From Vibrio algicola (GTDB lineage: Bacteria > Pseudomonadota > Gammaproteobacteria > Enterobacterales > Vibrionaceae), in contig NZ_CP045699.1 in NCBI RefSeq assembly GCF_009601765.2, forward strand, positions 930,001 to 994,000: DNA of 64,000 nt, read 5' to 3'. The notes below the pieces were generated by a model. The model was not told the origin of the DNA. It did not search any database and saw only the letters and a program-made list of their open reading frames with translations. Shown here one piece after another: positions 1 to 64,000 of the stretch. The stretch's first letter is position 1; each line of letters begins with the position of its first letter. The position numbers and the translations under genes were made by a program.

Positions 1-8
1 AAAGATAG

Positions 9-54
9 CCCGTTGATTTCGGGTCGCTTAGTCTGCCGTGAATCGGTTGCAGAC
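9..54. other. two short hairpins at the window edge
   Basis: CCCG/CGGG (9-12 with 20-23) and GTCTGC/GCAGAC (31-36 with 49-54) form two adjacent stems. A T-rich stretch follows on the + strand, so this could be the end of a transcript entering from outside the window. On the minus strand a GGAGGG motif precedes it, so a leader RNA is also possible. I cannot name it. Confidence 0.25.
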
Positions 55-120
55 CTTTAAATTTTCCCTCCTTCGTTTTACCTAATTACCTCGTTAATTT
101 TCTGATGTTAAAGAGTGCTT

Positions 121-270
121 TATACCAATTCTATTTAATATTTGATCAATTTGAATACGCCGAAAAGACGCGGCTCCGTCCTTGGTCACTTGATAAAAGG
201 CCATCCATGGCCTTTGACACTTTTCTCTGTACTCAATTTTGAACAATCATTAAATTTATGGAATGGGTAT
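121..270. repeat. MITE-like dispersed repeat, copy A
   Basis: This roughly 150-bp segment is nearly identical to 6712-6861. Both begin with TATACCAATT or a close variant and end with ATTAAATTTATGGAAT plus a GATA/GTAT tail, giving imperfect terminal inverted repeats. The interior shares long identical stretches and no conserved reading frame. Size, inverted ends and lack of coding potential fit a miniature inverted-repeat element or another dispersed Vibrio repeat. Confidence 0.7.
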
Positions 271-333
271 TCGTCGCTGAAACTTGTAACGTGAAGTGAG
301 TTGGGAATATAACTAACAATAGCCGTTTTGGCG

Positions 334-373
334 TGAAACTTTCATGATTATGAAACAAAATAATGAAGTTTCA
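334..373. promoter_or_regulatory. paired palindromes upstream of bglA
   Basis: TGAAACTTTCA (334-344) is a palindrome. TGAAAC-N11-GTTTCA (351-373) follows 6 bp later, so four TGAAA/TTTCA half sites lie within 40 bp. They sit about 200 bp before the beta-glucosidase start, in a region otherwise without a gene. A sugar-responsive repressor or activator could bind here; the regulator is not identified. Confidence 0.35.
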
Positions 374-576
374 TGGTGCGGATCATGACTGTGATTAAGG
401 TAAATAATTCACTATTAGATACGTATAAAAACCCAGTTTTACGGTTTATTTCAGGTTTTATCGGTATGAATAGCGTAATTTATCAGTATTGATTTTAGGT
501 GTGATAACTATATGGTTTACTATCGCTATGAAGCCTAAATAACCCTTATTTACTATCAATTTCGCAAGGATATAAA

Positions 577-1998
577 ATGGCATTTCAAAATAATTTTCTA
601 TGGGGTAGTGCATCCGCGGCCTATCAAATTGAAGGCGGCGCAAGTTTAGACGGTAAAGGCCCATCAATTTGGGATACCTATTCACGTATTCCGGGTAACA
701 CCTTTAAAAATACCACTGGCGAAGTGGCGATCGACTTCTATCATCAATTTGAACAAGACATCGATTTAATGAAAGAAATGGGTTTAAACGCCTATCGATT
801 TTCAGTCTCTTGGCCACGCGTCATGGCGGATGGTCGTACTGTCAATCCAAAAGGGGTTGAGTTTTATCACAAGGTTATCGACAAGCTGATCGAGGCTGGC
901 GTTGAGCCTATCTTAACCATCTATCATTGGGATCTTCCACAAACACTACAAGATGAATATGCAGGTTGGGAAAGTCGCGAAATCATCAAAGATTTCACTA
1001 ATTATTGTGAATTGTTATATCAAGAATTTGGCAATAAAGTGAAGTACTGGGTCACGATGAATGAACAAAATATATTCACGGGGTTAGGTTATGTACAAAA
1101 GCTACACCCACCAAAAGTATCAGATTATCAACGTTTTATTAATGCTAACCATATTGCCAGTTTAGCCAATGCCAGTGCGATTAAATTATTCCGTGATATG
1201 GATATTGAAGGACAAGTAGGACCAAGTTTTGCCTATGGACCAACCTACGCAAAAAGTGAAAAACCAGAAGATGTGATCGCGATGGAAAACGCCCAAGAGA
1301 TCGAAAACTTCTTGTGGATGGATGTTTATGCTAAAGGTGAATACCCTCGAATTGGTTTAAAACTACTTGAAAATCTAGGCATTAAAGTTGACTTCCAACC
1401 TGGGGATAAAGAATTACTCAAAGCTGGTGTGTGTGATTTCATGGGGTTGAATTATTATCAATCTGCCACCTATATCGACCCTAATAATAAGCAAGAAAAT
1501 GTGCAAGCTGGTAATGCGGCTCAAGTGTCGATTGTGTCTGATGTAAAAGCTATCCCAACTGAAGAGTTATATGCTCGCGCCGATAATGACTATTTAAAAA
1601 TGACCGATTGGAACTGGGCTATTGACCCAAATGGTCTACGTGTATCGTTACGCCGTATTACCTCACGCTATGGTTTGCCGGTACTGATCAGTGAAAATGG
1701 TTTAGGCGCATTTGATACCTTAACCGAAGATGGTAAAGTGCACGATGATTACCGTATCGATTTCTTAAAGCAACATGTTGAAGCGATTGAAGCCGCGATT
1801 GACGATGGCTGTGAAGTATTAGGCTACTGCACTTGGTCATTCCAAGACTTATTTAGTTGGTTAAATGGTTATGCTAAACGTTACGGATTTGTTTATGTCG
1901 ACCGTGATGAAGAAAGTGAGAAAGAGCTAAAACGCTACAAAAAAGACAGTTTTTACTGGTATCAAAAAGTGATTGAGAGTAATGGTAAAACGTTGTAA
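577..1998 (+). CDS. bglA: GH1 family beta-glucosidase / 6-phospho-beta-glucosidase
   Basis: This 473-residue cytoplasmic protein is a complete glycoside hydrolase family 1 TIM barrel, near the usual family length of 440-480. The N-terminal FLWGSASAAYQIEG is the family signature. The acid/base glutamate lies in TMNEQN (E163) and the nucleophile in LISENG near residue 373. Known members hydrolyse beta-linked glucosides or their 6-phosphates; sequence alone does not decide which. The start follows an AAGGATAT ribosome-binding site. No PTS or sugar transporter gene lies beside it and a strong terminator follows, so it appears monocistronic. Paired palindromes upstream suggest its own regulator. 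Confidence 0.9.
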   Translation: MAFQNNFLWGSASAAYQIEGGASLDGKGPSIWDTYSRIPGNTFKNTTGEVAIDFYHQFEQDIDLMKEMGLNAYRFSVSWPRVMADGRTVNPKGVEFYHKVIDKLIEAGVEPILTIYHWDLPQTLQDEYAGWESREIIKDFTNYCELLYQEFGNKVKYWVTMNEQNIFTGLGYVQKLHPPKVSDYQRFINANHIASLANASAIKLFRDMDIEGQVGPSFAYGPTYAKSEKPEDVIAMENAQEIENFLWMDVYAKGEYPRIGLKLLENLGIKVDFQPGDKELLKAGVCDFMGLNYYQSATYIDPNNKQENVQAGNAAQVSIVSDVKAIPTEELYARADNDYLKMTDWNWAIDPNGLRVSLRRITSRYGLPVLISENGLGAFDTLTEDGKVHDDYRIDFLKQHVEAIEAAIDDGCEVLGYCTWSFQDLFSWLNGYAKRYGFVYVDRDEESEKELKRYKKDSFYWYQKVIESNGKTL

Positions 1999-2015
1999 TT
2001 CATCGTTTGAAAATG

Positions 2016-2047
2016 AAAAGCAGTACCCAAGTGGTACTGCTTTTTTT
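2016..2047 (+). terminator. rho-independent terminator of bglA
   Basis: AAAAGCAGTACC pairs with GGTACTGCTTTT around a short loop and is followed by a T run. It starts 17 bp after the bglA stop. Confidence 0.85.
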
Positions 2048-2097
2048 AGGCATGATTGATAGAGTCATCGTGCAATATTCGATTAAAAAGTTAGATA

Positions 2098-2260
2098 TTA
2101 AGCAGAAATTTCGAACTTATAACCCATACCATAAATCGATTTAATGCAATCGGTGTCTGGATTAATATCCGTTAATTTTTTGCGTAGGTTTTTTATGTGG
2201 CTATCGATGGTGCGATCGGTCACGATCCGGCTGTCGGGATAAATTTGATCCATTAATTGT
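2098..2260 (-). pseudogene. OmpR/PhoB-family response regulator, C-terminal fragment
   Basis: Reading the minus strand from the IS edge gives about 53 residues including TDRTIDSHIKNLRKKL and KSIYGMGYKFE, then a stop at 2098. This is the recognition helix and C-terminal hairpin of an OmpR/PhoB-type winged-helix domain. The receiver domain and the start of the DNA-binding domain are missing: the reading frame runs directly into the IS3-family element. The N-terminal half is not found beside either IS copy, so it was deleted or moved elsewhere. The fragment cannot be a functional regulator. Confidence 0.8.
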
Positions 2261-2323
2261 ATTCTGGTCTAATCGATCTGGACACCTTGATTGTGGATAA
2301 TACGATAATCAATCGAGGTGAAT

Positions 2324-2610
2324 ATGAATACAAAACGTCAATATCGAACTTATACGAAAGAATTTAAAGAAGAGGCAATCGGCCTTATTACCGAACAAGG
2401 GTATTCTGTCGCCCAAGCTGCTGATGCGTTGGGAGTATCACAAAGCCTGCTTTACACTTGGAAGCAGAAGGCTGACGAACTCAATAATTCATCTGTCAAC
2501 GCAGATGAAAAATGGAATTAATGGCTCTGAGAAAGGAAGTAAAGCAGCTTAGAATGGAGAAAGAGATCCTAAAAAAAGCCAGCGCCTTCTTTGCGAAAGA
2601 AATGAAGTAA
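2324..2610 (+). pseudogene. IS3-family orfA, frameshifted
   Basis: The N-terminal helix-turn-helix (YRTYTKEFKEEAIG, then AQAADALGVSQSLLYTWKQ) is intact and would bind the IS ends. Relative to copy 2, a change in the A run near 2511 (GATGAAAAATGG here, GATGAAAAAACGG there) shifts the frame, so translation stops at 2521. The leucine-zipper and coiled-coil part, which continues to 2610 in copy 2, is lost. Confidence 0.8.
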
Positions 2611-2654
2611 AGTTTCAATTTATTCGAGAGCATCGCTCTCGATTTCCAATAAAA

Positions 2655-3478
2655 ATGCTTTGTAACGCTCTAAAAGTAAGCCGCAGTGCATTTTATGATT
2701 GGTTAGCACGACCTGCTCAGATCATTACTGAGCAAGAGCTTAATTTATACAGAACTGCCAAGCGCTTATTCAAGCGCAGTCGTGGAAGTTTAGGCTCTCG
2801 TCAATTAGCTAAGAAACTACGTGAAGAAGGCTTCACTATCGGGCGTTATCGTACTCGCACCATCATGCGTAAGTTAGGTCTTGTTGTGCGTCAGCGTCGA
2901 GCTTATAAAATCACCACCAAGCGGAAACATAGTGATAGCGTTGCAGATAATATATTAAAACAACAATTTAATCCTACAGTGCCCAATCGTATTTGGGCCG
3001 GAGATGTTACTTATCTGAGAACCAATCAAGGTTGGATGTATCTGGCTGTAGTCATGGATTTACATTCACGCGGATCATTGGTTGGGCATTATCAGATCGC
3101 ATGACGGTAGGTCTCGTTGAACGTGCATTACAAATGGCAATTACACTTCGTAAGCCTCAAAGAGGCTTACTTTTCCATAGTGATAGAGGCTCACAGTACA
3201 CCAGCAGTTCATTTCAGCACCTGTTAACGAGAAATGGCATCACATCATCAATGAGCAGCGTTGGAGCTTGTTTAGACAATGCAGTCGTCGAACGGTTCTT
3301 CGGTAGCTTGAAAAATGAATGGCTACTCAATGTGGTTTATTTAACGCGTGATGCAATGAAAGAAGATGTTGAAGAATATATCCGGTATTACAACCATGAA
3401 AGGTTGCATACTACGCTTGGTGATTTAACGCCAATCGACTATGAAAAATTACAAAGTCAGGTGTCCTATTGGGCTTGA
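2655..3478 (+). pseudogene. IS3-family transposase orfB, frameshifted
   Basis: This is the DDE catalytic subunit (HTH_21 plus rve domain). The first 140 or so codons match copy 2, including IWAGDVTYL with the first catalytic aspartate. One C is missing near 3073 (CACGCGG here, CACGCCGG in copy 2), moving the rest into another frame. That second frame holds HSDRGSQY and the region of the final glutamate and ends at 3478. The intact gene would encode about 274 residues. Confidence 0.85.
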
Positions 3479-3487
3479 CCAGAATAA

Positions 3488-3790
3488 TTAGACTAATGCT
3501 TTACTCTCCAAACACTTTCGACACAAACAAATGTTGTGCTTTTTATCCAGTTCTCTTTCTTCTACCTCAAAACACCAACACGTCTCTTTACCTGCCGCAA
3601 TATCACAATGGTTGGCTTCACCACACTCAGGGCAAGCGTGAGTGGTTTGTTCGCCGCTAAGTTTATTCATAATTTCCTCGCGTTGGTTATCGTCCATTTT
3701 GCTCCAATTTAAGATTTCAGCCATAGTGCGATGACAACCAGAGCAGATACCGCCATTATTTTTGCATGCCGCAATACAAGGTGTTTTCAT
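3488..3790 (-). CDS. DUF1289 / cysteine-rich CWC-type protein
   Basis: This small cytoplasmic protein of about 100 residues carries two cysteine clusters. The N-terminal CIAAC...ICSGCHRT followed by E and W is the DUF1289 pattern. The C-terminal CPECG...C...CWCF resembles the cysteine-rich CWC family. Both are probable metal-binding folds of unknown function. I place the start at MKTPC because DUF1289 proteins begin there; an in-frame ATG at 3838 would add 16 residues. Neither start has a clear ribosome-binding site. The stop codon lies only a few bases from the IS copy 1 edge, so the gene survived the insertion whole. Confidence 0.65.
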   Translation of the reverse strand: MKTPCIAACKNNGGICSGCHRTMAEILNWSKMDDNQREEIMNKLSGEQTTHACPECGEANHCDIAAGKETCWCFEVEERELDKKHNICLCRKCLESKALV

Positions 3791-3914
3791 AAAGAATGAT
3801 TTGTCGATTATTGGGTAATGATGAAGTGACTTTAACATGGGTGAAATAACGCGTCATCAAACATGAAGAGTGCGGAAAAATAGAAAGGGAGGTTCTGATT
3901 GAAATATAGAAAAA

Positions 3915-3951
3915 AACAGCCCCTAATAAATATGCATTATGAGGGACTGTT
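3915..3951 (-). terminator. terminator after the dsbB-like gene
   Basis: AACAGCCCCTAATAA pairs imperfectly with TTATGAGGGACTGTT. Read on the minus strand, the stem is followed by a run of T. Confidence 0.65.
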
Positions 3952-3978
3952 AGTTTTGAGCTTATGACGTAATACCGT

Positions 3979-4521
3979 TTACAAATTAAGTAACCAATAC
4001 GTCACAGGGTTATCTGGGCACTGATATGGACCACATTCAATAAAGGTAGAAAGTAGGTTTAATGCCACAATAACAATCGAAAAAATGCATAGCGTCTTCG
4101 CCATACCGCTCATCTGGTAGTCTTTGTCTGACCAAGACTCATTCCATAGTGCTAGCAGTACGCCAACCGCAAAAATGGTCGCCATAAACAAGACAAACGC
4201 CCAAGTGTAATAATGCAAACCTAAGATTGGGCTGCCGTAACCTGGAGTACCTGGGAGCACATGTAGTGATACTTGACGAAGAGCGGCCACCGCGCCAAAC
4301 ATCGCGCCGAATAAAATCACACCGTAGTGGCGTTGTTGAGTGCCAAATACCACATTGAGCATAAAGCCAAATAGCACCATCACAAAGCCGATACGTTGTA
4401 ATAAACATAAAGGACAAGGAAGTTCATTTAACGATAACTGGGCAAATAGGGCGATTAATAGCACGACTGCCATTCCCAGCATGCCGAGGGTATTTAATAA
4501 GCTGATTTGTGAACGATTCAT
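3979..4521 (-). CDS. DsbB-like disulfide bond formation membrane protein
   Basis: This 180-residue inner-membrane protein has four to five hydrophobic segments. The CPLC motif (about residues 36-39) and the following LQRIGF match the DsbB family, which re-oxidises a periplasmic thiol oxidase and passes electrons to quinones. The second cysteine pair is near the C terminus (ECGPYQC, before CPDNP), not in the usual central loop, so this may be a DsbI-like or specialised branch. The start is the ATG at 4521, behind an AGGG motif. It follows the small membrane gene at 4531-4686 by 9 bp, so the two are co-transcribed. No DsbA-like partner is adjacent. Confidence 0.75.
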   Translation of the reverse strand: MNRSQISLLNTLGMLGMAVVLLIALFAQLSLNELPCPLCLLQRIGFVMVLFGFMLNVVFGTQQRHYGVILFGAMFGAVAALRQVSLHVLPGTPGYGSPILGLHYYTWAFVLFMATIFAVGVLLALWNESWSDKDYQMSGMAKTLCIFSIVIVALNLLSTFIECGPYQCPDNPVTYWLLNL

Positions 4522-4530
4522 TATCAAGCC

Positions 4531-4686
4531 CTATAGTAAAATGGAAAGAGGATCAGTTGCATGGTGATTTAGCCAGAATAAGCTAAGAACCATACCAACA
4601 GTGAAAAGGGCATACGCCAGTGATTTTTTCTTAGTTAGCACACAAATCATGGCAACCAGAAAAACCAAAAAAAGCAAACTCATCAT
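4531..4686 (-). CDS. small DUF5993-like membrane protein
   Basis: This short frame encodes about 51 residues: a hydrophobic segment (LLFLVFLVAMICVL), a lysine turn (TKKKS), a second hydrophobic segment and a histidine-containing tail (LNHHATDP). Two membrane helices are expected. It ends 9 bp before the dsbB-like gene on the same strand, and small proteins assigned to DUF5993 are known beside dsbB-type genes in Vibrionaceae. The family name comes from memory and context. The reading frame and operon placement are directly visible. It may assist the thiol-oxidising membrane protein. Confidence 0.6.
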   Translation of the reverse strand: MMSLLFLVFLVAMICVLTKKKSLAYALFTVGMVLSLFWLNHHATDPLSILL

Positions 4687-4830
4687 AATGAATAACCTTT
4701 AATAATTGATGGTGGTTATGTAAAACACAAAAAATACTTTATTGTTAGTGAGTTACATGTTGTTGGCGCTAAAGATAGACGTTTGAGTCGCAAGCTACAA
4801 TCTTGAAAAATGGGTATTAAGATTGGTATT

Positions 4831-4894
4831 TTGATCTCAATCAACTTTAGCTTACTATTTAATATATATTTGTTTGTTTATTGAACTTGATCAA
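4831..4894 (-). promoter_or_regulatory. two FNR-like boxes upstream of the DUF5993-dsbB operon
   Basis: TTGATCTCAATCAA (4831-4844) is a perfect TTGAT-N4-ATCAA FNR consensus. TTGAACTTGATCAA (4881-4894) matches all but one position. They lie 145 and 195 bp upstream of the first gene. A TAGTAA element at 4852-4857 on the minus strand is suitably placed as a -10 for activation from the distal box. The next gene on the other side (dcuB) points the same way and ends at 5095, so these sites serve the dsbB operon. Anaerobic activation is inferred. Confidence 0.6.
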
Positions 4895-5015
4895 GTTTTA
4901 AATGCGGATTAATTAAATAAGCTGCGGGATAGTTTTCATAGCGAGTTAGAAAAAAGAGTTTAAAGCATGATTTCAGATAGCTGTTCTTCGATCAGAGGTG
5001 GAGAGAAAGGATAAA

Positions 5016-5045
5016 AAAACGGCAGATCGATTGATCTGCCGTTTT
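5016..5045 (-). terminator. terminator of dcuB
   Basis: AAAACGGCAGATC and GATCTGCCGTTTT form a perfect 13-bp stem with T runs on both strands, so it may work in both directions. It lies 50 bp past the dcuB stop. Confidence 0.85.
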
Positions 5046-5094
5046 AGTTTGTGTGAAGATTTTAATTATCTACTTTAATTGTGTCAGTTAAGTA

Positions 5095-6420
5095 TTAACC
5101 TAAAATGGTGGTTGAAATAAAGTAGCCCACCACGGTCGCGGTTGATACACCAATCATGCCGGGAATAAAGAAGCTATGGTTTAACACATACTTTCCTATT
5201 GATGTAGTACCTGAACGGTCAAACGTGATTGCAGCCAGATCGGATGGGTAGAATGGGAAGAAGAAGTAAGCATAACAAGCTGGAATAACACCCACTAATA
5301 CTTCTGGTGGAATACCGAGCGAGAAACCTAATGGGAACATGATAGTTAACACTGCCGCCTGGCTTTTTAAGAATACCGAAGTGGCAAACATAGCTAATGC
5401 GAATGTCCAAGGGTGTACGCTCACAATATCGCTCACCATTTCAATTAAGTAAGGTTTGTGGTGCTCAATAATAGTGTCACTCATCCAGGCAATACCAAAG
5501 ATGATAATCACTGCCGTCATACCCGCGGTGAACACGTTACTTTTGACGATTTCTTTTGGTTGAACTTTGGTACACAATAAAATCACGGCACCGACGGCAA
5601 GCATTAGAAATTGGATCGCAACCGACATCCCTACGCCTTTAGGCAATAGATTTAAATCTTTACCAAATAATGCCACAAACACCACCACACCAATACCGCA
5701 TAAGAAAACCGTTAAGCCGGTTTTTGCTTGTTTGCTATTGGCAATGTTGTTTTCATCATCGGCTGCATCATCAATTAATGCGGCTTTAAATTCTGGATTC
5801 TTGCAACGTTCTATATAAGCTTGATCTTTCTCGAGATCTTTACCGCGAAATAAACTCCAAGTACAACCGGCCATTAAACCCACAAATGTGGCTGGGATCG
5901 TCACTAGCAAAACATGGATCAGTGAAATATCGAGATCATTTTTAGCAGCGGTTGCCATCACTACAGCAGCAGCGGCAGCGATCGGGCTTGCGGTGATCCC
6001 CATTTGAGAAGCAACCGACGCCATGGCCATTGGTCGCTCTGGACGGATCCCTTTTTTAATCGAGACATCGTAGATAACCGGAAGAAGAGGGTAAACGCTG
6101 TGCCCTGTACCAACAAGGATAGTTAAAAGGTAAGTACAAAATGGACCAAGGAAAACAATTTGATTGGGGTGTTTACGCAATAGTTTTTCTGCAAATTTAA
6201 CCAACAGTTTTAAACCACCTGTCGCTTCTAATGTTGCAGAAGCTGCGACCACGGCTAAGATGATGAGCATCACACTAACCGGTGGAGTACCAGGCGCAAC
6301 ACCGAAAACAAACGCCAGTACGGTGACCCCTAAACCGCCAAGCAAGCCGAAGGCTATTCCACCAAATCGAATGCCAGTGAATATCACGGCAAGTAATAAA
6401 AGCATGTGTAGGTAAAACAT
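5095..6420 (-). CDS. dcuB: anaerobic C4-dicarboxylate transporter, DcuB type
   Basis: This 441-residue polytopic inner-membrane protein has about ten to twelve hydrophobic segments. The stretches GTGHSVYPLLPVIYDVSIK and IRPERPMAMAS, plus FYPSDLAAITFDRSGTTSIG near the end, follow DcuB rather than DcuA. Known members exchange fumarate or malate for succinate during fumarate respiration. I chose the ATG at 6420 because AGGTGG lies just upstream; the longer reading to 6444 lacks a ribosome-binding site. It is a single gene ended by a strong hairpin. The aspartate or fumarate enzymes often next to dcu genes are absent here. Regulation is probably anaerobic but no clear box is visible upstream. Confidence 0.88.
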   Translation of the reverse strand: MFYLHMLLLLAVIFTGIRFGGIAFGLLGGLGVTVLAFVFGVAPGTPPVSVMLIILAVVAASATLEATGGLKLLVKFAEKLLRKHPNQIVFLGPFCTYLLTILVGTGHSVYPLLPVIYDVSIKKGIRPERPMAMASVASQMGITASPIAAAAAVVMATAAKNDLDISLIHVLLVTIPATFVGLMAGCTWSLFRGKDLEKDQAYIERCKNPEFKAALIDDAADDENNIANSKQAKTGLTVFLCGIGVVVFVALFGKDLNLLPKGVGMSVAIQFLMLAVGAVILLCTKVQPKEIVKSNVFTAGMTAVIIIFGIAWMSDTIIEHHKPYLIEMVSDIVSVHPWTFALAMFATSVFLKSQAAVLTIMFPLGFSLGIPPEVLVGVIPACYAYFFFPFYPSDLAAITFDRSGTTSIGKYVLNHSFFIPGMIGVSTATVVGYFISTTILG

Positions 6421-6675
6421 AAAACACCACCTATTTATACCCATTTATGAGTAGTTATGATTCTTATGCAAAAACTACCACTTTGGAGGGGGTGTATGTT
6501 TGATCTATGGCATATAAAAACTATTTATTCGTTTAATGAATGTGATCATACCTGCCATCTTATGAATGAAGATAAGCAAATAAACAGGGGATCTCGCTTT
6601 ATGGTGATTATAGGGTTTAACTAGAGGCCACAGACAGTTCTTTTGTTGCAGCTTAGCTAGTGCCGATAAAAGAAT

Positions 6676-6693
6676 GCCGATCATCTGATCGGC
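6676..6693. terminator. hairpin, possible terminator
   Basis: GCCGATCATCTGATCGGC forms a stem followed on the + strand by CTTTGTTGTTTT. It lies in the gene-free stretch between the deaminase and dcuB. The T tract is broken, so terminator function is uncertain. Confidence 0.35.
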
Positions 6694-6711
6694 CTTTGTT
6701 GTTTTGGTGCT

Positions 6712-6861
6712 TATACCATTTCCATTTAATATTTGATCAATTTGAATACGGCGAAAAGACACTGATCCGTTCTTGGTCGCTTGAGAAAAGGCCATCCATA
6801 GCCTTTGACACTTTTCTCTGTACTCAATTTTGAACCATTATTAAATTTATGGAATTGATAT
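6712..6861. repeat. MITE-like dispersed repeat, copy B
   Basis: Second copy of the repeat at 121-270, same orientation, with a few substitutions. It lies just past the stop of the 8-oxoguanine deaminase gene. The apparent open frame across it (6505-6795, minus) follows the repeat and is not a gene. Confidence 0.7.
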
Positions 6862-6882
6862 TATTCTCTTAATGAATATAAC

Positions 6883-8265
6883 TTAACGCAGTGCTAAGGC
6901 TTTTTCTGCTAATCGTTTGGCGGCGGCGCGGTGGCGGATGAGTAAATCTTCAAGGTCGAGACCTATCACCTGACCATCGTGTACTCGCCATTGGCCGTTG
7001 ATCATCACGCGATCAGCTTGTTGCGCGCCACACATGATTAATGCCGCGAGCGGATCGTGTGAACCAGAAAAGCGTATTTCATCCAGCGTGAACATCGATA
7101 CATCGGCTTGTTTGCCTACTTCTAACGTGCCGATGTCTGTGCGTCCCATAGCCGCTGCCGATCCTTTAGTTGCCCAGCGTAAAGCATCAGTATGACTGAC
7201 GTTAGCCGAGCCATAACGCAGCCGTTGCAAGTACATTGCCATACGCACTTCACCGATCATATTTGAACCATCGTTAGAGGCCGAACCATCGACGCCTAAG
7301 CCGACTTTTACGCCTGCCGCTTCTAGTTCGTTATTGCGGCAAATACCCGATGCCAACATCATATTTGACGTTGGGCAATGACTGATCCCTACACCGGCTT
7401 GGCCTAAGCGTTTAATTTCTTCATCGTTAAAGTGAATACCATGCGCCAGCCAAGTTTTATCGTTGAGCCAGCCAACACTTTCTAAGTAATCCACCGGACG
7501 ATGACCAAAGCGCTGCAGGCAGAAATCTTCTTCATCAATGGTTTCACATAGATGGGTATGCATCATTACGTTTTTCTGGTGGGCAATGCGCGAAGTTTCT
7601 TTCATTAGATCGGTGGTGACCGAGAAAGGTGAGCAGGGCGCAAGCGCAATTTGAGTCATCGCGCCAGCTTCAGGTTGATGATAATGCTTAATTAAACGCA
7701 GACTGTCATCAATAATGGTTTGCTCCGTTTGAATGGTATGACGGGGTGGCAGGCCGCCATCATCTTCTCCTAAGCTCATTGAACCACGGGTCAAGATAGC
7801 GCGAATACCAAGTTGTTGCGCCGCTTCAACCTGAATATCAATCGCATGCTCTAAACCAACCGGAATTAGATAGTGATGATCGGAGGCGGTAGTACACCCC
7901 GACATCATCATTTCAACTAAGGCGACTTCAGTAGAAAGCGCGTGCATTTCTTCATCCAGCCCCGCCCAAACGGGGTATAGGGTTTTAAGCCAGTTAAACA
8001 GTTCTTTATTTAATGCGTCAGGATAAGCGCGGGTCAAGGTTTGATAGAAATGATGGTGGGCATTAATCAGCCCTGGTGTTACGACATGATTTTTGGCGTC
8101 AACCACAATATCAATTGGATGGTGTGGCGTGGCATTGTGGGCAACCAGCTCTATGATGAGATTGCCTCGAGTGACGATCCCGCCGCGAGCATAGATGTCG
8201 GTTCCGGTATAAATCGCGAGAGGGTTTTTTATCCAAGTGGTTTGATTATTTATATTGAGTGTCAT
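6883..8265 (-). CDS. 8-oxoguanine deaminase, amidohydrolase family
   Basis: This 460-residue cytoplasmic metal-dependent hydrolase is of the amidohydrolase superfamily. Metal ligands are visible in order: the N-terminal NAHHHFYQTLTRAYP, HTHLCET in the middle, AHGIHF, and LGVDGSASNDGSNM with the catalytic aspartate. The run YQTLTRAYP and the ASND motif fit the 8-oxoguanine deaminase group, which converts 8-oxoguanine to urate. A guanine or S-adenosylhomocysteine deaminase activity is less likely but cannot be excluded. It lies downstream of an NCS2 purine permease on the same strand, 173 bp apart, suggesting uptake and deamination of oxidised purines. No other purine catabolic gene is present. 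Confidence 0.8.
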   Translation of the reverse strand: MTLNINNQTTWIKNPLAIYTGTDIYARGGIVTRGNLIIELVAHNATPHHPIDIVVDAKNHVVTPGLINAHHHFYQTLTRAYPDALNKELFNWLKTLYPVWAGLDEEMHALSTEVALVEMMMSGCTTASDHHYLIPVGLEHAIDIQVEAAQQLGIRAILTRGSMSLGEDDGGLPPRHTIQTEQTIIDDSLRLIKHYHQPEAGAMTQIALAPCSPFSVTTDLMKETSRIAHQKNVMMHTHLCETIDEEDFCLQRFGHRPVDYLESVGWLNDKTWLAHGIHFNDEEIKRLGQAGVGISHCPTSNMMLASGICRNNELEAAGVKVGLGVDGSASNDGSNMIGEVRMAMYLQRLRYGSANVSHTDALRWATKGSAAAMGRTDIGTLEVGKQADVSMFTLDEIRFSGSHDPLAALIMCGAQQADRVMINGQWRVHDGQVIGLDLEDLLIRHRAAAKRLAEKALALR

Positions 8266-8438
8266 TCATAGCTATCCTTAGCCTACGCATCCATTGCAGG
8301 GGAGCAGGTCTTTGTTTGATGAATTAAAGCCTAGATTTTCGACATAACCGATCCTGATAAAGCGACCGGTTGGTTTAACTTTTATTATTTTGATGTTTGA
8401 TGACTAAGTAGGTACTTATTTCATAGAAGTATTAGGCA

Positions 8439-9965
8439 TCAAATTTGCTTGGGTGTTATTTTTTCTTCAGCTTGGTTTTCCTTCTCATCTACCGAGTTGG
8501 CATTTGTTTTAACTTGCGCTTCATTTTGCATGATTTCCTCTGACTCGAGGCGCATTGCTTCAATGGTTGCTATCGCTTTTGAAATGGTGGCTTTTGATTC
8601 CATTACTTTGAACGAAGGTGAATGACATTCTTCATCTTTTGCCATTGCGACCACTTCTTGTCGCTTCATCTCACGCTCTTCTTTGTGATTTTGTGGCAAC
8701 AATAGGTGCATCGCAATCGCGATCATTGTTCCTGTGGTGATCCCAGAGTGTAAGAAACTGGCAAGTGCATGGGGTAGATGCTGAATTAAGCGAGGTTCAA
8801 TCGTGACCGCTAAACCCGATGCTAAACTGACACAAATAATCAAGGCATTACGCTTAGTATCTGCCGCTTTGATTAGCATGCGAATACCGGCATAAGCGAT
8901 CATACCAAACATAATAAAACCGACACCACCCAGCACAGGTTTAGGAATAGTAACCGCAATCGCCGCGAGTTTAGGGAATAATCCTCCAAGGATAAGTAAT
9001 GCCCCAGTAACCGCCACCACATAACGGCTAGCTACACCGGTAATACCAACAATACCAACGTTTTGACTAAATGACGCCAGTGGCATACCCGACATTAATG
9101 CCGATAAAGTACTGCCCAGACCATCACCTAATACGCCGCGTTTAAGATCTTTCCCTGTGACTTCTTTTTGGCAGTTTGCTCCCAGCGCCATAAAGTCACC
9201 GGTTGCTTCGGCCACCACGATAATATAAGCCAAGCTCATACTTAAAATAGCCCCCCAAGAGAAGGTCATGCCGTATTTGAGCGGAGTGGGACTGCCAACC
9301 CATGAAGCTTGTGATATTTGCTCTAAATTGACCATGTCCATGCTTAATGCGACTAAATAGCCACCGACCAATCCAATCACGATGGCAGACGCTGCGATCA
9401 CACCTTTGCAATACACTGAGACTAAAATAACGATCCCTAAAGACACCAGAGCTAAGAAAAGTTTTGGTAAAGTGGCAAATTCAGCGCTGCCTTTGGGTGC
9501 ATCTCCAATCCAACTCATGGCAACAGGTAAAATGGTTAAACCAATTAAGGTAATAACCACACCGCTGACCACGTCGGGAAATAATCGTTTTATTTTATCC
9601 ATAAAGAAACTGGCGGCGATCACTAGGAATGAACCGGCAAAGGCTGCGCCCATGATCCCGCTCATGCCATCGCTTTTACCAATCGCAATCGCCACGCCTA
9701 AAAAAGCGAAACTGGAACCCATCACCACCGGCAAGCGGATCCCAACCGGACCAATCCCCACACATTGGATCACGGTAGCAATACCACCCACCAGTAATGC
9801 AGCGTTAATGAGGTCGGCAATTTCGGTGGCAGGTAGCCCAACCGATGCCCCAACGATAAGCGGCACGGCAACGATCCCCCCGATCGATGCCAGCATGTGT
9901 TGTAGTGCAAGTAGTAGTGTGGTTGCCGCGGGTGGACGTTGGTTTAACGTGTATAAGAGCTTCAT
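8439..9965 (-). CDS. NCS2 nucleobase:cation symporter (xanthine/urate type)
   Basis: This 508-residue inner-membrane protein has about 12-14 hydrophobic segments. Family motifs include the early LALQHMLA, the central AEATGDFMALG, and SFSQNVGIVGITGVASR. The glutamine and asparagine after SF occur in purine rather than uracil carriers. Xanthine or uric acid with protons is the expected cargo. The last 80 or so residues form a charged glutamate- and lysine-rich tail longer than in E. coli XanQ or XanP. The downstream 8-oxoguanine deaminase suggests a joint purine role. A near-perfect palindrome at 10330-10359 upstream is a candidate operator. Confidence 0.85.
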   Translation of the reverse strand: MKLLYTLNQRPPAATTLLLALQHMLASIGGIVAVPLIVGASVGLPATEIADLINAALLVGGIATVIQCVGIGPVGIRLPVVMGSSFAFLGVAIAIGKSDGMSGIMGAAFAGSFLVIAASFFMDKIKRLFPDVVSGVVITLIGLTILPVAMSWIGDAPKGSAEFATLPKLFLALVSLGIVILVSVYCKGVIAASAIVIGLVGGYLVALSMDMVNLEQISQASWVGSPTPLKYGMTFSWGAILSMSLAYIIVVAEATGDFMALGANCQKEVTGKDLKRGVLGDGLGSTLSALMSGMPLASFSQNVGIVGITGVASRYVVAVTGALLILGGLFPKLAAIAVTIPKPVLGGVGFIMFGMIAYAGIRMLIKAADTKRNALIICVSLASGLAVTIEPRLIQHLPHALASFLHSGITTGTMIAIAMHLLLPQNHKEEREMKRQEVVAMAKDEECHSPSFKVMESKATISKAIATIEAMRLESEEIMQNEAQVKTNANSVDEKENQAEEKITPKQI

Positions 9966-10329
9966 GACATATCCTTATTTGTCTATTCCACTGTCAGCGA
10001 TTTTGTTTCCCTGTTAAGTATTATCAGTACCAAAGAGTTCAGTTTTCATCGTTGCCATCATTTATTATTTTTATAGTCATCAAATGTATTGTTGTCGATG
10101 TTGTGGATATAGGTATAGAAGTTAGTTAACACAATCGCAACAATATTGTGTGCAATGATTTTTGTAAATTACTTATTAATAAATTTGTAATCTAGATCTA
10201 ACTCGCAATATCTGTGCCATAAAAAGCAACGGTATGAAACAAGCGTTTTTATTGGATATTGTGAGCTAGAGCCTTATGATTACTAATATTTGTGCGATCA
10301 TATGGTGCAGGTTTGCCAGCAAAAGGTGC

Positions 10330-10359
10330 AATTGTTCACACTAGTTATTGTGTACAATT
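10330..10359. promoter_or_regulatory. palindrome, candidate operator
   Basis: AATTGTTCACA and TGTGTACAATT are inverted with one mismatch around an 8-bp centre. The site lies in the 590-bp gene-free stretch between the purine permease (start 9965, minus) and the tRNA-Tyr cluster. No gene or other structure apart from the tRNA terminator is seen in that stretch. The binding protein is unknown. Confidence 0.4.
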
Positions 10360-10487
10360 AAATTGATTATTGTTCTTTATTTGTGGGATTTTTTGATTGC
10401 AAAAATGTGAACTGTGACCATGGAAGGGATGAGCGTAATGGAAAATGAGGGACGATAAATAAAGCGAGGGCAAATTGCAGACGAAAA

Positions 10488-10511
10488 AAAACCAGCTATT
10501 TAGGCTGGTTT
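10488..10511 (-). terminator. terminator of the tRNA-Tyr operon
   Basis: AAACCAGC pairs with GCTGGTTT. On the minus strand a T run follows directly. It lies 46 bp past the last tRNA-Tyr. Confidence 0.85.
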
Positions 10512-10556
10512 CTTGCTCTTATCTTTGAATGAAAACTAAAAGCTAAGAAGAGATAA

Positions 10557-10641
<85 letters not shown>

Positions 10642-10771
10642 ACAAATTGTGTTTGTTCGTAATCAATGTCACTGACCTGACTTTAACCTTTACGCTAAAG
10701 TGTGAGCATCTAGAACGTGTTGCTTTTTAGCTGTTGCACTTATCAGAGCCAAACTCTAATAAGTTAAATAA

Positions 10772-10856
<85 letters not shown>

Positions 10857-10986
10857 ACAAATTGTGTTTGTTCGTAATCAATGTCACTGACCTGACTTTA
10901 ACCTTTACGCTAAAGTGTGAGCATCTAGAACGTGTTGCTTTTTAGCTGTTGCACTTATTAGAGCAAAACTCTAATAAGTTAAATAA

Positions 10987-11071
<85 letters not shown>

Positions 11072-11217
11072 ACAAATTGTGTTGTTCGTCATCAATGTCA
11101 CTGACCTGACTCTAACTTGTAAGTTAAAGTGTGAACATCTAGAACGTGTCACATTTTACTGCGACAGATATTAACTGTGTTGCCCCTATCAGAGATAAAC
11201 TCTAATAAGTCGAATAA

Positions 11218-11302
<85 letters not shown>

Positions 11303-11316
11303 ACAAGTGCGGGCTG

Positions 11317-11344
11317 ATAATAGCAAACTCTTAAAAGCTGTAAA
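11317..11344 (-). promoter_or_regulatory. promoter of the tRNA-Tyr operon
   Basis: On the minus strand TTTACA (11344-11339) and TATTAT (11322-11317) are separated by 16 bp. A GC-rich segment (CAGCCCGC) follows, the type of discriminator associated with stringent control of stable RNA genes. Confidence 0.75.
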
Positions 11345-11558
11345 GGTATTTTTTTAAATAATTGATTGAATGCCGAGTTTTCGAACAACCTCTGTATTTA
11401 TTGGTATTTTATTAAGCAAATCGGCTAAAAAAAACAAATAAACCACAGATGGAGAGTGAAAAATTCTTACATCATATCTAATGAAATTTACATAGATTGA
11501 CGATATTGGTTAATTCTGCTGATAGAATGAGAAGTAAGTTATCAAATGGAATTTGTAT

Positions 11559-12731
11559 ATGAAACATAAGATCGTTCGATCGGTTAGTCTTGCTGTCTCA
11601 ATTCTCGCGTCTCTCTCTTGTCTTGCTAGCACCACGCCACCGCAGAAAAAACCAGTACGCCCAGCCACCGATGTTGGCGCTGAAATTGTTTTGGCCCATG
11701 ATGTGCAACAATCACTGACTTTAGTGGGTAAATTAGAAGGACAACAGTCGGTTGAAATTAAGCCGGAAGTGGCGGGGAAAATCTCACGTATTAACGTTAC
11801 GTCCAATCAGGTGGTTAAAGCTGGCCAACGTTTAGTTGAAATTGATAAAACCAAAGCCCAAGCAGCGCTTAATGAAGCGAAAGCCTATTTAATTGATGAA
11901 CGCCGTAAAGAACGCGAATATTCAAAATTAGTCAGTAAAAACGCCATTACCCAGACCGAGCTCGATGCGCAACGTGCCAGTGTCGATATTGCTAAAGCGC
12001 GCTTAGACGCCGCCACGGCCGAATTGTCTTATATGCAAATCAAAGCCCCTTTTGCCGGAACTATCGGATTTATTGATTTTAGTAACGGTAAAATGGTGAC
12101 AGTCGGTGAAGACTTATTCACCTTAGATAACCTGTCTAATATGCGCTTAGATCTGCAAGTACCAGAAAAATACCTGTCTCAAATTTCAATCGGTATGGAG
12201 GTTAAAACCACCAGTCGAGCATGGAAGAATGAGCAATTTGCAGGCAAGGTAACGCATATCAATACTCGTGTTAACGCTGCTACTTTAAGCGTGCCAGTGC
12301 GGGTTAATATTCCCAACAAAGGCCAAAAATTAAAACCTGGTATGTTGATGTCGGCCACCATCCATTTTCCCACTATTCACAAACCGATTATTCCGGTACA
12401 AGCGATGGAGTACGCCGGTACTAAACGCTTTGTTTATATCATTACCACAGATGCGGCGACTAAAACTGCCAAAGTGATCCGTTCTGAGATCACATTGGGC
12501 GATCGAATCGAAGATAAAATTGTGGTCAATTCAGGTTTAAAGGTCGGACAACAAGTGGTGACCAAAGGCTTAGTCAATATGCGTGATGGCATGGCAGTAA
12601 AAGTAGTGGAAGAAACCAAGATGATTAAATCGGGCACATTGAAACAACCCGATCTTAATACCAATGAGCTTAAAGCTGACGATGCTAAAATCGACGCGGT
12701 TAAAACAGAACAGTCACAAGGAGTGAAATAA
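11559..12731 (+). CDS. RND efflux periplasmic adaptor (membrane fusion protein)
   Basis: This 390-residue periplasmic adaptor of the AcrA/MexE group has an N-terminal signal sequence. A lipoyl-type half (GQQSVEIKPEVAGKI, with INVTSNQVVKAGQRL) and its partner KAPFAGTIGFIDFSNG flank an alpha-helical hairpin rich in K, E and R. The beta-barrel and membrane-proximal domains follow. It would link the inner-membrane pump to an outer-membrane channel, which is not encoded nearby. The ATG at 11559, 8 bp after TGGA, is the start. Its stop codon overlaps the pump start by one base (TAATG), so the two are translationally coupled. Confidence 0.9.
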   Translation: MKHKIVRSVSLAVSILASLSCLASTTPPQKKPVRPATDVGAEIVLAHDVQQSLTLVGKLEGQQSVEIKPEVAGKISRINVTSNQVVKAGQRLVEIDKTKAQAALNEAKAYLIDERRKEREYSKLVSKNAITQTELDAQRASVDIAKARLDAATAELSYMQIKAPFAGTIGFIDFSNGKMVTVGEDLFTLDNLSNMRLDLQVPEKYLSQISIGMEVKTTSRAWKNEQFAGKVTHINTRVNAATLSVPVRVNIPNKGQKLKPGMLMSATIHFPTIHKPIIPVQAMEYAGTKRFVYIITTDAATKTAKVIRSEITLGDRIEDKIVVNSGLKVGQQVVTKGLVNMRDGMAVKVVEETKMIKSGTLKQPDLNTNELKADDAKIDAVKTEQSQGVK

Positions 12732-15700
12732 TGTGGCTATCTGATGTATCGGTTAAGCGCCCAACCGTCGCAATTGTATTAAGTTTATTACTGTGCGTAT
12801 TTGGTTATGTATCATTTACCAAACTTGCCGTGCGTGAAATGCCGGATATTTCTAATCCTGTGGTGTCAATTTCGACCAGTTATGACGGGGCTTCCGCCAG
12901 TATCATGGAAAGCCAAGTCACCACCATTTTAGAAGATCAGTTATCGGGGATCAGTGGCATTGATGATATCAATTCGGTTTCTCGTAATGGCAGCTCTCGT
13001 ATTCAAGTCACCTTTGATCTTGGCTATGACTTAACTACAGGGGTAAGTGATGTGCGTGATGCTATCGCACGCGCGCAACGTGGATTGCCTGATGAAGCTG
13101 ATGATCCGATTGTATCAAAAGATAATGGATCCGGTGATGCCGCGATTCATATCAATCTAACTTCAAATCGCATGGATAGGATCCAGCTGACCGATTATAT
13201 CAACCGAGTATTATTGGACAGGTTTAGTTTGATCTCAGGTGTGAGCTCGATTGATATCAGTGGCGGTTTAGACAAGGTGATGTATGTGAAGCTCGATCCG
13301 ACTGCAATGGCGGGACTTGGAGTGACGACATCCGATATTTCTGATGCGCTGAATCGAGAAAACGTCGAGAACCCAAGTGGTGAAGTGCGTAATGACACCA
13401 CCTCAATGACGGTGCGAACCACACGTAACTATCTAACTACCGAGGATTTTAATTATCTCTCTATTCACAAAAGCAGTGATGGCCATCCAATATACTTAAA
13501 AGATGTGGCGAAAGTGTATCTAGGCGCCAAAAATGAAAGCTCGATGTACAAGAGCGATGGCGAAGTTGGCGTGAGTATGGGGATTATCACTCAAACCGAT
13601 GCTAACCCACTGGATGTGGCCAAAAAAGTTCGCACCGAAGTCGATAATATTCAAAAATTCTTACCCAAAGGGACTCATTTAAAAATTGAATATGATGCGA
13701 CCATTTTTATCGAACGTTCCATTGGAGAAGTGTATAGCACCTTATTTGTGACCGCTGGCTTGGTTATTTTGGTGTTGTATATTTTCTTAGGACAACTTCG
13801 CGCCACATTGATCCCCGCGGTTACCGTCCCAGTGTCGTTAATTTCAGCCTTTATGGCGGCGTATTATTTTGGCTTTTCAATCAACCTTATCACCTTGCTG
13901 GCCTTGATCTTAGCGATAGGTCTGGTGGTCGATGATGCGATTGTGGTGGTTGAGAATATATTCCATCACCTAGAAAAAGGCGAGCCTCCACTACTTGCCG
14001 CTTATAAAGGCACGCGAGAGGTTGGTTTTGCGGTAATGGCGACGACGTTAGTATTGGTGATGGTGTTTCTGCCTATCTCCTTTATGGATGGCATGGTCGG
14101 CTTATTGTTTACTGAATTCTCGGTACTCTTGTCGATGGCGGTGCTGTTTTCATCTTTAATTGCATTAACACTTACCCCTGTACTCGGCAGCAAGTTACTG
14201 CGCGCCAATGTAAAACCTAATCGCTTTAATACCTGTGTGGAGAAGGGTTTTCAACGGATGGAAAGTGGTTATCGTTCCTTGTTAACCAAAGCAATACGTT
14301 GCCGTTGGATGGCTCCAATCGCAATTATTGCCTGTATCGGCGGTAGCGCATTTTTGATGAGCTTAGTGCCATCACAATTAGCGCCACAAGAAGATAAAGG
14401 GGTGTTATTTGCGTTTGTAAAAGGTGCAGATGCCACCAGTTTTAACCGCATGAGCTTGAACATGACTGAGGTTGAAAAACGTTTACAACCATTAGTTAGG
14501 CAAGGGATCTTAAAATCATTTAGTGTCGATGCACCGGCATTTGGCGGCAGAGCCGGAGATGAAACCGGTTTTGTGATCATGGTGCTGGAAGATTGGAATA
14601 AACGTGATGTGACGGCGCTGCAAGCATTAGGTATGGTGCGAAAAGCATTATCGGGGATCACCGATGTGCGAGTGTGGCCAATGATGCCTGGCTTTAGAGG
14701 GGGCTCGGATAATCCGGTGCAATTTGTATTAAGTGGTTCCGATTATAAAGAGCTGTCGAAATGGGCGGAAACCCTGCAACATCAGGCAGAGCATGACGGC
14801 GTGATCACCGGTGTCGATCTTGATTACTCTGAGAAAACACCAGAGTTAGTGGTTAGTGTCGATAAGCAACGCGCCGCCGAGCTGGGGGTTAGCGTGAGTG
14901 AAATTGCCGATACATTAGAGGTGATGTTAGGTGGCAGCACCGAAACCACTTACCTTGAGCGCGGCGAAGAATACGATGTGTATTTACGTGGTGATGAAAA
15001 CAGCTTTAATAACGTCAACGATTTAAGCAAGATTTATCTGCGCACCGATAAAGGCGAACTAGTCACCTTAGATACCGTGACCCATATTGAAGAAATTGCC
15101 TCCGCCAACCGTTTGTCGCATAAAAACAAACAAAAATCGGTCACCTTAAGTGCCAACTTAGCGCCTGGCTATACCCTAGGACAAGCCTTAGATTATCTCG
15201 ATCAACAAGCGATAGATAAACTGCCAAGTGATATTTCGGTTTCTTATTCAGGCGAGTCGAAAGATTTCAAAGAAAACCAATCGAGTATTTTTATCATTTT
15301 TGCGCTGGCGTTATTAGTGGCCTATTTGGTGTTGGCGGCGCAATTTGAAAGCTTTATTAATCCGCTGGTGGTGATGTTTACTGTTCCTATGGGGGTGTTC
15401 GGCGGCTTCTTAGGGTTGTATTTTATGCATCAAGGGCTGAATATTTACAGTCAAATTGGCATGATCATGTTAATCGGTATGGTGACTAAAAACGGTATTT
15501 TGATCGTTGAATTTGCGAATCAATTACGCGACCGTGGAATTGAATTTGAAAAAGCGATTATTGATGCTTCTGCACGTCGTTTACGCCCGATATTAATGAC
15601 CGCCTTTACCACCATTGCCGGATCCTTACCCTTGGTGTTCTCCACTGGTGCCGGTTATGAAAGCCGAGTAGCAGTAGGCACTGTCGTATTATTTGGAATG

Positions 15701-15844
15701 AGCTTTGCAACCATAGTGACCTTATTTGTGATCCCGCAAATGTATCGCATTATCTCGATCAAAACCCATTCACCAGGCCATGTTGAAGCCTTGTTAGCGC
15801 AAGAATTAAATAAAGACACTAAATCGCGTCCGGGGCATGGTTGA
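12731..15844 (+). CDS. RND efflux transporter, inner-membrane pump
   Basis: This 1037-residue pump has the length and order of AcrB-type HAE1 proteins: TM1 (ALVL-like segment near residue 15), a large periplasmic loop, six helices, a second loop and six helices. The proton-relay aspartate pair lies in GLVVDDAIVVVENI near residue 405. It exports drugs, detergents or other amphiphiles using the proton gradient. Substrate cannot be told from sequence. It pairs with the upstream adaptor and is followed by a clear terminator. No local regulator gene is present. Confidence 0.93.
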   Translation: MWLSDVSVKRPTVAIVLSLLLCVFGYVSFTKLAVREMPDISNPVVSISTSYDGASASIMESQVTTILEDQLSGISGIDDINSVSRNGSSRIQVTFDLGYDLTTGVSDVRDAIARAQRGLPDEADDPIVSKDNGSGDAAIHINLTSNRMDRIQLTDYINRVLLDRFSLISGVSSIDISGGLDKVMYVKLDPTAMAGLGVTTSDISDALNRENVENPSGEVRNDTTSMTVRTTRNYLTTEDFNYLSIHKSSDGHPIYLKDVAKVYLGAKNESSMYKSDGEVGVSMGIITQTDANPLDVAKKVRTEVDNIQKFLPKGTHLKIEYDATIFIERSIGEVYSTLFVTAGLVILVLYIFLGQLRATLIPAVTVPVSLISAFMAAYYFGFSINLITLLALILAIGLVVDDAIVVVENIFHHLEKGEPPLLAAYKGTREVGFAVMATTLVLVMVFLPISFMDGMVGLLFTEFSVLLSMAVLFSSLIALTLTPVLGSKLLRANVKPNRFNTCVEKGFQRMESGYRSLLTKAIRCRWMAPIAIIACIGGSAFLMSLVPSQLAPQEDKGVLFAFVKGADATSFNRMSLNMTEVEKRLQPLVRQGILKSFSVDAPAFGGRAGDETGFVIMVLEDWNKRDVTALQALGMVRKALSGITDVRVWPMMPGFRGGSDNPVQFVLSGSDYKELSKWAETLQHQAEHDGVITGVDLDYSEKTPELVVSVDKQRAAELGVSVSEIADTLEVMLGGSTETTYLERGEEYDVYLRGDENSFNNVNDLSKIYLRTDKGELVTLDTVTHIEEIASANRLSHKNKQKSVTLSANLAPGYTLGQALDYLDQQAIDKLPSDISVSYSGESKDFKENQSSIFIIFALALLVAYLVLAAQFESFINPLVVMFTVPMGVFGGFLGLYFMHQGLNIYSQIGMIMLIGMVTKNGILIVEFANQLRDRGIEFEKAIIDASARRLRPILMTAFTTIAGSLPLVFSTGAGYESRVAVGTVVLFGMSFATIVTLFVIPQMYRIISIKTHSPGHVEALLAQELNKDTKSRPGHG

Positions 15845-15873
15845 GTGCTTTAAAACGTTAATAAGTAGGGGGC

Positions 15874-15910
15874 AAAAAACCAGACAAAGCTGAATGACTG
15901 TCTGGTTTTT
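15874..15910 (+). terminator. terminator of the RND operon
   Basis: AAAAACCAGACA pairs with TGTCTGGTTTTT across a 13-nt loop, followed by further T residues. The stem is T-rich on both strands, so it could also end the convergent gene at 15940-16995. Confidence 0.85.
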
Positions 15911-15939
15911 TATTATAGGAAAGAACGGTCTGACATTTT

Positions 15940-16995
15940 TTAGAGTTTGGTGATATCTTTTAACACTTGAAAGTAAGGGGTGAGATCGTCAATATTATCT
16001 TCTATCCATTGAGGGTTGTAATGGCAATCTAAATAGCGCTCACCGCTGTCGCAGATTAAAGTCACAATTGAGCCGGTTTCTCCGCGACTTTTCATCTCAT
16101 TGGCGATGTTCAACACCCCATATAAATTGGTGCCGGTCGAAGGGCCAACTTTACGGCCAAGGATAGGTTCAAGCCAATGAATGGTGGCAATACTGGCTGC
16201 ATCGGGGATGGTGCGCATTTCATCAATCACCCCAGGAATAAAGCTTGGCTCTACTCGTGGGCGACCGATACCTTCAATTTTACTGCCGTTATCTATGGTT
16301 AAAGTCAGATCGCCGCTTTTATAATAATCGTGAAATACCGAGTTTTCTGGATCCACCACGCATAACTTGGTCGCGTGTTTTTTATAGCGCAAGAAACGAC
16401 CAATGGTGGCGGATGTACCACCGGTACCGGGACTCATCACCACCCACGTTGGAATAGGGTGCGGCTCCAAACGCATTTGATCAAAAATACTGTCTGCAAT
16501 ATTGTTGTTACCACGCCAATCGGTAGCACGTTCTGCGTAAGTAAATTGGTCCATATAATGACCGTTTAACTCGGAGGCTAAACGGCGAGACTCAGCATAA
16601 ATTTGATCAGAACGTTCGACTAAATGTGCTTGCCCACCATAAAATTCAATTTGTTCAATTTTCTTCTTAGCGGTGGTTTTTGGCATAACGGCAATAAAGG
16701 GAACGCCTAATAAACGGGCGAAATACGCCTCCGATACCGCCGTGCTGCCCGATGAGGATTCAATAATGGTGGTTTTAGGACCAATCCAACCGTTAGAAAG
16801 CGCAAATAAAAACAAAGAACGTGCGAGCCGATGTTTCAGCGAACCCGTTGGATGGGTACTTTCATCTTTTAAATAAATATCTATGCCACTTAGATGCGGA
16901 ATATCTAATTTAAACAAATGGGTATCAGCCGAACGCTGTACATCGGCTTCAATTTTGGTGATAGCTTGGTTGATCCATTCTCTATCGACACTCAT
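15940..16995 (-). CDS. PLP-dependent cysteine synthase family protein (Cds1-like)
   Basis: This 351-residue fold-type II PLP enzyme has the lysine that binds the cofactor in HPTGSLKHR (about residue 54), the substrate loop [13 protein letters not shown], and the phosphate-binding [13 protein letters not shown]. It resembles the branch known in mycobacteria and fungi as Cds1, which degrades L-cysteine to sulfide, pyruvate and ammonia, more than CysK or CysM. A synthase role is still possible. It lies convergent with the RND operon. Its start is 14 bp after AAGGAAGA on the minus strand. No sulfur genes are adjacent. Confidence 0.75.
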
Positions 16996-17031
16996 GAATA
17001 TCTTCCTTAATAAATGGTCTGATTTTTAATT

Positions 17032-17895
17032 TTAATCACGAAAACGCATCACACCTTCTTGAACAGCAGTGGCGACTAAATGACCTTGTTGATCGTAAAT
17101 TTCGCCTCTCACTAAGCCGCGAGTGTTACTGCTGGTTGGGCTATCGATACTATATAGTAACCACTCATCCATTCTAAAGGGACGATGAAACCACATTGAA
17201 TGATCGATAGTGGCGACTTGAAATTTAGGCGTAAGCAGTGATACTCCGTGTGGAAATAACGCTGTCACTAAAAATCCCCAATCAGAAGCGTAGCTCAGTA
17301 AATATTGATGAATATCAGGATTATCGGATAGTTTTCCGTTGGCTTTGATCCATAAATATTGTTTTCCCGGTAAGGTGCTCGGTTGCATCGGGTTATTCAT
17401 GATCACTGGACGAACCTCAATCGGCTTTTCACTGCAAAACGTGCGTTGAATACTTTCCGGTAAATGCTTGAGTAAATCTTTGGCAAGATCGGTTTCGCTT
17501 GGCAAGCCTTCAGGTCCTTCGACCTCAGGCATAATGACCTGTTGATGTTCAAGTCCTTCAGTCGGCGCTTGATACGAAGCTGTCAGGTAAAAAATAGGGC
17601 GACCGTGTTGGACTGCTTTAACTCGACGAGTGGACAGGCTGCGACCATCTCGCAATGTTTCGACATCGTAAATAATCGGGTGATTAATATCGCCAGGGTG
17701 CAAAAAATAGCTATGAAAAGAATGCACATAGCGATCTTTTGCAACCGTTTCGGCCGCAGCAGATAACGCCTGCCCAATAACTTGCCCGCCATAAACTTGG
17801 GGTAAGCCTAAATTTTCGCATTGGCCACGAAATAGCCCAACATCCAATTGTTCTAATTGATGAAGATTGAGTAATTCTTGTAATTGATTGCTCAT
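17032..17895 (-). CDS. tesB: acyl-CoA thioesterase II
   Basis: This 287-residue double hot-dog protein is the length of E. coli TesB (286). Family stretches are GQVIGQALSAAAETV, VHSFHSYFLHPGD, and the C-terminal SIDHSMWFHRPFR with RGLVRGEIYDQ. It hydrolyses medium- and long-chain acyl-CoA in the cytoplasm. The start at 17895 follows GGAGGACAG; a longer reading to 17919 has no such signal. It is divergent from ybaY, and tesB-ybaY-atl-ffs is a conserved enterobacterial neighbourhood, which supports the SRP RNA location further on. Confidence 0.93.
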   Translation of the reverse strand: MSNQLQELLNLHQLEQLDVGLFRGQCENLGLPQVYGGQVIGQALSAAAETVAKDRYVHSFHSYFLHPGDINHPIIYDVETLRDGRSLSTRRVKAVQHGRPIFYLTASYQAPTEGLEHQQVIMPEVEGPEGLPSETDLAKDLLKHLPESIQRTFCSEKPIEVRPVIMNNPMQPSTLPGKQYLWIKANGKLSDNPDIHQYLLSYASDWGFLVTALFPHGVSLLTPKFQVATIDHSMWFHRPFRMDEWLLYSIDSPTSSNTRGLVRGEIYDQQGHLVATAVQEGVMRFRD

Positions 17896-17992
17896 CTGTC
17901 CTCCGTATTGTATTGTCAAATTATTAGCTTGAGTTGCTTTAAATTACAAGAGTAACCGACATTGAGTTAGCAAAAACTAGATAAGGAAGTGT

Positions 17993-18454
17993 ATGAAAAA
18001 GTCAGTAATGTTAGTTTCATCAATAATCTGTGCATCATGGTTGGCGGGTTGCAGTAGCTCACCGACAATCGATACTCAAGAAACACCGGCACAAGCTGCG
18101 CAAGTTGGAAAACCTATTATGCTAGAAAGTATTGTTGGTACGGTTGCTTATCGTGAGCGTTTATCCTTGCCTGAAACAGCGGTTCTAACGGTGACACTGG
18201 AAGATGTCTCCATCGCAGATAAAAAAGCCGATATTATTGCCACCGAATCGATGATTACTGGTGGAAAGCAAGTGCCATTTAACTTTAAACTCGATTTTGA
18301 TAACAACAAAATTTTGCAAAATCATACTTATGTGGTTCGAGCTAAAATCGCCCTTAATGGTAAATTACGCTTTACCACCGACACCGCCTACCGCGTGATC
18401 ACCGATAGCAATCAAACCCAATCAGTACAATTAATGCTGGTTGGCGTTAAATAA
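17993..18454 (+). CDS. ybaY: YbaY-family lipoprotein
   Basis: This 153-residue protein has a typical lipoprotein signal (lipobox LAGC, cysteine about residue 20) and one YbaY-type domain: VGTVAYRERLSLPETAVLTV through VRAKIALNGKLRFTT. It should be anchored at the outer membrane; its function is unknown. AAGGAAG precedes the ATG. It is convergent with the atl gene, with 17 bp between stops. The domain resembles META/HslJ-linked modules. Confidence 0.85.
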   Translation: MKKSVMLVSSIICASWLAGCSSSPTIDTQETPAQAAQVGKPIMLESIVGTVAYRERLSLPETAVLTVTLEDVSIADKKADIIATESMITGGKQVPFNFKLDFDNNKILQNHTYVVRAKIALNGKLRFTTDTAYRVITDSNQTQSVQLMLVGVK

Positions 18455-18471
18455 AACTTCCTCGTTGGATG

Positions 18472-18777
18472 TTACTCTGGTCGCCATAAATACAGTTTAA
18501 GTTTTACCTTTCCTTCGAAGCTCACTTGCACACCATCATTGAGTAAGTGGGCTTTTTGCCTGTCTAAATCTGAGCCTTTTAATGATATTCGCCCTTGGCT
18601 ATTAACTACCCTAAACCAAGGTAATGTACTGTCAGCGGGAAGGTTGGCCAATAATTTACCCACATGGCGAGCATAGTCTGGAAAACCGGCCATTTTGGCT
18701 ACGCTACCGTAAGTTGTCACTTTCCCTTTAGGGATCTGATTTAACACAAAATAGACTTGTTGTTCGAATGGTGTCAC
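18472..18777 (-). CDS. atl: alkyltransferase-like protein (Atl, YbaZ type)
   Basis: This 101-residue DNA-binding protein is related to the C-terminal domain of O6-methylguanine methyltransferase. The active-site PCHRV of true methyltransferases is PWFRVV here, so tryptophan replaces the reactive cysteine. Known Atl proteins bind O6-alkylguanine and hand it to nucleotide excision repair. The YGSVA helix-turn-helix segment and the ARHVGKLLAN arginine-finger region are present. Its place between ybaY and ffs matches the E. coli order. Confidence 0.9.
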   Translation of the reverse strand: MTPFEQQVYFVLNQIPKGKVTTYGSVAKMAGFPDYARHVGKLLANLPADSTLPWFRVVNSQGRISLKGSDLDRQKAHLLNDGVQVSFEGKVKLKLYLWRPE

Positions 18778-18883
18778 CGCTTATTTACCTTTGATGATTA
18801 ATGTTTGATTGGCTTAGTGTGTCATACCCTATATTATATAAACACATGATGGCTATTTTGGCATTTTATTTTGGGAGTTAGGT

Positions 18884-20613
18884 TTGTTTCGATACTTATG
18901 CTTATTTTTTGTTTTTATCAGTTTTCAAAGCATAAGTGCTGTTGCTCCAGAGTCTGTCACCAACAGTCTTCAACATCAAATGACTCAACCCGTAACCGGC
19001 TTTGTTGCGTAATTAAAATTTAGAGGTGACAACACTAGAATGGTATTATTTCAATCAATTCGGTAAGTTTTAGGCATACCTAGCCCTGTTAGTTTATTTA
19101 AAGCTTTGATCATTGCGTAAGCTTCCCCAACTTGGGCATTATAATTTCTTAAGCTGAGTGTTCCGCCCAATAGCTTTTTCACTCGATGCATTTCGATGGT
19201 TTAGTGGGGAGTAAACGATCTGATCGTCAGTTTCACATTTAGTTCCATCGAATTACGCAACAAAGCCTATGTCCATACTCCAGACATGCAGAAAAAACTG
19301 CGAACCTCAATCGAAAGCTACCAATTTGAAATTCGTCAACAAGCATTAAGAAAAGCCGTAACAGAAGCTGGAATTGACCGAAATACGCCGATCAAAGTGA
19401 AGTTTGAAAATTTAATTCAATTTTCACAATATGCCAAAGACGGCAGTGTGTATGGTATCTCGGCCGATATTCTAAATAAGGCCTGTAAAATCCTAGATCT
19501 TCAATGCAACATCATCAGTCATGCTAACGAAGCTTGGGATGATATGTATGCCGATTTACGCAATAAAAAAATTGATATTCTTGGGCCAGTAACCTTTACT
19601 GCAAGTCGAAAAAAAGCAATGTATTTTAGCCAAGAATACTTTTTACCAGAAGCAATTGCAGTAAAGCGTGAAGGTTATAAAGAAGGAACATATAAAAATG
19701 TCTCTGAAATGATAGTCGAAAGAATAAGCGTAATAAAAGGCGATTATTACGATCATCTTTTAACCGACATGTTACCGCAAAAGAAACTCTATCGATTACG
19801 ATCTCGTGATGAACAAATTAAATCATTACTGGCTGGAAAAACAGATTACGCCATACTCAATAAGCAAAACTTCAATAAAATGCAACAAGGCAATGACGCA
19901 ATGCTACCCATTGTTGAAGACGCTTTGATTGGCAGTTTCCATCGCTCAGAATTAGGCTTTGCTTTTGTCAAAACTGAAAAAGGCAAAAAACTGGCCGATT
20001 TATTTACTTTGGCGATTAATTTGGTTGATACTACGCCGATCATCAATAAATACGATGTTCAACCAGATTGGCGTGCAATGACGCAAAAAGAACAAAAATC
20101 GAATCAAGTGTTTTGTGGATTTTGATCTTTAATACGGTCTTTTTATCTTCCGTGATTTGGTATGTCCACCGCCAATCAACTACCGATAACTTAACCAAAC
20201 TAAAAAATCGGCGCGCTTTATATCAAAAATACTCTCGCGGAATACCAGCTAACAAAACAGTGGTTTATCTCGATGTGAATAAATTTAAACACATTAATGA
20301 TACGTATGGCCACCAAGTTGGCGATGAGGTACTAAAGCAAATTTCACAACGGATATTGACTCACTGGCGGGCTCATTCATTTCGTTTAGGGGGGGATGAA
20401 TTCGTATTGATTGGCATGGTGACCGAGGCTGAATTGCAAACATTACTGGAACCGATACTTGCGTTTGATTTTTTATCGGAAAGTGGTGAGCATTTTGTAC
20501 AAGTAAACGCTTCACTTGGGTTTTCGATGCCGAGAGCAATAAATTTACCTATTGATGAAGTGCTACATTTAGCAGATGTGGAAATGTATAAAAACAAACA
20601 GAATCAAGCGTGA
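18884..20613 (+). pseudogene. periplasmic-sensor diguanylate cyclase, disrupted
   Basis: The ancestral gene encoded a signal peptide (from a TTG at 18884, after GGGAG), a bacterial SBP-3-type sensor domain, a membrane helix (VLWILIFNTVFLSSVIWYV) and a GGDEF domain. The cyclase signature FRLGGDEF is still intact near 20389. An IS5-family relic at 18998-19267 splits the signal peptide region from the sensor. A further frameshift near 20100 separates the sensor from the membrane helix and GGDEF part. The pieces read 19286-20125 and 20068-20613 in different frames. A cyclic-di-GMP synthase linked to amino-acid or polar-compound sensing is inferred for the parent gene. Confidence 0.8.
18998..19267 (-). 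mobile_element. IS5-family relic, internally deleted
   Basis: Perfect 17-bp terminal inverted repeats, GGCTTTGTTGCGTAATT and its complement, bound a 270-bp element. The minus strand encodes only the transposase C terminus (LGGTLSLRNYNAQVGEAYAM, ending MPKTYRID and a stop at 19051). This ending is typical of IS5-family transposases. The catalytic core is gone, so it could move only with help from a full copy elsewhere. No clean target duplication is visible. Confidence 0.8.
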
Positions 20614-20688
20614 TTTAATTTGAATACATGAGAGAGTAGGGGGATTGTTGAAAAGTTGTGCAAACAGTTTATTGAAGCAAAATTCGAC

Positions 20689-20717
20689 TTGCATTGCCCT
20701 ACGCTATCCGACATAAT
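20689..20717 (+). promoter_or_regulatory. ffs promoter
   Basis: TTGCAT and CATAAT are spaced by 17 bp and lie about 54 bp before the mature 4.5S RNA start, leaving a short leader to be removed by processing. Confidence 0.6.
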
Positions 20718-20770
20718 CACCGCACTCTTTAGGAAGAAAGAAATTTTAACCTTTAGAGGATAGAATCAAT

Positions 20771-20878
20771 GGAGGTCCTGGTCCTCCCGCAATACTAGTT
20801 CGTGAACTTGGTCAGAGCCGGAAGGCAGCAGCCACAGCGGATGACGTGTGTGCCGGGATGTGGCTGGGGCTTCCACCC
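20771..20878 (+). ncRNA. ffs: 4.5S RNA of the signal recognition particle
   Basis: The conserved SRP domain IV core is complete: CAGAGCCGGAAGGCAGCAGC, then CGGATGACG and GTGTGCCGGGATGTGGCTG. The 5' end GGAGGTCC pairs with GGGGCTTCC at the 3' end. The RNA binds Ffh and targets membrane proteins to FtsY. It is the attachment site of the adjoining transposon, whose end lies a few bases past its 3' end, so the gene is left whole. The guide RNA target lies within the conserved core (20814-20834), which explains why such guides find ffs in many hosts. Confidence 0.95.
20814..20832 (+). other. protospacer of the homing guide inside ffs
   Basis: This segment matches the short spacer at 37919-37937. 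Through position 21, 17 of 21 bases agree, with mismatches at 4, 6, 12 and 18. The two bases before it are TC, a relaxed PAM compared with the CC of canonical type I-F. The transposon begins 52 bp past its end. Confidence 0.8.
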
Positions 20879-20884
20879 TTCTGA

Positions 20885-20976
20885 TGTTTGCAACATAAGT
20901 CTGCATAAATTGCAAAGTAGTTTGCATATTTGCAAGAGAAGTCTGCATAGTCTATGTTTAGTTGTAAGTTTACAAC
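20885..20976. repeat. tnsA-proximal transposon end with TnsB sites
   Basis: Three closely spaced sites are visible: 20888-20907, 20910-20928 and 20930-20949, each TTGCAA or TTGCAAA then TCTGCATA or TTGCATA. A fourth, degenerate palindromic GTTGTAAGTTTACAAC lies at 20961-20976, just before tnsA. Dense overlapping sites are the mark of the Tn7 right end. TnsB bound here may also limit tnsABC transcription. Confidence 0.8.
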
Positions 20977-20991
20977 AAAACGGACTTCAAT

Positions 20992-21615
20992 ATGTTTGAT
21001 CAAACAAAAAAATCCTCCCATGTTCATAATCTCTCAAAATTTATGAGTTTGAAGAACAATGCTGTCGTTCGTACCATGTCGATACTAGAATTAGACATGT
21101 GCTTCCATTTAGAATACTCCCCTGATATAGAAAAATTTACTTCTCAGCCGAAAGGTTTTTATTACAGTTTCAATGATCGCCAATGTCGCTATACTCCTGA
21201 TTTTAATATAGTTAATTATGATGGAGTTGAAACGTTCATTGAAGTAAAACATTCCTCTAAAATCCATAACCCTGACTTTAGACGTCGATTTTCTGCAAAA
21301 CAGCAATTATCACTTGAACACTTCAATAAAAAACTCATTCTAATTACCGAAAAACAAATTCGCATAAACCCCATTTTGAATAATTTAAAGTTGTTGCACC
21401 GCTATTCTGGTCTTCAAACCGTATCTGATATTCAATATGAGATTTTAAAAATTGTTCAAAAAAGCCAGAGAATACAACTGCATGATATCTCAAGGCTATT
21501 AGGGATTTCAGAGGTGGATACCTTGTCGGGTACATTAACTTGGCTTTCGCAGGGGAAGCTAAATACAGACTTAAAATCGGCCGATATATCGCTTGATACA
21601 CATGTTTGGTGTTAA
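20992..21615 (+). CDS. tnsA: TnsA endonuclease of the transposon
   Basis: This 207-residue protein is a restriction-endonuclease-like nuclease that cuts the 5' strands at the transposon ends, working with TnsB in cut-and-paste movement. The N-terminal catalytic part has a candidate glutamate at 33 or 41, YTPDF with D70, and IEVK with E84 and K86. The C-terminal half is a helical/winged region expected to contact TnsC. It is shorter than Tn7 TnsA (273) but typical of I-F3 elements. It starts 107 bp inside the transposon end. tnsB begins 5 bp after its stop. The catalytic set looks intact, so non-replicative transposition is expected. Confidence 0.92.
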   Translation: MFDQTKKSSHVHNLSKFMSLKNNAVVRTMSILELDMCFHLEYSPDIEKFTSQPKGFYYSFNDRQCRYTPDFNIVNYDGVETFIEVKHSSKIHNPDFRRRFSAKQQLSLEHFNKKLILITEKQIRINPILNNLKLLHRYSGLQTVSDIQYEILKIVQKSQRIQLHDISRLLGISEVDTLSGTLTWLSQGKLNTDLKSADISLDTHVWC

Positions 21616-21620
21616 CCGTT

Positions 21621-23489
21621 ATGGATTTCGATGAGCTTAATAGTTTTTTTGATGAATTTGAGCAGAATGAAGACTTAAAATCCGCTGAAAATGAATTGAC
21701 GAATTTATTTGAAAAAGATGCATATCAGCCACAAAAAACAATCGATTCATATACTCAAGTTATTCAGGATGAAATCCAAAAACGCCTCTCTTATATTCGA
21801 TTTATCGAATCCCGCATTGATGGTGGATGGACTCAAAAAAACTTATCAAATCTGCTTATTGAAGCATCATCTACTCTCCCGTTACCAGCGCCTAGTTGGC
21901 GCACTCTCGTTAACTGGAAAAAAGAATACTATGACTCAGGAAAGTCGGTTCATGCATTAGTGCCTAAGCATGCATTGAAAGGCCGACGAGGTAAAAATAA
22001 TGATTCGCAAAAGTATCTTGATAAAGCGATCACTGAAAAATATTTAACAAAAGAAAGAGTGAGTGTTGCGGATGCTTATTTATATTATAAATCTTTAGTG
22101 ATTGTAGCGAATAAATCAATAGTCACCGGAAGCATAGAATTACTCAGTCAACGATCATTTTATAATCGCATTAATTCATTAGCGCCGTACGACGTTGATT
22201 TAGCAAGGTTTGGTAAGCGTTATGCCGATAGGAAATATCGCTCAGTAGGTCAATTTATACCTGCAACGATGCCAATGGAATACGTCGAAATTGACCACTC
22301 TCCTGCTGATGTAATTTTAATTGATGATGAAAAAGAGTTTCCATTAGGGCGGCCATATCTCACGACGCTTTATGATAGATACAGTAAGTGCATCGTTGGA
22401 TTGAGTGTTAATTTTCGTGAACCTAGCTATAACTCCGTGCGTAAAGCTATTTTGAATACTGTTTTAGAAAAGGATTGGGTGAAAGATAAGTATCCGTTCA
22501 TTACCAATGAGTGGCCATGCCACGGAAAGATACAAAACCTTGTCGTTGATAATGGTGCAGAATTTTGGAGTGGTGATCTAGAAGATGCATTGCGGCCATT
22601 GGTTTCAAATATTCTATACACAAAAGCCGGAAAACCATGGGAGAAATCAGGCGTAGAAAAGCTTTATGATAAATTGAATAAGGGATTAATTAACAAATTT
22701 CCCGGAAAAACTTTTTCTCGTATTGAGCAGCTGAAAGACTACAACCCGAAAAAAGATGCAATAGTGCAGGTTAGTGTATTTTTAGAGCTTCTACATAAAT
22801 GGATCATCGATATTTATCATCAGTCCCCCGATGCGCGAGAAAATGGAGTACCGATCCACCGCTGGAATGAGTCAAAATTTCGACCGATAGAATATAAAGA
22901 CCATGAACAAGAACAGCTTAAAGTAGAGTTAGGCCCGTTAAATCATCGAACCATCGCATTAGGGGGGATTCGATTGTATAACATGAGGTATCAGTCAGAA
23001 GAGTTGATTGAATACCGAAAAAATAATGCATTAGATACATCTGAAAAGTTATTCGTCAAAACTAAAACAGACCCAATGGATCTTAGTTACATTTATGTTT
23101 ATTTAGAAAACGAGTCTCGTTACATCAGAGTTCCAGTCGTCGATAATACTGGTTATACCAATGGATTAAGTCTATTTCAGCATAAAGTGATAGAACGAAT
23201 TCGTAAACTGAATACGCGCTTTAGTGTTGATGAGATTAGTTTAGCGGAATCACGTCTATATATAGAAGACCGTATCCAATCTGAAATTAATCGTAGTTCG
23301 AATAAAAAGGCAAGTAATGCGAAGGTAGGTAGCACTTCAAAACTAGCCAAATACCATGATGTAGGGAGTGATGGCCCAACGACGGTATCAACCAGCGCGA
23401 CTAACCAGACACCAATTAAGTTAAAACCGGAGATGATTATTGAAACGGTTGATTGGAATGACGAATTTGACGATATTGAGGGTTATTGA
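21621..23489 (+). CDS. tnsB: TnsB transposase (DDE family)
   Basis: This 622-residue DDE integrase/transposase binds the end repeats, cuts the 3' ends and joins them to target DNA. N-terminal helix-turn-helix segments (around WTQKNLSNLL and RVSVADAYLYY) precede the rve core. The catalytic residues are in YVEIDHS (D225), LVVDNGAEFW (D310) and SGVEKLYDKLN (E346). The C-terminal tail past residue 560 is low in complexity and probably contacts TnsC. I chose ATG 21621; an in-frame TTG at 21606 would overlap tnsA. Its stop overlaps the tnsC start. Confidence 0.95.
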   Translation: MDFDELNSFFDEFEQNEDLKSAENELTNLFEKDAYQPQKTIDSYTQVIQDEIQKRLSYIRFIESRIDGGWTQKNLSNLLIEASSTLPLPAPSWRTLVNWKKEYYDSGKSVHALVPKHALKGRRGKNNDSQKYLDKAITEKYLTKERVSVADAYLYYKSLVIVANKSIVTGSIELLSQRSFYNRINSLAPYDVDLARFGKRYADRKYRSVGQFIPATMPMEYVEIDHSPADVILIDDEKEFPLGRPYLTTLYDRYSKCIVGLSVNFREPSYNSVRKAILNTVLEKDWVKDKYPFITNEWPCHGKIQNLVVDNGAEFWSGDLEDALRPLVSNILYTKAGKPWEKSGVEKLYDKLNKGLINKFPGKTFSRIEQLKDYNPKKDAIVQVSVFLELLHKWIIDIYHQSPDARENGVPIHRWNESKFRPIEYKDHEQEQLKVELGPLNHRTIALGGIRLYNMRYQSEELIEYRKNNALDTSEKLFVKTKTDPMDLSYIYVYLENESRYIRVPVVDNTGYTNGLSLFQHKVIERIRKLNTRFSVDEISLAESRLYIEDRIQSEINRSSNKKASNAKVGSTSKLAKYHDVGSDGPTTVSTSATNQTPIKLKPEMIIETVDWNDEFDDIEGY

Positions 23490-24517
23490 TGTTGATGCTT
23501 ACCGACATTCAGAAAAGACAAATATCAGACTTTCGAACCTGTTTTATTGAATACCCAGAAATTTCAGAAATATACCGCATATTTGATCGTATGCGCCTTA
23601 ATAAGTCTCTTGGTGGTGAACAAGAATCATTTTTGATAACTGGCGAAACAGGAAGTGGAAAAACAGCTTTAATTAATAATTACTTACGTAAACAACAAGC
23701 TCATTCAAAGACATCATTTTCTATTCAACCCATTCTTAGCACACGGATACCTCCGAAAGTTAATGAGCAAAGCACAATGTTACAACTGCTGAAGGATTTG
23801 AATACCCAATCTAGCGGACGAGGTGCGCGTAATAAGAATGACTTAGCCCTAGCTGAATCTGTTGTTGTACAGTTAAAGCGAAAGCAAACCGAATTGATTA
23901 TTGTTAACGAGGTTCAAGAGCTTATAGAGTTTTCATCGGCAAAAGAGCGTCAAGCTATAGCTAATATGTTTAAGTTTATTAGTGAAGAAGCTGGCGTTTC
24001 TTTTGTTTTAGTTGGAATGCCGTATTCGCATTTACTTGCAGAGGAACCACAGTGGAATTCTCGCTTAACTTGGCGTCGAGAGTTGACGTACTTTAAACTG
24101 AGTAAAAATAGAGCGCATTTTGTGCGTTTGCTTAAAGGTTTATCGGAACGAATGGGATTTGAGCTATCTCCTGAATTGCATAAGCAAGAAGTAGCGCTAG
24201 CTTTATTTTCGATTTGTAGAGGGGAGTTTCGAGCATTAAAGCATTTTTTAGAAGATGCGATGTTAATGAGCTTTGAGCTTAAAAAAGAAACGGTTGATGT
24301 AGAGGTGTTAACGAAAACACTTAACCTTAAATGTCCGCAATTTAGAACTGAAAAAAATCCATTCGAACATCCTGAATCTATAAAAATTACCGAGTTAGCT
24401 GAACCAACAAGATACAACGCATTTGCAATCAAGGATGAAGAGAAAATTATCAGTCCTCGTTTTACAGATGCGCTGCCATTAAATCTCTTATTAACAAAAA
24501 GTGGATTAAAAGTTTAA
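23489..24517 (+). CDS. tnsC: TnsC AAA+ ATPase regulator
   Basis: This 342-residue AAA+ protein assembles on DNA and joins the target-finding TniQ-Cascade complex to TnsAB. Walker A is GETGSGKTALI (about residues 52-62) and Walker B is ELIIVNEVQEL (about 135-145). An asparagine stands at the position where many AAA+ proteins have aspartate, as seen in several Tn7-type TnsC proteins. The ATG at 23489 overlaps the tnsB stop (TGATG), so translation is coupled. Its 3' end overlaps the convergent xre gene by 4 bp. Confidence 0.93.
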   Translation: MLMLTDIQKRQISDFRTCFIEYPEISEIYRIFDRMRLNKSLGGEQESFLITGETGSGKTALINNYLRKQQAHSKTSFSIQPILSTRIPPKVNEQSTMLQLLKDLNTQSSGRGARNKNDLALAESVVVQLKRKQTELIIVNEVQELIEFSSAKERQAIANMFKFISEEAGVSFVLVGMPYSHLLAEEPQWNSRLTWRRELTYFKLSKNRAHFVRLLKGLSERMGFELSPELHKQEVALALFSICRGEFRALKHFLEDAMLMSFELKKETVDVEVLTKTLNLKCPQFRTEKNPFEHPESIKITELAEPTRYNAFAIKDEEKIISPRFTDALPLNLLLTKSGLKV

Positions 24518-24828
24518 ACATTGCTTTTTTTCTTCAATGTATCGATCAGATCCAACTTATCATTATCACTCAATTTATTGATCGCACACACCAATTCCGC
24601 CATGACATCATCATCACAAAAGAAGTAATTAAGCGGTACATCAAGCTCCTCCGCCATACGGCGCAAGGTACCTATATCAGGTATATGTCTACCTTTTTCG
24701 TAATGGTTCATTCGCCCACTTGCTGAACTTTCTTCCATACCAATTTTTACCCCAAGGTTTTTTTGGGTGATTTTGGCTTTTTTACGAGCAGCTTTGAGCC
24801 TCGCTGGGATTGGGTTGTCTTTTTGCAC
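24514..24828 (-). CDS. Xre-family repressor of the transposon
   Basis: This 104-residue protein starts with a GTG codon. Residues 8-65 form a Cro/C1-type helix-turn-helix (ARLKAARKKAKITQKNLG, then HYEKGRHIPDIGTLRRMAEEL), followed by a short acidic C-terminal region. Xre-type regulators are known in I-F3 transposons at ffs and rsmJ, where they repress the cas or guide genes. Here its likely operators are ACTTAG-N5-CTAAGT, two just upstream of its own start and one before tniQ. It would therefore repress itself, the divergent gene and the tniQ-cas operon, and be relieved when the element enters a new cell. Confidence 0.85.
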   Translation of the reverse strand: MQKDNPIPARLKAARKKAKITQKNLGVKIGMEESSASGRMNHYEKGRHIPDIGTLRRMAEELDVPLNYFFCDDDVMAELVCAINKLSDNDKLDLIDTLKKKSNV

Positions 24829-24857
24829 TGAGGCATCTTTTTTTTGTCCTATCGATA

Positions 24858-24908
24858 ACTTAGATTGTCTAAGTTTTACTTAATTTTGTATACTTAGCAA
24901 TCCTAAGT
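24858..24908. promoter_or_regulatory. two Xre operators between divergent genes
   Basis: ACTTAG-ATTGT-CTAAGT at 24858-24874 and ACTTAG-CAATC-CTAAGT at 24892-24908 are identical perfect half-site pairs, centred 34 bp apart. They lie between xre (minus) and the gene at 24941 (plus). The same 17-bp site occurs before tniQ at 32703. Confidence 0.8.
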
Positions 24909-24940
24909 TTTGTTGTTTGGATTATTTGAATAGGTCAGTG

Positions 24941-25462
24941 ATGAAAAAAGAAAAAGATTTTATTCGTAAGTTTTTGATCGAAAATGAGATGAGTGACTTT
25001 ACTGTTAGAGATGTTGTTAACCTTTTGATGTTGAAAGATTCAAGTTTTGATGTTCGAAAAAAAACATACCAATATGTTTACCGTAATGTTTGTCGGTTAG
25101 AAACTTTAGGCAGGCTTCGATCATATGGTTTTCAGCGACACCGACGATTTAAAAAATTAGGTGCGCTTTATTTAAAAGAATCAAATTTTGAATTGAACGG
25201 GCTAAATACCATCTTTCAAGATAATCCTATACTAGCTGAACTTGATGACGAAAAAGCGAAAGCTGAAACAGACTTAGCGATTGTTCTAGGGGAAGTGGAT
25301 GAGTATAAAACTCTAATAAGTCGCTTGCCTAAACATAAGAGTGTATTGCAGGGGTTGATAGTACAAACGAGTGACAAATCGGCTCGGTTATTAGGCAAAA
25401 TTAACGCCTTATCAACGGTTATTGAGTATTCAAGTACCAATATTGATGATCGAGGCGTTTGA
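24941..25462 (+). CDS. unrecognised protein next to the Xre regulator
   Basis: This 173-residue cytoplasmic protein is not one I can name. The N-terminal third (DFIRKFLIENEMSDFTVRDV through RNVCRLETLGRLRSYG) has the spacing of a winged-helix DNA-binding domain. The C-terminal half is helical and charged (DDEKAKAETDLAIVLGEVDE) and may form a coiled coil. AGG stands 10 bp before ATG 24941; a TTG at 24917 would lengthen it by eight residues. It is divergent from xre and shares the operator region, so it is probably under Xre control. It could be a second regulator or part of the transposition apparatus. Confidence 0.6.
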   Translation: MKKEKDFIRKFLIENEMSDFTVRDVVNLLMLKDSSFDVRKKTYQYVYRNVCRLETLGRLRSYGFQRHRRFKKLGALYLKESNFELNGLNTIFQDNPILAELDDEKAKAETDLAIVLGEVDEYKTLISRLPKHKSVLQGLIVQTSDKSARLLGKINALSTVIEYSSTNIDDRGV

Positions 25463-25592
25463 GTTTTTTATTCTTATCAATACTACAACGTAATAAATAT
25501 CAGAGCTTACTCATAGTGTGATTTATAACTATTCGGTTTTAATACATAAATCGGTTATATTCATAGCACTAAAGGAATGTCGAGCTAAGCGT

Positions 25593-28049
25593 ATGACCAC
25601 AAGCATTAACAAAAGTAAACTTTCAGAAACAGATATCATTACAAAGTTTATTCTACCAGCTGTTAAACAAGCGGGTTGGGATGATATGACGCAAATTCGC
25701 CAAGAGGTGAAGTTGCGTGATGGAAAAGTGATTGTTCGAGGTCAAGCTGCTGCGCGTAAAAAAGTAAAATCAGCCGATATTGTTCTTTACCATAAACCGA
25801 GTATGCCGCTTGCGGTTATAGAGGCAAAAGCGAATAAGCATGAAGTTGGCAAAGGTATGCAGCAAGGTCTAGATTATGCCAACTTACTTGAAGTACCATT
25901 TATTTTTGCTTCCAATGGTGATGGCTTTATCTTCCATGATAAAACAAATCTCAGCCAATTAGAAACCGAAATTCAGTTAGAAGATTTTCCAACGCCGGCA
26001 CAACTTTGGGAGAAGTTTTGTATCTGGAAAGGGTATAAAACGGAACACCTGCCGGTTATTACTCAAGACTACCATGATGATGGCAGCGGCAAGTCACCTC
26101 GTTATTATCAGCTTCAAGCTATAAATAAAACCGTAGAAGCCATTGCGTCGGGTCAAGATCGCGTATTATTGGTAATGGCAACTGGCACGGGTAAAACCTA
26201 TACAGCCTTTCAAATCATCTGGCGTTTATGGAAGTCCAAAGCTAAGAAACGCATCTTGTTTCTTGCCGATAGGAACATTTTGGTCGATCAAACCAAAACC
26301 AATGACTTTCAACCTTTCGGTCCCGCCATGACCAAAGTGACAGGCCGAACGGTCGATCCCGCTTATGAAATTCACTTAGCCTTATACCAAGCCTTAACGG
26401 GCCCAGAAGAAAGTCAAAAAGCCTATAAACAAGTCGATCCAGATTTCTTTGATCTCATCGTGATTGACGAATGCCACCGTGGTAGTGCATCAGAAGAAAG
26501 TGCATGGCGAGAAATTTTAGAATATTTCAGTTCAGCCTCTCAGGTTGGCTTAACCGCGACACCAAAAGAAACCGACGAAGTCTCTAATATCGAATACTTT
26601 GGCGACCCAGTCTACAGCTATACATTAAAGCAAGGCATTGAAGATGGTTTTTTAGCGCCTTATAAAGTGGTGCGTGTTGATATAGATGTAGATGTTCAAG
26701 GTTGGCGACCGCGCAAAGGACAAACAGATAAAGACGGCAACATTATTGAAGACCGTATTTATAACCAAAAAGATTTTGATCGCACCATGGTAATTGACGA
26801 ACGAACCGACCTTGTCGCACAAACCATCACCAACTATCTAAAGCGCACCGATCCTATGGCAAAAACCATCGTGTTTTGTAACGACATCGATCACGCAGAA
26901 CGTATGCGCCGCGCTTTAGTCAATTTAAACCCAGAGCAAATGGCGAAAAACGAAAAGTACGTCATGAAAATTACTGGTGATGATGAGATTGGAAAGGCTC
27001 AATTAGACAATTTTATCAATCCGAAAAGGAAATACCCAGTTATTGCCACTACATCGGAGTTAATGACAACCGGAGTCGATGCTCAAACTTGTAAATTAGT
27101 AGTATTGGATCAAGGTATTCAATCCATGACTAAATTTAAGCAAGTCATTGGCCGTGGAACTCGCATAAATGATAAATACGGCAAACTTTGGTTCACGATT
27201 TTAGATTTTAAAAAAGCGACCGAACTTTTTGCCGATGAAAAATTCGATGGAGAACCGGAACGCATTAAAGTGACCAAACCCGAAGACTTTGATAATCCAG
27301 AAGGTATAACGGATATTGTTGATGGTGTTGATCCAGAAGATATCATTGATGCTGACTACCCATTCGGTGATGATATTGACCCCGATTCAATCCATGAACC
27401 AGATGCGCCGTTCGGTACACCTTCTGGTGATAATGATCCAACCAATACAACCGGTGGCGATGATTGGACCGATGAAGAAAAAATCCGTAAATATCATGTC
27501 AATGGTGTACAAGTAAAAGCCTTAGCCGAAAGGGTTCAATACTACGATACCGACGGCAAACTGGTGACAGAATCCTTTAAAGACTACACCCGTAAAACCA
27601 TCGCTAAGCAATTTACCTCATTAAATGACTTTACCAAAAAATGGCAAGACGCCGACCGCAAACAAGCCATCATTGACGAACTAGCCGAAGAAGGCATTAT
27701 TTGGCAAGCGTTAGAAGAGGAAGTCGGTAAAGACATGGATCCGTTCGACATGATTTGCCACGTTGCTTACGACATGCCAATGCTAACCCGTAAAGAACGT
27801 GCAGAAAATGTCAAAAAGCGTAACTACTTCACTAAGTATGGTGAAACCGCACAAGTTGTTTTGAGTAATTTACTCGACAAATACGCCGATGAAGGTGTGA
27901 CAGAAATCGAAAATATTCATGTATTAAAAGTAAAACCATTCGATGAAATGGGTAGACCACTTGAAATAATCAAAAAAGGATTTGGTGGCAAACAAGCTTA
28001 CCTTGAAGCTGTAAATGAACTGGAAGCTGAAATCTATCAATCGGCATAA
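25593..28049 (+). CDS. hsdR: type I restriction enzyme, R subunit
   Basis: This 818-residue motor-nuclease subunit cuts unmodified DNA. The N-terminal nuclease has SADIVLYHK and [12 protein letters not shown] (D...ExK), with QGLDYA following. The helicase carries [13 protein letters not shown] (about 202-214), VIDECHRGS as the DEAH-like box, GLTATP, and [14 protein letters not shown] with QVIGRGTR. The C-terminal 250 residues match the EcoEI R C-terminal type. The reading frame is open upstream to 25518, but I prefer the ATG at 25593, where homology-like sequence begins; its ribosome-binding site is weak. It belongs with hsdM and hsdS downstream, with an Abi_2 gene between. Confidence 0.92.
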
Positions 28050-28288
28050 TCAGAATTTGTCGCATAATCACCATGTAACAGATGAAATGCACTTTTAACT
28101 TAATGACAGTCTGTAACGGTAGTTGACAGTTTAAGGCGGTTTAAGCATACTTAATCCCAATAGTGCCCAGTCCCCTGTTTCTGAAGTTATCTCAAGAGAT
28201 GACTTTGGAATCAAGGCTGGGCGTTCTCGTATTTGGAAGCGTAAAAGTTTTTGCAACTGTAAAATTGTGTTGATTCAAAGGACGAACA

Positions 28289-29284
28289 ATGCCTCTCACT
28301 CCAGCAAAACCATTTAAGCAATATGATGAATTAATCAACATTCTCACTGATAGAGGAATGCATATTGCTGATACCCCACGAGCTATTAGAAAATTAACCC
28401 AAGTAGGCTATTATCGTCTCAGTGGTTTTTGGTATCCCGCTCGTAAAATTCAACGTGATGATAATCAGAACCCTATCAACTGTGAGTTTTTAAATCGGCC
28501 AAAACGTTCTAATCACTTTGAACCTAAAACACAGTTTGAACAAGTTGTTAATCTGTATCTTTTTGATAAGCAACTTAGGCTAGTTATGCTCGATGGTTTA
28601 GAGCGAATTGAAGTGTATATTCGTTCTGTTATTGCCCATGAACTAGGAAGAGGAAAAGCGAAAATGCCGGGTTCAGGAGATGACATTCCGGATCCATTAG
28701 CATGGCAGGATGCCGATTACATCAATGGTAAATTTTTAACACGAAAAGGCAATAAAAGAAGTTTGTGGAGTGATTGGCAAAACAAACATGAAAAGCTCAT
28801 TAAACGCAGCCGTGAAGATTGTATTGTTTGGCATCAAAGAAACGATAAAGAAATGCCATTTTGGGTTGTTATTGAAGCATGGGATTTTGGCACGTTATCG
28901 AAATATTACGGCATGCTGAAAGATAAATATCGCCAAAATATTTGTGCAAAATTAGGCATCACAGATAAGAAAGAAACAGACGTATTAAGAGCATGGTTAA
29001 TGGAAATGAATATTTTACGAAACCGCTGTGCTCACCATACAAGGATCTGGAATCAACAATCCTCAAAACAGTTAAAATTAACCAGTCACGCATACTTTGA
29101 TGATATTAGAGGTGACGAAAATACACTGTCGCGTCTTTATGGTGTCATGCGAGTCATGTGGTTTTTAATTGAACAGATCGGTCCTAATTCGACATGGTTC
29201 AAACAGCTGAATCATTTAATTGAAGAATTCCCAACCGTACCGGGTTGTCCGTTATCCTCTTTAGGCTTGCCAAACCCCCACTAA
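28289..29284 (+). CDS. Abi_2 (AbiD/AbiF-like) abortive infection protein
   Basis: This 331-residue protein is of the Abi_2 family. The start FKQYDELINILTDRGM and VGYYRLSGFWYPAR are the family N-terminal blocks; YLFDKQLRLVMLDGLERIEV is the central block. RNRCAHH near residue 248 is an R-x4-H motif of HEPN RNases. Known relatives cause phage abortive infection, probably by RNA cleavage. It sits inside the restriction operon between hsdR and hsdM, a common place for extra defence genes. Some 240 bp precede it with no recognisable element. Confidence 0.85.
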   Translation: MPLTPAKPFKQYDELINILTDRGMHIADTPRAIRKLTQVGYYRLSGFWYPARKIQRDDNQNPINCEFLNRPKRSNHFEPKTQFEQVVNLYLFDKQLRLVMLDGLERIEVYIRSVIAHELGRGKAKMPGSGDDIPDPLAWQDADYINGKFLTRKGNKRSLWSDWQNKHEKLIKRSREDCIVWHQRNDKEMPFWVVIEAWDFGTLSKYYGMLKDKYRQNICAKLGITDKKETDVLRAWLMEMNILRNRCAHHTRIWNQQSSKQLKLTSHAYFDDIRGDENTLSRLYGVMRVMWFLIEQIGPNSTWFKQLNHLIEEFPTVPGCPLSSLGLPNPH

Positions 29285-29365
29285 ACAATACAGGTATAAG
29301 CTGAATAAACCGATAGAACAGGTTATAATCCCACCCAAATTTCAGTCAGTTAAAACAGGTTTGTT

Positions 29366-30865
29366 ATGTCTATCAGTTCAGCGATTAAATCCATTCAAGA
29401 TATTATGCGTAAAGATGCCGGTGTTGATGGCGATGCACAGCGTTTAGGGCAAATGTCTTGGTTACTTTTTCTTAAAGTATTTGATGCCCAAGAAGAAGAG
29501 TTAGAGCTAGAACTGGACAACTACAAAGCGCCAATTCCTGAAAAATATCTATGGCGCAATTGGGCGCAAGACTCACAAGGCATCACGGGCGATGCACTGC
29601 TTGAGTTTGTGAATGATGATCTGTTTTACAACCTGAAAAACTTTACCGCACCAGTGGATCTAAACCCACGCGGCCATGTGGTGAAAGAAGCCTTTAGCGA
29701 TGCCTTTAACTACATGAAAAATGGCACGCTACTGCGCCAAGTGATCAACAAACTGAATGAAATTGACTTTACCGACTCAAGCGAACGTCACTTATTTGGT
29801 GATATTTACGAGCAAATTCTGCGTGATCTACAAAGTGCTGGTAATTCTGGCGAGTTTTATACTCCACGAGCCGTCACACGTTTTATCGTTAATCGTCTCG
29901 ATCCAAAACTGGGCGAAACCATTATGGATCCAGCAACCGGCACGGGCGGTTTTTTAGCTTGTTCGTTTGACCATGTGAAAGAGAATTACGTTAACACCGC
30001 CGCCGATCACCAAACGTTGCAACAGCAAATTCATGGTGTTGAGAAAAAACAGCTGCCGCATTTATTGTGTATCACCAACATGATGCTGCATGGCATTGAA
30101 GTGCCAGTGCAAATCAAACATGGCAACACGCTCAATAAGCCGCTTTCAAGTTGGGACAGCAACATTAACGTGATTGCGACCAATCCGCCATTTGGTGGCA
30201 CCGAAGAAGACGGCATTGAAAAGAACTTCCCAAGTGATATGCAAACCCGTGAAACCGCCGATTTATTCCTACAATTAATTATTGAGGTGTTGGATTCGGG
30301 CGATGAGACAAAAGCTGGCGGTCGTGCAGGGGTGGTATTGCCAGACGGCACCTTATTTGGCGAAGGCGTGAAAACCAAAATCAAAAAAATGCTTACTGAG
30401 GAATGCAACCTACACACTATCGTTCGCCTGCCTAATGGGGTGTTTAACCCTTACACTGGCATTAAAACCAACATTCTATTTTTCACTAAAGGCACGCCGA
30501 CCAAAGATGTGTGGTTTTACGAACACCCATATCCAGAAGGCGTGAAGAACTACAACAAAACCAAGCCAATGAAGTTTGAAGAATTTCAAGCGGAAATCGA
30601 TTGGTGGGGCTGTGAAGAAGATGGGTTTGCCAGCCGTGTCGAAACCCATCAAGCTTGGAAAGTGTCAATTGATGACATTATTGCACGCAACTTCAACCTA
30701 GACATTAAAAACCCGTATCAAGGCGAAGTGGTCAATCATGATCCTGTTGCATTACTGGCAGAGTACCAAACCCAACAAGCTGAGATTAGCGAATTACGCA
30801 ACCAGTTAAAAGATATTTTAGGTGCAGCTCTTACATCCGGATCTCAATCAGGAGAGCAAGCTTAA
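29366..30865 (+). CDS. hsdM: type I DNA methyltransferase, M subunit
   Basis: This 499-residue adenine N6 methyltransferase has an N-terminal helical HsdM domain (residues 5-130), then the SAM-binding MDPATGTGGFL and the catalytic NPPFGG. GEFYTPRAVTRF is also characteristic. With HsdS it forms the modification enzyme, and with HsdR the restriction enzyme. Its stop codon overlaps the hsdS start by one base (TAATG), so the two are coupled. Nothing in the sequence suggests inactivation. Confidence 0.95.
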   Translation: MSISSAIKSIQDIMRKDAGVDGDAQRLGQMSWLLFLKVFDAQEEELELELDNYKAPIPEKYLWRNWAQDSQGITGDALLEFVNDDLFYNLKNFTAPVDLNPRGHVVKEAFSDAFNYMKNGTLLRQVINKLNEIDFTDSSERHLFGDIYEQILRDLQSAGNSGEFYTPRAVTRFIVNRLDPKLGETIMDPATGTGGFLACSFDHVKENYVNTAADHQTLQQQIHGVEKKQLPHLLCITNMMLHGIEVPVQIKHGNTLNKPLSSWDSNINVIATNPPFGGTEEDGIEKNFPSDMQTRETADLFLQLIIEVLDSGDETKAGGRAGVVLPDGTLFGEGVKTKIKKMLTEECNLHTIVRLPNGVFNPYTGIKTNILFFTKGTPTKDVWFYEHPYPEGVKNYNKTKPMKFEEFQAEIDWWGCEEDGFASRVETHQAWKVSIDDIIARNFNLDIKNPYQGEVVNHDPVALLAEYQTQQAEISELRNQLKDILGAALTSGSQSGEQA

Positions 30866-32610
30866 TGTCAAATGAACACTCAAGAGAACATAATGTTGAA
30901 TCCCTTATTACAGAACATATAGATATCTGGACATCGACGATTAAAAGCAAATCCGCTTCTGGTCGCGGTTCAAGCAAGAAGATTGATTTATACGGTATTA
31001 AAAAACTTCGTGAGCTGATTTTAGAACTAGCGGTACGTGGCAAATTAGTGCCGCAAGATCCCAGTGATGAACCTGCTGAGGTTTTGCTTGAGCGCATTGC
31101 GATCGAGAAAGCGCAATTGGTGAAAGATAAGAAAATCAAAAAGCCCAAAGCCTTGCCAGAGATCAGTGAGGAAGAAAAGCCATTTGAACTGCCGAATGGG
31201 TGGGAGTGGAGTCGGCTGGGGAATACAGGATTTGGTTCTACGGGTAAAACACCAAACACTAAGAAAGTCGAATATTTTAAGGGTAACATACCTTTTATTG
31301 GGCCGGGACAAATCACACTGAATGGACAAATATTAGAATCAGAAAAGTTTCTAAGTGCAGAAGGATTAAAAAATAGCACTGAGTGTGTTCTGGGTGATAT
31401 TTTGATGGTTTGTATTGGAGGTTCGATTGGAAAAGCAGCTATAGCAAAGCAAACAATGGGATTCAATCAACAAATCAATGCAATTAGAGCTCTTAAAATA
31501 AGATCTGAGTATCTGTATTTAGCAGTATCAACTATTACTTTTTATGAAGAACTTTTAGATATTTCTACAGGTTCAGCAACTCCCATCATTAATAGAGGTA
31601 AGTGGGAAGAATTGTTAGTTCCAATTCCACCACTCCAAGAACAACACCGCATAGTAGCCAAAGTCGATGAACTGATGATCTTGTGTGATCAGCTTGAAAG
31701 CCAAACTGAAAAACAACTCAGCGCTCATCAACAATTGGTGGAAACCTTATTAGCCACGTTAGTTGCAAGCGAAAACGCAGCCGAACTCAATCAAAACTGG
31801 AAACGCTTAGCGGCGTATTTTGATCTACTGTTCACCACTGAAGTCAGCATTGACCAACTCAAACAAACCATCTTACAACTGGCGGTCATGGGGAAACTTG
31901 TCCCACAAAACCCAAACGACGAACCAGCTAGCAAACTGCTAGAGCGCATCAAAGCCGAAAAAGAGCAGTTAATTAAAGATAAAATTTATCAGAAAACTTC
32001 AAAGTTGAAGCCTATAAATACAGATATTCAGTACCCTAGTAATTGGGTTTCTGTGCAAACTGGTCAAGTGTGTCCGTCAATAGTACCTAATCGAGATAGA
32101 CCAAAATCTTTCACTGGGAATATACCTTGGGTGACATTACCAGCCTTTCCAACACAAGGTTTTTATCTAGATAATACTAATGTTGAGTTGGCTTTGACTG
32201 CTTTAGAAGTTCAGCAGTATTCAGCTCGTTTAATACCTGAAAAAAGTGTACTGATGAGCTGCGTTGGAAGATTTGGACTGACCGCAATCAATACAACCTC
32301 TGTTACTTCAAACCAACAAGTTCATGCATTTATAGTTTTAAATGGATTGTTACCGGAATATTTAAGTATGGTAATTAAAGTGGAAGGTAAATTTTTAGAA
32401 AATGTGGCTACATCTACAACTATCGCATATTTAAACAAGACAAATTGTGAAAGCATTCAATTTGGCTTGCCACCAACAGAAGAACAACACCGGATCGTAT
32501 CCAAAGCCGATGCACTCATGGCAATCTGTGACCAACTCAAAACCAAACTCAGTGAGTCCCAACAAACCCAACTGCATTTAACCGATGCGATTGTTGAGCA
32601 GGCGGTGTAA
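30865..32610 (+). CDS. hsdS: type I specificity subunit
   Basis: This 581-residue subunit sets the DNA sequence recognised by the restriction system. It shows two target-recognition domains (about residues 110-270 and 380-555). Each is followed by a conserved helical spacer beginning PPLQEQHRIVAKVDELM and PPTEEQHRIVSKADALM. Another repeated unit is ELAVRGKLVPQDPSDEPAEV and QLAVMGKLVPQNPNDEPASK. This tandem architecture is normal for HsdS and allows domain exchange. At 581 residues it is longer than E. coli HsdS (464) because of an N-terminal extension. The bipartite target is unknown. Confidence 0.93.
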   Translation: MSNEHSREHNVESLITEHIDIWTSTIKSKSASGRGSSKKIDLYGIKKLRELILELAVRGKLVPQDPSDEPAEVLLERIAIEKAQLVKDKKIKKPKALPEISEEEKPFELPNGWEWSRLGNTGFGSTGKTPNTKKVEYFKGNIPFIGPGQITLNGQILESEKFLSAEGLKNSTECVLGDILMVCIGGSIGKAAIAKQTMGFNQQINAIRALKIRSEYLYLAVSTITFYEELLDISTGSATPIINRGKWEELLVPIPPLQEQHRIVAKVDELMILCDQLESQTEKQLSAHQQLVETLLATLVASENAAELNQNWKRLAAYFDLLFTTEVSIDQLKQTILQLAVMGKLVPQNPNDEPASKLLERIKAEKEQLIKDKIYQKTSKLKPINTDIQYPSNWVSVQTGQVCPSIVPNRDRPKSFTGNIPWVTLPAFPTQGFYLDNTNVELALTALEVQQYSARLIPEKSVLMSCVGRFGLTAINTTSVTSNQQVHAFIVLNGLLPEYLSMVIKVEGKFLENVATSTTIAYLNKTNCESIQFGLPPTEEQHRIVSKADALMAICDQLKTKLSESQQTQLHLTDAIVEQAV

Positions 32611-32671
32611 TTGTGGCTGACATAAATAATGATTTATCTACGAAAACTGTAAGCTAAGTCACTATTTCAAT

Positions 32672-32719
32672 TTGATTTTGTGAAATATTGGTCAATACTA
32701 AAACTTAGAATAACTAAGT
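32672..32719 (+). promoter_or_regulatory. tniQ-cas promoter with Xre operator
   Basis: TTGATT (32672-32677) and ATACTA (32695-32700) with a 17-bp spacer make a plausible promoter. ACTTAG-AATAA-CTAAGT (32703-32719) directly follows, covering the expected transcription start. The palindrome has the same halves and spacing as the two sites beside xre. Repression of the tniQ-cas operon by Xre follows by inference. Confidence 0.75.
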
Positions 32720-32731
32720 TTTAGGTTGGCA

Positions 32732-33943
32732 ATGGAATTCAAATTTACCCACTACCCAGATGAAACGCTCGAAAGCTTTTTACTTCGGCTTAGCCAGTAT
32801 CAAGGTTACGAGCGTTTTGCGCATTTCGCAGAAGACCTTTGGCACGAGACGCTTGAGCAACACGAGGCAATGGCCGGTGCCTTTCCCTTTGAGCTAAGCC
32901 GTGTGAATTTGTATCACGCACAAACAAGCAGTCAAATGCGAGTGCGTGTGTTTATGCATCTTGCTAAGAAGTTCGAGTTACCCCAGTTCAATATCATGAA
33001 TACGCCGCTTTCTCACTCTAAAGCTATCTTCTCGCCAAATTACAAGGCCGTATTTCGTAATAATATTGATTATCCTTTTTCCTTTCTTAGAAAGCGTTTC
33101 ACGCCAGTTTGTTCGCAATGTTTAGCGCAATCCCCTCATATACGTCAGCAATGGCAGTTTATTCCCCATCAAGCTTGTCACATTCATCATATCAAGCTGC
33201 TTCATCATTGCCCTGAATGCAAAACTCGCCTTGAATACCAAAGTACAGAAAGCATCACTCAATGTGATTGTGGTTATGATTTAACAATGGCAATACCGGA
33301 GCAAGCAGGTGTGTCACAAGTGCAGGTTGCTCGTTGGCTAATGGGAGAAGTGGTTGATGATGCAGGGTTAATGGCATCAAGTATTAGTATTTCAGAGCGA
33401 TACGGTTTTTTACTTTGGTATGTTAATCGTTATGGTGAGCTTGAAGGTATCAATATGGAAAGCTTTGTTCACTATTGTGAAAGCTGGCCGAAGGGTTTAC
33501 AACAAGATCTCAATGCAACGTTTAATAAAGCCGATATGGTGCGCGTTCGTCCTTGGAATAAAACCTTTTTTCATGAAGTTTTTGGAACTTTACTTAAAGA
33601 TTGTCGGCAACTACCAAACCGGCGAATAAATCATAATCCAGTATTAATGGCCGTATTGGATGGATTAACACAATTGATAGCTAATAACCCTCGTAATAAG
33701 CAAGCCAATATTGGTGATGTGTTATTAAGCCCATTAGAAGCCTCTACACTGCTGTCATGTACAACCGATGAGATATATCGGTTGTACGAGTTTGGAGAGC
33801 TTAAAGCGGCGGTTAGGCTTAAATTGCACAGTAAATTAGCTTCGCAACAGTCGGCTTTTACCTTGCGAAGCATTATTGAGATGAAATTAGCCAGAATGTG
33901 CTCAAGCAGCGACGGCATGAATGTGTACTTACCGGATTGGTGA
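32732..33943 (+). CDS. tniQ: TniQ, target-selector protein of the CAST
   Basis: This 403-residue TniQ/TnsD-family protein binds Cas6 and Cas7 at one end of the guide complex and recruits TnsC. The N-terminal YPDETLESFLLRLSQYQGY is the family start. A zinc-binding region follows: CSQCL, HQACHIHH, CPECK and CDCGY (about residues 125-190). The C-terminal half is helical. The ATG 7 bp after AGG at 32723 is the start. It has the single compact form typical of I-F3; a separate, larger TnsD or TnsE is not encoded. cas8/5 begins 2 bp after its stop. Confidence 0.92.
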   Translation: MEFKFTHYPDETLESFLLRLSQYQGYERFAHFAEDLWHETLEQHEAMAGAFPFELSRVNLYHAQTSSQMRVRVFMHLAKKFELPQFNIMNTPLSHSKAIFSPNYKAVFRNNIDYPFSFLRKRFTPVCSQCLAQSPHIRQQWQFIPHQACHIHHIKLLHHCPECKTRLEYQSTESITQCDCGYDLTMAIPEQAGVSQVQVARWLMGEVVDDAGLMASSISISERYGFLLWYVNRYGELEGINMESFVHYCESWPKGLQQDLNATFNKADMVRVRPWNKTFFHEVFGTLLKDCRQLPNRRINHNPVLMAVLDGLTQLIANNPRNKQANIGDVLLSPLEASTLLSCTTDEIYRLYEFGELKAAVRLKLHSKLASQQSAFTLRSIIEMKLARMCSSSDGMNVYLPDW

Positions 33944-33945
33944 AT

Positions 33946-36045
33946 ATGACAAAGTTAAGTGAATTGATCGCAATTGAAAACCTAACCGATAGGCAAGCGG
34001 CATTAAAAAAAGCCTTTATGCCATATTCTGATCTTGTCGAGGTTGATGGTAACGAACGAGACGCCTTGCGAGTTCTGGTGAATTTATCTTTAACTAAACC
34101 GGAATGTAAAAATTGGTTAGATAAAGAACGCGCGAAACAATATTTATCGAACCCTGAAAATATCTCGATCGGCTGTGATGAAGTAAAGTGGATGCATACT
34201 CATAACCTTAAATTTCCAGATTGCAGAGTTGCAAAACAACGTTTACTGGCGGAACCACTGATTTGCGATGAATCTTTCATTTCAAGTACCAGTGTAATGA
34301 GTTCTTTGGGGTGGTCGCATAACTCAGCGGTGTATAAACACACGATTTGGCTTTTGAATGAGTTTATGTGGCAAGGCAATCCTACTAATATTCTTTGCTT
34401 CATTGCCCAGCAAGATGAATTTTGGCTCAAAGTATTAAAGTCTTGTGGGCTTAAAGTTGCGGCATTTAAAGCACTAAAAAATGCAATTGAAAAAGACTTA
34501 CCGACTTCAACGCTGCCAAATAGGGTAGATCCGTTTAGCAAGCAAGTTCGGTTTCCATGGAATAACGACTACCTCTCTATTACGCCAGTTGTCAGCCATG
34601 TGATGCAAGTCGAACTAGAACGAATGTCGCGTCAATCAGGTCGAACATTGAAGTTTACAACCATGTATTTCCCTAATTCACCCAGCATTGGTAACTTGTG
34701 TGGTTCGCTGGGTGGAAATATGAAAGTCTTGCATTATCCGATTGAGGTTCAAGCCAGTAAAAAACGCACATTTTCTTCGAGTAAAAATCAAACTCAATGT
34801 TTTTTCGATGATTATCAATTAACCAATGCTAAATTTTGTAAAGTGCTTAGTCATTTATGTGGTGCGGAGGCGCTTAAAACAAGGAAGCAACGAAAACATG
34901 TTAGGCAATATCAACTTCGTATTGCTCGTAAGCAGATTGGGTTGTGGTTATTACCGTTAATTGAATTAAGAGATCATATTGATTCGGAGTTAGATAGCCA
35001 CATTATTGACAGTGACGATCCTATCATCGACCCATTTTTATATGGTACAGAATCAAAATTATCGGAATTATTAATACTACTTAATCAACGTTTACACCAA
35101 ACGCTACAAAATAATCGATATTCCAGCAGGTATGCTTACCACCCAGAGCTGCTTTCGGTATTAAAAATTCAATTGAAATGGATACTAGAACAACTAAGTT
35201 CGCCACAAGCTGCGCCGAATGATTATGGTGATCATAAGGTCAATCATGACGAGCAAGAACAATATATCCATTTAAGTTCATTACGTGTTGAAGATGCCAA
35301 TGCAATGAGCTGTCCGTATTTATGTGGAGCGCCATCACTGACGTCGATTTGGGGATTTGTTCATAATTACCAACGGCAATTAAATCAATCGTTAGATGGT
35401 GCTGCTACGTTTGAATTTGAAAGCTTCGCGGTGTTTATTCGCAATGAAAATATCAATATGACGGCCAAGTTAACTGAGCCGAGTGTGTTAGCGGCAAAAC
35501 GCACCTTATCTCACGCAAAAAGACCGACTATCATCGCAACTAACCTTGTCGATATTGAGTTTGATATGGTGATAAAGGTAAGAAGTGTTGGGCGCTTGTC
35601 TGATTATGGGCGTCAGTTAAAAACATCATTACCCACAATATTTTCGGGAGGTGCGTTATTCCAACCTCGATTAGATTCAGCTGATAATTGGCTTTGTTGT
35701 TATCAAAAGCAAAGTGATGTGTTTTATCGAATAAAATCATTACCTGCTTATGGCGTATGGTTAGTCCCGTCGGATCTCCAACCAACCCGTTTTTCTGAGT
35801 TAGCATCAATACTTGCACAAGATGATTCACTCATACCGATTTCTAATGGATATCATTTTCTTGAACAACCGACACTCAGATCGAATTCATTAACGTCACT
35901 TCATGCCTATGCCGAAAATACATTAGGTGTAGCAAAGCGACTAAATCCGATTGATGTTCGTTTTAGTGCGAAGGATCACTTTTTTAAGCAAGCATTTTGG
36001 ACGCAACATAATTATTCAGCATCTATTCTTATTCCAAAGGCATGA
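33946..36045 (+). CDS. cas8/cas5: Cas8-Cas5 fusion of a type I-F3 Cascade
   Basis: This 699-residue protein is the large subunit that holds the 5' handle of the guide and reads the PAM. Fusion of Cas8f and Cas5f is characteristic of transposon-borne I-F3 systems. I recognise it mainly by length and position between tniQ and cas7; motifs are weak by eye. The ATG at 33946 lies 2 bp after the tniQ stop, so the longer upstream reading is not used. There is no Cas2-3 nuclease for it to recruit, in keeping with a targeting-only complex. The targeted PAM in ffs appears to be TC, so PAM reading may be relaxed. Confidence 0.88.
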   Translation: MTKLSELIAIENLTDRQAALKKAFMPYSDLVEVDGNERDALRVLVNLSLTKPECKNWLDKERAKQYLSNPENISIGCDEVKWMHTHNLKFPDCRVAKQRLLAEPLICDESFISSTSVMSSLGWSHNSAVYKHTIWLLNEFMWQGNPTNILCFIAQQDEFWLKVLKSCGLKVAAFKALKNAIEKDLPTSTLPNRVDPFSKQVRFPWNNDYLSITPVVSHVMQVELERMSRQSGRTLKFTTMYFPNSPSIGNLCGSLGGNMKVLHYPIEVQASKKRTFSSSKNQTQCFFDDYQLTNAKFCKVLSHLCGAEALKTRKQRKHVRQYQLRIARKQIGLWLLPLIELRDHIDSELDSHIIDSDDPIIDPFLYGTESKLSELLILLNQRLHQTLQNNRYSSRYAYHPELLSVLKIQLKWILEQLSSPQAAPNDYGDHKVNHDEQEQYIHLSSLRVEDANAMSCPYLCGAPSLTSIWGFVHNYQRQLNQSLDGAATFEFESFAVFIRNENINMTAKLTEPSVLAAKRTLSHAKRPTIIATNLVDIEFDMVIKVRSVGRLSDYGRQLKTSLPTIFSGGALFQPRLDSADNWLCCYQKQSDVFYRIKSLPAYGVWLVPSDLQPTRFSELASILAQDDSLIPISNGYHFLEQPTLRSNSLTSLHAYAENTLGVAKRLNPIDVRFSAKDHFFKQAFWTQHNYSASILIPKA

Positions 36046-36070
36046 GATTTCAACAGCATAAGAGTGGTGA

Positions 36071-37105
36071 ATGATGAAGTTATGTAAGCAGCTTAATTAT
36101 GTAAGGTCACTCAGTTCAGGAAAGGCATGTTTCTTCTTTCTCGATAATGACCAAAAAATGCAGCCCATCAGTATTGATAGGACTCGATTAAGAGGTTCTA
36201 AAGGTGATTATTCGCAAGCATACTCTGGCGATTTGAAACGTAAAAATGTGGCACCACATGAATTGGCGCAAGGTAATATCCATTTTATAGAAGAATGTTA
36301 CGTACCACCCACCGTTAACGAGATTTATTGTGCATTTTCACTGCGAATTAAAGCTAATTCATTAAAGCCTGAGGTCTGTTCCGATGAGGAAGTGAGAGTG
36401 ACATTAACTCATTTGGCAATGTTATATGCTGAAAACGGCGGCTATGAAGAACTCGCACAGCGTTATGCCAAGAACATCCTATTAGGAACGTGGTTATGGC
36501 GAAATAGAGAAAGTCGAGGTGTGAGGATTGAAGTGCTTAACAGCGAGCAAACGTCCTTTGTGATTGAAAATGCTTTAAAACTGAGTTGGCACGGTTCGTG
36601 GGATAAAAAATCGACAACGGTTTTGAATAAACTAACCCATTATCTAACTCAAGCACTAACCAGTTCACAAGATTATTTTTATATGGATATCAAAGCGACC
36701 ATTAGTGTGGGCTGGGGTGATGAAGTATTCCCAAGCCAAGAATTCTTGGATCAAAAAGAAAATGGTAAGCCAACAAAGCGACTGTCTACCGTATGTCTTC
36801 CAGATGAACTTGAAACGGTAGCATTTCATGCACAAAAAGTTGGGGCAGCCATTCAATGCATTGATGATTGGTGGCAAGACGATGCAGATAAACCCTTAAG
36901 AGTGAATGAGTATGGAGCCGATCGAGAGTATGTGATCGCTAGGCGGCATTCGAGTTTGAATACGGATTTCTATTATTTAATAAGCCAAGCTGAGCACTGG
37001 ATTGATGTGTTAAATCAGTCAAAAACAATACCAGATGAAGTGCATTTTATTATGTCGGTATTAGTCAAAGGTGGGTTATTCAATAGTAGTAAGGACTCTC
37101 AATGA
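36071..37105 (+). CDS. cas7: Cas7 (Csy3-type) backbone subunit
   Basis: This protein of about 344 residues forms the filament along the spacer, with one subunit per six bases; the base at every sixth position is flipped out. The N-terminal YVRSLSSGKACFF and central NILLGTWLWRNRESRG agree with type I-F Cas7. Two ATGs at 36071 and 36074 follow AGTGGTGA; either could serve. Its end overlaps the cas6 start by 4 bp. The every-sixth-base geometry matters for the homing guide in this window, whose mismatches fall at 6, 12 and 18. Confidence 0.9.
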   Translation: MMKLCKQLNYVRSLSSGKACFFFLDNDQKMQPISIDRTRLRGSKGDYSQAYSGDLKRKNVAPHELAQGNIHFIEECYVPPTVNEIYCAFSLRIKANSLKPEVCSDEEVRVTLTHLAMLYAENGGYEELAQRYAKNILLGTWLWRNRESRGVRIEVLNSEQTSFVIENALKLSWHGSWDKKSTTVLNKLTHYLTQALTSSQDYFYMDIKATISVGWGDEVFPSQEFLDQKENGKPTKRLSTVCLPDELETVAFHAQKVGAAIQCIDDWWQDDADKPLRVNEYGADREYVIARRHSSLNTDFYYLISQAEHWIDVLNQSKTIPDEVHFIMSVLVKGGLFNSSKDSQ

Positions 37106-37713
37106 CGCAACGGTATTATTTCATTGTTAAATTCTTACTGGAGGATGTGGATGCTGGTTTACTCGCCGGTCGTTGTATCTCAACGCTGCATGGTTTTATC
37201 AACAATAACCTTACCGGTAAAAATCAAGTGGGCGTGAGCTTTCCTTTATGGAGTGATGATACTCTAGGAAATGCAGTTGCTTTTGTGGCAGACGATAAAG
37301 AACTGTTGATTGGTTTGTCGTTTCAGCCTTATTTTTCATTGATGAAAAGCGAAGAACTGTTTGACCTCTCACCCGTGGTACCAGTCCCTACTGATTTGCC
37401 TGAAATCAGATTTGTTCGAAATCAAACTATTGGGAAAAGTTTTCTTGGGTCAAAGCGCCGCAGAATGAAGCGTGCTCAATCAAGGGCTGAAACTATGGGG
37501 AAATTGATAACACCGCAACCGAATGAAGAACGAGAATTTGAATTATTCCATCGAGTACCATTAACCAGTAAATCTACCGGCGAAGAGATGATGCTTCATG
37601 TGCAAAAGCAAAGTAATGTTGAAGTGGTGGATACTAATTTTAATGCTTATGGCCTAGCAACTAATCAAGCTTGGAAAGGAACAGTACCAGACCTGAAGAA
37701 CGCAATGTTGTAA
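37102..37713 (+). CDS. cas6: Cas6 (Csy4-type) guide-processing RNase
   Basis: This 203-residue RNase cuts the precursor guide RNA after the repeat hairpin and stays bound to it. STLHGFI places a histidine at residue 30, near the catalytic His29 of Csy4. The basic stretch GSKRRRMKRAQSRAE (about 113-128) fits the helix that enters the hairpin groove. ATGA overlap joins it to cas7. It must accept both the consensus repeat hairpin (CTGCC/GGCAG) and the altered one in the third repeat (CTGCT/GGCAG). Confidence 0.9.
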   Translation: MTQRYYFIVKFLLEDVDAGLLAGRCISTLHGFINNNLTGKNQVGVSFPLWSDDTLGNAVAFVADDKELLIGLSFQPYFSLMKSEELFDLSPVVPVPTDLPEIRFVRNQTIGKSFLGSKRRRMKRAQSRAETMGKLITPQPNEEREFELFHRVPLTSKSTGEEMMLHVQKQSNVEVVDTNFNAYGLATNQAWKGTVPDLKNAML

Positions 37714-37830
37714 AGACTGATAATGCATTACTTTAAAATCAAAAGGGTAGTGATTGAGATAAAAAAGGTATTTTCAACGTTATATGGTGTAATAACTTGA
37801 AAATGCATAATATTACGTCTAATTTTTATA

Positions 37831-37964
37831 GTGACCTGCCGAGTAGGCAGCTAAAAATGCACTATCTCAAGAGCAGATCAATTGGATGCGGTGACCTGCC
37901 GAGTAGGCAGCTAAAAATAGATCTGGAAGACAGCATCCATACCTGCTGATAGGCAGTAAAATAT
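37831..37964 (+). CRISPR. mini CRISPR array, two repeats plus one degenerate repeat
   Basis: Identical 28-bp repeats lie at 37831-37858 and 37891-37918, each with the CTGCC-GAGTA-GGCAG hairpin and a CTAAAAAT end. A degenerate third repeat lies at about 37938-37964 (CATACCTGCTGATAGGCAG, then TAAAATAT). It has two single-base deletions and changes in the first bases. Spacer 1 (37859-37890) is 32 nt. Spacer 2 (37919-37937) is 19 nt and matches ffs. The array directly follows cas6, with its own AT-rich leader, and ends at a terminator. Confidence 0.93.
37919..37937 (+). other. short homing spacer matching ffs
   Basis: AGATCTGGAAGACAGCATC, 19 nt, matches ffs 20814-20832 at 15 of 19 bases, and the next two bases also agree. 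Mismatches are at positions 4, 6, 12 and 18. The last three are the flipped-out positions of the type I-F effector. Standard spacers in the same array are 32 nt, so this one is shortened by about two six-base Cas7 units. Confidence 0.8.
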
Positions 37965-37973
37965 ATAAAAGAT

Positions 37974-38007
37974 AAAGCCCACTAAGCACCACTGCTTAGT
38001 GGGCTTT
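37974..38007 (+). terminator. terminator after the CRISPR array
   Basis: AAAGCCCACTAAGCA and TGCTTAGTGGGCTTT form a perfect 15-bp stem with a 4-nt loop, 10 bp past the array. It should end the cas-guide transcript. Confidence 0.9.
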
Positions 38008-38104
38008 GTTCTATTTTCAGTATTAAATGGCGTTAGGAGTATCTATTAAAATAACTTCATGATTTTATAACTTGCAAAATGAGTATTTATCCTTAAAAAT
38101 AACA

Positions 38105-38120
38105 CTGTTGTTATATACAG
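38105..38120 (+). promoter_or_regulatory. LexA (SOS) box
   Basis: CTGT-TGTTATAT-ACAG is a full match to the gammaproteobacterial LexA consensus. It lies 15 bp before the umuD start, so the cargo umuDC is damage-inducible. Confidence 0.85.
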
Positions 38121-38135
38121 TGTTCTAAGGGTTTT

Positions 38136-38540
38136 ATGAAAGTCATTCCTATTTCCGCCGGTGCCGGTATCACAGGCTTTGAGTCGCCAGCTGCAGAGTA
38201 TTCTCAATTGAGTTTATCGCTTGATGATTTGTTAGTTGATCACCCAAGTTCAACCTTTCTGTGCAAAGCTTGTGGTGACTCGATGCAAAATGTCGGCATC
38301 TTTAGTCAGGATATTTTGATCGTGGATCGCCATGAAGTGGCCAAGAATCTAGATGTGGTCGTGGCCAATTTTAATGGTGAATTTGTGTGCAAAATCATTG
38401 ATATGAAAAATCGACTATTGCTGTCGGCGAATGAAAAAATTCAACCGGTGGCGGTGTTCGATTACGATCAATTTTCGATTGAAGGCGTGGTCGTGCGCTC
38501 GATCCGCTGTCATCGTCCAAGTTATTTACTCGCGAGCTAA
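38136..38540 (+). CDS. umuD: UmuD-like S24 peptidase, SOS mutagenesis accessory
   Basis: This 134-residue protein is the LexA-like partner of DNA polymerase V. It has the N-terminal self-cleavage region (ISAGAGITGFESPAAEY, with an Ala-Gly bond), the catalytic serine in KACGDSMQNVG, and the lysine in EFVCKII. Cleavage upon RecA activation would free UmuD'. It follows a LexA box. umuC begins 4 bp after its stop. It lies just past the CAST array terminator. As the partner umuC looks damaged, the protein may now have no polymerase to serve. Confidence 0.9.
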   Translation: MKVIPISAGAGITGFESPAAEYSQLSLSLDDLLVDHPSSTFLCKACGDSMQNVGIFSQDILIVDRHEVAKNLDVVVANFNGEFVCKIIDMKNRLLLSANEKIQPVAVFDYDQFSIEGVVVRSIRCHRPSYLLAS

Positions 38541-38544
38541 CACC

Positions 38545-39705
38545 ATGTTTGCGCTGGTCGATGCCAATGCCTTTTATTGCAGCGCCGAGCAGGTGTTTCG
38601 TCCTGATCTGCGTGGCAAGCCTTTGGTGGTGCTATCTAATAATGATGGCTGCATTGTGGCGGCCAATCGACAAGCCAAAGAACTCGGCATTCCTAAGTTT
38701 GCCCCTTTTTTTAAAGTGCGCGAGTTATGTGAAAAGCAAGGGGTGATCGCCTTATCGTCTAATTATGAACTGTATGCGGATCTCTCGGCCAAAATGATGG
38801 CGGTGATCGGACGCTTTGCTCCTGTTCAGCATATTTACTCGATTGATGAATCATTCTTATCTTTGAGACACTGTCACCAAGCCATCCCTTGTTTACTAAC
38901 TCATGGCGCACTGATCCGTCGCGCGGTGTGGAAAGAGTGTCGTTTGCCGGTGTGCGTTGGGATGGGAGAAACCCTTACGTTGGCCAAGCTTGCCAACCAT
39001 GCCGCCAAGAAAATCGAAGGCTATCAAGGGGTGTGCATTCTCAATAATGAGACAGCGCGACAACAGGTATTAAAATCGGTCGATGTGAGTGAGGTGTGGG
39101 GGATTGGGCGACGATTGAGTGCCAAATTAAAAGTGATGAAAGTACATACGGCGTGGGATTTATCTCGCCTTGAACCGGCTGTCGCGCAGCGCCAATTTAA
39201 CGTTGAAGTTGAGCGGATCGTCTATTTGCATTCATTACAACAAGCACTTAGCAAGCATACCGCCATTGCGGCCTATAAAGCACGGCAACAACACAGTTTA
39301 TGCAAGGTGTTGATGTGTTTTGCAGCCAGCTCTCCTTATGATGTCAAGCCGGTATCACATAAAATGGTGCATTCCTTTGCGTATCCCACCTCTGATACCA
39401 CCGTGCTCACTCATACGGTCATGGCAATGGCGAAAGCAATGTTTCAGCAAGGTGAGCGTTATTACAAAATAGGGGTTGGATTGTTAGATTTAGTGGAAGG
39501 TAAGCACGCTCAGATTGATTTTTTGAATCCAAAGCCCGACGACCCTCGCTTAATGGCGGTGTTTGATGGATTAAATCAACGTTATGGAACCGACAGCGTC
39601 TTTTTGGCAGCGCAAGGGATTGAGCATAAATGGGCAATGAGGCGAGAAAGGTTGTCGCCTCAATATACGACTAAGTGGGGGGATCTGCCGGTAGTGAGGT
39701 GTTGA
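38545..39705 (+). CDS. umuC: UmuC-like Y-family polymerase, probably internally deleted
   Basis: This 386-residue frame starts MFALVDANAFYCSAEQVF with the first catalytic aspartate, and has SIDESFL with the second acidic pair and the VWGIGRRL thumb motif. The C-terminal QIDFLNPKPDDPRLMAVFD and YTTKWGDLP are normal. Family members are about 422 residues. Here the frame runs from VERIVYLHSL straight into QQALSKHTAIAA. The segment containing the conserved SRSFG motif, at the start of the little finger, is missing: about 36 residues, in frame. DNA or clamp binding is probably lost. ATG 38545 is the start; the longer reading overlaps umuD. Confidence 0.8.
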   Translation: MFALVDANAFYCSAEQVFRPDLRGKPLVVLSNNDGCIVAANRQAKELGIPKFAPFFKVRELCEKQGVIALSSNYELYADLSAKMMAVIGRFAPVQHIYSIDESFLSLRHCHQAIPCLLTHGALIRRAVWKECRLPVCVGMGETLTLAKLANHAAKKIEGYQGVCILNNETARQQVLKSVDVSEVWGIGRRLSAKLKVMKVHTAWDLSRLEPAVAQRQFNVEVERIVYLHSLQQALSKHTAIAAYKARQQHSLCKVLMCFAASSPYDVKPVSHKMVHSFAYPTSDTTVLTHTVMAMAKAMFQQGERYYKIGVGLLDLVEGKHAQIDFLNPKPDDPRLMAVFDGLNQRYGTDSVFLAAQGIEHKWAMRRERLSPQYTTKWGDLPVVRC

Positions 39706-39765
39706 GTTAAACGATCAATATATATTTACGGTGACTTAATCAAACCACCGTAAAATTACGGCTAT

Positions 39766-40098
39766 TTATGTGAGATCTTCGACTTGTGCACTAGGTGCAT
39801 TCGTTTTCACAGACTCAATACCATTATCTCTTGATGCTATGCTTGCATAAGATTGACTGGTGCCTATTACTTGGTGATTGCCAGCCTTTAGATTAAACAT
39901 GTGCTTTCCTGACGCGGTTTCTTTTCGCTCAAATCTTGAATCATCAGGTGCATTGGTTTTTACCGATTCAATACCGTTCTCACAACTGGCTTTTGTTGTG
40001 TATCCTTCACTGGCTAAAATATTCTGACCATTTCCGGCTTTCAAGCGAAAACGAAACTCACCAGCAGCATCTGTATACATTTCAAACTTTCCAGACAT
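39766..40098 (-). CDS. YegP-like protein, two DUF1508 repeats
   Basis: This 110-residue protein is made of two tandem DUF1508 units. Each has a strand-rich F-x-R/N-LKAGN core (FRFRLKAGNGQNILAS and HMFNLKAGNHQVIGTS) and ends with GIESVKTNAP. E. coli YegP has the same build; its function is unknown. It is on the opposite strand between umuC and a second umuC fragment, so it probably arrived with or between duplicated umuC sequences. Confidence 0.88.
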   Translation of the reverse strand: MSGKFEMYTDAAGEFRFRLKAGNGQNILASEGYTTKASCENGIESVKTNAPDDSRFERKETASGKHMFNLKAGNHQVIGTSQSYASIASRDNGIESVKTNAPSAQVEDLT

Positions 40099-40204
40099 AA
40101 CAACCTCTACAATTTATTTTAGTGATTAATATTAGTTATTTGACAAGTTACTTTATCAACTGTAGCTTTTTTTTGTTTAATTTGCAGTCAATAATTGCAG
40201 TCTT

Positions 40205-40446
40205 TTAAGTTAGGCGTAGGTTTGTTGGATTTGGTGGATGGTAAAAATACCCAAGTCGATTTTCTAAATGAGTAACCGGATAACCCAGCGTTAATGGGGG
40301 ATGCACTGAATCAGCGTTATGGAACCGATAGCGTGTTCTTGGTTGTGCAAGGGTTCGACGAAAAATGGGCAATGTGGCGAGAAAGGTTGTCGCCTCACTA
40401 TACGACATGGTGGGAGGGATCTGCCGATTGTGAGGTGTTAGTGTAA
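40205..40446 (+). pseudogene. umuC 3' fragment (duplicated relic)
   Basis: The sequence repeats the end of the nearby umuC: GLLDLVDGK, QVDFLNE, NQRYGTDSVFL and RERLSPHYTT can be read. An in-frame stop (TGA/TAA region near 40273) and further damage are present. About 80 codons remain. It shows that two umuC 3' ends once flanked the yegP-like gene. Confidence 0.8.
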
Positions 40447-40586
40447 ATGATATTTGCCCCATTCCTTGCTAGCCGCGCTCAACCTCACAAATCATAGTGA
40501 GATGATTTGACCTACTTTTTTTTATCAATGTAATGTCTAGGGAAGTGGACGCTTACCAGATAACAACTATAGGAAAGTTATGGCTA

Positions 40587-41516
40587 ATGAAAGAACTAAA
40601 CACATTTCAGAGTGTTAATGAACGTGATGTTGATTTATTAGTGCTAGAGGAGCTTAATGTTTCCGACTCATTTGCTCAATGGTTTGTTTGTCGTGTTCGC
40701 GAAGAAATAACCTCAATAAAAACGCTCGGTGCTTGGCACTCGGTCGTAGATACTAACCTAGGCGAGTCAGACTTAGTTTATATCTATCAATCAGATGACT
40801 TATCTTCACAAGCAATACTTATTGAAAACAAGATAGATGCTTCAGCTCAGGCTCAACAAGGAGAGATATATAGACTTAGGGGTAACAGAGGTCTAGAAGA
40901 TGGTCTTTGGCAAGATTTTAGAACATGTATCATTGCTCCAAAGGCATATATCGCTCGAAATGCTGAGCCATACGACGCTGCTATTTCATACGAAGAAATA
41001 ATGGTTTACCTTGCTGCCCAAGGTGATAAGCGAGGACTCTATAAGGCACAGACATTAAGAGATGCTATTGAAAAAAACAGAAGGGGTTACGTTGCGACGG
41101 TTTGCATTAAAACAACAGATTTTGCACAAAAATACTTAGCTTATGCCTCAGAACATTTTCCTCAATTGAATCCTGAGCAACCCAAACCCCGAGCTAATGG
41201 GCACGACTGGATTCATTTCTATCCCGAACCAATAAATAAAAAAATACGAATCATTCACCAGATCTACGGCAAAGTCATCAAGTTGCAGTTTCTAGGCCAA
41301 GCAGACAACTTTGACGATATCAAAAGTCACTTTGAAGGTTTGGAATGTAGTGGATATCGAATAATAAAGTCGGGAAAATCAGTAAATATAGAAACACCAT
41401 TACCTGAAATATCAATCGCAGAACAGAGTTTTGACTCAGTATTGGAAGAAATTGGTATCGCTCTAAATAAAGCCCAGCAGTTGCATTCGTGGATGGAAAA
41501 TTACCATTCTGTGTGA
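40587..41516 (+). CDS. PD-(D/E)XK nuclease-like protein
   Basis: This protein of about 309 residues has SDLVYIYQ followed by ILIENKIDASAQAQQGEIY, a D...ExK...Q arrangement of PD-(D/E)XK nucleases. The remaining two-thirds has no motif that I recognise. The ATG at 40587 is favoured because AGGA lies about 12 bp upstream; an ATG at 40533 is possible. It stands alone in the cargo and is ended by a hairpin at 41566. A solitary anti-phage nuclease is a reasonable guess, not shown. Confidence 0.65.
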   Translation: MKELNTFQSVNERDVDLLVLEELNVSDSFAQWFVCRVREEITSIKTLGAWHSVVDTNLGESDLVYIYQSDDLSSQAILIENKIDASAQAQQGEIYRLRGNRGLEDGLWQDFRTCIIAPKAYIARNAEPYDAAISYEEIMVYLAAQGDKRGLYKAQTLRDAIEKNRRGYVATVCIKTTDFAQKYLAYASEHFPQLNPEQPKPRANGHDWIHFYPEPINKKIRIIHQIYGKVIKLQFLGQADNFDDIKSHFEGLECSGYRIIKSGKSVNIETPLPEISIAEQSFDSVLEEIGIALNKAQQLHSWMENYHSV

Positions 41517-41565
41517 CCGTTAAAGAAACGATACTAAGGAAAACTTATATCCAGAGGCCTGCTGA

Positions 41566-41592
41566 TGGGGCATAAAACACATAAATGCCCCA
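41566..41592. terminator. hairpin after the nuclease-like gene
   Basis: TGGGGCAT and ATGCCCCA form an 8-bp stem across an 11-nt loop. The T run is weak (TTCCGTTTTT). The right arm is also the start of the cassette-associated repeat found at 44190 and 44919. Confidence 0.45.
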
Positions 41593-41660
41593 TTCCGTTT
41601 TTGCGCAAAATTCACTATCAAGGACACCAGCTAACTTTACCTTAGAAAAAGTAGCCTGAG
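41586..41660. repeat. cargo intergenic repeat, copy 1
   Basis: TGCCCCATTCC, GCGCAAAATTCACT, then TTTACCTTA followed by AGTAGCCTGA align with the copies at 44190-44289 and 44919-45030. A shorter piece starting TGCCCCATTCC is at 40455. The rest of the stretch to 41834 holds no gene that I can see. Confidence 0.45.
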
Positions 41661-41834
41661 ATGCAAGCTGATAGACTCTGCTGCGAGACATTTTACTTAC
41701 TAGACTCAATAAACAAGCAATACACCTTGATTAAGGGTGATACACAACCATGTTTGTTCAAAATTTTGTTAAAAACCGCTACCATCGTTGTGTGATTATC
41801 AAGCGGCTTTGTCATTAAGCAAACTAACCACTCC

Positions 41835-42392
41835 CTATAGAACTCTATTAAGTGCTGCTATTTCTTTTTCATATTGCTCAAAAGAGCGCATAAAGTGTTT
41901 GCTTCTGAAGTTCTCGATGTACTCGCCGCTTAGGTGAAAGCTAATAAACTCTTCACTTTCGAGCACTGATTGAAAGTAAGCTATCGCTTCTTCTGAAATT
42001 GGAGATATTCGAACAAACCCATTTGCTAAACATTGCTGTTCGACATTTACAAACTGATTTTTAATCTTAATGGTTTTAGATTCAACGTTAAGACAGCGGA
42101 GTCCTTTACTTGGAACCTCTTTAACAATGACGAAAGGCGCTTTTCTATCACTGCTCATCCCGATATAGCTACTGTTACCCCTAAGGCCAGAAGGTAACTT
42201 GAGAGATATTACTTTGTTATTGGATGTGACCGACCATGAATAAAGTGGGCTTCCCCATCCATACATTTCTGAATATGCTAGCCTTGTCAGACGATTCTCA
42301 GTAATGCTTGCCCCAAGTTCATAGCCTGATAAAAATAGAACTACTGCAACTACCAAACAACCCACTTTGACTAAGTTTGATTTCAGACTCAT
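41835..42392 (-). CDS. unrecognised single-pass membrane protein
   Basis: This protein of about 185 residues has one N-terminal hydrophobic helix (VGCLVVAVVLFLSGYELG), with positive residues before it, so the rest should be periplasmic. No motif is recognised in the soluble part, which has three cysteines and many charged residues. GGAG lies 6 bp before ATG 42392. It is the only minus-strand gene in this part of the cargo besides the yegP-like gene. The cysteine content allows a disulfide in the periplasm. Confidence 0.55.
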   Translation of the reverse strand: MSLKSNLVKVGCLVVAVVLFLSGYELGASITENRLTRLAYSEMYGWGSPLYSWSVTSNNKVISLKLPSGLRGNSSYIGMSSDRKAPFVIVKEVPSKGLRCLNVESKTIKIKNQFVNVEQQCLANGFVRISPISEEAIAYFQSVLESEEFISFHLSGEYIENFRSKHFMRSFEQYEKEIAALNRVL

Positions 42393-42398
42393 CTGCAC

Positions 42399-42777
42399 TC
42401 CACGTGTTAAATAATAAATTTAAGTATGGTGGTCATCGACTAACTAGATACTCGACCGATTGGATTATACAGAATGGAAAATGGAACATCACCAACTCCC
42501 ATACAATATCTTACATTTAGGGTTTCTAGCTCATATAGAACAAGTCATTGCCGTCGATTAGATAACACATGAGTCATGATCTGTTCCAGCAGGAGTAGAC
42601 ATCTGAACAAGCGATTTCTCTATACTAAACGTTATCCTAATTAAGGTAAATTACGTAACGCAAAAATGTCCAGAACCTTCATTTGTGCTGATTCTTTACT
42701 TATGTGTAACTTTCTTCACTAGATAACGGTTCATTAACATGTGCTATGTTGTATCGAATTTTTGAAGGGGGAATATT
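42399..42777. other. gene-free cargo interval
   Basis: I see no gene, RNA or clear repeat in these 379 bp. It should carry promoters for the two divergent flanking genes. Confidence 0.4.
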
Positions 42778-43347
42778 TTGTCTCAGTGTAAGTATCTTAA
42801 TCAGGTAAGTGTGTTTATACGTCATAACTTCATCTCTAAAGGATGCGAGTTAACCAGTCCTGTCGTGTTAGATCGATATCCTCAGAATAGTAAGTATGAA
42901 GCTCTTGAATTCTCAATAGATGGAAAAAAAATTCTTTATAGAAAGGGGAATGTTACACCAGATAGACCAGGTAATTTTCTATCAATATGGAAGAGACCTG
43001 ATGAAAATAGTACCGATCCGAGAAGGACGATGCCTTACGAAGAGCATGATTTAGATTATCTTTTTGTTGAGGTTAGTGATTGCGACATATCGAAGAGAGG
43101 TATTTATATCTTCCCGTTGACTGCTTTGATTGATAAGGGAGTTGTAACCTCAAATAAAGCTAAAGGAAAAATGGCCTTCAGAGTTTTTCCGCCGTGGACT
43201 TCAAGCCGTGGAGAGTTGAAATCTAAAGTTTTTTCCGATTCAGCAAAGAAAACTCAGAGGTGGCAGAGTCATTTCTTTTTATGGATTGAAGATAATGAGA
43301 TTGTTGACTTAGAAAAATTCAATAATATTTTCAGCAGTTTAAGTTAG
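42778..43347 (+). CDS. MepB-like protein
   Basis: This 189-residue protein starts with TTG, supported by GAAGGGGG 7-8 bp before it. The order ILYRKGNVTPDRPGNFLSIW, YLFVEVSD, GIYIFPLTALIDKGVVTS, AFRVFPPW and QRWQSHFFLW follows the MepB family. That family was named for a gene in a staphylococcal mepRAB operon and has no established activity. It is a single cargo gene followed by a long hairpin. A role in DNA or nucleotide metabolism has not been shown. Confidence 0.7.
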   Translation: MSQCKYLNQVSVFIRHNFISKGCELTSPVVLDRYPQNSKYEALEFSIDGKKILYRKGNVTPDRPGNFLSIWKRPDENSTDPRRTMPYEEHDLDYLFVEVSDCDISKRGIYIFPLTALIDKGVVTSNKAKGKMAFRVFPPWTSSRGELKSKVFSDSAKKTQRWQSHFFLWIEDNEIVDLEKFNNIFSSLS

Positions 43348-43376
43348 ATTTACCCCCCCTAGACCAAACCTTTTTA

Positions 43377-43408
43377 CTAGTGTGATGCGATTTTATTCAT
43401 CACACTAG
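43377..43408 (+). terminator. hairpin after the MepB-like gene
   Basis: CTAGTGTGATG and CATCACACTAG form a perfect 11-bp stem with a 10-nt loop. The following CTTTCC is a poor T run, so it may be a terminator or a recombination site. Confidence 0.5.
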
Positions 43409-43537
43409 CTTTCCAAAACCCGCTTTGCCATACAAAAAGTTATTGAGCAGTTGCAAATTTTGGAAATTCACTGGCTCAACTTTTGTCCATTTCCTTCCAA
43501 CTACAATCGTGATGACCAAATAAAGAAGGAGGTCATC

Positions 43538-44134
43538 ATGGTGGTTTTCAAAAAAACAAAACGAAGTGGCGTCAAAAAGCCTTTTCGGCTTGAGGAAATT
43601 TGGCGGATCAGAACCAGACTAGAGATTGAAAATAGTTTGATGCAGCTTGCACTACTTAACTTAGCTATTGATAGCAAACTTAGAGCTAGTGACTTGCTCT
43701 CGCTCAGGGTTTGCGATGTATCTTCGCAAGATATGATATTTAGTCGTGTTAAGCATATTCAGCGCAAAACAGACATTGAAGTTCAATTTGAAATAACGAC
43801 AAGAACTCAACAAAGTCTAATGAAATGGATTTTGATTTCTTCGCTAAACGCCAGCGATTTTCTTTTTCCAAGCCAAAGACGACAGCAACAACCAATTAGC
43901 TATTCGTACTATAGATACCTAGTCAGAAAGTGGGCGTCAGATCTAGGGTTGGATTCTAACCTTTATGGCACTCACTCAATGAGGCGAACCAAAGCGACAT
44001 TAGTTTATGCAAAAACGAAAAATATTCGAGCGGTGCAGCTTTTGCTGGGACATACAAAGGTAGATAACACGATTCGCTATCTTGGTGTTGAATTAGAAGA
44101 CGCATTGTTACTTTCAGAAGGCACTGATTGTTAG
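43538..44134 (+). CDS. small tyrosine recombinase
   Basis: This 198-residue protein consists of little more than a catalytic domain. It has the first arginine in KLRASDLLSL, HSMRRTK (H-x-x-R), LLGHTKVDNTIRYLG with the second histidine and the nucleophilic tyrosine. All core residues are therefore present. GGAGG is 5-6 bp before ATG 43538. The size is that of FimB/FimE-type invertases, not of phage or integron integrases, which have an extra N-terminal domain. It lies in the middle of single-gene units separated by related repeats and may act on them. Confidence 0.85.
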   Translation: MVVFKKTKRSGVKKPFRLEEIWRIRTRLEIENSLMQLALLNLAIDSKLRASDLLSLRVCDVSSQDMIFSRVKHIQRKTDIEVQFEITTRTQQSLMKWILISSLNASDFLFPSQRRQQQPISYSYYRYLVRKWASDLGLDSNLYGTHSMRRTKATLVYAKTKNIRAVQLLLGHTKVDNTIRYLGVELEDALLLSEGTDC

Positions 44135-44189
44135 TCGAAAGGAACCCTATTTTTTAGGGTTTCAATTAGCTACTATTCTGACAAGCTGT

Positions 44190-44289
44190 TGCCCCAAAGT
44201 TCGTTAGAGCAAATACTTTACACAATTTAGGGGCATGCGTTTTGCCCTACGAAAAGTTATCCAAATTCGGTAGCTGTCAAAATTATGCC
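44190..44289. repeat. cargo intergenic repeat, copy 2
   Basis: TGCCCCA, TTTACACAAT, GTTTTGCCCTAC, AGTTATCC and AAAATTATGC are shared in order with 44919-45030. The motif TTTGCC-x-TAC-x4-AGTTAT also occurs at 43424. It lies after the recombinase gene and before the acetyltransferase gene. Confidence 0.5.
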
Positions 44290-44408
44290 ACACAGAAAAC
44301 CGCCCCCATTATCTTTATCACTAACCTATTAATTTATTGTTGAAGCGTAAAAAGAAAGGCATTATGTGATCATGGAATACAAACGCCTCTTAGCAATTAG
44401 GAGAAACA

Positions 44409-44879
44409 ATGAGCGTAAATATCAGAAGTGCAGTAATCAGTGATTCGAAGGCAATCAGTGAATTAATCTTACCTTTAGCAAAAAAATATATTTGTCCTAC
44501 TTGTGATGCGTCTGCACACTATATTTTGCTCAATTCAATGTCAGAGGAAAATGTAGGAAAGTATTTATCCACCAATTACAACTATGTTATTGCCGTGACT
44601 GCGAATGATGAAGTGGTTGGCGTGGCTGGAGTTCGAGACAACTCTCATTTATATCACCTTTTTGTCGATGATAATTTTCAGGGCAATGGGCTTTCCCGCC
44701 AATTATGGGAAGCGGTTAAAGAAGAATCAATAAAAAATGGGAACAGCGGTATCTTTACGGTTAACTCGGCGGTAAATGCAGAAAGCGTATACTCACGGTT
44801 TGGTTTTAAACGCACTGAGGGCATCAGAAATCGGCAAGGAATGATTGATATTCCAATGCTGTTAGATCTTGAGTACTAA
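44409..44879 (+). CDS. GNAT-family N-acetyltransferase
   Basis: This 156-residue protein is one GNAT domain. The N-terminal IRSAVISDSKAISEL, the strand VVGVAGVRD, LYHLFVDDNFQGNGLSRQLW with the acetyl-CoA loop (QGNGLS), and FGFKRTEG are in the expected order. The acceptor is unknown; many mobile-element GNATs modify small amines, peptides or antibiotics. Two extra cysteines (CPTCDA) near residue 33 are unusual. AGGAG is 7 bp before the ATG. It is flanked on both sides by the intergenic repeat, as a cassette would be. Confidence 0.85.
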   Translation: MSVNIRSAVISDSKAISELILPLAKKYICPTCDASAHYILLNSMSEENVGKYLSTNYNYVIAVTANDEVVGVAGVRDNSHLYHLFVDDNFQGNGLSRQLWEAVKEESIKNGNSGIFTVNSAVNAESVYSRFGFKRTEGIRNRQGMIDIPMLLDLEY

Positions 44880-44918
44880 CAAGCGTTTTTGCCCAGAGAC
44901 GTGTCTCTAAAACGTTTG

Positions 44919-45030
44919 TGCCCCATTCCTTTTCAGCGCGAAAGTTTACTCACAATCTGTGATTGTACGTTTGCCTTACCTGTAGTTATCCGAGGGAGTG
45001 TCGAAGTAAGCTTTTTAAAAATTATGCGTC
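44919..45030. repeat. cargo intergenic repeat, copy 3
   Basis: TGCCCCATTCC, TTTACTCACAAT, GTTTGCCTTAC, AGTTATCCGA and AAAATTATGC align with copy 2. Downstream, AAGCGTTATGTG (45119) resembles GCATTATGTG before the previous gene. This recalls the repeated start of Vibrio integron cassettes. Confidence 0.5.
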
Positions 45031-45153
45031 ATTTTGCAATCTAATACACAATATCTATCATTAACCCATTGATTGTAAATTGATCAATGATTAAAAAGGC
45101 TGCATGATAGGAGTATAAAAAGCGTTATGTGTAATCCAAAGTTAAGGGAAAGA

Positions 45154-46026
45154 ATGAAAGTACTTATTGCAGGAGCCAATGGATATATTGGTAGCCACGT
45201 GACGAAGATGTTTGTTGAAAGTGGTTTTGAAGTTTCGACATACAGCAGGGCTAGCGGTGTCCTACCTGATGCTAGAAAGCTCACTAAAGTGCCCGCAGAT
45301 TTATCTGGTTACTTTGATATTGTTGTAAATTGTGCTCGTCCACATTGGTCAGAATTTTCGCCAGAGGAAATAGTTGATATAGAGTCCAAGCTGCTAACGC
45401 AGTTGGATAGGCTAGCGGCTGAAGGTGCGACCAAAATTCACACTTCGGGCGTTTGGCTATTCGGTAATGCGTCTCACAACGACCTCAAAGTGTTTAGGTT
45501 GAAGCCTTTAGATGTGGTGAAACTGGACGCAGTTACAATAGGTCGTGCTATTAAAAAGAAGTGGCATGTAGTTTATTGTCCTAGTTTGGTTTATGGCGGT
45601 GAAAACTGTCAGCTAAAGCGAATTGTCGACTCTTTATCTGACCAAACGATTCAAGTAGCTATACCATCTCAAGGTCATAACCAATACATCCACGTCAATG
45701 ACATCGCAAGGTTTTATTTATCGTTGGTGCAAGGTCGAATTTCCTCAGCACAACATTTTATTGCCGAGACTAAGGGGTATAGCCCTGAAGAGTTTTCCCA
45801 GTTGTTGCTGGACTCTCGAATCATAAAAAAAGTCAGCAAAAGTAATTGGCGTGAGTTTGAAAATATCTTTGGCTTTTCGGCAGTAGAAATAGAAAAACTG
45901 AATCTTAAACTTCCAGTTAGCCCTTTGTTTGAACCGAAAGAGTCCTTAAGGAAGTACATAGAAAATTACACATACAAGCGTTTAAGGTTTCAAGATACTT
46001 TGTCTAATCCCAATCTCGCATGTTAG
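45154..46026 (+). CDS. NAD-dependent epimerase/dehydratase family protein
   Basis: This protein of about 290 residues is an extended short-chain dehydrogenase. The Rossmann start MKVLIAGANGYIGSHV binds NAD(P). IHTSGVWLFG is the serine-threonine strand, but the usual YxxxK is not clear (VKLDAVTIGRAIKKKW stands in that place). So it may be an atypical member. ATG 45154 follows AAGGGA; the reading from 45127 lacks this. It is the last gene before the transposon end. The substrate, probably a nucleotide sugar, is unknown. Confidence 0.75.
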   Translation: MKVLIAGANGYIGSHVTKMFVESGFEVSTYSRASGVLPDARKLTKVPADLSGYFDIVVNCARPHWSEFSPEEIVDIESKLLTQLDRLAAEGATKIHTSGVWLFGNASHNDLKVFRLKPLDVVKLDAVTIGRAIKKKWHVVYCPSLVYGGENCQLKRIVDSLSDQTIQVAIPSQGHNQYIHVNDIARFYLSLVQGRISSAQHFIAETKGYSPEEFSQLLLDSRIIKKVSKSNWREFENIFGFSAVEIEKLNLKLPVSPLFEPKESLRKYIENYTYKRLRFQDTLSNPNLAC

Positions 46027-46154
46027 AACCAATACTCTAACGCGCTTCTGTCCAATTATGAGTTAGTGAGTAGTAATAAACGTTAAGTTTACTCAGAAGT
46101 GATATTGAAGAGTTGTAAGTAACTTTCTTACAGAAATTTGTATGGTTTGGTTTT

Positions 46155-46254
46155 TATGCAAACTTTTACTGCAAAGTTATGCAATCTTCTATTGCAAAAG
46201 TGCATGTAAGTTATTGATTATTTATTTTTATTATGCAGACTTATGTTGCACACA
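46155..46254. repeat. distal transposon end with TnsB sites
   Basis: Read from 46254 inward on the minus strand, sites lie at 46251-46232, 46197-46178 and 46174-46155. Each has TGCAA at the start and TGCATA at the end, as at the other end. The 34-bp gap after the outermost site matches the spread layout of the Tn7 left end. Open frames crossing it are fortuitous. Confidence 0.8.
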
Positions 46255-46346
46255 TCACCTTCTACTGCTTTATCTTTACTTATCAAGTAATTACTTCCCT
46301 AGCTATAACAATGAAAGTAAATTGGTACTAAACAGTGGTACTAAAC

Positions 46347-46607
46347 ATGCGCTATCTCACTAGAAAACCATCTGGAATTTGGTACTTTCGCTATCAAATA
46401 CCTAAAGCATTTCAAGCTCAATTCTATAATCGAACTGAATTTAAAAGATCCTTGCACACAAGAGATTATCAGCGTGCTGCTTTACTTGCGCTGAAGTTAG
46501 AGCTTGAACTTAGGCAAAAGATTGCTGAGCCCGAAAATCAATTTGACTCCACACAGATCAATGGCGAACCTGTCTTAGTGTCTGTTACGACTAAATCTAG
46601 ATTACAT
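46347..46607 (+). pseudogene. tyrosine integrase, N-terminal fragment
   Basis: The first 87 codons (MRYLTRKPSGIWYFRYQIP, then RSLHTRDYQRAALLALKLE) match the DUF6538-type N-terminal DNA-binding domain of genomic-island integrases. The coding sequence is cut by IS copy 2; the catalytic domain is absent. Two direct copies of GGTACTAAACA (46325 and 46337) precede it. Such integrases use RNA genes as attachment sites, so this may be the trace of an older island at ffs. Confidence 0.75.
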
Positions 46608-46614
46608 ATTCTGG

Positions 46615-47439
46615 TCAAGCCCAATAGGACACCTGACTTTGTAATTTTTCATAGTCGATTGGCGTTAAATCACCAAGCGTAGTATGCAACCTTTCATGGT
46701 TGTAATACCGGATATATTCTTCAACATCTTCTTTCATTGCATCACGCGTTAAATAAACCACATTGAGTAGCCATTCATTTTTCAAGCTACCGAAGAACCG
46801 TTCGACGACTGCATTGTCTAAACAAGCTCCAACGCTGCTCATTGATGATGTGATACCATTTCTCGTTAACAGGTGCTGAAATGAACTGCTGGTGTACTGT
46901 GAGCCTCTATCACTATGGAAAAGTAAGCCTCTTTGAGGCTTACGAAGTGTAATTGCCATTTGTAATGCACGTTCAACGAGACCTACCGTCATGCGATCTG
47001 ATAATGCCCAACCAATGATCCGGCGTGAATGTAAATCCATGACTACAGCCAGATACATCCAACCTTGATTGGTTCTCAGATAAGTAACATCTCCGGCCCA
47101 AATACGATTGGGCACTGTAGGATTAAATTGTTGTTTTAATATATTATCTGCAACGCTATCACTATGTTTCCGCTTGGTGGTGATTTTATAAGCTCGACGC
47201 TGACGCACAACAAGACCTAACTTACGCATGATGGTGCGAGTACGATAACGCCCGATAGTGAAGCCTTCTTCACGTAGTTTCTTAGCTAATTGACGAGAGC
47301 CTAAACTTCCACGACTGCGCTTGAATAAGCGCTTGGCAGTTCTGTATAAATTAAGCTCTTGCTCAGTAATGATCTGAGCAGGTCGTGCTAACCAATCATA
47401 AAATGCACTGCGGCTTACTTTTAGAGCGTTACAAAGCAT
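46615..47439 (-). CDS. IS3-family transposase, orfB
   Basis: This 274-residue DDE transposase subunit has an N-terminal HTH_21-like region (LKVSRSAFYDWLARP) and an rve core with IWAGDVTYL, HSDRGSQY and the final glutamate region NAVVERFFGSLKNEW. It is complete. A -1 frameshift on the A7G run near 47521 would join it to orfA to make the full OrfAB transposase, the standard IS3 mechanism. Confidence 0.93.
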   Translation of the reverse strand: MLCNALKVSRSAFYDWLARPAQIITEQELNLYRTAKRLFKRSRGSLGSRQLAKKLREEGFTIGRYRTRTIMRKLGLVVRQRRAYKITTKRKHSDSVADNILKQQFNPTVPNRIWAGDVTYLRTNQGWMYLAVVMDLHSRRIIGWALSDRMTVGLVERALQMAITLRKPQRGLLFHSDRGSQYTSSSFQHLLTRNGITSSMSSVGACLDNAVVERFFGSLKNEWLLNVVYLTRDAMKEDVEEYIRYYNHERLHTTLGDLTPIDYEKLQSQVSYWA

Positions 47440-47483
47440 TTTTATTGGAAATCGAGAGCGATGCTCTCGAATAAATTGAAACT

Positions 47484-47771
47484 TTACTTCATTTCTTTCG
47501 CAAAGAAGGCGCTGGCTTTTTTTAGGATCTCTTTCTCCATTCTAAGCTGCTTTACTTCCTTTCTCAGAGCCATTAATTCCGTTTTTTCATCTGCGTTGAC
47601 AGATGAATTATTGAGTTCGTCAGCCTTCTGCTTCCAAGTGTAAAGCAGGTTTTGTGATACTCCCAACGCATCAGCAGCTTGGGCGACAGAATACCCTTGT
47701 TCGGTAATAAGGCCGATTGCCTCTTCTTTAAATTCTTTCGTATAAGTTCGATATTGACGTTTTGTATTCAT
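47484..47771 (-). CDS. IS3-family orfA
   Basis: This 95-residue protein begins with a helix-turn-helix (TKEFKEEAIGLITEQGYS, LLYTWKQ) followed by a coiled-coil leucine zipper (LRKEVKQLRMEKEILKKAS). It binds the terminal repeats and regulates transposition. ATG 47771 is preferred over the GTG two codons earlier. Confidence 0.9.
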   Translation of the reverse strand: MNTKRQYRTYTKEFKEEAIGLITEQGYSVAQAADALGVSQNLLYTWKQKADELNNSSVNADEKTELMALRKEVKQLRMEKEILKKASAFFAKEMK

Positions 47772-47868
47772 ATTCACCTCGATTGATTATCGTATTATCC
47801 ACAATCAAGGTGTCCAGATCGATTAGACCAGAATAATACCCATTCATTTTGACAATTAGAATATAACC

Positions 47869-50439
47869 TTAATGTTTCTTAACGCTAAACAATAAAGCCG
47901 GTAATACCGTTAAGCTATACAACAATAAAAAGCCTATTGCGATGGTGAGTAAAAATCCAATACTGAACATGCCACGGTGATCGGCAAGTAATAACGAGCC
48001 GAAGGTCACTATGGTAGTAAGAGAGCTTAAAATCGCCGCTTTAGGTGTGGAGGATTGATAAAACTCTTTCACCGATCCCACCGAGCGAAAACGTTCAACA
48101 ATATGAATGCCGTTATCGACACCTAGCCCAAAAATAAGCGGGATCACGATAATATTGGCCATATTGAGTGAATAACCACTCCAATGCGCGACCGCCATTG
48201 TCGACAAGGTGGTGAGCAGTAATGGAATAAAGCTTAGCACCACGTCATGCTTATGCTTTAAGGCAAACAACAAGACTAATGCTATCAAGCCTAATGAATA
48301 ACAGGTGGCTTGTATGAAGGCGGTGGTAATTATCTTACCGACTTGTTGCTCTGCTACTGGGCGACCGGTGGCATTTGGGGCAATTTTTTGTACCGCAGCA
48401 ATAAATTGGTCGAGCTGTTTAACATCACGCATATTGCCCGATGGGTAGGCGACCACTAACGCATAGTCTTGGTTGTAATAACGTTGCGCCAGTGCTTGAG
48501 GAATATCCTTGATTGTCGGTTGCGGCGCTTGCATCATCTGCTGCATGTTTTGTTGCATGGAAGATAAAGGCAATAAAGCATAACGCGAAATGCTGCGATA
48601 GAGATCTTGTGGCGGGGTATTTTTCAGCCATTTTAGGGTACTAGGGTGAACACCTTGTGTGTGTTCAAGCTTGCTAATGAGTGGCTCTAGCTGAATAGTA
48701 TGGGCGGCAGCCGCGGGTGGTTGTTGAAGCGTTTTGGCTAATGTCATCATTCTGCTTTGACGATCTTGCGGCAAAAATGAATTAATCGATAAAGCATTAC
48801 TCACTTCGGGTAGATGTGACAATTTTTGTTGCCATTGTTTTGCTTGCGCGGGCGATGAGGCCAACATCATCATTTGGTAGCTTGAGGTTAACCCTTGCTG
48901 TTGAATTTCTTCTAAGGTTTGTACCGATTCTGAATGCGGCGATTTAAGCACTAAGGTCGAAAAATCAAAGCGCATTTGACTGGCACCAATTCCGGTGACA
49001 ATTAACAATCCAATCGCGATCCCGATGACCAATTTATGGTGTTTTACCAACCAATATTCACCATCTTGTTGCACTTTTTTTTTAGCTTGTGGCTGGTATT
49101 TAGGATAACCGAACAAGAAGAAAAACACCGGTATCACAGTAAACGTGGCTAATAATCCCATTAACATACCGGCAGCGGAAATGATGCCTAATTCAGCCAG
49201 CCCAGTATAGGCGGTAGGGTAGAATCCTAAAAAGCCAATTGCTGAAGTTAATGCGCATAAACTCAGTGGGACAAATGTGCCTCTAACCGACGCTTTTAAA
49301 CAGTCGGTATTATTGTCATGCTTGCCTTGTTCTTCCCGTATTCGTAAACAAAAATGAATCGAAAAATCGACCCCAAGGCCAATAAACATCACTAAGAAGA
49401 CAATCGAAATGGTGTTATACGAACCGACTAACCATAAACCAACCGCTAACGTCCAAATAAGCCCAACAATTACCGCGATATAACTGGCCACAATAATGCG
49501 AACCGAGCGGATGCCAAACCCTAAGATAATGATAAGTCCGATCAGCGACATAGCGCCGGCCAGTTTTACACTGTGATTAGCGTCTTTTATTTCATCAAAA
49601 TCTAATGCCGTTTGTCCGGTTAAGCGAACTTTTACGTTTGGCAAATTGGCGTATTTATTGATCAGTTGATGAGCGGTTTCCATAATCATACGGTTAGGCT
49701 CTTTTTGATCGCGTTGTGGGATTGCGTTAACGCTGATGATCTGATAATTGGTGGTTTTGCTTTGCGGGAATAATAAAGAGAGCCAATTAACCGATTGATT
49801 GGCAGATATTTTATTTGGGGTGTCAGTTTGGTTAGCATGATCAATATCGGCGACTTGGTTGAGAGCGCTAATTAAGAGTTTGGCACTTTTCTCATCTTTA
49901 GTTTCAATCGCTTGGTTTAATTGCGCCAATAATTGCATTGCAGGCGCGGCTGGATTGCTGCTGCTTTGATTTTTGCTGGTGCTTTGACTCATCGCAGCGG
50001 TTTGAAGCCGTGGCAATAGCGCGCTTAAGTTGTGATTAAAATCGTTAAATTCTTGTTTGGATAAAAACCACAACGCTTGCTGTTTTAACCAAGGCAAGGT
50101 AGAGGGAGAGAACACATCTTTAAATAAAGGGGTGCGCGAGAAATCTTGGGTTAAATGTTCGGTCACTTGTTGGATTTGTTGACGATCATCGCCAGAAATG
50201 ACCACCACCAATGAACTTTCAGAATCGCCAAATTGTTGTGATGTTTTATTAAGGTTATCTTTCCACGCGGCATCTTGCTTCACTAAATGGTTTAGATCTG
50301 AATCAACATTAAAGTGATCTTGGCTATACACTACCCCAAAATAACTGCTTACACACAGGCACAATAGGCACAAAACATACGGCCAAGACGGGGTGGAAGA
50401 TTGAGTGGATTTTGCATTACGAGAAAAGAAAGAGAACAT
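47869..50439 (-). CDS. MMPL/RND-type exporter (HAE3 group)
   Basis: This 856-residue inner-membrane protein has an N-terminal helix, a periplasmic domain (about 40-280), six helices, a second periplasmic domain and six more helices. The conserved FIGLGVDFSIHFCLR and FGLGVDNGIHIVERFR hold the aspartates used in proton transfer. HAE3 proteins move lipids or hopanoids; the cargo here is not known. The first periplasmic domain has a serine- and asparagine-rich insert near residue 160. It has no adaptor gene beside it. The IS copy lies 35 bp past its stop. Confidence 0.85.
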   Translation of the reverse strand: MFSFFSRNAKSTQSSTPSWPYVLCLLCLCVSSYFGVVYSQDHFNVDSDLNHLVKQDAAWKDNLNKTSQQFGDSESSLVVVISGDDRQQIQQVTEHLTQDFSRTPLFKDVFSPSTLPWLKQQALWFLSKQEFNDFNHNLSALLPRLQTAAMSQSTSKNQSSSNPAAPAMQLLAQLNQAIETKDEKSAKLLISALNQVADIDHANQTDTPNKISANQSVNWLSLLFPQSKTTNYQIISVNAIPQRDQKEPNRMIMETAHQLINKYANLPNVKVRLTGQTALDFDEIKDANHSVKLAGAMSLIGLIIILGFGIRSVRIIVASYIAVIVGLIWTLAVGLWLVGSYNTISIVFLVMFIGLGVDFSIHFCLRIREEQGKHDNNTDCLKASVRGTFVPLSLCALTSAIGFLGFYPTAYTGLAELGIISAAGMLMGLLATFTVIPVFFFLFGYPKYQPQAKKKVQQDGEYWLVKHHKLVIGIAIGLLIVTGIGASQMRFDFSTLVLKSPHSESVQTLEEIQQQGLTSSYQMMMLASSPAQAKQWQQKLSHLPEVSNALSINSFLPQDRQSRMMTLAKTLQQPPAAAAHTIQLEPLISKLEHTQGVHPSTLKWLKNTPPQDLYRSISRYALLPLSSMQQNMQQMMQAPQPTIKDIPQALAQRYYNQDYALVVAYPSGNMRDVKQLDQFIAAVQKIAPNATGRPVAEQQVGKIITTAFIQATCYSLGLIALVLLFALKHKHDVVLSFIPLLLTTLSTMAVAHWSGYSLNMANIIVIPLIFGLGVDNGIHIVERFRSVGSVKEFYQSSTPKAAILSSLTTIVTFGSLLLADHRGMFSIGFLLTIAIGFLLLYSLTVLPALLFSVKKH

Positions 50440-50803
50440 AACAAGCTTATCGATTCGTTAGATGATCAGGCCAACAGTATACTCTTTAAGGTATTTTGTG
50501 AAAAAGATTAAAATCAATAATAGCCGGAAAAACGGTCCATTTTTTTGTTTTTTTAAGCCTGCGACGACGTCAGTGATAAGCTGAGATTGGCGCTGTCCAG
50601 CTTTATAAAACTCATGTCATTTGGCTAGGTTATTAAATTAAATAGCCCATACAAAATTATAATCAGAAGCTCACGATTGATTCATATCAAGTAACAAAAT
50701 ATGAATAAGAGTAACCTGTGCAACAATTCAATTTATCCAGTCTTTATTCAGGACAGTTTTTATTTACTACTGTCTTAATTCAATATGAGCAGGAAACTTT
50801 AAT
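50440..50803. other. gene-free interval with one inverted repeat
   Basis: GACAGT-N11-ACTGTC (50752-50774) lies 30 bp before the YeeE-type remnant. Nothing else is recognised in these 364 bp, which include the promoter of the exporter gene. Confidence 0.35.
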
Positions 50804-51341
50804 ATGAATCGTAAATGGTTGCTCCCTATTCTGGTTTTATCGGGAGGAGCATTATTGTGGCAATTTATTCTGGCGGGAGGGGCGTTTCACGGTCTTAACC
50901 GGCGGTATCATTATTGCGTTTCTTAACTCTAGTGTATTGGCACAGCATGGTTCGGCGTGGACTATTACCGACGCCGCTTATGAAATGGGCATACATGGAG
51001 GCTCGTTATTTGGTTTGTTTAAAGGGAACCCGAGCCTAGATCACTCTTTGTTTTTTAACCCAATGGTTGGCATGTTTTGGTTAGGGGTTTTAGGCGCGGC
51101 ATTCGCACGTTGCATCAATAACACTAGCATCGCGGCGCCACTTCGTTTTGATCACAGTATGGCATCGATTATTGGTGGATTACTGATGGGAATGGCAGCG
51201 ATGTACAGCGCTTGTAATCTCGGTGGATTTTTTGATGGCATTGCTTCTGGCAGTTTGCATGGCTGGGTTTGGATGTTGATGGCTTTGGCTGGTAGTGTGA
51301 TTGGCATTCGCCTGCGACCATTGTTTGGCTTACATGGTTGA
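50804..51341 (+). pseudogene. YeeE/YedE-type transporter remnant
   Basis: The frame opens MNRKWLLPILVLSGGALLWQ and after about 25 codons shifts near 50885. The rest (TGGIIIAFLNSSVLAQHG through LGGFFDGIASGSLHGWVWML) reads in another frame to 51341. GGIxxGxAxxxSxCNLGGF-like and GSLHGW motifs belong to the YeeE/YedE sulfur-compound transport family. Full members have 350-400 residues; only about 175 codons remain. So a large internal deletion and a frameshift are both likely. Confidence 0.7.
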
Positions 51342-51455
51342 GTTTTCGATAAAATAAGTTTGTTTTTGTGAGCAGAAAATGGCGAGAATCCTATTTCTTT
51401 GTTAATGTTATTACGGCGTTATTGAATAACGACGTAATAATATAGGGAGTTTATA

Positions 51456-51827
51456 ATGAAAACAGTTTCTAAATTTGCTTTTGCTGCGATTGCTGTGGGT
51501 GTGTTGGCCGGCTGTTCATCAAATGATGAAATGATGGCACAACAAAAACAAACGACTGAACAAATCCAAACTCTAACCAATGAATTACAAACTCAAAAAG
51601 AAATGTCAGCTAAGAATGCAGAAGCCGTTTCTCAGTTGCAAGCAAACAATGAAGCGATGCAACAAAAAGCAGAGCAAATGATGAAGGTTTATACCGTCAA
51701 AGAAAACGACACGCTTATGTCTATCTCTCGAGATCATGACATGTCACTAGAAGATCTAATGGCATTAAACTCTGACATTGATAAATCGAAAAAGCTCTTA
51801 ATTGGTACAACCGTTAATATTAAATAA
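51456..51827 (+). CDS. LysM-domain lipoprotein with coiled coil
   Basis: This 123-residue protein has a lipoprotein signal (lipobox LAGC, cysteine at about 20). A coiled-coil, glutamine-rich segment (residues 26-72, resembling Lpp) follows, then a C-terminal LysM domain (VYTVKENDTLMSISRDHDMS). It should be held at the outer membrane by lipid and bind peptidoglycan with LysM. TAGGGAG precedes the ATG. A terminator follows the gene, so it is monocistronic. No close functional match is known to me. Confidence 0.85.
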   Translation: MKTVSKFAFAAIAVGVLAGCSSNDEMMAQQKQTTEQIQTLTNELQTQKEMSAKNAEAVSQLQANNEAMQQKAEQMMKVYTVKENDTLMSISRDHDMSLEDLMALNSDIDKSKKLLIGTTVNIK

Positions 51828-51881
51828 CGATGGTTTGTTAATAAGAGAAATCGACAAAATCAAGATTGAACCATAAGTAAG

Positions 51882-51908
51882 AAAGCTGCCGAATCGGTGG
51901 CTTTTTTT
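51882..51908 (+). terminator. terminator of the LysM lipoprotein gene
   Basis: AAAGCTGCCGA pairs with TCGGTGGCTTT and a long T run follows. Confidence 0.85.
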
Positions 51909-51915
51909 TAGCGCC

Positions 51916-52128
51916 TTAAAGGTCTGTCGAGGCGATCAGCATCACGCCAGCAGCCGTTAACTCGGCGTAAAGAGTCTTGCGCTGTAGTGCATTAATACCA
52001 ATGACCAATTCTTTGCCACCATCAACCGGAATGCTATGAACAACCGGATCATCACCATGCACAAAGCTATTTTGCATATCCACAACAAGCAATGAATCAT
52101 CAAGATATGAAAAGCCGCAATGACCCAT
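51916..52128 (-). pseudogene. nicotinamidase/isochorismatase-family remnant
   Basis: The start LLVVDMQNSFVHG is the N terminus of a nicotinamidase-type cysteine hydrolase. After GINALQ the frame jumps to a PncA-like C terminus (LYAELTAAGVMLIASTDL). The middle, with the catalytic lysine and cysteine, is missing; whole proteins have about 200 residues. The first codons of the open frame lie inside the terminator hairpin of ybiT, so the translated start is uncertain. I read it as an internal-deletion relic. Confidence 0.55.
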
Positions 52129-52142
52129 CGATCATTGCGGCT
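52113..52142 (-). terminator. terminator of ybiT
   Basis: AGCCGCAATGA and TCATTGCGGCT form an 11-bp perfect stem, 21 bp past the ybiT stop. On the minus strand TTTTC follows. Confidence 0.8.
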
Positions 52143-52162
52143 AGTTTCAAGTCATAAGCTAA

Positions 52163-53770
52163 TTATGCAGCGTCTAAAGCGGCTCTTCTTAGGTGCGAAA
52201 GATATTCATTATAAGTGCCTTGGAAGTTAACCAATTTTTTGTCTTTAACATCTATAATTGAGGTGGCAAGAGACGAGACAAATTCACGGTCATGGCTAAC
52301 AAAGATTAACGTACCTTGATACACCTTTAAGGCATCATTTAATGCTTCAATCGCTTCCATATCCATGTGGTTGGTAGGTTCATCCATAACCAAAACATTG
52401 ATGTCTTGTAGCATTAATTTACCGAATAACAGACGGTTCTTTTCACCACCTGAACAGTTTTTGGCTTTTTTATTGGCATCATCAGCGGTAAATAATAAGC
52501 GGCCTAAAAGTCCACGAACCATTAAGTCATCATGCTTCGCGGTGCGCCATTGTGAGATCCAATCAAAGATAGTTAAATCGTTATCAAAATCTGCGGTGCT
52601 ATCTTGCGGGCAATAGCCGATAGACGCATTTTCAGACCATTTTACTACGCCATGATTTTGCTCTAATTCTTTTACCAGACAACGAAGTAAGGTTGATTTA
52701 CCCACACCATTCTCGCCAATCACGGCTAAACGCGTACCGGCTTCAAGTAATAAATTGCCATTTTCGAATAATATCTCGTCTTCAAATCCATGGCTTAAAT
52801 CTTTTAACTCAAGCGCCAAGCGGTGCAGTTTCTTGCCTTCACCAAAATCAATCGATGGACTAATACGGCTAGATGATTTCACTTCATCAAGTTTGATTTT
52901 ATCCATTTTTTTCGCGCGAGAACTGGCTTGTTTTGCTTTAGAGGCGTTAGCACCAAAGCGATTGACGAAGTCTTGCAGTTCACTAATTTCAGCGGCTTTT
53001 TTAGCATTGTTTGACAATAGTTGCTCACGGATCAAACCTGATGCTTCAAGGAAGTATTCGTAGTTACCCGGGTAGATACGAAGCTCACCGTAATCGATAT
53101 CGGCCATGTGAGTACAAACAGAATTTAAGAAGTGACGGTCATGCGAGATGATGATCATGGTGCATTTACGTTGGTTTAACTCTTCAGCCAACCAGTTGAT
53201 GGTATTAATATCAAGGTTGTTGGTTGGTTCATCAAGTAGCAAAATATCAGGATTTGCAAATAGAGCTTGTGCTAATAACACACGCAATTTCCAACCTGGG
53301 GCAACTTGTTGCATTAAACCAAAATGGAATTCTTCTTCGATACCGGCTTGGATTAAAATATCACCGGCGCGGCTTTCGGCTGTGTAACCGTCCATTTCTG
53401 CAAATTCACTTTCAAGCTCGGCCACTTTCATGCCGTCGGCTTCACTCATTTCTGGTAATGAATAAATGCGTTCGCGTTCTTGTTTGATTTCCCAAAGCTT
53501 ACGGTCGCCCATGATCACAACATCGATAACATTTTGTTGTTCAAAAGCAAACTGATCTTGGCTTAGTACGCCGAGTTTTAATCCCGGTGTGATAGAAACG
53601 TTACCAGAACTTGGAGCCAAAGCGCCACTGAGGATCTTCATAAAGGTCGATTTACCACAACCATTGGCACCAATAAGACCGTACTTATTGCCGTTACCAA
53701 ATTTGGCAGAAATATTTTCAAATAAAGGCTCAGCGCCAAATTGCATGGTGATGTTAGCGGTAGAAATCAA
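52163..53770 (-). CDS. ybiT: ABC-F ATPase, YbiT type
   Basis: This 535-residue cytoplasmic protein has two ABC domains in tandem and no membrane part. Walker A motifs are [12 protein letters not shown] (about residue 36) and [11 protein letters not shown]; signature and Walker B are visible as [11 protein letters not shown] and SGGEKNR with [10 protein letters not shown]. The ABC-F linker between domains is lysine-rich. The first signature ([15 protein letters not shown]) is degenerate, as in YbiT. ABC-F proteins bind the ribosomal E site and assist stalled translation. It is a single gene. Confidence 0.92.
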
Positions 53771-54112
53771 AGAAGTTCCCTAGGTATGTATTGAACTATC
53801 GTATTGTGATAGTGCAAATCAACGGATTAAAAGTGTGAATTAATAGGCGACGAATTATACAGGTTTATGGAGTAAATAATAGATGCGTGAGCCAAGTCAC
53901 AGAAGTTAGTTTTTAAAGTGTGCCTTTAACTCATAATTTTAATTATTAGCGTTTATTTTCAATGGGTTAATTTATAACGATGATTTATTGATTGCCATTC
54001 AGCCTAATGTTGTCTGAACAAAGGCAAGCTGAGATGAAAAGGTTAAGCTAAAATGGTGATGAAAAAGGCGTTAAGTGACATTAAGTCATCAATTTTATGA
54101 TGGGAAATTGGC
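53771..54112. other. gene-free interval
   Basis: This stretch should hold the ybiT promoter. I see no gene, RNA or repeat of note. Confidence 0.4.
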
Positions 54113-54208
54113 ATGAAATTAATTTGGTTAAAGTTATTGATCACCATTGTAGTTTTTGCGGCATTATTTGGTTGGGTTTATTACAAAGTGCAAAGTGGTG
54201 TTCAATAA
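54113..54208 (+). CDS. putative 31-residue membrane protein
   Basis: The frame encodes one hydrophobic helix (LLITIVVFAALFGWVYY) between a short basic N terminus (MKLIWLK) and a polar tail (KVQSGVQ). GGGAAA lies 8 bp before the ATG. It would sit in the inner membrane. Nothing known is recognised; small one-helix proteins often modulate larger membrane complexes. It is convergent with the ycgB gene. Support is limited to the coding pattern and ribosome-binding site. Confidence 0.5.
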   Translation: MKLIWLKLLITIVVFAALFGWVYYKVQSGVQ

Positions 54209-54247
54209 CACTATAACCTATAACTGATCCTGCCTAGCTAATGTCGT

Positions 54248-55810
54248 TTAGGTTCGATGAGCCATTTTATCATTACGTTCTGGGCAACTGGCTAAGATCT
54301 CTCGATTTCCTGTTTCTTTTACTTCTTCTAAGATGACATCAAAGCCCCATAGGCGGTGCAGATGTTTCATCACTTCTGGGTAGTTAGTATGTAATGGCAC
54401 CCTATCTTGCGGGATGTGTTGTAGGGTGAGTGAGCGATCGCCACGCACATTAACATTCCAAACTTGAATATTGGGTTCTAGATTACTTAAATTGTACTGA
54501 GAGGCGAGTTTTTCTCGGATAGCCTGATATCCCAACTCATCATGGATGGCACTGACTTGAATGTAGTTGCGTCTATCGTCATCGAGAACGGAAAACAGTT
54601 TAAATTCTCGGATCAATTTTGGCGATAAGTATTGGCTAATAAAACTTTCGTCTTTGAAGTTATGCATGGCGAAATGCAAAGCCTCTAACCAGTCACTGCC
54701 GGCCAGTTCTGGAAACCATTCTTTATCTTCTTGCGTTGGATTTTCACATATTCTCTTAATATCTTGGAACATGGCAAAGCCCAAAGCATAAGGGTTGATG
54801 CCATTATAATATGGGCTGTTGTAGTTAGGTTGTGCCACCACATTAGTATGACTGTGGAGAAATTCGAGAATGAACTTATCCTCTACCAAGCCTTCATCGT
54901 ATAAGTGATTTAAAATGGTGTAATGCCAAAAAGTAGCCCATCCCTCGTTCATAACTTGAGTTTGTTTTTGTGGGTAAAAATACTGGCTCACTTTGCGCAC
55001 GATACGCACAATTTCACGTTGCCAGGATTCAAGTAATGGCGCATGTTTTTCAATGAAATATAAGATGTTTTCTTGGGGTTCACTAGGAAAACGAGGCGCT
55101 TGGGTGTCTTGTTCTGAATGTGGGTGCGGAACGGTGCGCCATAATTCATTCACTTGCGATTGCAGATATTGTTCGCGGTCTTCTTGGCGCGCTTTTTCTT
55201 CTACGATTGAGATCTTCTCTGGGCGTTTGTACCTATCGACGCCATAGTTCATTAATGCATGACAAGAATCGAGAATTTGCTCAACTTCTTCTACGCCGTA
55301 TTTCTCTTCACATTCTGTAATATAGGTACGAGCAAACAGTAAGTAATCGATAATGGAACTGGCATCGGTCCAAGATTGGAATAAATAATTGCCTTTGAAA
55401 AATGAGTTGTGGCCATAACAGGCATGCGCCATCACCAGTGCCTGCATAGTAATGGTGTTTTCTTCCATTAAATAGGCGATGCAAGGATCTGAGTTGATCA
55501 CGATTTCATAAGCGAGCCCCATGTGGCCATGCTTGTAGTTTTGCTCAGTTTGAATGAATTTTTTACCAAATGACCAATGGTGGTAATTAATTGGCATGCC
55601 GATACTGGAATAAGCATCCATCATTTGTTCGGCGGTGATCACCTCGATCTGATTTTCGTAAGTATCTAATCGATAATGCGCCGCCACTCGTTTGATCTCG
55701 GTATGATATTGCTCTAATAATTCAAACGTCCAGTCTGGGCCAGCCGATAAGGTTTTTCGGGTGTTGCCAGGCTGTGGATCGGTTGGTTTTGATTGAGTCA
55801 TATTATCCAT
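54248..55810 (-). CDS. ycgB: SpoVR-family protein
   Basis: This 520-residue cytoplasmic protein is close to E. coli YcgB (510). It has the family stretches HACYGHNSFFKGNYLF, MNEGWATFWHYTILNHL and NPYALGFAMFQDI. It is the third gene of the conserved yeaG-yeaH-ycgB group, which in enterobacteria is controlled by RpoS and linked to stationary phase and nitrogen stress. Its molecular activity is unknown. It starts 10 bp after the yeaH stop, so the genes are co-transcribed. An in-frame ATG three codons on (55801) is an alternative start. Confidence 0.93.
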   Translation of the reverse strand: MDNMTQSKPTDPQPGNTRKTLSAGPDWTFELLEQYHTEIKRVAAHYRLDTYENQIEVITAEQMMDAYSSIGMPINYHHWSFGKKFIQTEQNYKHGHMGLAYEIVINSDPCIAYLMEENTITMQALVMAHACYGHNSFFKGNYLFQSWTDASSIIDYLLFARTYITECEEKYGVEEVEQILDSCHALMNYGVDRYKRPEKISIVEEKARQEDREQYLQSQVNELWRTVPHPHSEQDTQAPRFPSEPQENILYFIEKHAPLLESWQREIVRIVRKVSQYFYPQKQTQVMNEGWATFWHYTILNHLYDEGLVEDKFILEFLHSHTNVVAQPNYNSPYYNGINPYALGFAMFQDIKRICENPTQEDKEWFPELAGSDWLEALHFAMHNFKDESFISQYLSPKLIREFKLFSVLDDDRRNYIQVSAIHDELGYQAIREKLASQYNLSNLEPNIQVWNVNVRGDRSLTLQHIPQDRVPLHTNYPEVMKHLHRLWGFDVILEEVKETGNREILASCPERNDKMAHRT

Positions 55811-55820
55811 AATTCAGCCC

Positions 55821-57092
55821 TCAACTGGTTTGTTTTTGAAACAGTTCGCGGAATATTTGGAAAATATCTTCCACCGAACGTATGTTTTTCATGGCAAAAT
55901 TATCAGCATGTTCCGCGATTTTTTCATACTCGCACCACAAGGTTTGATGCGAGCGCTGGGTGATTTCGATATAAGAGTAATACTGGCAATAGGGCAGAAT
56001 CTGTTTCTCTAATTGCTCTTTACAGCGGGGCGAGTCGTCCGCCCAGTTATCCCCATCAGAGGCTTGCGCGGCGTAAATATTCCATTCGTTAGTAGGAAAG
56101 CGGTCTTTAATAATATCGGACATCATTTTTAAGGCGCTAGAAACAATGGTACCACCGGTTTCTTGCGAGTAGAAAAATTCATGTTCGTCTACCTCTTTGG
56201 CTTGAGTGTGGTGGCGGATAAAAATAACCTCGACATTTTGATAAGTGCGAGTTAAAAATAAATACAGCAGAACATAAAAGCGTTTGGCAATGTCTTTGGT
56301 GGCTTGATCCATAGAACCGGAGACATCCATTAAGCAAAACATCACCGCTTGACTGGAAGGAATAGGGCGGCGTTCATAGTTTTTAAAACGTAAATCAAAA
56401 GTATCAATAAAAGGAACACGGGCAATTTTTTGGCGCAGTTCTTCTATTTCGAGTTTGATTTGTTTTTCTTCTAATGGTCGAGCAGGTTCCGACATTGAAA
56501 TATCATCGAGAATGGATTCTAACTCGGCAATTTTGCGACGTTTAGATGCGCTCATTGCAGTACGACGTGCTAATGATTGTTGCAGCGAACGAACAATGGC
56601 TAAATTGCCCGGAACACCAGAGGTTTGATAACCCGCGCGATGGCTTTCCCATTCGGTAATTTTGTTGATTTGGTTTTTTTGTAAGTTAGGCAGCGCCAGA
56701 TCTTCAAATAAAATATCGAGGTATTCGTCTTTGGATATTTGGAAAGTAAAATCATCTTGACCTTCTCCATCTTGGCTGGCATCCCCTTTACCTGAGCCTG
56801 AACCACCGCCACCTGCTGGTGGACGATCGATTCTATCTCCGGTAGTAAATTGGTCATTACCGGGATGCACGCGCTCTTTAACGCCGCCTTTACCTTGATG
56901 AAAAACAGGCTCATTAAGATCTTTTGATGGGATAGCAATATCCTCACCAGTTTGAGTATTGGTGATGGAACGTTGTTTTACCGCTTCAGACACGGATTTT
57001 TTGATTTGCTCTTTATTACGGCGAATAAACCGCTGACGGTTGACGGTGCTTTTATTCTTCCCATTAAGCCGTCTATCAATGAACTGTGTCAT
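55821..57092 (-). CDS. yeaH: DUF444 family protein YeaH
   Basis: This 423-residue protein has an N-terminal basic, glycine-rich disordered part ([11 protein letters not shown] near residue 95) and a C-terminal von Willebrand A-like domain. [15 protein letters not shown] is a MIDAS-type metal site, and [16 protein letters not shown] follows. Members act with the YeaG kinase; their partner is not defined. It lies between yeaG and ycgB in the conserved order and is 98 bp from yeaG. Confidence 0.93.
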
Positions 57093-57190
57093 CGCTTTCC
57101 CCTAGGACATAGAATTGCCCTTTAACTTTCGGCAGTCTGATGTAAAAAATACATAGGCTGCCGATTTTTACGTTAATCTATAATGGAATG

Positions 57191-59125
57191 TTATGAAGAC
57201 TTACGCACGCGTAAATACCATTCTGCCAATAAACGCACTTGCTTTTTGGTGTAGCCTTTTTCCATCATACGGGCGACGAAATTGTCGTGCTTTTTCTGAT
57301 CGTCTTGCGATGTTTTGGCGTTAAATGAAATCACAGGCAGTAATTCTTCTGTATTGGAGAACATCTTTTTCTCAATCACAGTGCGTAATTTCTCATAACT
57401 GGTCCATGCTGGATTCTGACCACTGTTATTAGCACGGGCACGTAAGACGAAATTGACGATTTCATTCCTAAAATCTTTCGGATTACTAATGCCGGCGGTT
57501 TTCTCTATTTTTTCCAGTTCATCATTTAACGCTGAGCGGTCAAACAGTTGGCCAGTTTCAGGATCGCGATACTCTTGGTCTTGGATCCAAAAATCGGCAT
57601 AGGTAACATAGCGATCAAAGATGTTTTGCCCATATTCTGAATAGGATTCGAGATAAGCGGTTTGAATTTCTTTGCCGATGAATTCAACATATTTTGGCAC
57701 TAAATAGCCTTTTAAGAATTCTAAATACTTATCAGCCACTTCTTGCGGGAACTGCTCTCTCTCAACTTGTTTTTCGATGACATAAAACAGATGAACTGGG
57801 TTGGCGGCCACTTCACTTTGATCAAAGTTAAAAACACGCGATAAAATTTTAAACGCAAAGCGGGTTGAAAGCCCAGACATCCCTTCATCCACGCCCGCAT
57901 AATCGCGGTACTCCTGATAGCTTTTGGCTTTCGGATCGGTGTCTTTTAATGTTTCACCATCATATACCCGCATTTTAGAGAATAAGGATGAGTTTTCAGG
58001 TTCTTTTAAGCGCGATAAAATGGTGAATTGAGCCAACAGCTCTAAGGTGCTCGGCGAACAAGGTGCTGTGGATAATTCACTGTGAGTCAGCAGTTTTTGG
58101 TAGATTTTTATTTCTTCTGATGTGCGTAAACAATAAGGGACTTTAACAATATAAACCCGGTCTAAAAATGCTTCATTATTTTTGTTATTGCGGAAGGTTT
58201 GCCACTCGGATTCGTTGGAGTGGGCTAAAATCATGCCATCAAAAGGCAGCGCAGATAACCCTTCAGTTCCGTTGTAGTTGCCTTCTTGGGTTGCGGTTAA
58301 TAATGGGTGTAACACCTTGATTGGTGCTTTGAACATTTCGACAAACTCCATCACCCCTTGGTTAGCTTTACATAATGCACCGGAATAACTGTAAGCATCA
58401 GGATCATCTTGTGAAAAATGTTCAAGTTGACGAATATCGACTTTACCGACAAGTGATGAAATATCTTGGTTATTTTCATCACCTGGTTCAGTTTTGGCTA
58501 TCCCGATTTGATTAATAATGGAAGGGCGCACTTTAACCACTTTAAACTTGGTAATATCACCGCCAAATTCATTTAACCGTTTTGCCGCCCACGGTGACAT
58601 GATGGAATGCAAACAACGCTTTTCAATGCCGTAGTCATTTTTTAATACCTCACCGTCTTCTTCGACATCAAACAGGCAAAAAGGGTGGTCATTAACCGGG
58701 CTGCGCACGCCGTTAGCAGATAACACATAAATAGGGATTTGTTGCATCAAGCTTTTTAGTTTTTCGGCTAATGAGGATTTACCTCCCCCAACAGGGCCAA
58801 GTAGATAGAGGATTTGTTTCCGCTCTTCTAAGCCCTGCGCCGCATGTTTTAGATAGGAGACGATTTGTTCGATCGCTTCTTCCATGCCGTAGAAGTGTTC
58901 AAAGGTTTCATAGCGAGCGATCACGCGGTTTGAGAATAGCCGACTGAGTTTAGGTTCTTTTGCGGTGTCGATAATTTCAGGCTCGCCGATGGCTAATAAT
59001 AACCGCTCGGCGGCATTGGCGTAAGCACTTTTATCTTGTCGACAGAGCGATAAAAAGTCCTGTAAAGACATCTCTTCATCTTTAGATGCTTCATAACGTG
59101 ATTGGTAGTGATCAAAAATACTCAT
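57191..59125 (-). CDS. yeaG: PrkA-type serine protein kinase YeaG
   Basis: This 644-residue protein equals E. coli YeaG in length. It has an N-terminal AAA-like PrkA domain with Walker A GPVGGGKSSLAEKL (about residue 107), and the C-terminal PrkA kinase-like domain. FDGMILAHSNESEW and SGLSTRFAFKILSRVFNFD are conserved blocks. It is the first gene of the stress operon and probably phosphorylates or unfolds unknown partners on starvation. AAGGGGA lies before the ATG. The upstream 288 bp would hold the RpoS-type promoter, which I cannot assign with confidence. Confidence 0.94.
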   Translation of the reverse strand: MSIFDHYQSRYEASKDEEMSLQDFLSLCRQDKSAYANAAERLLLAIGEPEIIDTAKEPKLSRLFSNRVIARYETFEHFYGMEEAIEQIVSYLKHAAQGLEERKQILYLLGPVGGGKSSLAEKLKSLMQQIPIYVLSANGVRSPVNDHPFCLFDVEEDGEVLKNDYGIEKRCLHSIMSPWAAKRLNEFGGDITKFKVVKVRPSIINQIGIAKTEPGDENNQDISSLVGKVDIRQLEHFSQDDPDAYSYSGALCKANQGVMEFVEMFKAPIKVLHPLLTATQEGNYNGTEGLSALPFDGMILAHSNESEWQTFRNNKNNEAFLDRVYIVKVPYCLRTSEEIKIYQKLLTHSELSTAPCSPSTLELLAQFTILSRLKEPENSSLFSKMRVYDGETLKDTDPKAKSYQEYRDYAGVDEGMSGLSTRFAFKILSRVFNFDQSEVAANPVHLFYVIEKQVEREQFPQEVADKYLEFLKGYLVPKYVEFIGKEIQTAYLESYSEYGQNIFDRYVTYADFWIQDQEYRDPETGQLFDRSALNDELEKIEKTAGISNPKDFRNEIVNFVLRARANNSGQNPAWTSYEKLRTVIEKKMFSNTEELLPVISFNAKTSQDDQKKHDNFVARMMEKGYTKKQVRLLAEWYLRVRKSS

Positions 59126-59356
59126 AGTGAATCCCCTTGAAAATACCCGCTCTGATATTACGGCTTTATCACCTCGGGTGTATCGACTGAAGTTTTAATT
59201 TCCTCTACTCATAAGACTAGACTCGTTTTCGTATTCTGCTTAATAATTATGGTGTTATTTAGGGTTTATTTTTATTGAATTTGTTTGAAGTAGTGGGAGG
59301 TTAGGCTGGAAGGTGATACTTTTAATCGGTGTAAACTAGGAATAGCCACAATAAAA

Positions 59357-59388
59357 AACGACCCATGAATAATAACTCACGGGTCGTT
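59357..59388 (-). terminator. terminator of yfbU
   Basis: AACGACCC with GGGTCGTT, extended by TGA/TCA pairing, followed on the minus strand by TTTTTTATT. Confidence 0.85.
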
Positions 59389-59413
59389 AATGTTTGGGCT
59401 TTAAAACGAAAAA

Positions 59414-59914
59414 TTAAGCATTAAAAATTTGCGTTAATTCCGTTGCTGAAAGGTGGTATTGACGAGGGCAGTTGCGCCATGTGATCACCATTCTGCGGTA
59501 TTTTTCAGTCATTGGCATTTGAGCATTAAAGTAATGATCTGCTTTATCAAATTGAGGGTACAGACCTTCAGAATCAACTAAGAAACGAACATAATTTACT
59601 GCTTGATGCTCAGTTGCAATGTCAAAACCTAAGAACTGTAGACGACGTTGATCAACTTGTGCTTTGTCAGTATCAGCTAGCATATTATTTGACTCTTGCA
59701 ATGCGTGATACATTTCCATGATATCGATAATTTCACGACATTGGCTTTCTTCAATGCAGCCAAAGTGTTTGATAAGTTCGCGCATTTGAAGTTCGTAACC
59801 ACGCTCGACAATGGTTTGTAAACGCTTGTATTTTTCGGCGTTAGCTGGTTCTAGTTGTTCCATAATGCTGTATTGATTTGACAGGATCAGGCGTTGTGCG
59901 TTTGTCATTTCCAT
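59414..59914 (-). CDS. yfbU: YfbU-family protein
   Basis: This 166-residue cytoplasmic protein matches E. coli YfbU (164) over its length: [48 protein letters not shown] and the end [18 protein letters not shown]. The fold is helical; the function is not established, though overexpression has been linked to cell death. It is a single gene with its own terminator. The acidic protein lacks a signal peptide. Confidence 0.95.
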
Positions 59915-60061
59915 GTGTGACCTCGAAAAGTGAAAAATGGGAATTCACTGCGACTATTTTGAGTTATTCCCTTGGTGTTAAAAAGAAAGCCGCAGTGGTG
60001 TGATAGTTGAATGCGTTGTTATTAAATTAACTCGTTATTAAACAGGATAATGAGTTACCAA

Positions 60062-60802
60062 CTAGTAAATCACATTATCATGATATTTACTCAAAGTTTC
60101 GGCCATGAGCTCCATGGTTTCTTTTGGCGGCGGATTCACGCCATCCAATGGATAATCAAAGCCTAATGCCTCCCATTTATGCGCACCTAATTGGTGATAA
60201 GGAAGCAGTTCTATTTTTTCGATGTTGTCCATATCTTTAATGAACTCACCGAGCATCTCGGCTGACTCTACATCATCGGTATAACCAGGAACAATCACAT
60301 AACGAACCCAAGTTTTTTGACCAATTTTGTGTAAGTAACGAGCAAAGTCTAATGTGCGACGGTTAGAAACACCGATAAAGTCATGATGAATCTCATCTTT
60401 CATGTGCTTTATATCGAGCATCACAAGATCTGAAACAGCTAATACTTCATCAATCACATCGGTATGTTTGCGAATATAACCATTGGTATCTAGGCAAGTG
60501 TGAATGCCTTCTTCATGTGCCGATTTAAATAAATCGCGGACAAATTCAGGTTGCAACATAGCTTCACCACCTGAGCAAGTAATACCGCCACCAGAGGCTT
60601 TCATAAAATGGCGATAAGATTTCGCTTCCGTGATGATTTCTTCTACGGTTACTTCTTTACCGCCATGCGTATCCCAAGTATCACGATTATGGCAATACAT
60701 ACAGCGCATCATGCAGCCTTGTGTGAAAACAATGAAGCGGATACCCGGTCCATCGACCGTACCACAAGACTCATAAGAGTGAATTCGACCAGTTGCTGGC
60801 AT
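60062..60802 (-). CDS. pflA: pyruvate formate-lyase 1-activating enzyme
   Basis: This 246-residue radical SAM enzyme creates the glycyl radical on PflB. The iron-sulfur cluster cysteines are in [13 protein letters not shown] (C30, C34, C37). The SAM-contacting [14 protein letters not shown] and the C-terminal [15 protein letters not shown] are present. The size equals E. coli PflA. It lies 192 bp after pflB on the same strand, across a terminator hairpin, and so may be read through or have its own promoter. It acts only without oxygen. Confidence 0.96.
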
Positions 60803-60938
60803 TGGATTAATCCTCTGTAAATTTATGTCTCTATTTTATTACAAATGTAGTTGGTAAAATAGGGTAATGATGGGATTAAGTGATTTTCTTTAATAAGAAT
60901 GTGTTACTAGAAGCAAAGAGTGACAGGAGCAAACGAAA

Positions 60939-60966
60939 AAAGCCCCACTCCGAAGAGTAGGGCTTT
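60939..60966 (-). terminator. terminator between pflB and pflA
   Basis: AAAGCCCCACTC pairs with GAGTAGGGCTTT around a 4-nt loop, and a T run follows on the minus strand. It probably lowers pflA expression relative to pflB. Confidence 0.85.
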
Positions 60967-60994
60967 ATGACTGAAAGTCTATATTAAATATAAA

Positions 60995-63271
60995 TTACAT
61001 AGTTTCAGTGAAAGTACGTGCGATTACGTCTTGTTGTTGTTCTGCTGTTAAAGAGTTGAATCGTACAGCGTATCCAGATACACGGATAGTTAGCTGAGGA
61101 TATAGCTCTGGGTGCTTAACGGCGTCTTCTAGAGTTTCGCGGTTAAGAACGTTAACGTTAAGGTGTTGACCACCTTCTACAGACGCTTCATGGTGGAAGT
61201 AACCATCCATTAGGCCAGCAAGGTTCGCTTTCTTCGCTTCGTCAGTCTTACCTAGTGCGTTAGGTACGATAGAGAAGGTGTAAGAAATACCATCTTGTGC
61301 ATCAGCAAACGGTAGTTTTGCTACTGATGTTAGAGATGCTACAGCACCTTTCTCATCGCGACCGTGCATAGGGTTAGCACCTGGAGCGAATGGAGTACCA
61401 GCGCGACGACCATCTGGTGTGTTACCAGTTTTCTTACCGTATACCACGTTAGACGTGATAGTTAGGATAGATTGTGTTGGCGTTGCATCGCGGTACATTT
61501 TTAGTTTACGGATTTTGCCCATAAATGTTGATACTAGTTCACATGCGATATCATCTACGCGTGAATCGTTGTTACCAAATTTAGGGTAATCACCTTCGAT
61601 GTTGAAGTCTAGCGCTAGGCCGTCTTCGTCACGAATTGGAGTTACTTTAGCGTATTTGATTGCAGATAGTGAATCGGCTGCAACAGATAGACCAGCAATA
61701 CCACAAGCCATTGTACGACGAACGTCACGGTCATGAAGAGCCATTAGTGATGCTTCGTAGCTGTACTTGTCGTGCATGTAGTGGATAGAGTTCAATGCTG
61801 TAACGTATTGAGTCGCTAACCAATCCATGAAGTGGTCCATTTTTTCCCATAGCTCGTCGTAGTCAAGTACTTCAGAAGTAATCTTTTCTAGTTTAGGACC
61901 AACTTGGATTTTCAGTTTCTCATCTACGCCACCATTGATGGTGTAAAGCATAGTTTTTGCTAAGTTAGCACGAGCACCAAAGAACTGCATTTGCTTACCA
62001 ACAACCATTGGTGATACACAACAAGCGATTGCGTAATCATCAGATGCTAGGTCAGGACGCATTAGGTCATCATTTTCGTACTGGATAGAAGAAGTATCGA
62101 TAGATACTTTTGCACAGAAGTGCTTAAAGCCAGCAGGAAGTTTTTCAGACCAAAGAACCGTAATGTTCGGCTCTGGGCTTGGACCCATAGTGTATAGGCT
62201 GTTTAGGAAACGGAAGTTAGTACGTGTTACTAGAGTACGACCGTCAAGACCCATACCACCCATTGATTCTGTTGCCCAGATTGGGTCACCAGAGAACAAC
62301 TCATCGTATTCAGGAGTACGTAGGAAACGAACCATACGTAACTTCATTACGAAGTGATCGATCATTTCTTGCGCTTGTGCTTCAGTGATTTTGCCAGCAG
62401 CAATATCACGCTCGATGAAGATATCAAGGAAGGTAGAAGTACGGCCAAGAGACATTGCCGCGCCGTTTTGAGATTTAACCGCAGCTAGGTAGCCGAAGTA
62501 AGTCCACTGAATTGCTTCTTGTGCAGTTTGTGCAGGCTCAGAAATATCACAGCCGTAAGATGCTGCCATAGTTTTGATTTGACCTAGAGCACGATGTTGC
62601 TCTGAGATCTCTTCACGAAGTTGCATAGTAAGAGTAAGATCTTCACCATTTTCAAAACGCTCTTGTAGCGAAGTGAATTGTGCTAATTTATCTTTCATTA
62701 GCATGTCGATACCGTAAAGCGCGATACGACGGTAATCACCAATGATACGACCACGGCCGTATGCATCAGGAAGACCAGTCAATACGCCAGATTTACGACA
62801 TTTCATGATGTCTGGAGTATAGATGTCAAACACACCTTGGTTGTGTGTTTTACGTAGCTCAGAATAGATTTTAGATACTTGTGGGTCTAAAGTACGACCG
62901 TATGCTTTACAAGAACCTTCAACCATGCGAATACCACCGTTAGGGATGATAGCGCGTTTCAGAGGAGCTTCAGTTTGAAGACCAACGATAGTTTCAAGAT
63001 CTTTGTTAATGTATCCAGCTTCATGCGAAGTGATAGTAGAAATAACAGAAGTGTCGAAATCAAGTGGAGCAAGAGTTTTGTTCTCAATCTTGATGCCTTC
63101 CATTACTTGAGCCCAAAGCGCGTTAGTTGCTTCAGTACCCTCAGAAACTAGGAAAGATTCATCACCTTCATAAGGTGCGTAGTTCTTTTGAATGAAATCA
63201 CGAACGTTTACTTCGTTTTGCCAATCACCTTGTGCAAAACCTTCCCAAGCTTTAGCAAATTGCTCTGCCAT
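60995..63271 (-). CDS. pflB: formate C-acetyltransferase (pyruvate formate-lyase)
   Basis: This 758-residue enzyme converts pyruvate and CoA to acetyl-CoA and formate in anaerobic growth. The two catalytic cysteines are adjacent in [13 protein letters not shown], and the radical glycine is G733 in [12 protein letters not shown]. Length and motifs match E. coli PflB (760). TAGGTATG precedes the ATG. A focA formate channel does not directly precede it, unlike in E. coli; 660 bp without a recognised gene lie upstream. They contain an FNR-like box and a long hairpin. Confidence 0.97.
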
Positions 63272-63370
63272 GACATACCTACCTTTTTAGTAGAAAAAAT
63301 ACGTACTGTAATAGCGCACTAAAAGAAGTGGGACTATCGCCCTAAGGCACCAGTACACTCTGATTAATAA

Positions 63371-63408
63371 CAATACCAATAGATGAGATATATTCTCTAT
63401 TGGTATTG
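63371..63408. other. long hairpin in the pflB upstream region
   Basis: CAATACCAATAGA and TCTATTGGTATTG form a perfect 13-bp inverted repeat with a 12-nt loop, 100 bp upstream of pflB. There is no T run. It may fold in the mRNA leader or serve as a protein site. Confidence 0.5.
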
Positions 63409-63712
63409 TTACTATTGTGTGAACATCCTTGCTCAAAGCGCGAGAGTCGAAGGGAAAGTATCCTAACGTCCTCGTCGAATAAATCGAGCAATAACATACC
63501 ACTAAAGTATAGGGTTTGATAGCTTTTGATTTATTCATTTATGGATAGACTGACCGTCTATTTGAATCCAAGTAAGCGTAGTCTTTATACGATTAATTTC
63601 AAGTGATATTCGATGAATTATTGATAATAAAAATCGAATTAGCTATAAATTCTCGCATTAATCTTCGCTCAACTATTTTAGATAAAATTACCAATACTGA
63701 GCCAATATGGTG

Positions 63713-63726
63713 TTGATCTGGATCAC
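63713..63726 (-). promoter_or_regulatory. FNR-like box upstream of pflB
   Basis: TTGAT-CTGG-ATCAC differs from the FNR consensus at one position. It lies 442 bp before pflB, a distance in keeping with the multiple distal pfl promoters known in E. coli. Confidence 0.5.
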
Positions 63727-63894
63727 GTTTTGTCATTAATTATCGTAAATAATAAAATATTTTTATAAAAAATACAAATTTTGTTTAGTTTTGGCTGTGC
63801 AAGGTTTTGTGCGGGTGAGGGCGTGATAACGATGGTGTGAGCAAATATAACAAGATGCCAGTTTTAACCTTGATATGATGTGAAATTGAGATAC

Positions 63895-63921
63895 AAAAAA
63901 GCCAAGGTATATCACCTTGGC
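63895..63921 (-). terminator. terminator of the gene entering from the right
   Basis: GCCAAGGTATATCACCTTGGC forms a stem followed on the minus strand by six T. It is 11 bp past the stop of the partial gene at 63932. Confidence 0.8.
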
Positions 63922-63931
63922 TATGTTGATT

Positions 63932-64000
63932 TTAAATATTTAGTAGTAGAGGTTTGACTGTTCTTCCATTCAACAGAGTTGATAAAGCACTAGGTATGTT
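63932..64000 (-). CDS. C terminus of a gene cut by the window edge
   Basis: The minus strand has an open frame from the edge to a TAA at 63932-63934, ending in TVKPLLLNI. Only 22 residues are visible. A terminator follows, which supports a real gene end. The family cannot be told from this piece. Confidence 0.45.
   Translation of the reverse strand, partial: NIPSALSTLLNGRTVKPLLLNI

What the first reader, a model, noticed from the sequence alone, without database searches (positions are those of the whole stretch)
37919..37937. Naturally shortened (19-nt) homing guide in an I-F3 CRISPR transposon
Seen: the first spacer is 32 nt, but the second is only 19 nt before the degenerate repeat begins. 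It aligns with ffs 20814-20834 at 17 of 21 bases, with mismatches at 4, 6, 12 and 18. Positions 6, 12 and 18 are the ones flipped out by Cas7. The transposon end lies 52 bp beyond a 19-nt target, close to the roughly 49-bp rule of I-F3 insertion; a 32-nt target would leave 39 bp. Known: homing guides with altered repeats exist in I-F3 elements. Inference: a smaller Cascade with about two fewer Cas7 subunits carries out homing, while full-length guides serve mobile targets. I do not know of this for I-F3, but cannot search the literature here.
Basis: partly seen in the sequence, partly recalled or inferred. Interest (0 to 1): 0.88.

Follow-up and report, generated by a model that had tools for sequence, protein, structure and literature searches.

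The report
Shortened homing guide in CRISPR transposon
A family of RNA-guided jumping genes in marine bacteria seems to find its home site with a guide of about 20 letters instead of the usual 32, and it sits about 12 bases closer to the start of the target, as a shorter guide complex would predict.

Summary
The window holds a complete type I-F3 CRISPR transposon (20882-46257, duplication CCTTC) next to ffs. Its last spacer is about 20 nt; the other is 32. Of 82 arrays examined, 67 carry an ffs guide: 54 short, 13 full length. From target base 1 to the transposon: 68-69 bp for short guides with the window's end type, 69-72 (one 75) with a second type, 79-83 for 32-nt guides. The ~12-bp shift equals the missing 12 nt. 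At a second site, an AraC-family gene, one short-guide element sits at 69 bp and one 32-nt relative at 83. Short guides match ffs up to position 20 except at 6, 12 and 18, and on average at background beyond (not in the window's own group); long guides match to 32. Short-guide Cas8 form one clade. Best reading: a Cascade with about four Cas7 does the homing and the insertion ruler starts at its end. RNA length and Cas7 number are inferred. No report was found in the library held; key primary papers are not held.

The parts
20882..46257 (+). complete I-F3 CRISPR-associated transposon, ends TGATGTTTGC...ACACATCA
   Evidence: inverted end motifs and 5-bp duplication
20877..20881 (.). target-site duplication CCTTC, left copy
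46258..46262 (.). target-site duplication CCTTC, right copy
20776..20872 (+). ffs (small SRP RNA), attachment gene
   Evidence: Rfam RF00169, 69.1 bits
20812..20813 (+). PAM TC
   Evidence: sequence; TC is reported as the predominant PAM of ffs elements in PMC12774636 (passage)
20814..20833 (+). 20-bp target of the short guide
   Evidence: 16 of 20 match, mismatches 4, 6, 12, 18
20992..21615 (+). tnsA
   Evidence: PF08722
21606..23489 (+). tnsB
   Evidence: PF09299; PseTnsAB 442 bits
23486..24517 (+). tnsC (TniB-type ATPase)
   Evidence: PF05621
25518..32610 (+). cargo: type I restriction-modification genes (R, M, S) with an Abi_2-like gene between R and M
   Evidence: Pfam
32726..33943 (+). 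tniQ
   Evidence: PF06527
33898..36045 (+). cas8/5 fusion
   Evidence: PF09614; best solved chains Cas8 30ga and Cas8/5 7u5d
36071..37105 (+). cas7 (csy3)
   Evidence: TIGR02566
37102..37713 (+). cas6 (csy4)
   Evidence: TIGR02563
37831..37858 (+). CRISPR repeat 1
37859..37890 (+). spacer 1, 32 nt, target unknown
37891..37918 (+). CRISPR repeat 2 (last 8 nt = 5' handle of the short guide)
37919..37938 (+). short homing guide, about 20 nt
   Evidence: short ffs guide in 54 of 82 arrays; matching ends at position 20 on average
37943..37956 (+). atypical Cas6 hairpin CTGCT-GATA-GGCAG that ends the short guide
37974..38007 (+). inverted repeat, terminator-like
   Evidence: self-complementary match

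Best explanation
The last array unit makes a homing crRNA with a ~20-nt guide. The same Cas proteins that load 32-nt guides build a shorter Cascade on it, probably with four Cas7 instead of six (L = 6N-4). It pairs with ffs positions 1-20 except the flipped bases 6, 12 and 18. TniQ, TnsC and TnsAB then assemble from the end of this shorter R-loop, so insertion falls ~48 bp beyond position 20, that is 68 bp from target base 1, instead of ~80-83. Shown by sequence: guide length in the array, match limits, insertion distances, clade. Inferred: Cas6 cutting at the atypical hairpin, Cas7 number, R-loop length, and that this guide made the insertions seen.
For: 54 of 82 arrays have the short ffs guide and 13 the long one. 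50 of 54 short arrays have a junction: 39 with window-type ends (68 in 33, 69 in 5; L131 reads 68 with a changed terminal base), 11 with a second end type (69-72 in 10, 75 in 1). 9 of 13 long arrays have one: 79-81; three more long elements 80, 83, 83. Target duplications confirm the window's 68 and a long-guide 79 (L120). Second att gene, AraC family: short 69, long 83, one element each, TnsB 73% identical. Guide against own ffs, 43 distinct short pairs: mismatch in 127 of 129 cells at 6/12/18, 34 of 731 elsewhere in 1-20; positions 21-32 match 24.4% against 23.7% background; 9 long pairs match 63.9% there (background 22.3%), mismatched at 24 and 30 in all 9. Other spacers in the 54 short arrays: 74 of 80 are 32 nt, the rest 31-34. 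The homing hairpin keeps pairs 1-4 of the element's own repeat stem in 43 of 51 arrays compared, one base different in the other 8. Short-guide Cas8 lie in one clade of 53 rows, SH-aLRT 98.
Against: No RNA or protein data. Published I-F3 work says mismatches at 25-29 abolish transposition (PMC12774636, passage), and a review of Klompe 2019 says shortened spacers showed 'little or no effect on DNA transportation', which I read as little or no integration (PMC10188703, passage). In the window and L064 positions 21-32 match ffs at 7 of 12, and in five other short arrays at 5-6 of 12 (L065 and Neiella L129-L132); 43 of 50 have 4 or fewer. One short element (Photobacterium, L067/L172) sits at 75 bp. 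The hairpin offset is usually 14 nt shorter, not 12, so anatomy fixes the guide only to 18-20 nt. A right end with matching duplication was found in 1 of 22 relatives tried (the fetched tails are short). Position 13 is also mismatched in 8 of 9 long and 12 of 43 short pairs. Elements are related by descent, so counts are not independent.
Confidence: 0.85

Rival explanations
1. The guide is really 32 nt and runs through the atypical repeat.
For: In the window and L064 7 of 12 bases at 21-32 match ffs.
Against: Over 43 distinct pairs positions 21-32 match at background, 24.4% against 23.7%. A Cas6-type hairpin sits at +23 to +26 in the 54 short arrays (four of five pairs in L116, L118, L119) and resembles the element's own repeat stem. 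Distance from a 32-nt end would be 36 bp, outside the published ~49-50.
Confidence: 0.05
2. The 12-bp shift is a property of the transposase lineage, not of the guide length.
For: Window-type ends occur only with short guides among the 59 ffs junctions classified, and the third end type only with long guides.
Against: The second transposase type gives 69-72 bp (one 75) with short ffs guides, 69 bp with a short AraC guide and 83 bp with a long AraC guide; the last two TnsB are 73% identical.
Confidence: 0.05
3. A full-size six-Cas7 complex forms on a longer RNA and only a partial 20-bp R-loop opens; the ruler follows the R-loop end, not the complex end.
For: RNA ends were not measured; partial R-loop states of I-F3 TniQ-Cascade are known (PMC12774636, passage).
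Against: The Cas6-type hairpin lies 11-14 nt too early for six Cas7 in the 54 short arrays.
Confidence: 0.05

Closest known systems
Type I-F3b CRISPR-associated transposons that home to ffs with a 32-nt atypical guide (element on Aeromonas salmonicida pS44-1, AsCAST by my recall of the strain)
   Same: tnsABC, tniQ, cas8/5, cas7, cas6; ffs-like last spacer followed by an altered repeat
   Different: ffs guide of 32 nt there; its long-guide kin with a junction insert 79-83 bp from target base 1; here ~20 nt and 68 bp
Vibrio SRP-RNA-site Tn7-like elements described in PMC6360697
   Same: same att site and the same two kinds of transposon ends (Table 1, passage)
   Different: no statement on guide length in the passages seen
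Engineered truncated Cascade complexes of type I-F1 (PMC7296934)
   Same: 20-nt spacers expected to hold four Cas7f; complexes from 14 nt up purified and bound target DNA (abstract and passages)
   Different: man-made; there truncation blocks Cas2/3 action; here natural and, by inference, active for transposition
Type V-K transposons with truncated homing repeat-spacer units (title in a reference list)
   Same: a shortened unit used for homing
   Different: single-protein Cas12k effector; unrelated mechanism (my knowledge)

Membership tests
Type I-F3 CRISPR-associated transposon | tnsA, tnsB, tnsC, tniQ with cas8/5, cas7, cas6 in one element | tested here: met
Type I-F3 CRISPR-associated transposon | transposon ends with 5-bp target duplication | tested here: met
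   CCTTC both sides
Type I-F3 CRISPR-associated transposon | no cas1, cas2/3 in the element | not tested
   twelve ORFs of the element were scanned; none matched these, the rest were not scanned
Type I-F3 CRISPR-associated transposon | 32-nt guide with insertion ~49-50 bp beyond it (82 bp from the PAM in VchCAST, PMC13345079) | tested here: not met
   36 bp if counted from 32 nt; 48 bp if counted from 20 nt
I-F3b, ffs-homing branch | ffs target, TC PAM, atypical last repeat | tested here: met
I-F3b, ffs-homing branch | Xre-type regulator | not tested
   a small ORF 24514-24828 (-) lies where L061 carries an HTH regulator; not searched
Short-guide Cascade | four Cas7 on a 20-nt guide | not testable with these tools
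   needs purified complex

The most novel reading that the evidence does not exclude
Guide length is itself a category code. One Cascade builds a six-Cas7 complex on 32-nt spacers and a four-Cas7 complex on the homing guide; the transposition licence reads the end of whatever R-loop is formed, not positions 25-32; and the short R-loop cannot license Cas2/3 of a resident I-F1 system, so a self-targeting homing guide is made safe by being short.
Probability: 0.5. Interest if true: 0.9.

Novelty: new variant of a known kind. Interest (0 to 1): 0.8.

Why it matters
Current structural models put the licence for I-F3 transposition in pairing at positions 25-29 and 31-32 of a 32-nt guide (PMC12774636, passages) and count 82 bp from the PAM as 32 plus fixed protein footprints (PMC13345079, passage). 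A natural clade whose homing guide lacks these positions, and whose insertion moves in by the missing length, indicates that the ruler is modular and starts at the end of the Cascade filament. It offers a smaller RNA-guided integration complex and a direct test of how guide length, checkpoint and self-safety are linked.

Tried and rejected
A first fuzzy repeat search was far too permissive and was replaced. A regular expression with a wrong loop length gave nothing and was redone. Targets for the 32-nt spacer 1: none in plasmids, no exact match in viral contigs, one weak Rhodococcus phage match (E 0.3), dismissed. The window's cas8/5 had no near DNA match in E. coli genomes. A scan for clade-specific Cas8/5 indels found short ones (window residues ~68, 249-250, 296, 500-501, 567-568); not pursued. 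A search for right ends with matching duplication in 22 relatives found one (L120). Elements with the second TnsABC type were first suspected to be tandem insertions; in the two short-guide ones checked from ffs to array (L090, L115) tnsABC, tniQ, cas genes and array lie together with no window-type end found between. Literature: ten searches and passages of nine papers (a tenth, PMC10293859, held none of the terms) gave no statement of short homing guides in I-F3; Petassi 2020 and Klompe 2022 are not held and Park 2023 was not looked up, so prior mention there is not excluded.

Full report
What is there. The window carries a complete type I-F3 CRISPR-associated transposon. Profile searches name TnsA, TnsB, TnsC, TniQ, Cas8/5, Cas7 and Cas6. 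The left end lies downstream of ffs (Rfam RF00169 at 20776-20872). The right end (...CACACATCA) ends at 46257 and is followed by CCTTC, the same five bases that precede the left end at 20882. This genome has one ffs match.

The array. Two identical 28-nt repeats flank a 32-nt spacer. The next unit is short: after the 8-nt handle there are 24 nt before the hairpin CTGCT-GATA-GGCAG, against 37 nt for a normal 32-nt spacer plus 5 nt. The hairpin folds as expected. An inverted repeat that looks like a terminator follows. By eye no second Cas6-type hairpin lies where a 32-nt guide would need it.

Relatives. 81 had a Cas6 or Cas7 match to orient them (L112 did not); with the window 82 arrays were examined. 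67 carry a guide that starts like ffs: 54 short (hairpin 23-26 nt after guide nt 1) and 13 long (37-39). The 15 others: array lost (L077, where Pfam finds two transposase genes after cas6), array not found (L122), cut by contig ends (L066, L083), AraC-type guides (L107, L109, L111, L061, the second and fourth being one plasmid) or other ~32-nt last guides (L062, L127, L128, L133, L136, L138, L139). A named collection (79 loci) shows the same two forms: short in Vibrio anguillarum, V. metoecus, V. crassostreae, V. tasmaniensis, V. jasicida, V. mytili, V. albus, V. plantisponsor and three Neiella among others; long in Grimontia, Enterovibrio, Photobacterium galatheae, Pseudoalteromonas, Neptunomonas, Marinobacter and Moritella. 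The two sets overlap and are not independent.

Insertion distance. Measured from target base 1 to the transposon end, 50 of 54 short arrays (not L060, L076, L088, L116) and 9 of 13 long arrays (not L059, L063, L135, L140) have a junction in the same genome; in 5 of the 50 (L068, L071, L089, L110, L114) ffs and array lie on different contigs. Short guide, window-type ends: 68 in 33, 69 in 5, and L131, which reads 68 with terminal TA instead of TG. Short guide, second end type (TnsB of L090 and L115 36-37% to the window): 69 in 2, 70 in 1, 71 in 4, 72 in 3, 75 in 1. Long guide: 79 in 4, 80 in 3, 81 in 2; three further named long elements give 80, 83 and 83. Junctions whose guide is unknown were not counted: L122 79, L141 69, L178 68, L162 68, L077 68; so was L174, a window-type end at 68 in a genome whose Cas8 hit is a plasmid element with a long AraC guide. 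Of 22 relatives searched for a right end with matching duplication, one gave it: L120, long guide, AGCTT, 79 bp. Among the 39 window-type junctions the gap from the CACC/CGCC near the end of ffs to the transposon is 4-5 in 34; the informative cases are the Neiella elements, whose ffs is longer: gap 1-2, distance from target base 1 still 68-69. This favours a ruler from the target over one from the gene end, on few independent cases.

A second attachment site. L107 (L207, Vibrio sp. CAU 1672) has a short guide (27 nt to the hairpin) for the end of a gene: 17 of 20 match, mismatches 12, 13, 18, PAM CC, insertion 69 bp. G121 (L111) has a 32-nt guide (37 nt to the hairpin) for the end of a closely similar gene (AraC family, PF12833), 26 of 32 match, insertion 83 bp. 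Their TnsB are 73% identical and both Cas8 fall in the short-guide clade. This separates guide length from att gene and from transposase type, with one element on each side.

Where the guide ends. For 43 distinct short pairs of guide and own ffs, positions 6, 12 and 18 are mismatched in 127 of 129 cells, the other positions up to 20 in 34 of 731 (mostly 3, 4 and 13), and positions 21-32 match at 24.4% against a shifted background of 23.7%. This average hides the window's own group: the window and L064 match at 7 of 12 there, L065 and the four Neiella arrays at 5-6, the other 43 of 50 arrays at 4 or fewer; all seven have the hairpin at +24, so part of the match lies in the hairpin itself. For 9 long pairs positions 21-32 match at 63.9% (background 22.3%) and the six-step mismatches continue at 24 and 30; positions 13 and 22 are also often mismatched there. 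In 21 distinct guides of the commonest length, positions 19-20 are fixed (one change), 21-22 vary and 23 is always C. The guide is therefore 20 nt by matching, 18-20 by anatomy. Bases at every sixth position are flipped out in class 1 effectors (PMC12774636, passage). The relation L = 6N-4 gives four Cas7 for 20 nt and six for 32 (PMC7296934, passage).

Same machine. Of 80 other spacers in the 54 short arrays, 74 are 32 nt, four 31, one 33, one 34. In 51 arrays compared (L067, L113 and L116 left out because the preceding repeat is not standard) the homing hairpin keeps pairs 1-4 of the element's own repeat stem in 43 and differs by one base in 8; five of the 51 have CCG/CGG instead of CTG/CAG in both; the loop-closing pair is changed from C-G to T-A in 50 and to T-G in the window. 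So one Cas6 and one Cascade very likely serve both lengths. The two long AraC elements nested in the short clade fit this.

Descent. In a Cas8 tree of 104 proteins all 46 short-ffs rows, the short AraC row, the two long AraC rows and four rows without a label lie in one clade of 53 (SH-aLRT 98); the 24 long-ffs and 19 other 32-nt rows lie outside (quick method, some long branches). One origin of the short mode is the simplest reading.

How it probably works. Inferred: Cas6 cuts at the atypical hairpin, giving an ~46-nt crRNA; a short Cascade binds ffs; TniQ and TnsC load at the end of its R-loop; insertion follows ~48 bp on. This conflicts with pairing at 25-29 as a general licence (PMC12774636): here that segment of the guide is absent, so the checkpoint would sit at the new end. 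A possible gain: in I-F1, R-loops shorter than 32 bp do not trigger Cas2/3 (PMC7296934, abstract and passages), so a short self-targeting guide would be harmless even if a host I-F1 system took it up. This last point is untested here.

Exceptions. L067/L172 (Photobacterium, 75 bp) has a damaged array end with two short ffs-like units. L118 and L119 have an A at the first stem position. None of the 59 ffs junctions pairs a long guide with a distance under 79 or a short guide with one over 75.

Novelty. Ten full-text searches in the held library found no statement of short homing guides in I-F3 elements. Papers were seen as listings and passages only. Petassi 2020 and Klompe 2022 are not held and Park 2023 was not looked up, so I cannot exclude that the short spacer is drawn in a figure there.

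Noticed in passing
L121, L123, L124, L126, L069 (downstream of the array): A second complete small SRP RNA gene (Rfam RF00169, 59-69 bits) lies after the CRISPR array, apparently inside the element; the host ffs is at the left end (for L069 in L164). L123, L126 and L124 are Grimontia indica, Enterovibrio coralii and Enterovibrio sp. (L229, L237, L242). The transposon may carry its own copy of the gene it inserts next to. Right ends were not found.
   Followed up: partly
L090, L115, L106, L107, L108 against window and L105: The same tniQ-cas lineage with short guides is combined with two distant TnsABC sets (TnsB 35-39% identical between them), so the transposition module seems to have been exchanged while the guide mode was kept.
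   Followed up: partly
L067 after cas6; L191: Photobacterium aquae has two tandem ffs-like units, the first with only about 19 nt before its hairpin by eye, which could be a three-Cas7 guide or decay; its insertion is at 75 bp.
   Followed up: no
L077 17281-18815: In a strain with a 68-bp ffs junction the place after cas6 holds two transposase genes (PF01527, PF00665) and no CRISPR repeat was seen in the 1 kb after cas6, so the element may have lost its guides.
   Followed up: partly
window 10557-11302: Four tandem tRNA-Tyr genes on the minus strand.
   Followed up: no
positions 6, 12, 18 of short ffs guides, also 24 and 30 of long ones: Flipped-out positions are mismatched almost always (127 of 129 cells in short pairs), more than the 75% expected from free drift; shared descent may explain it, or they may be kept mismatched.
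   Followed up: partly
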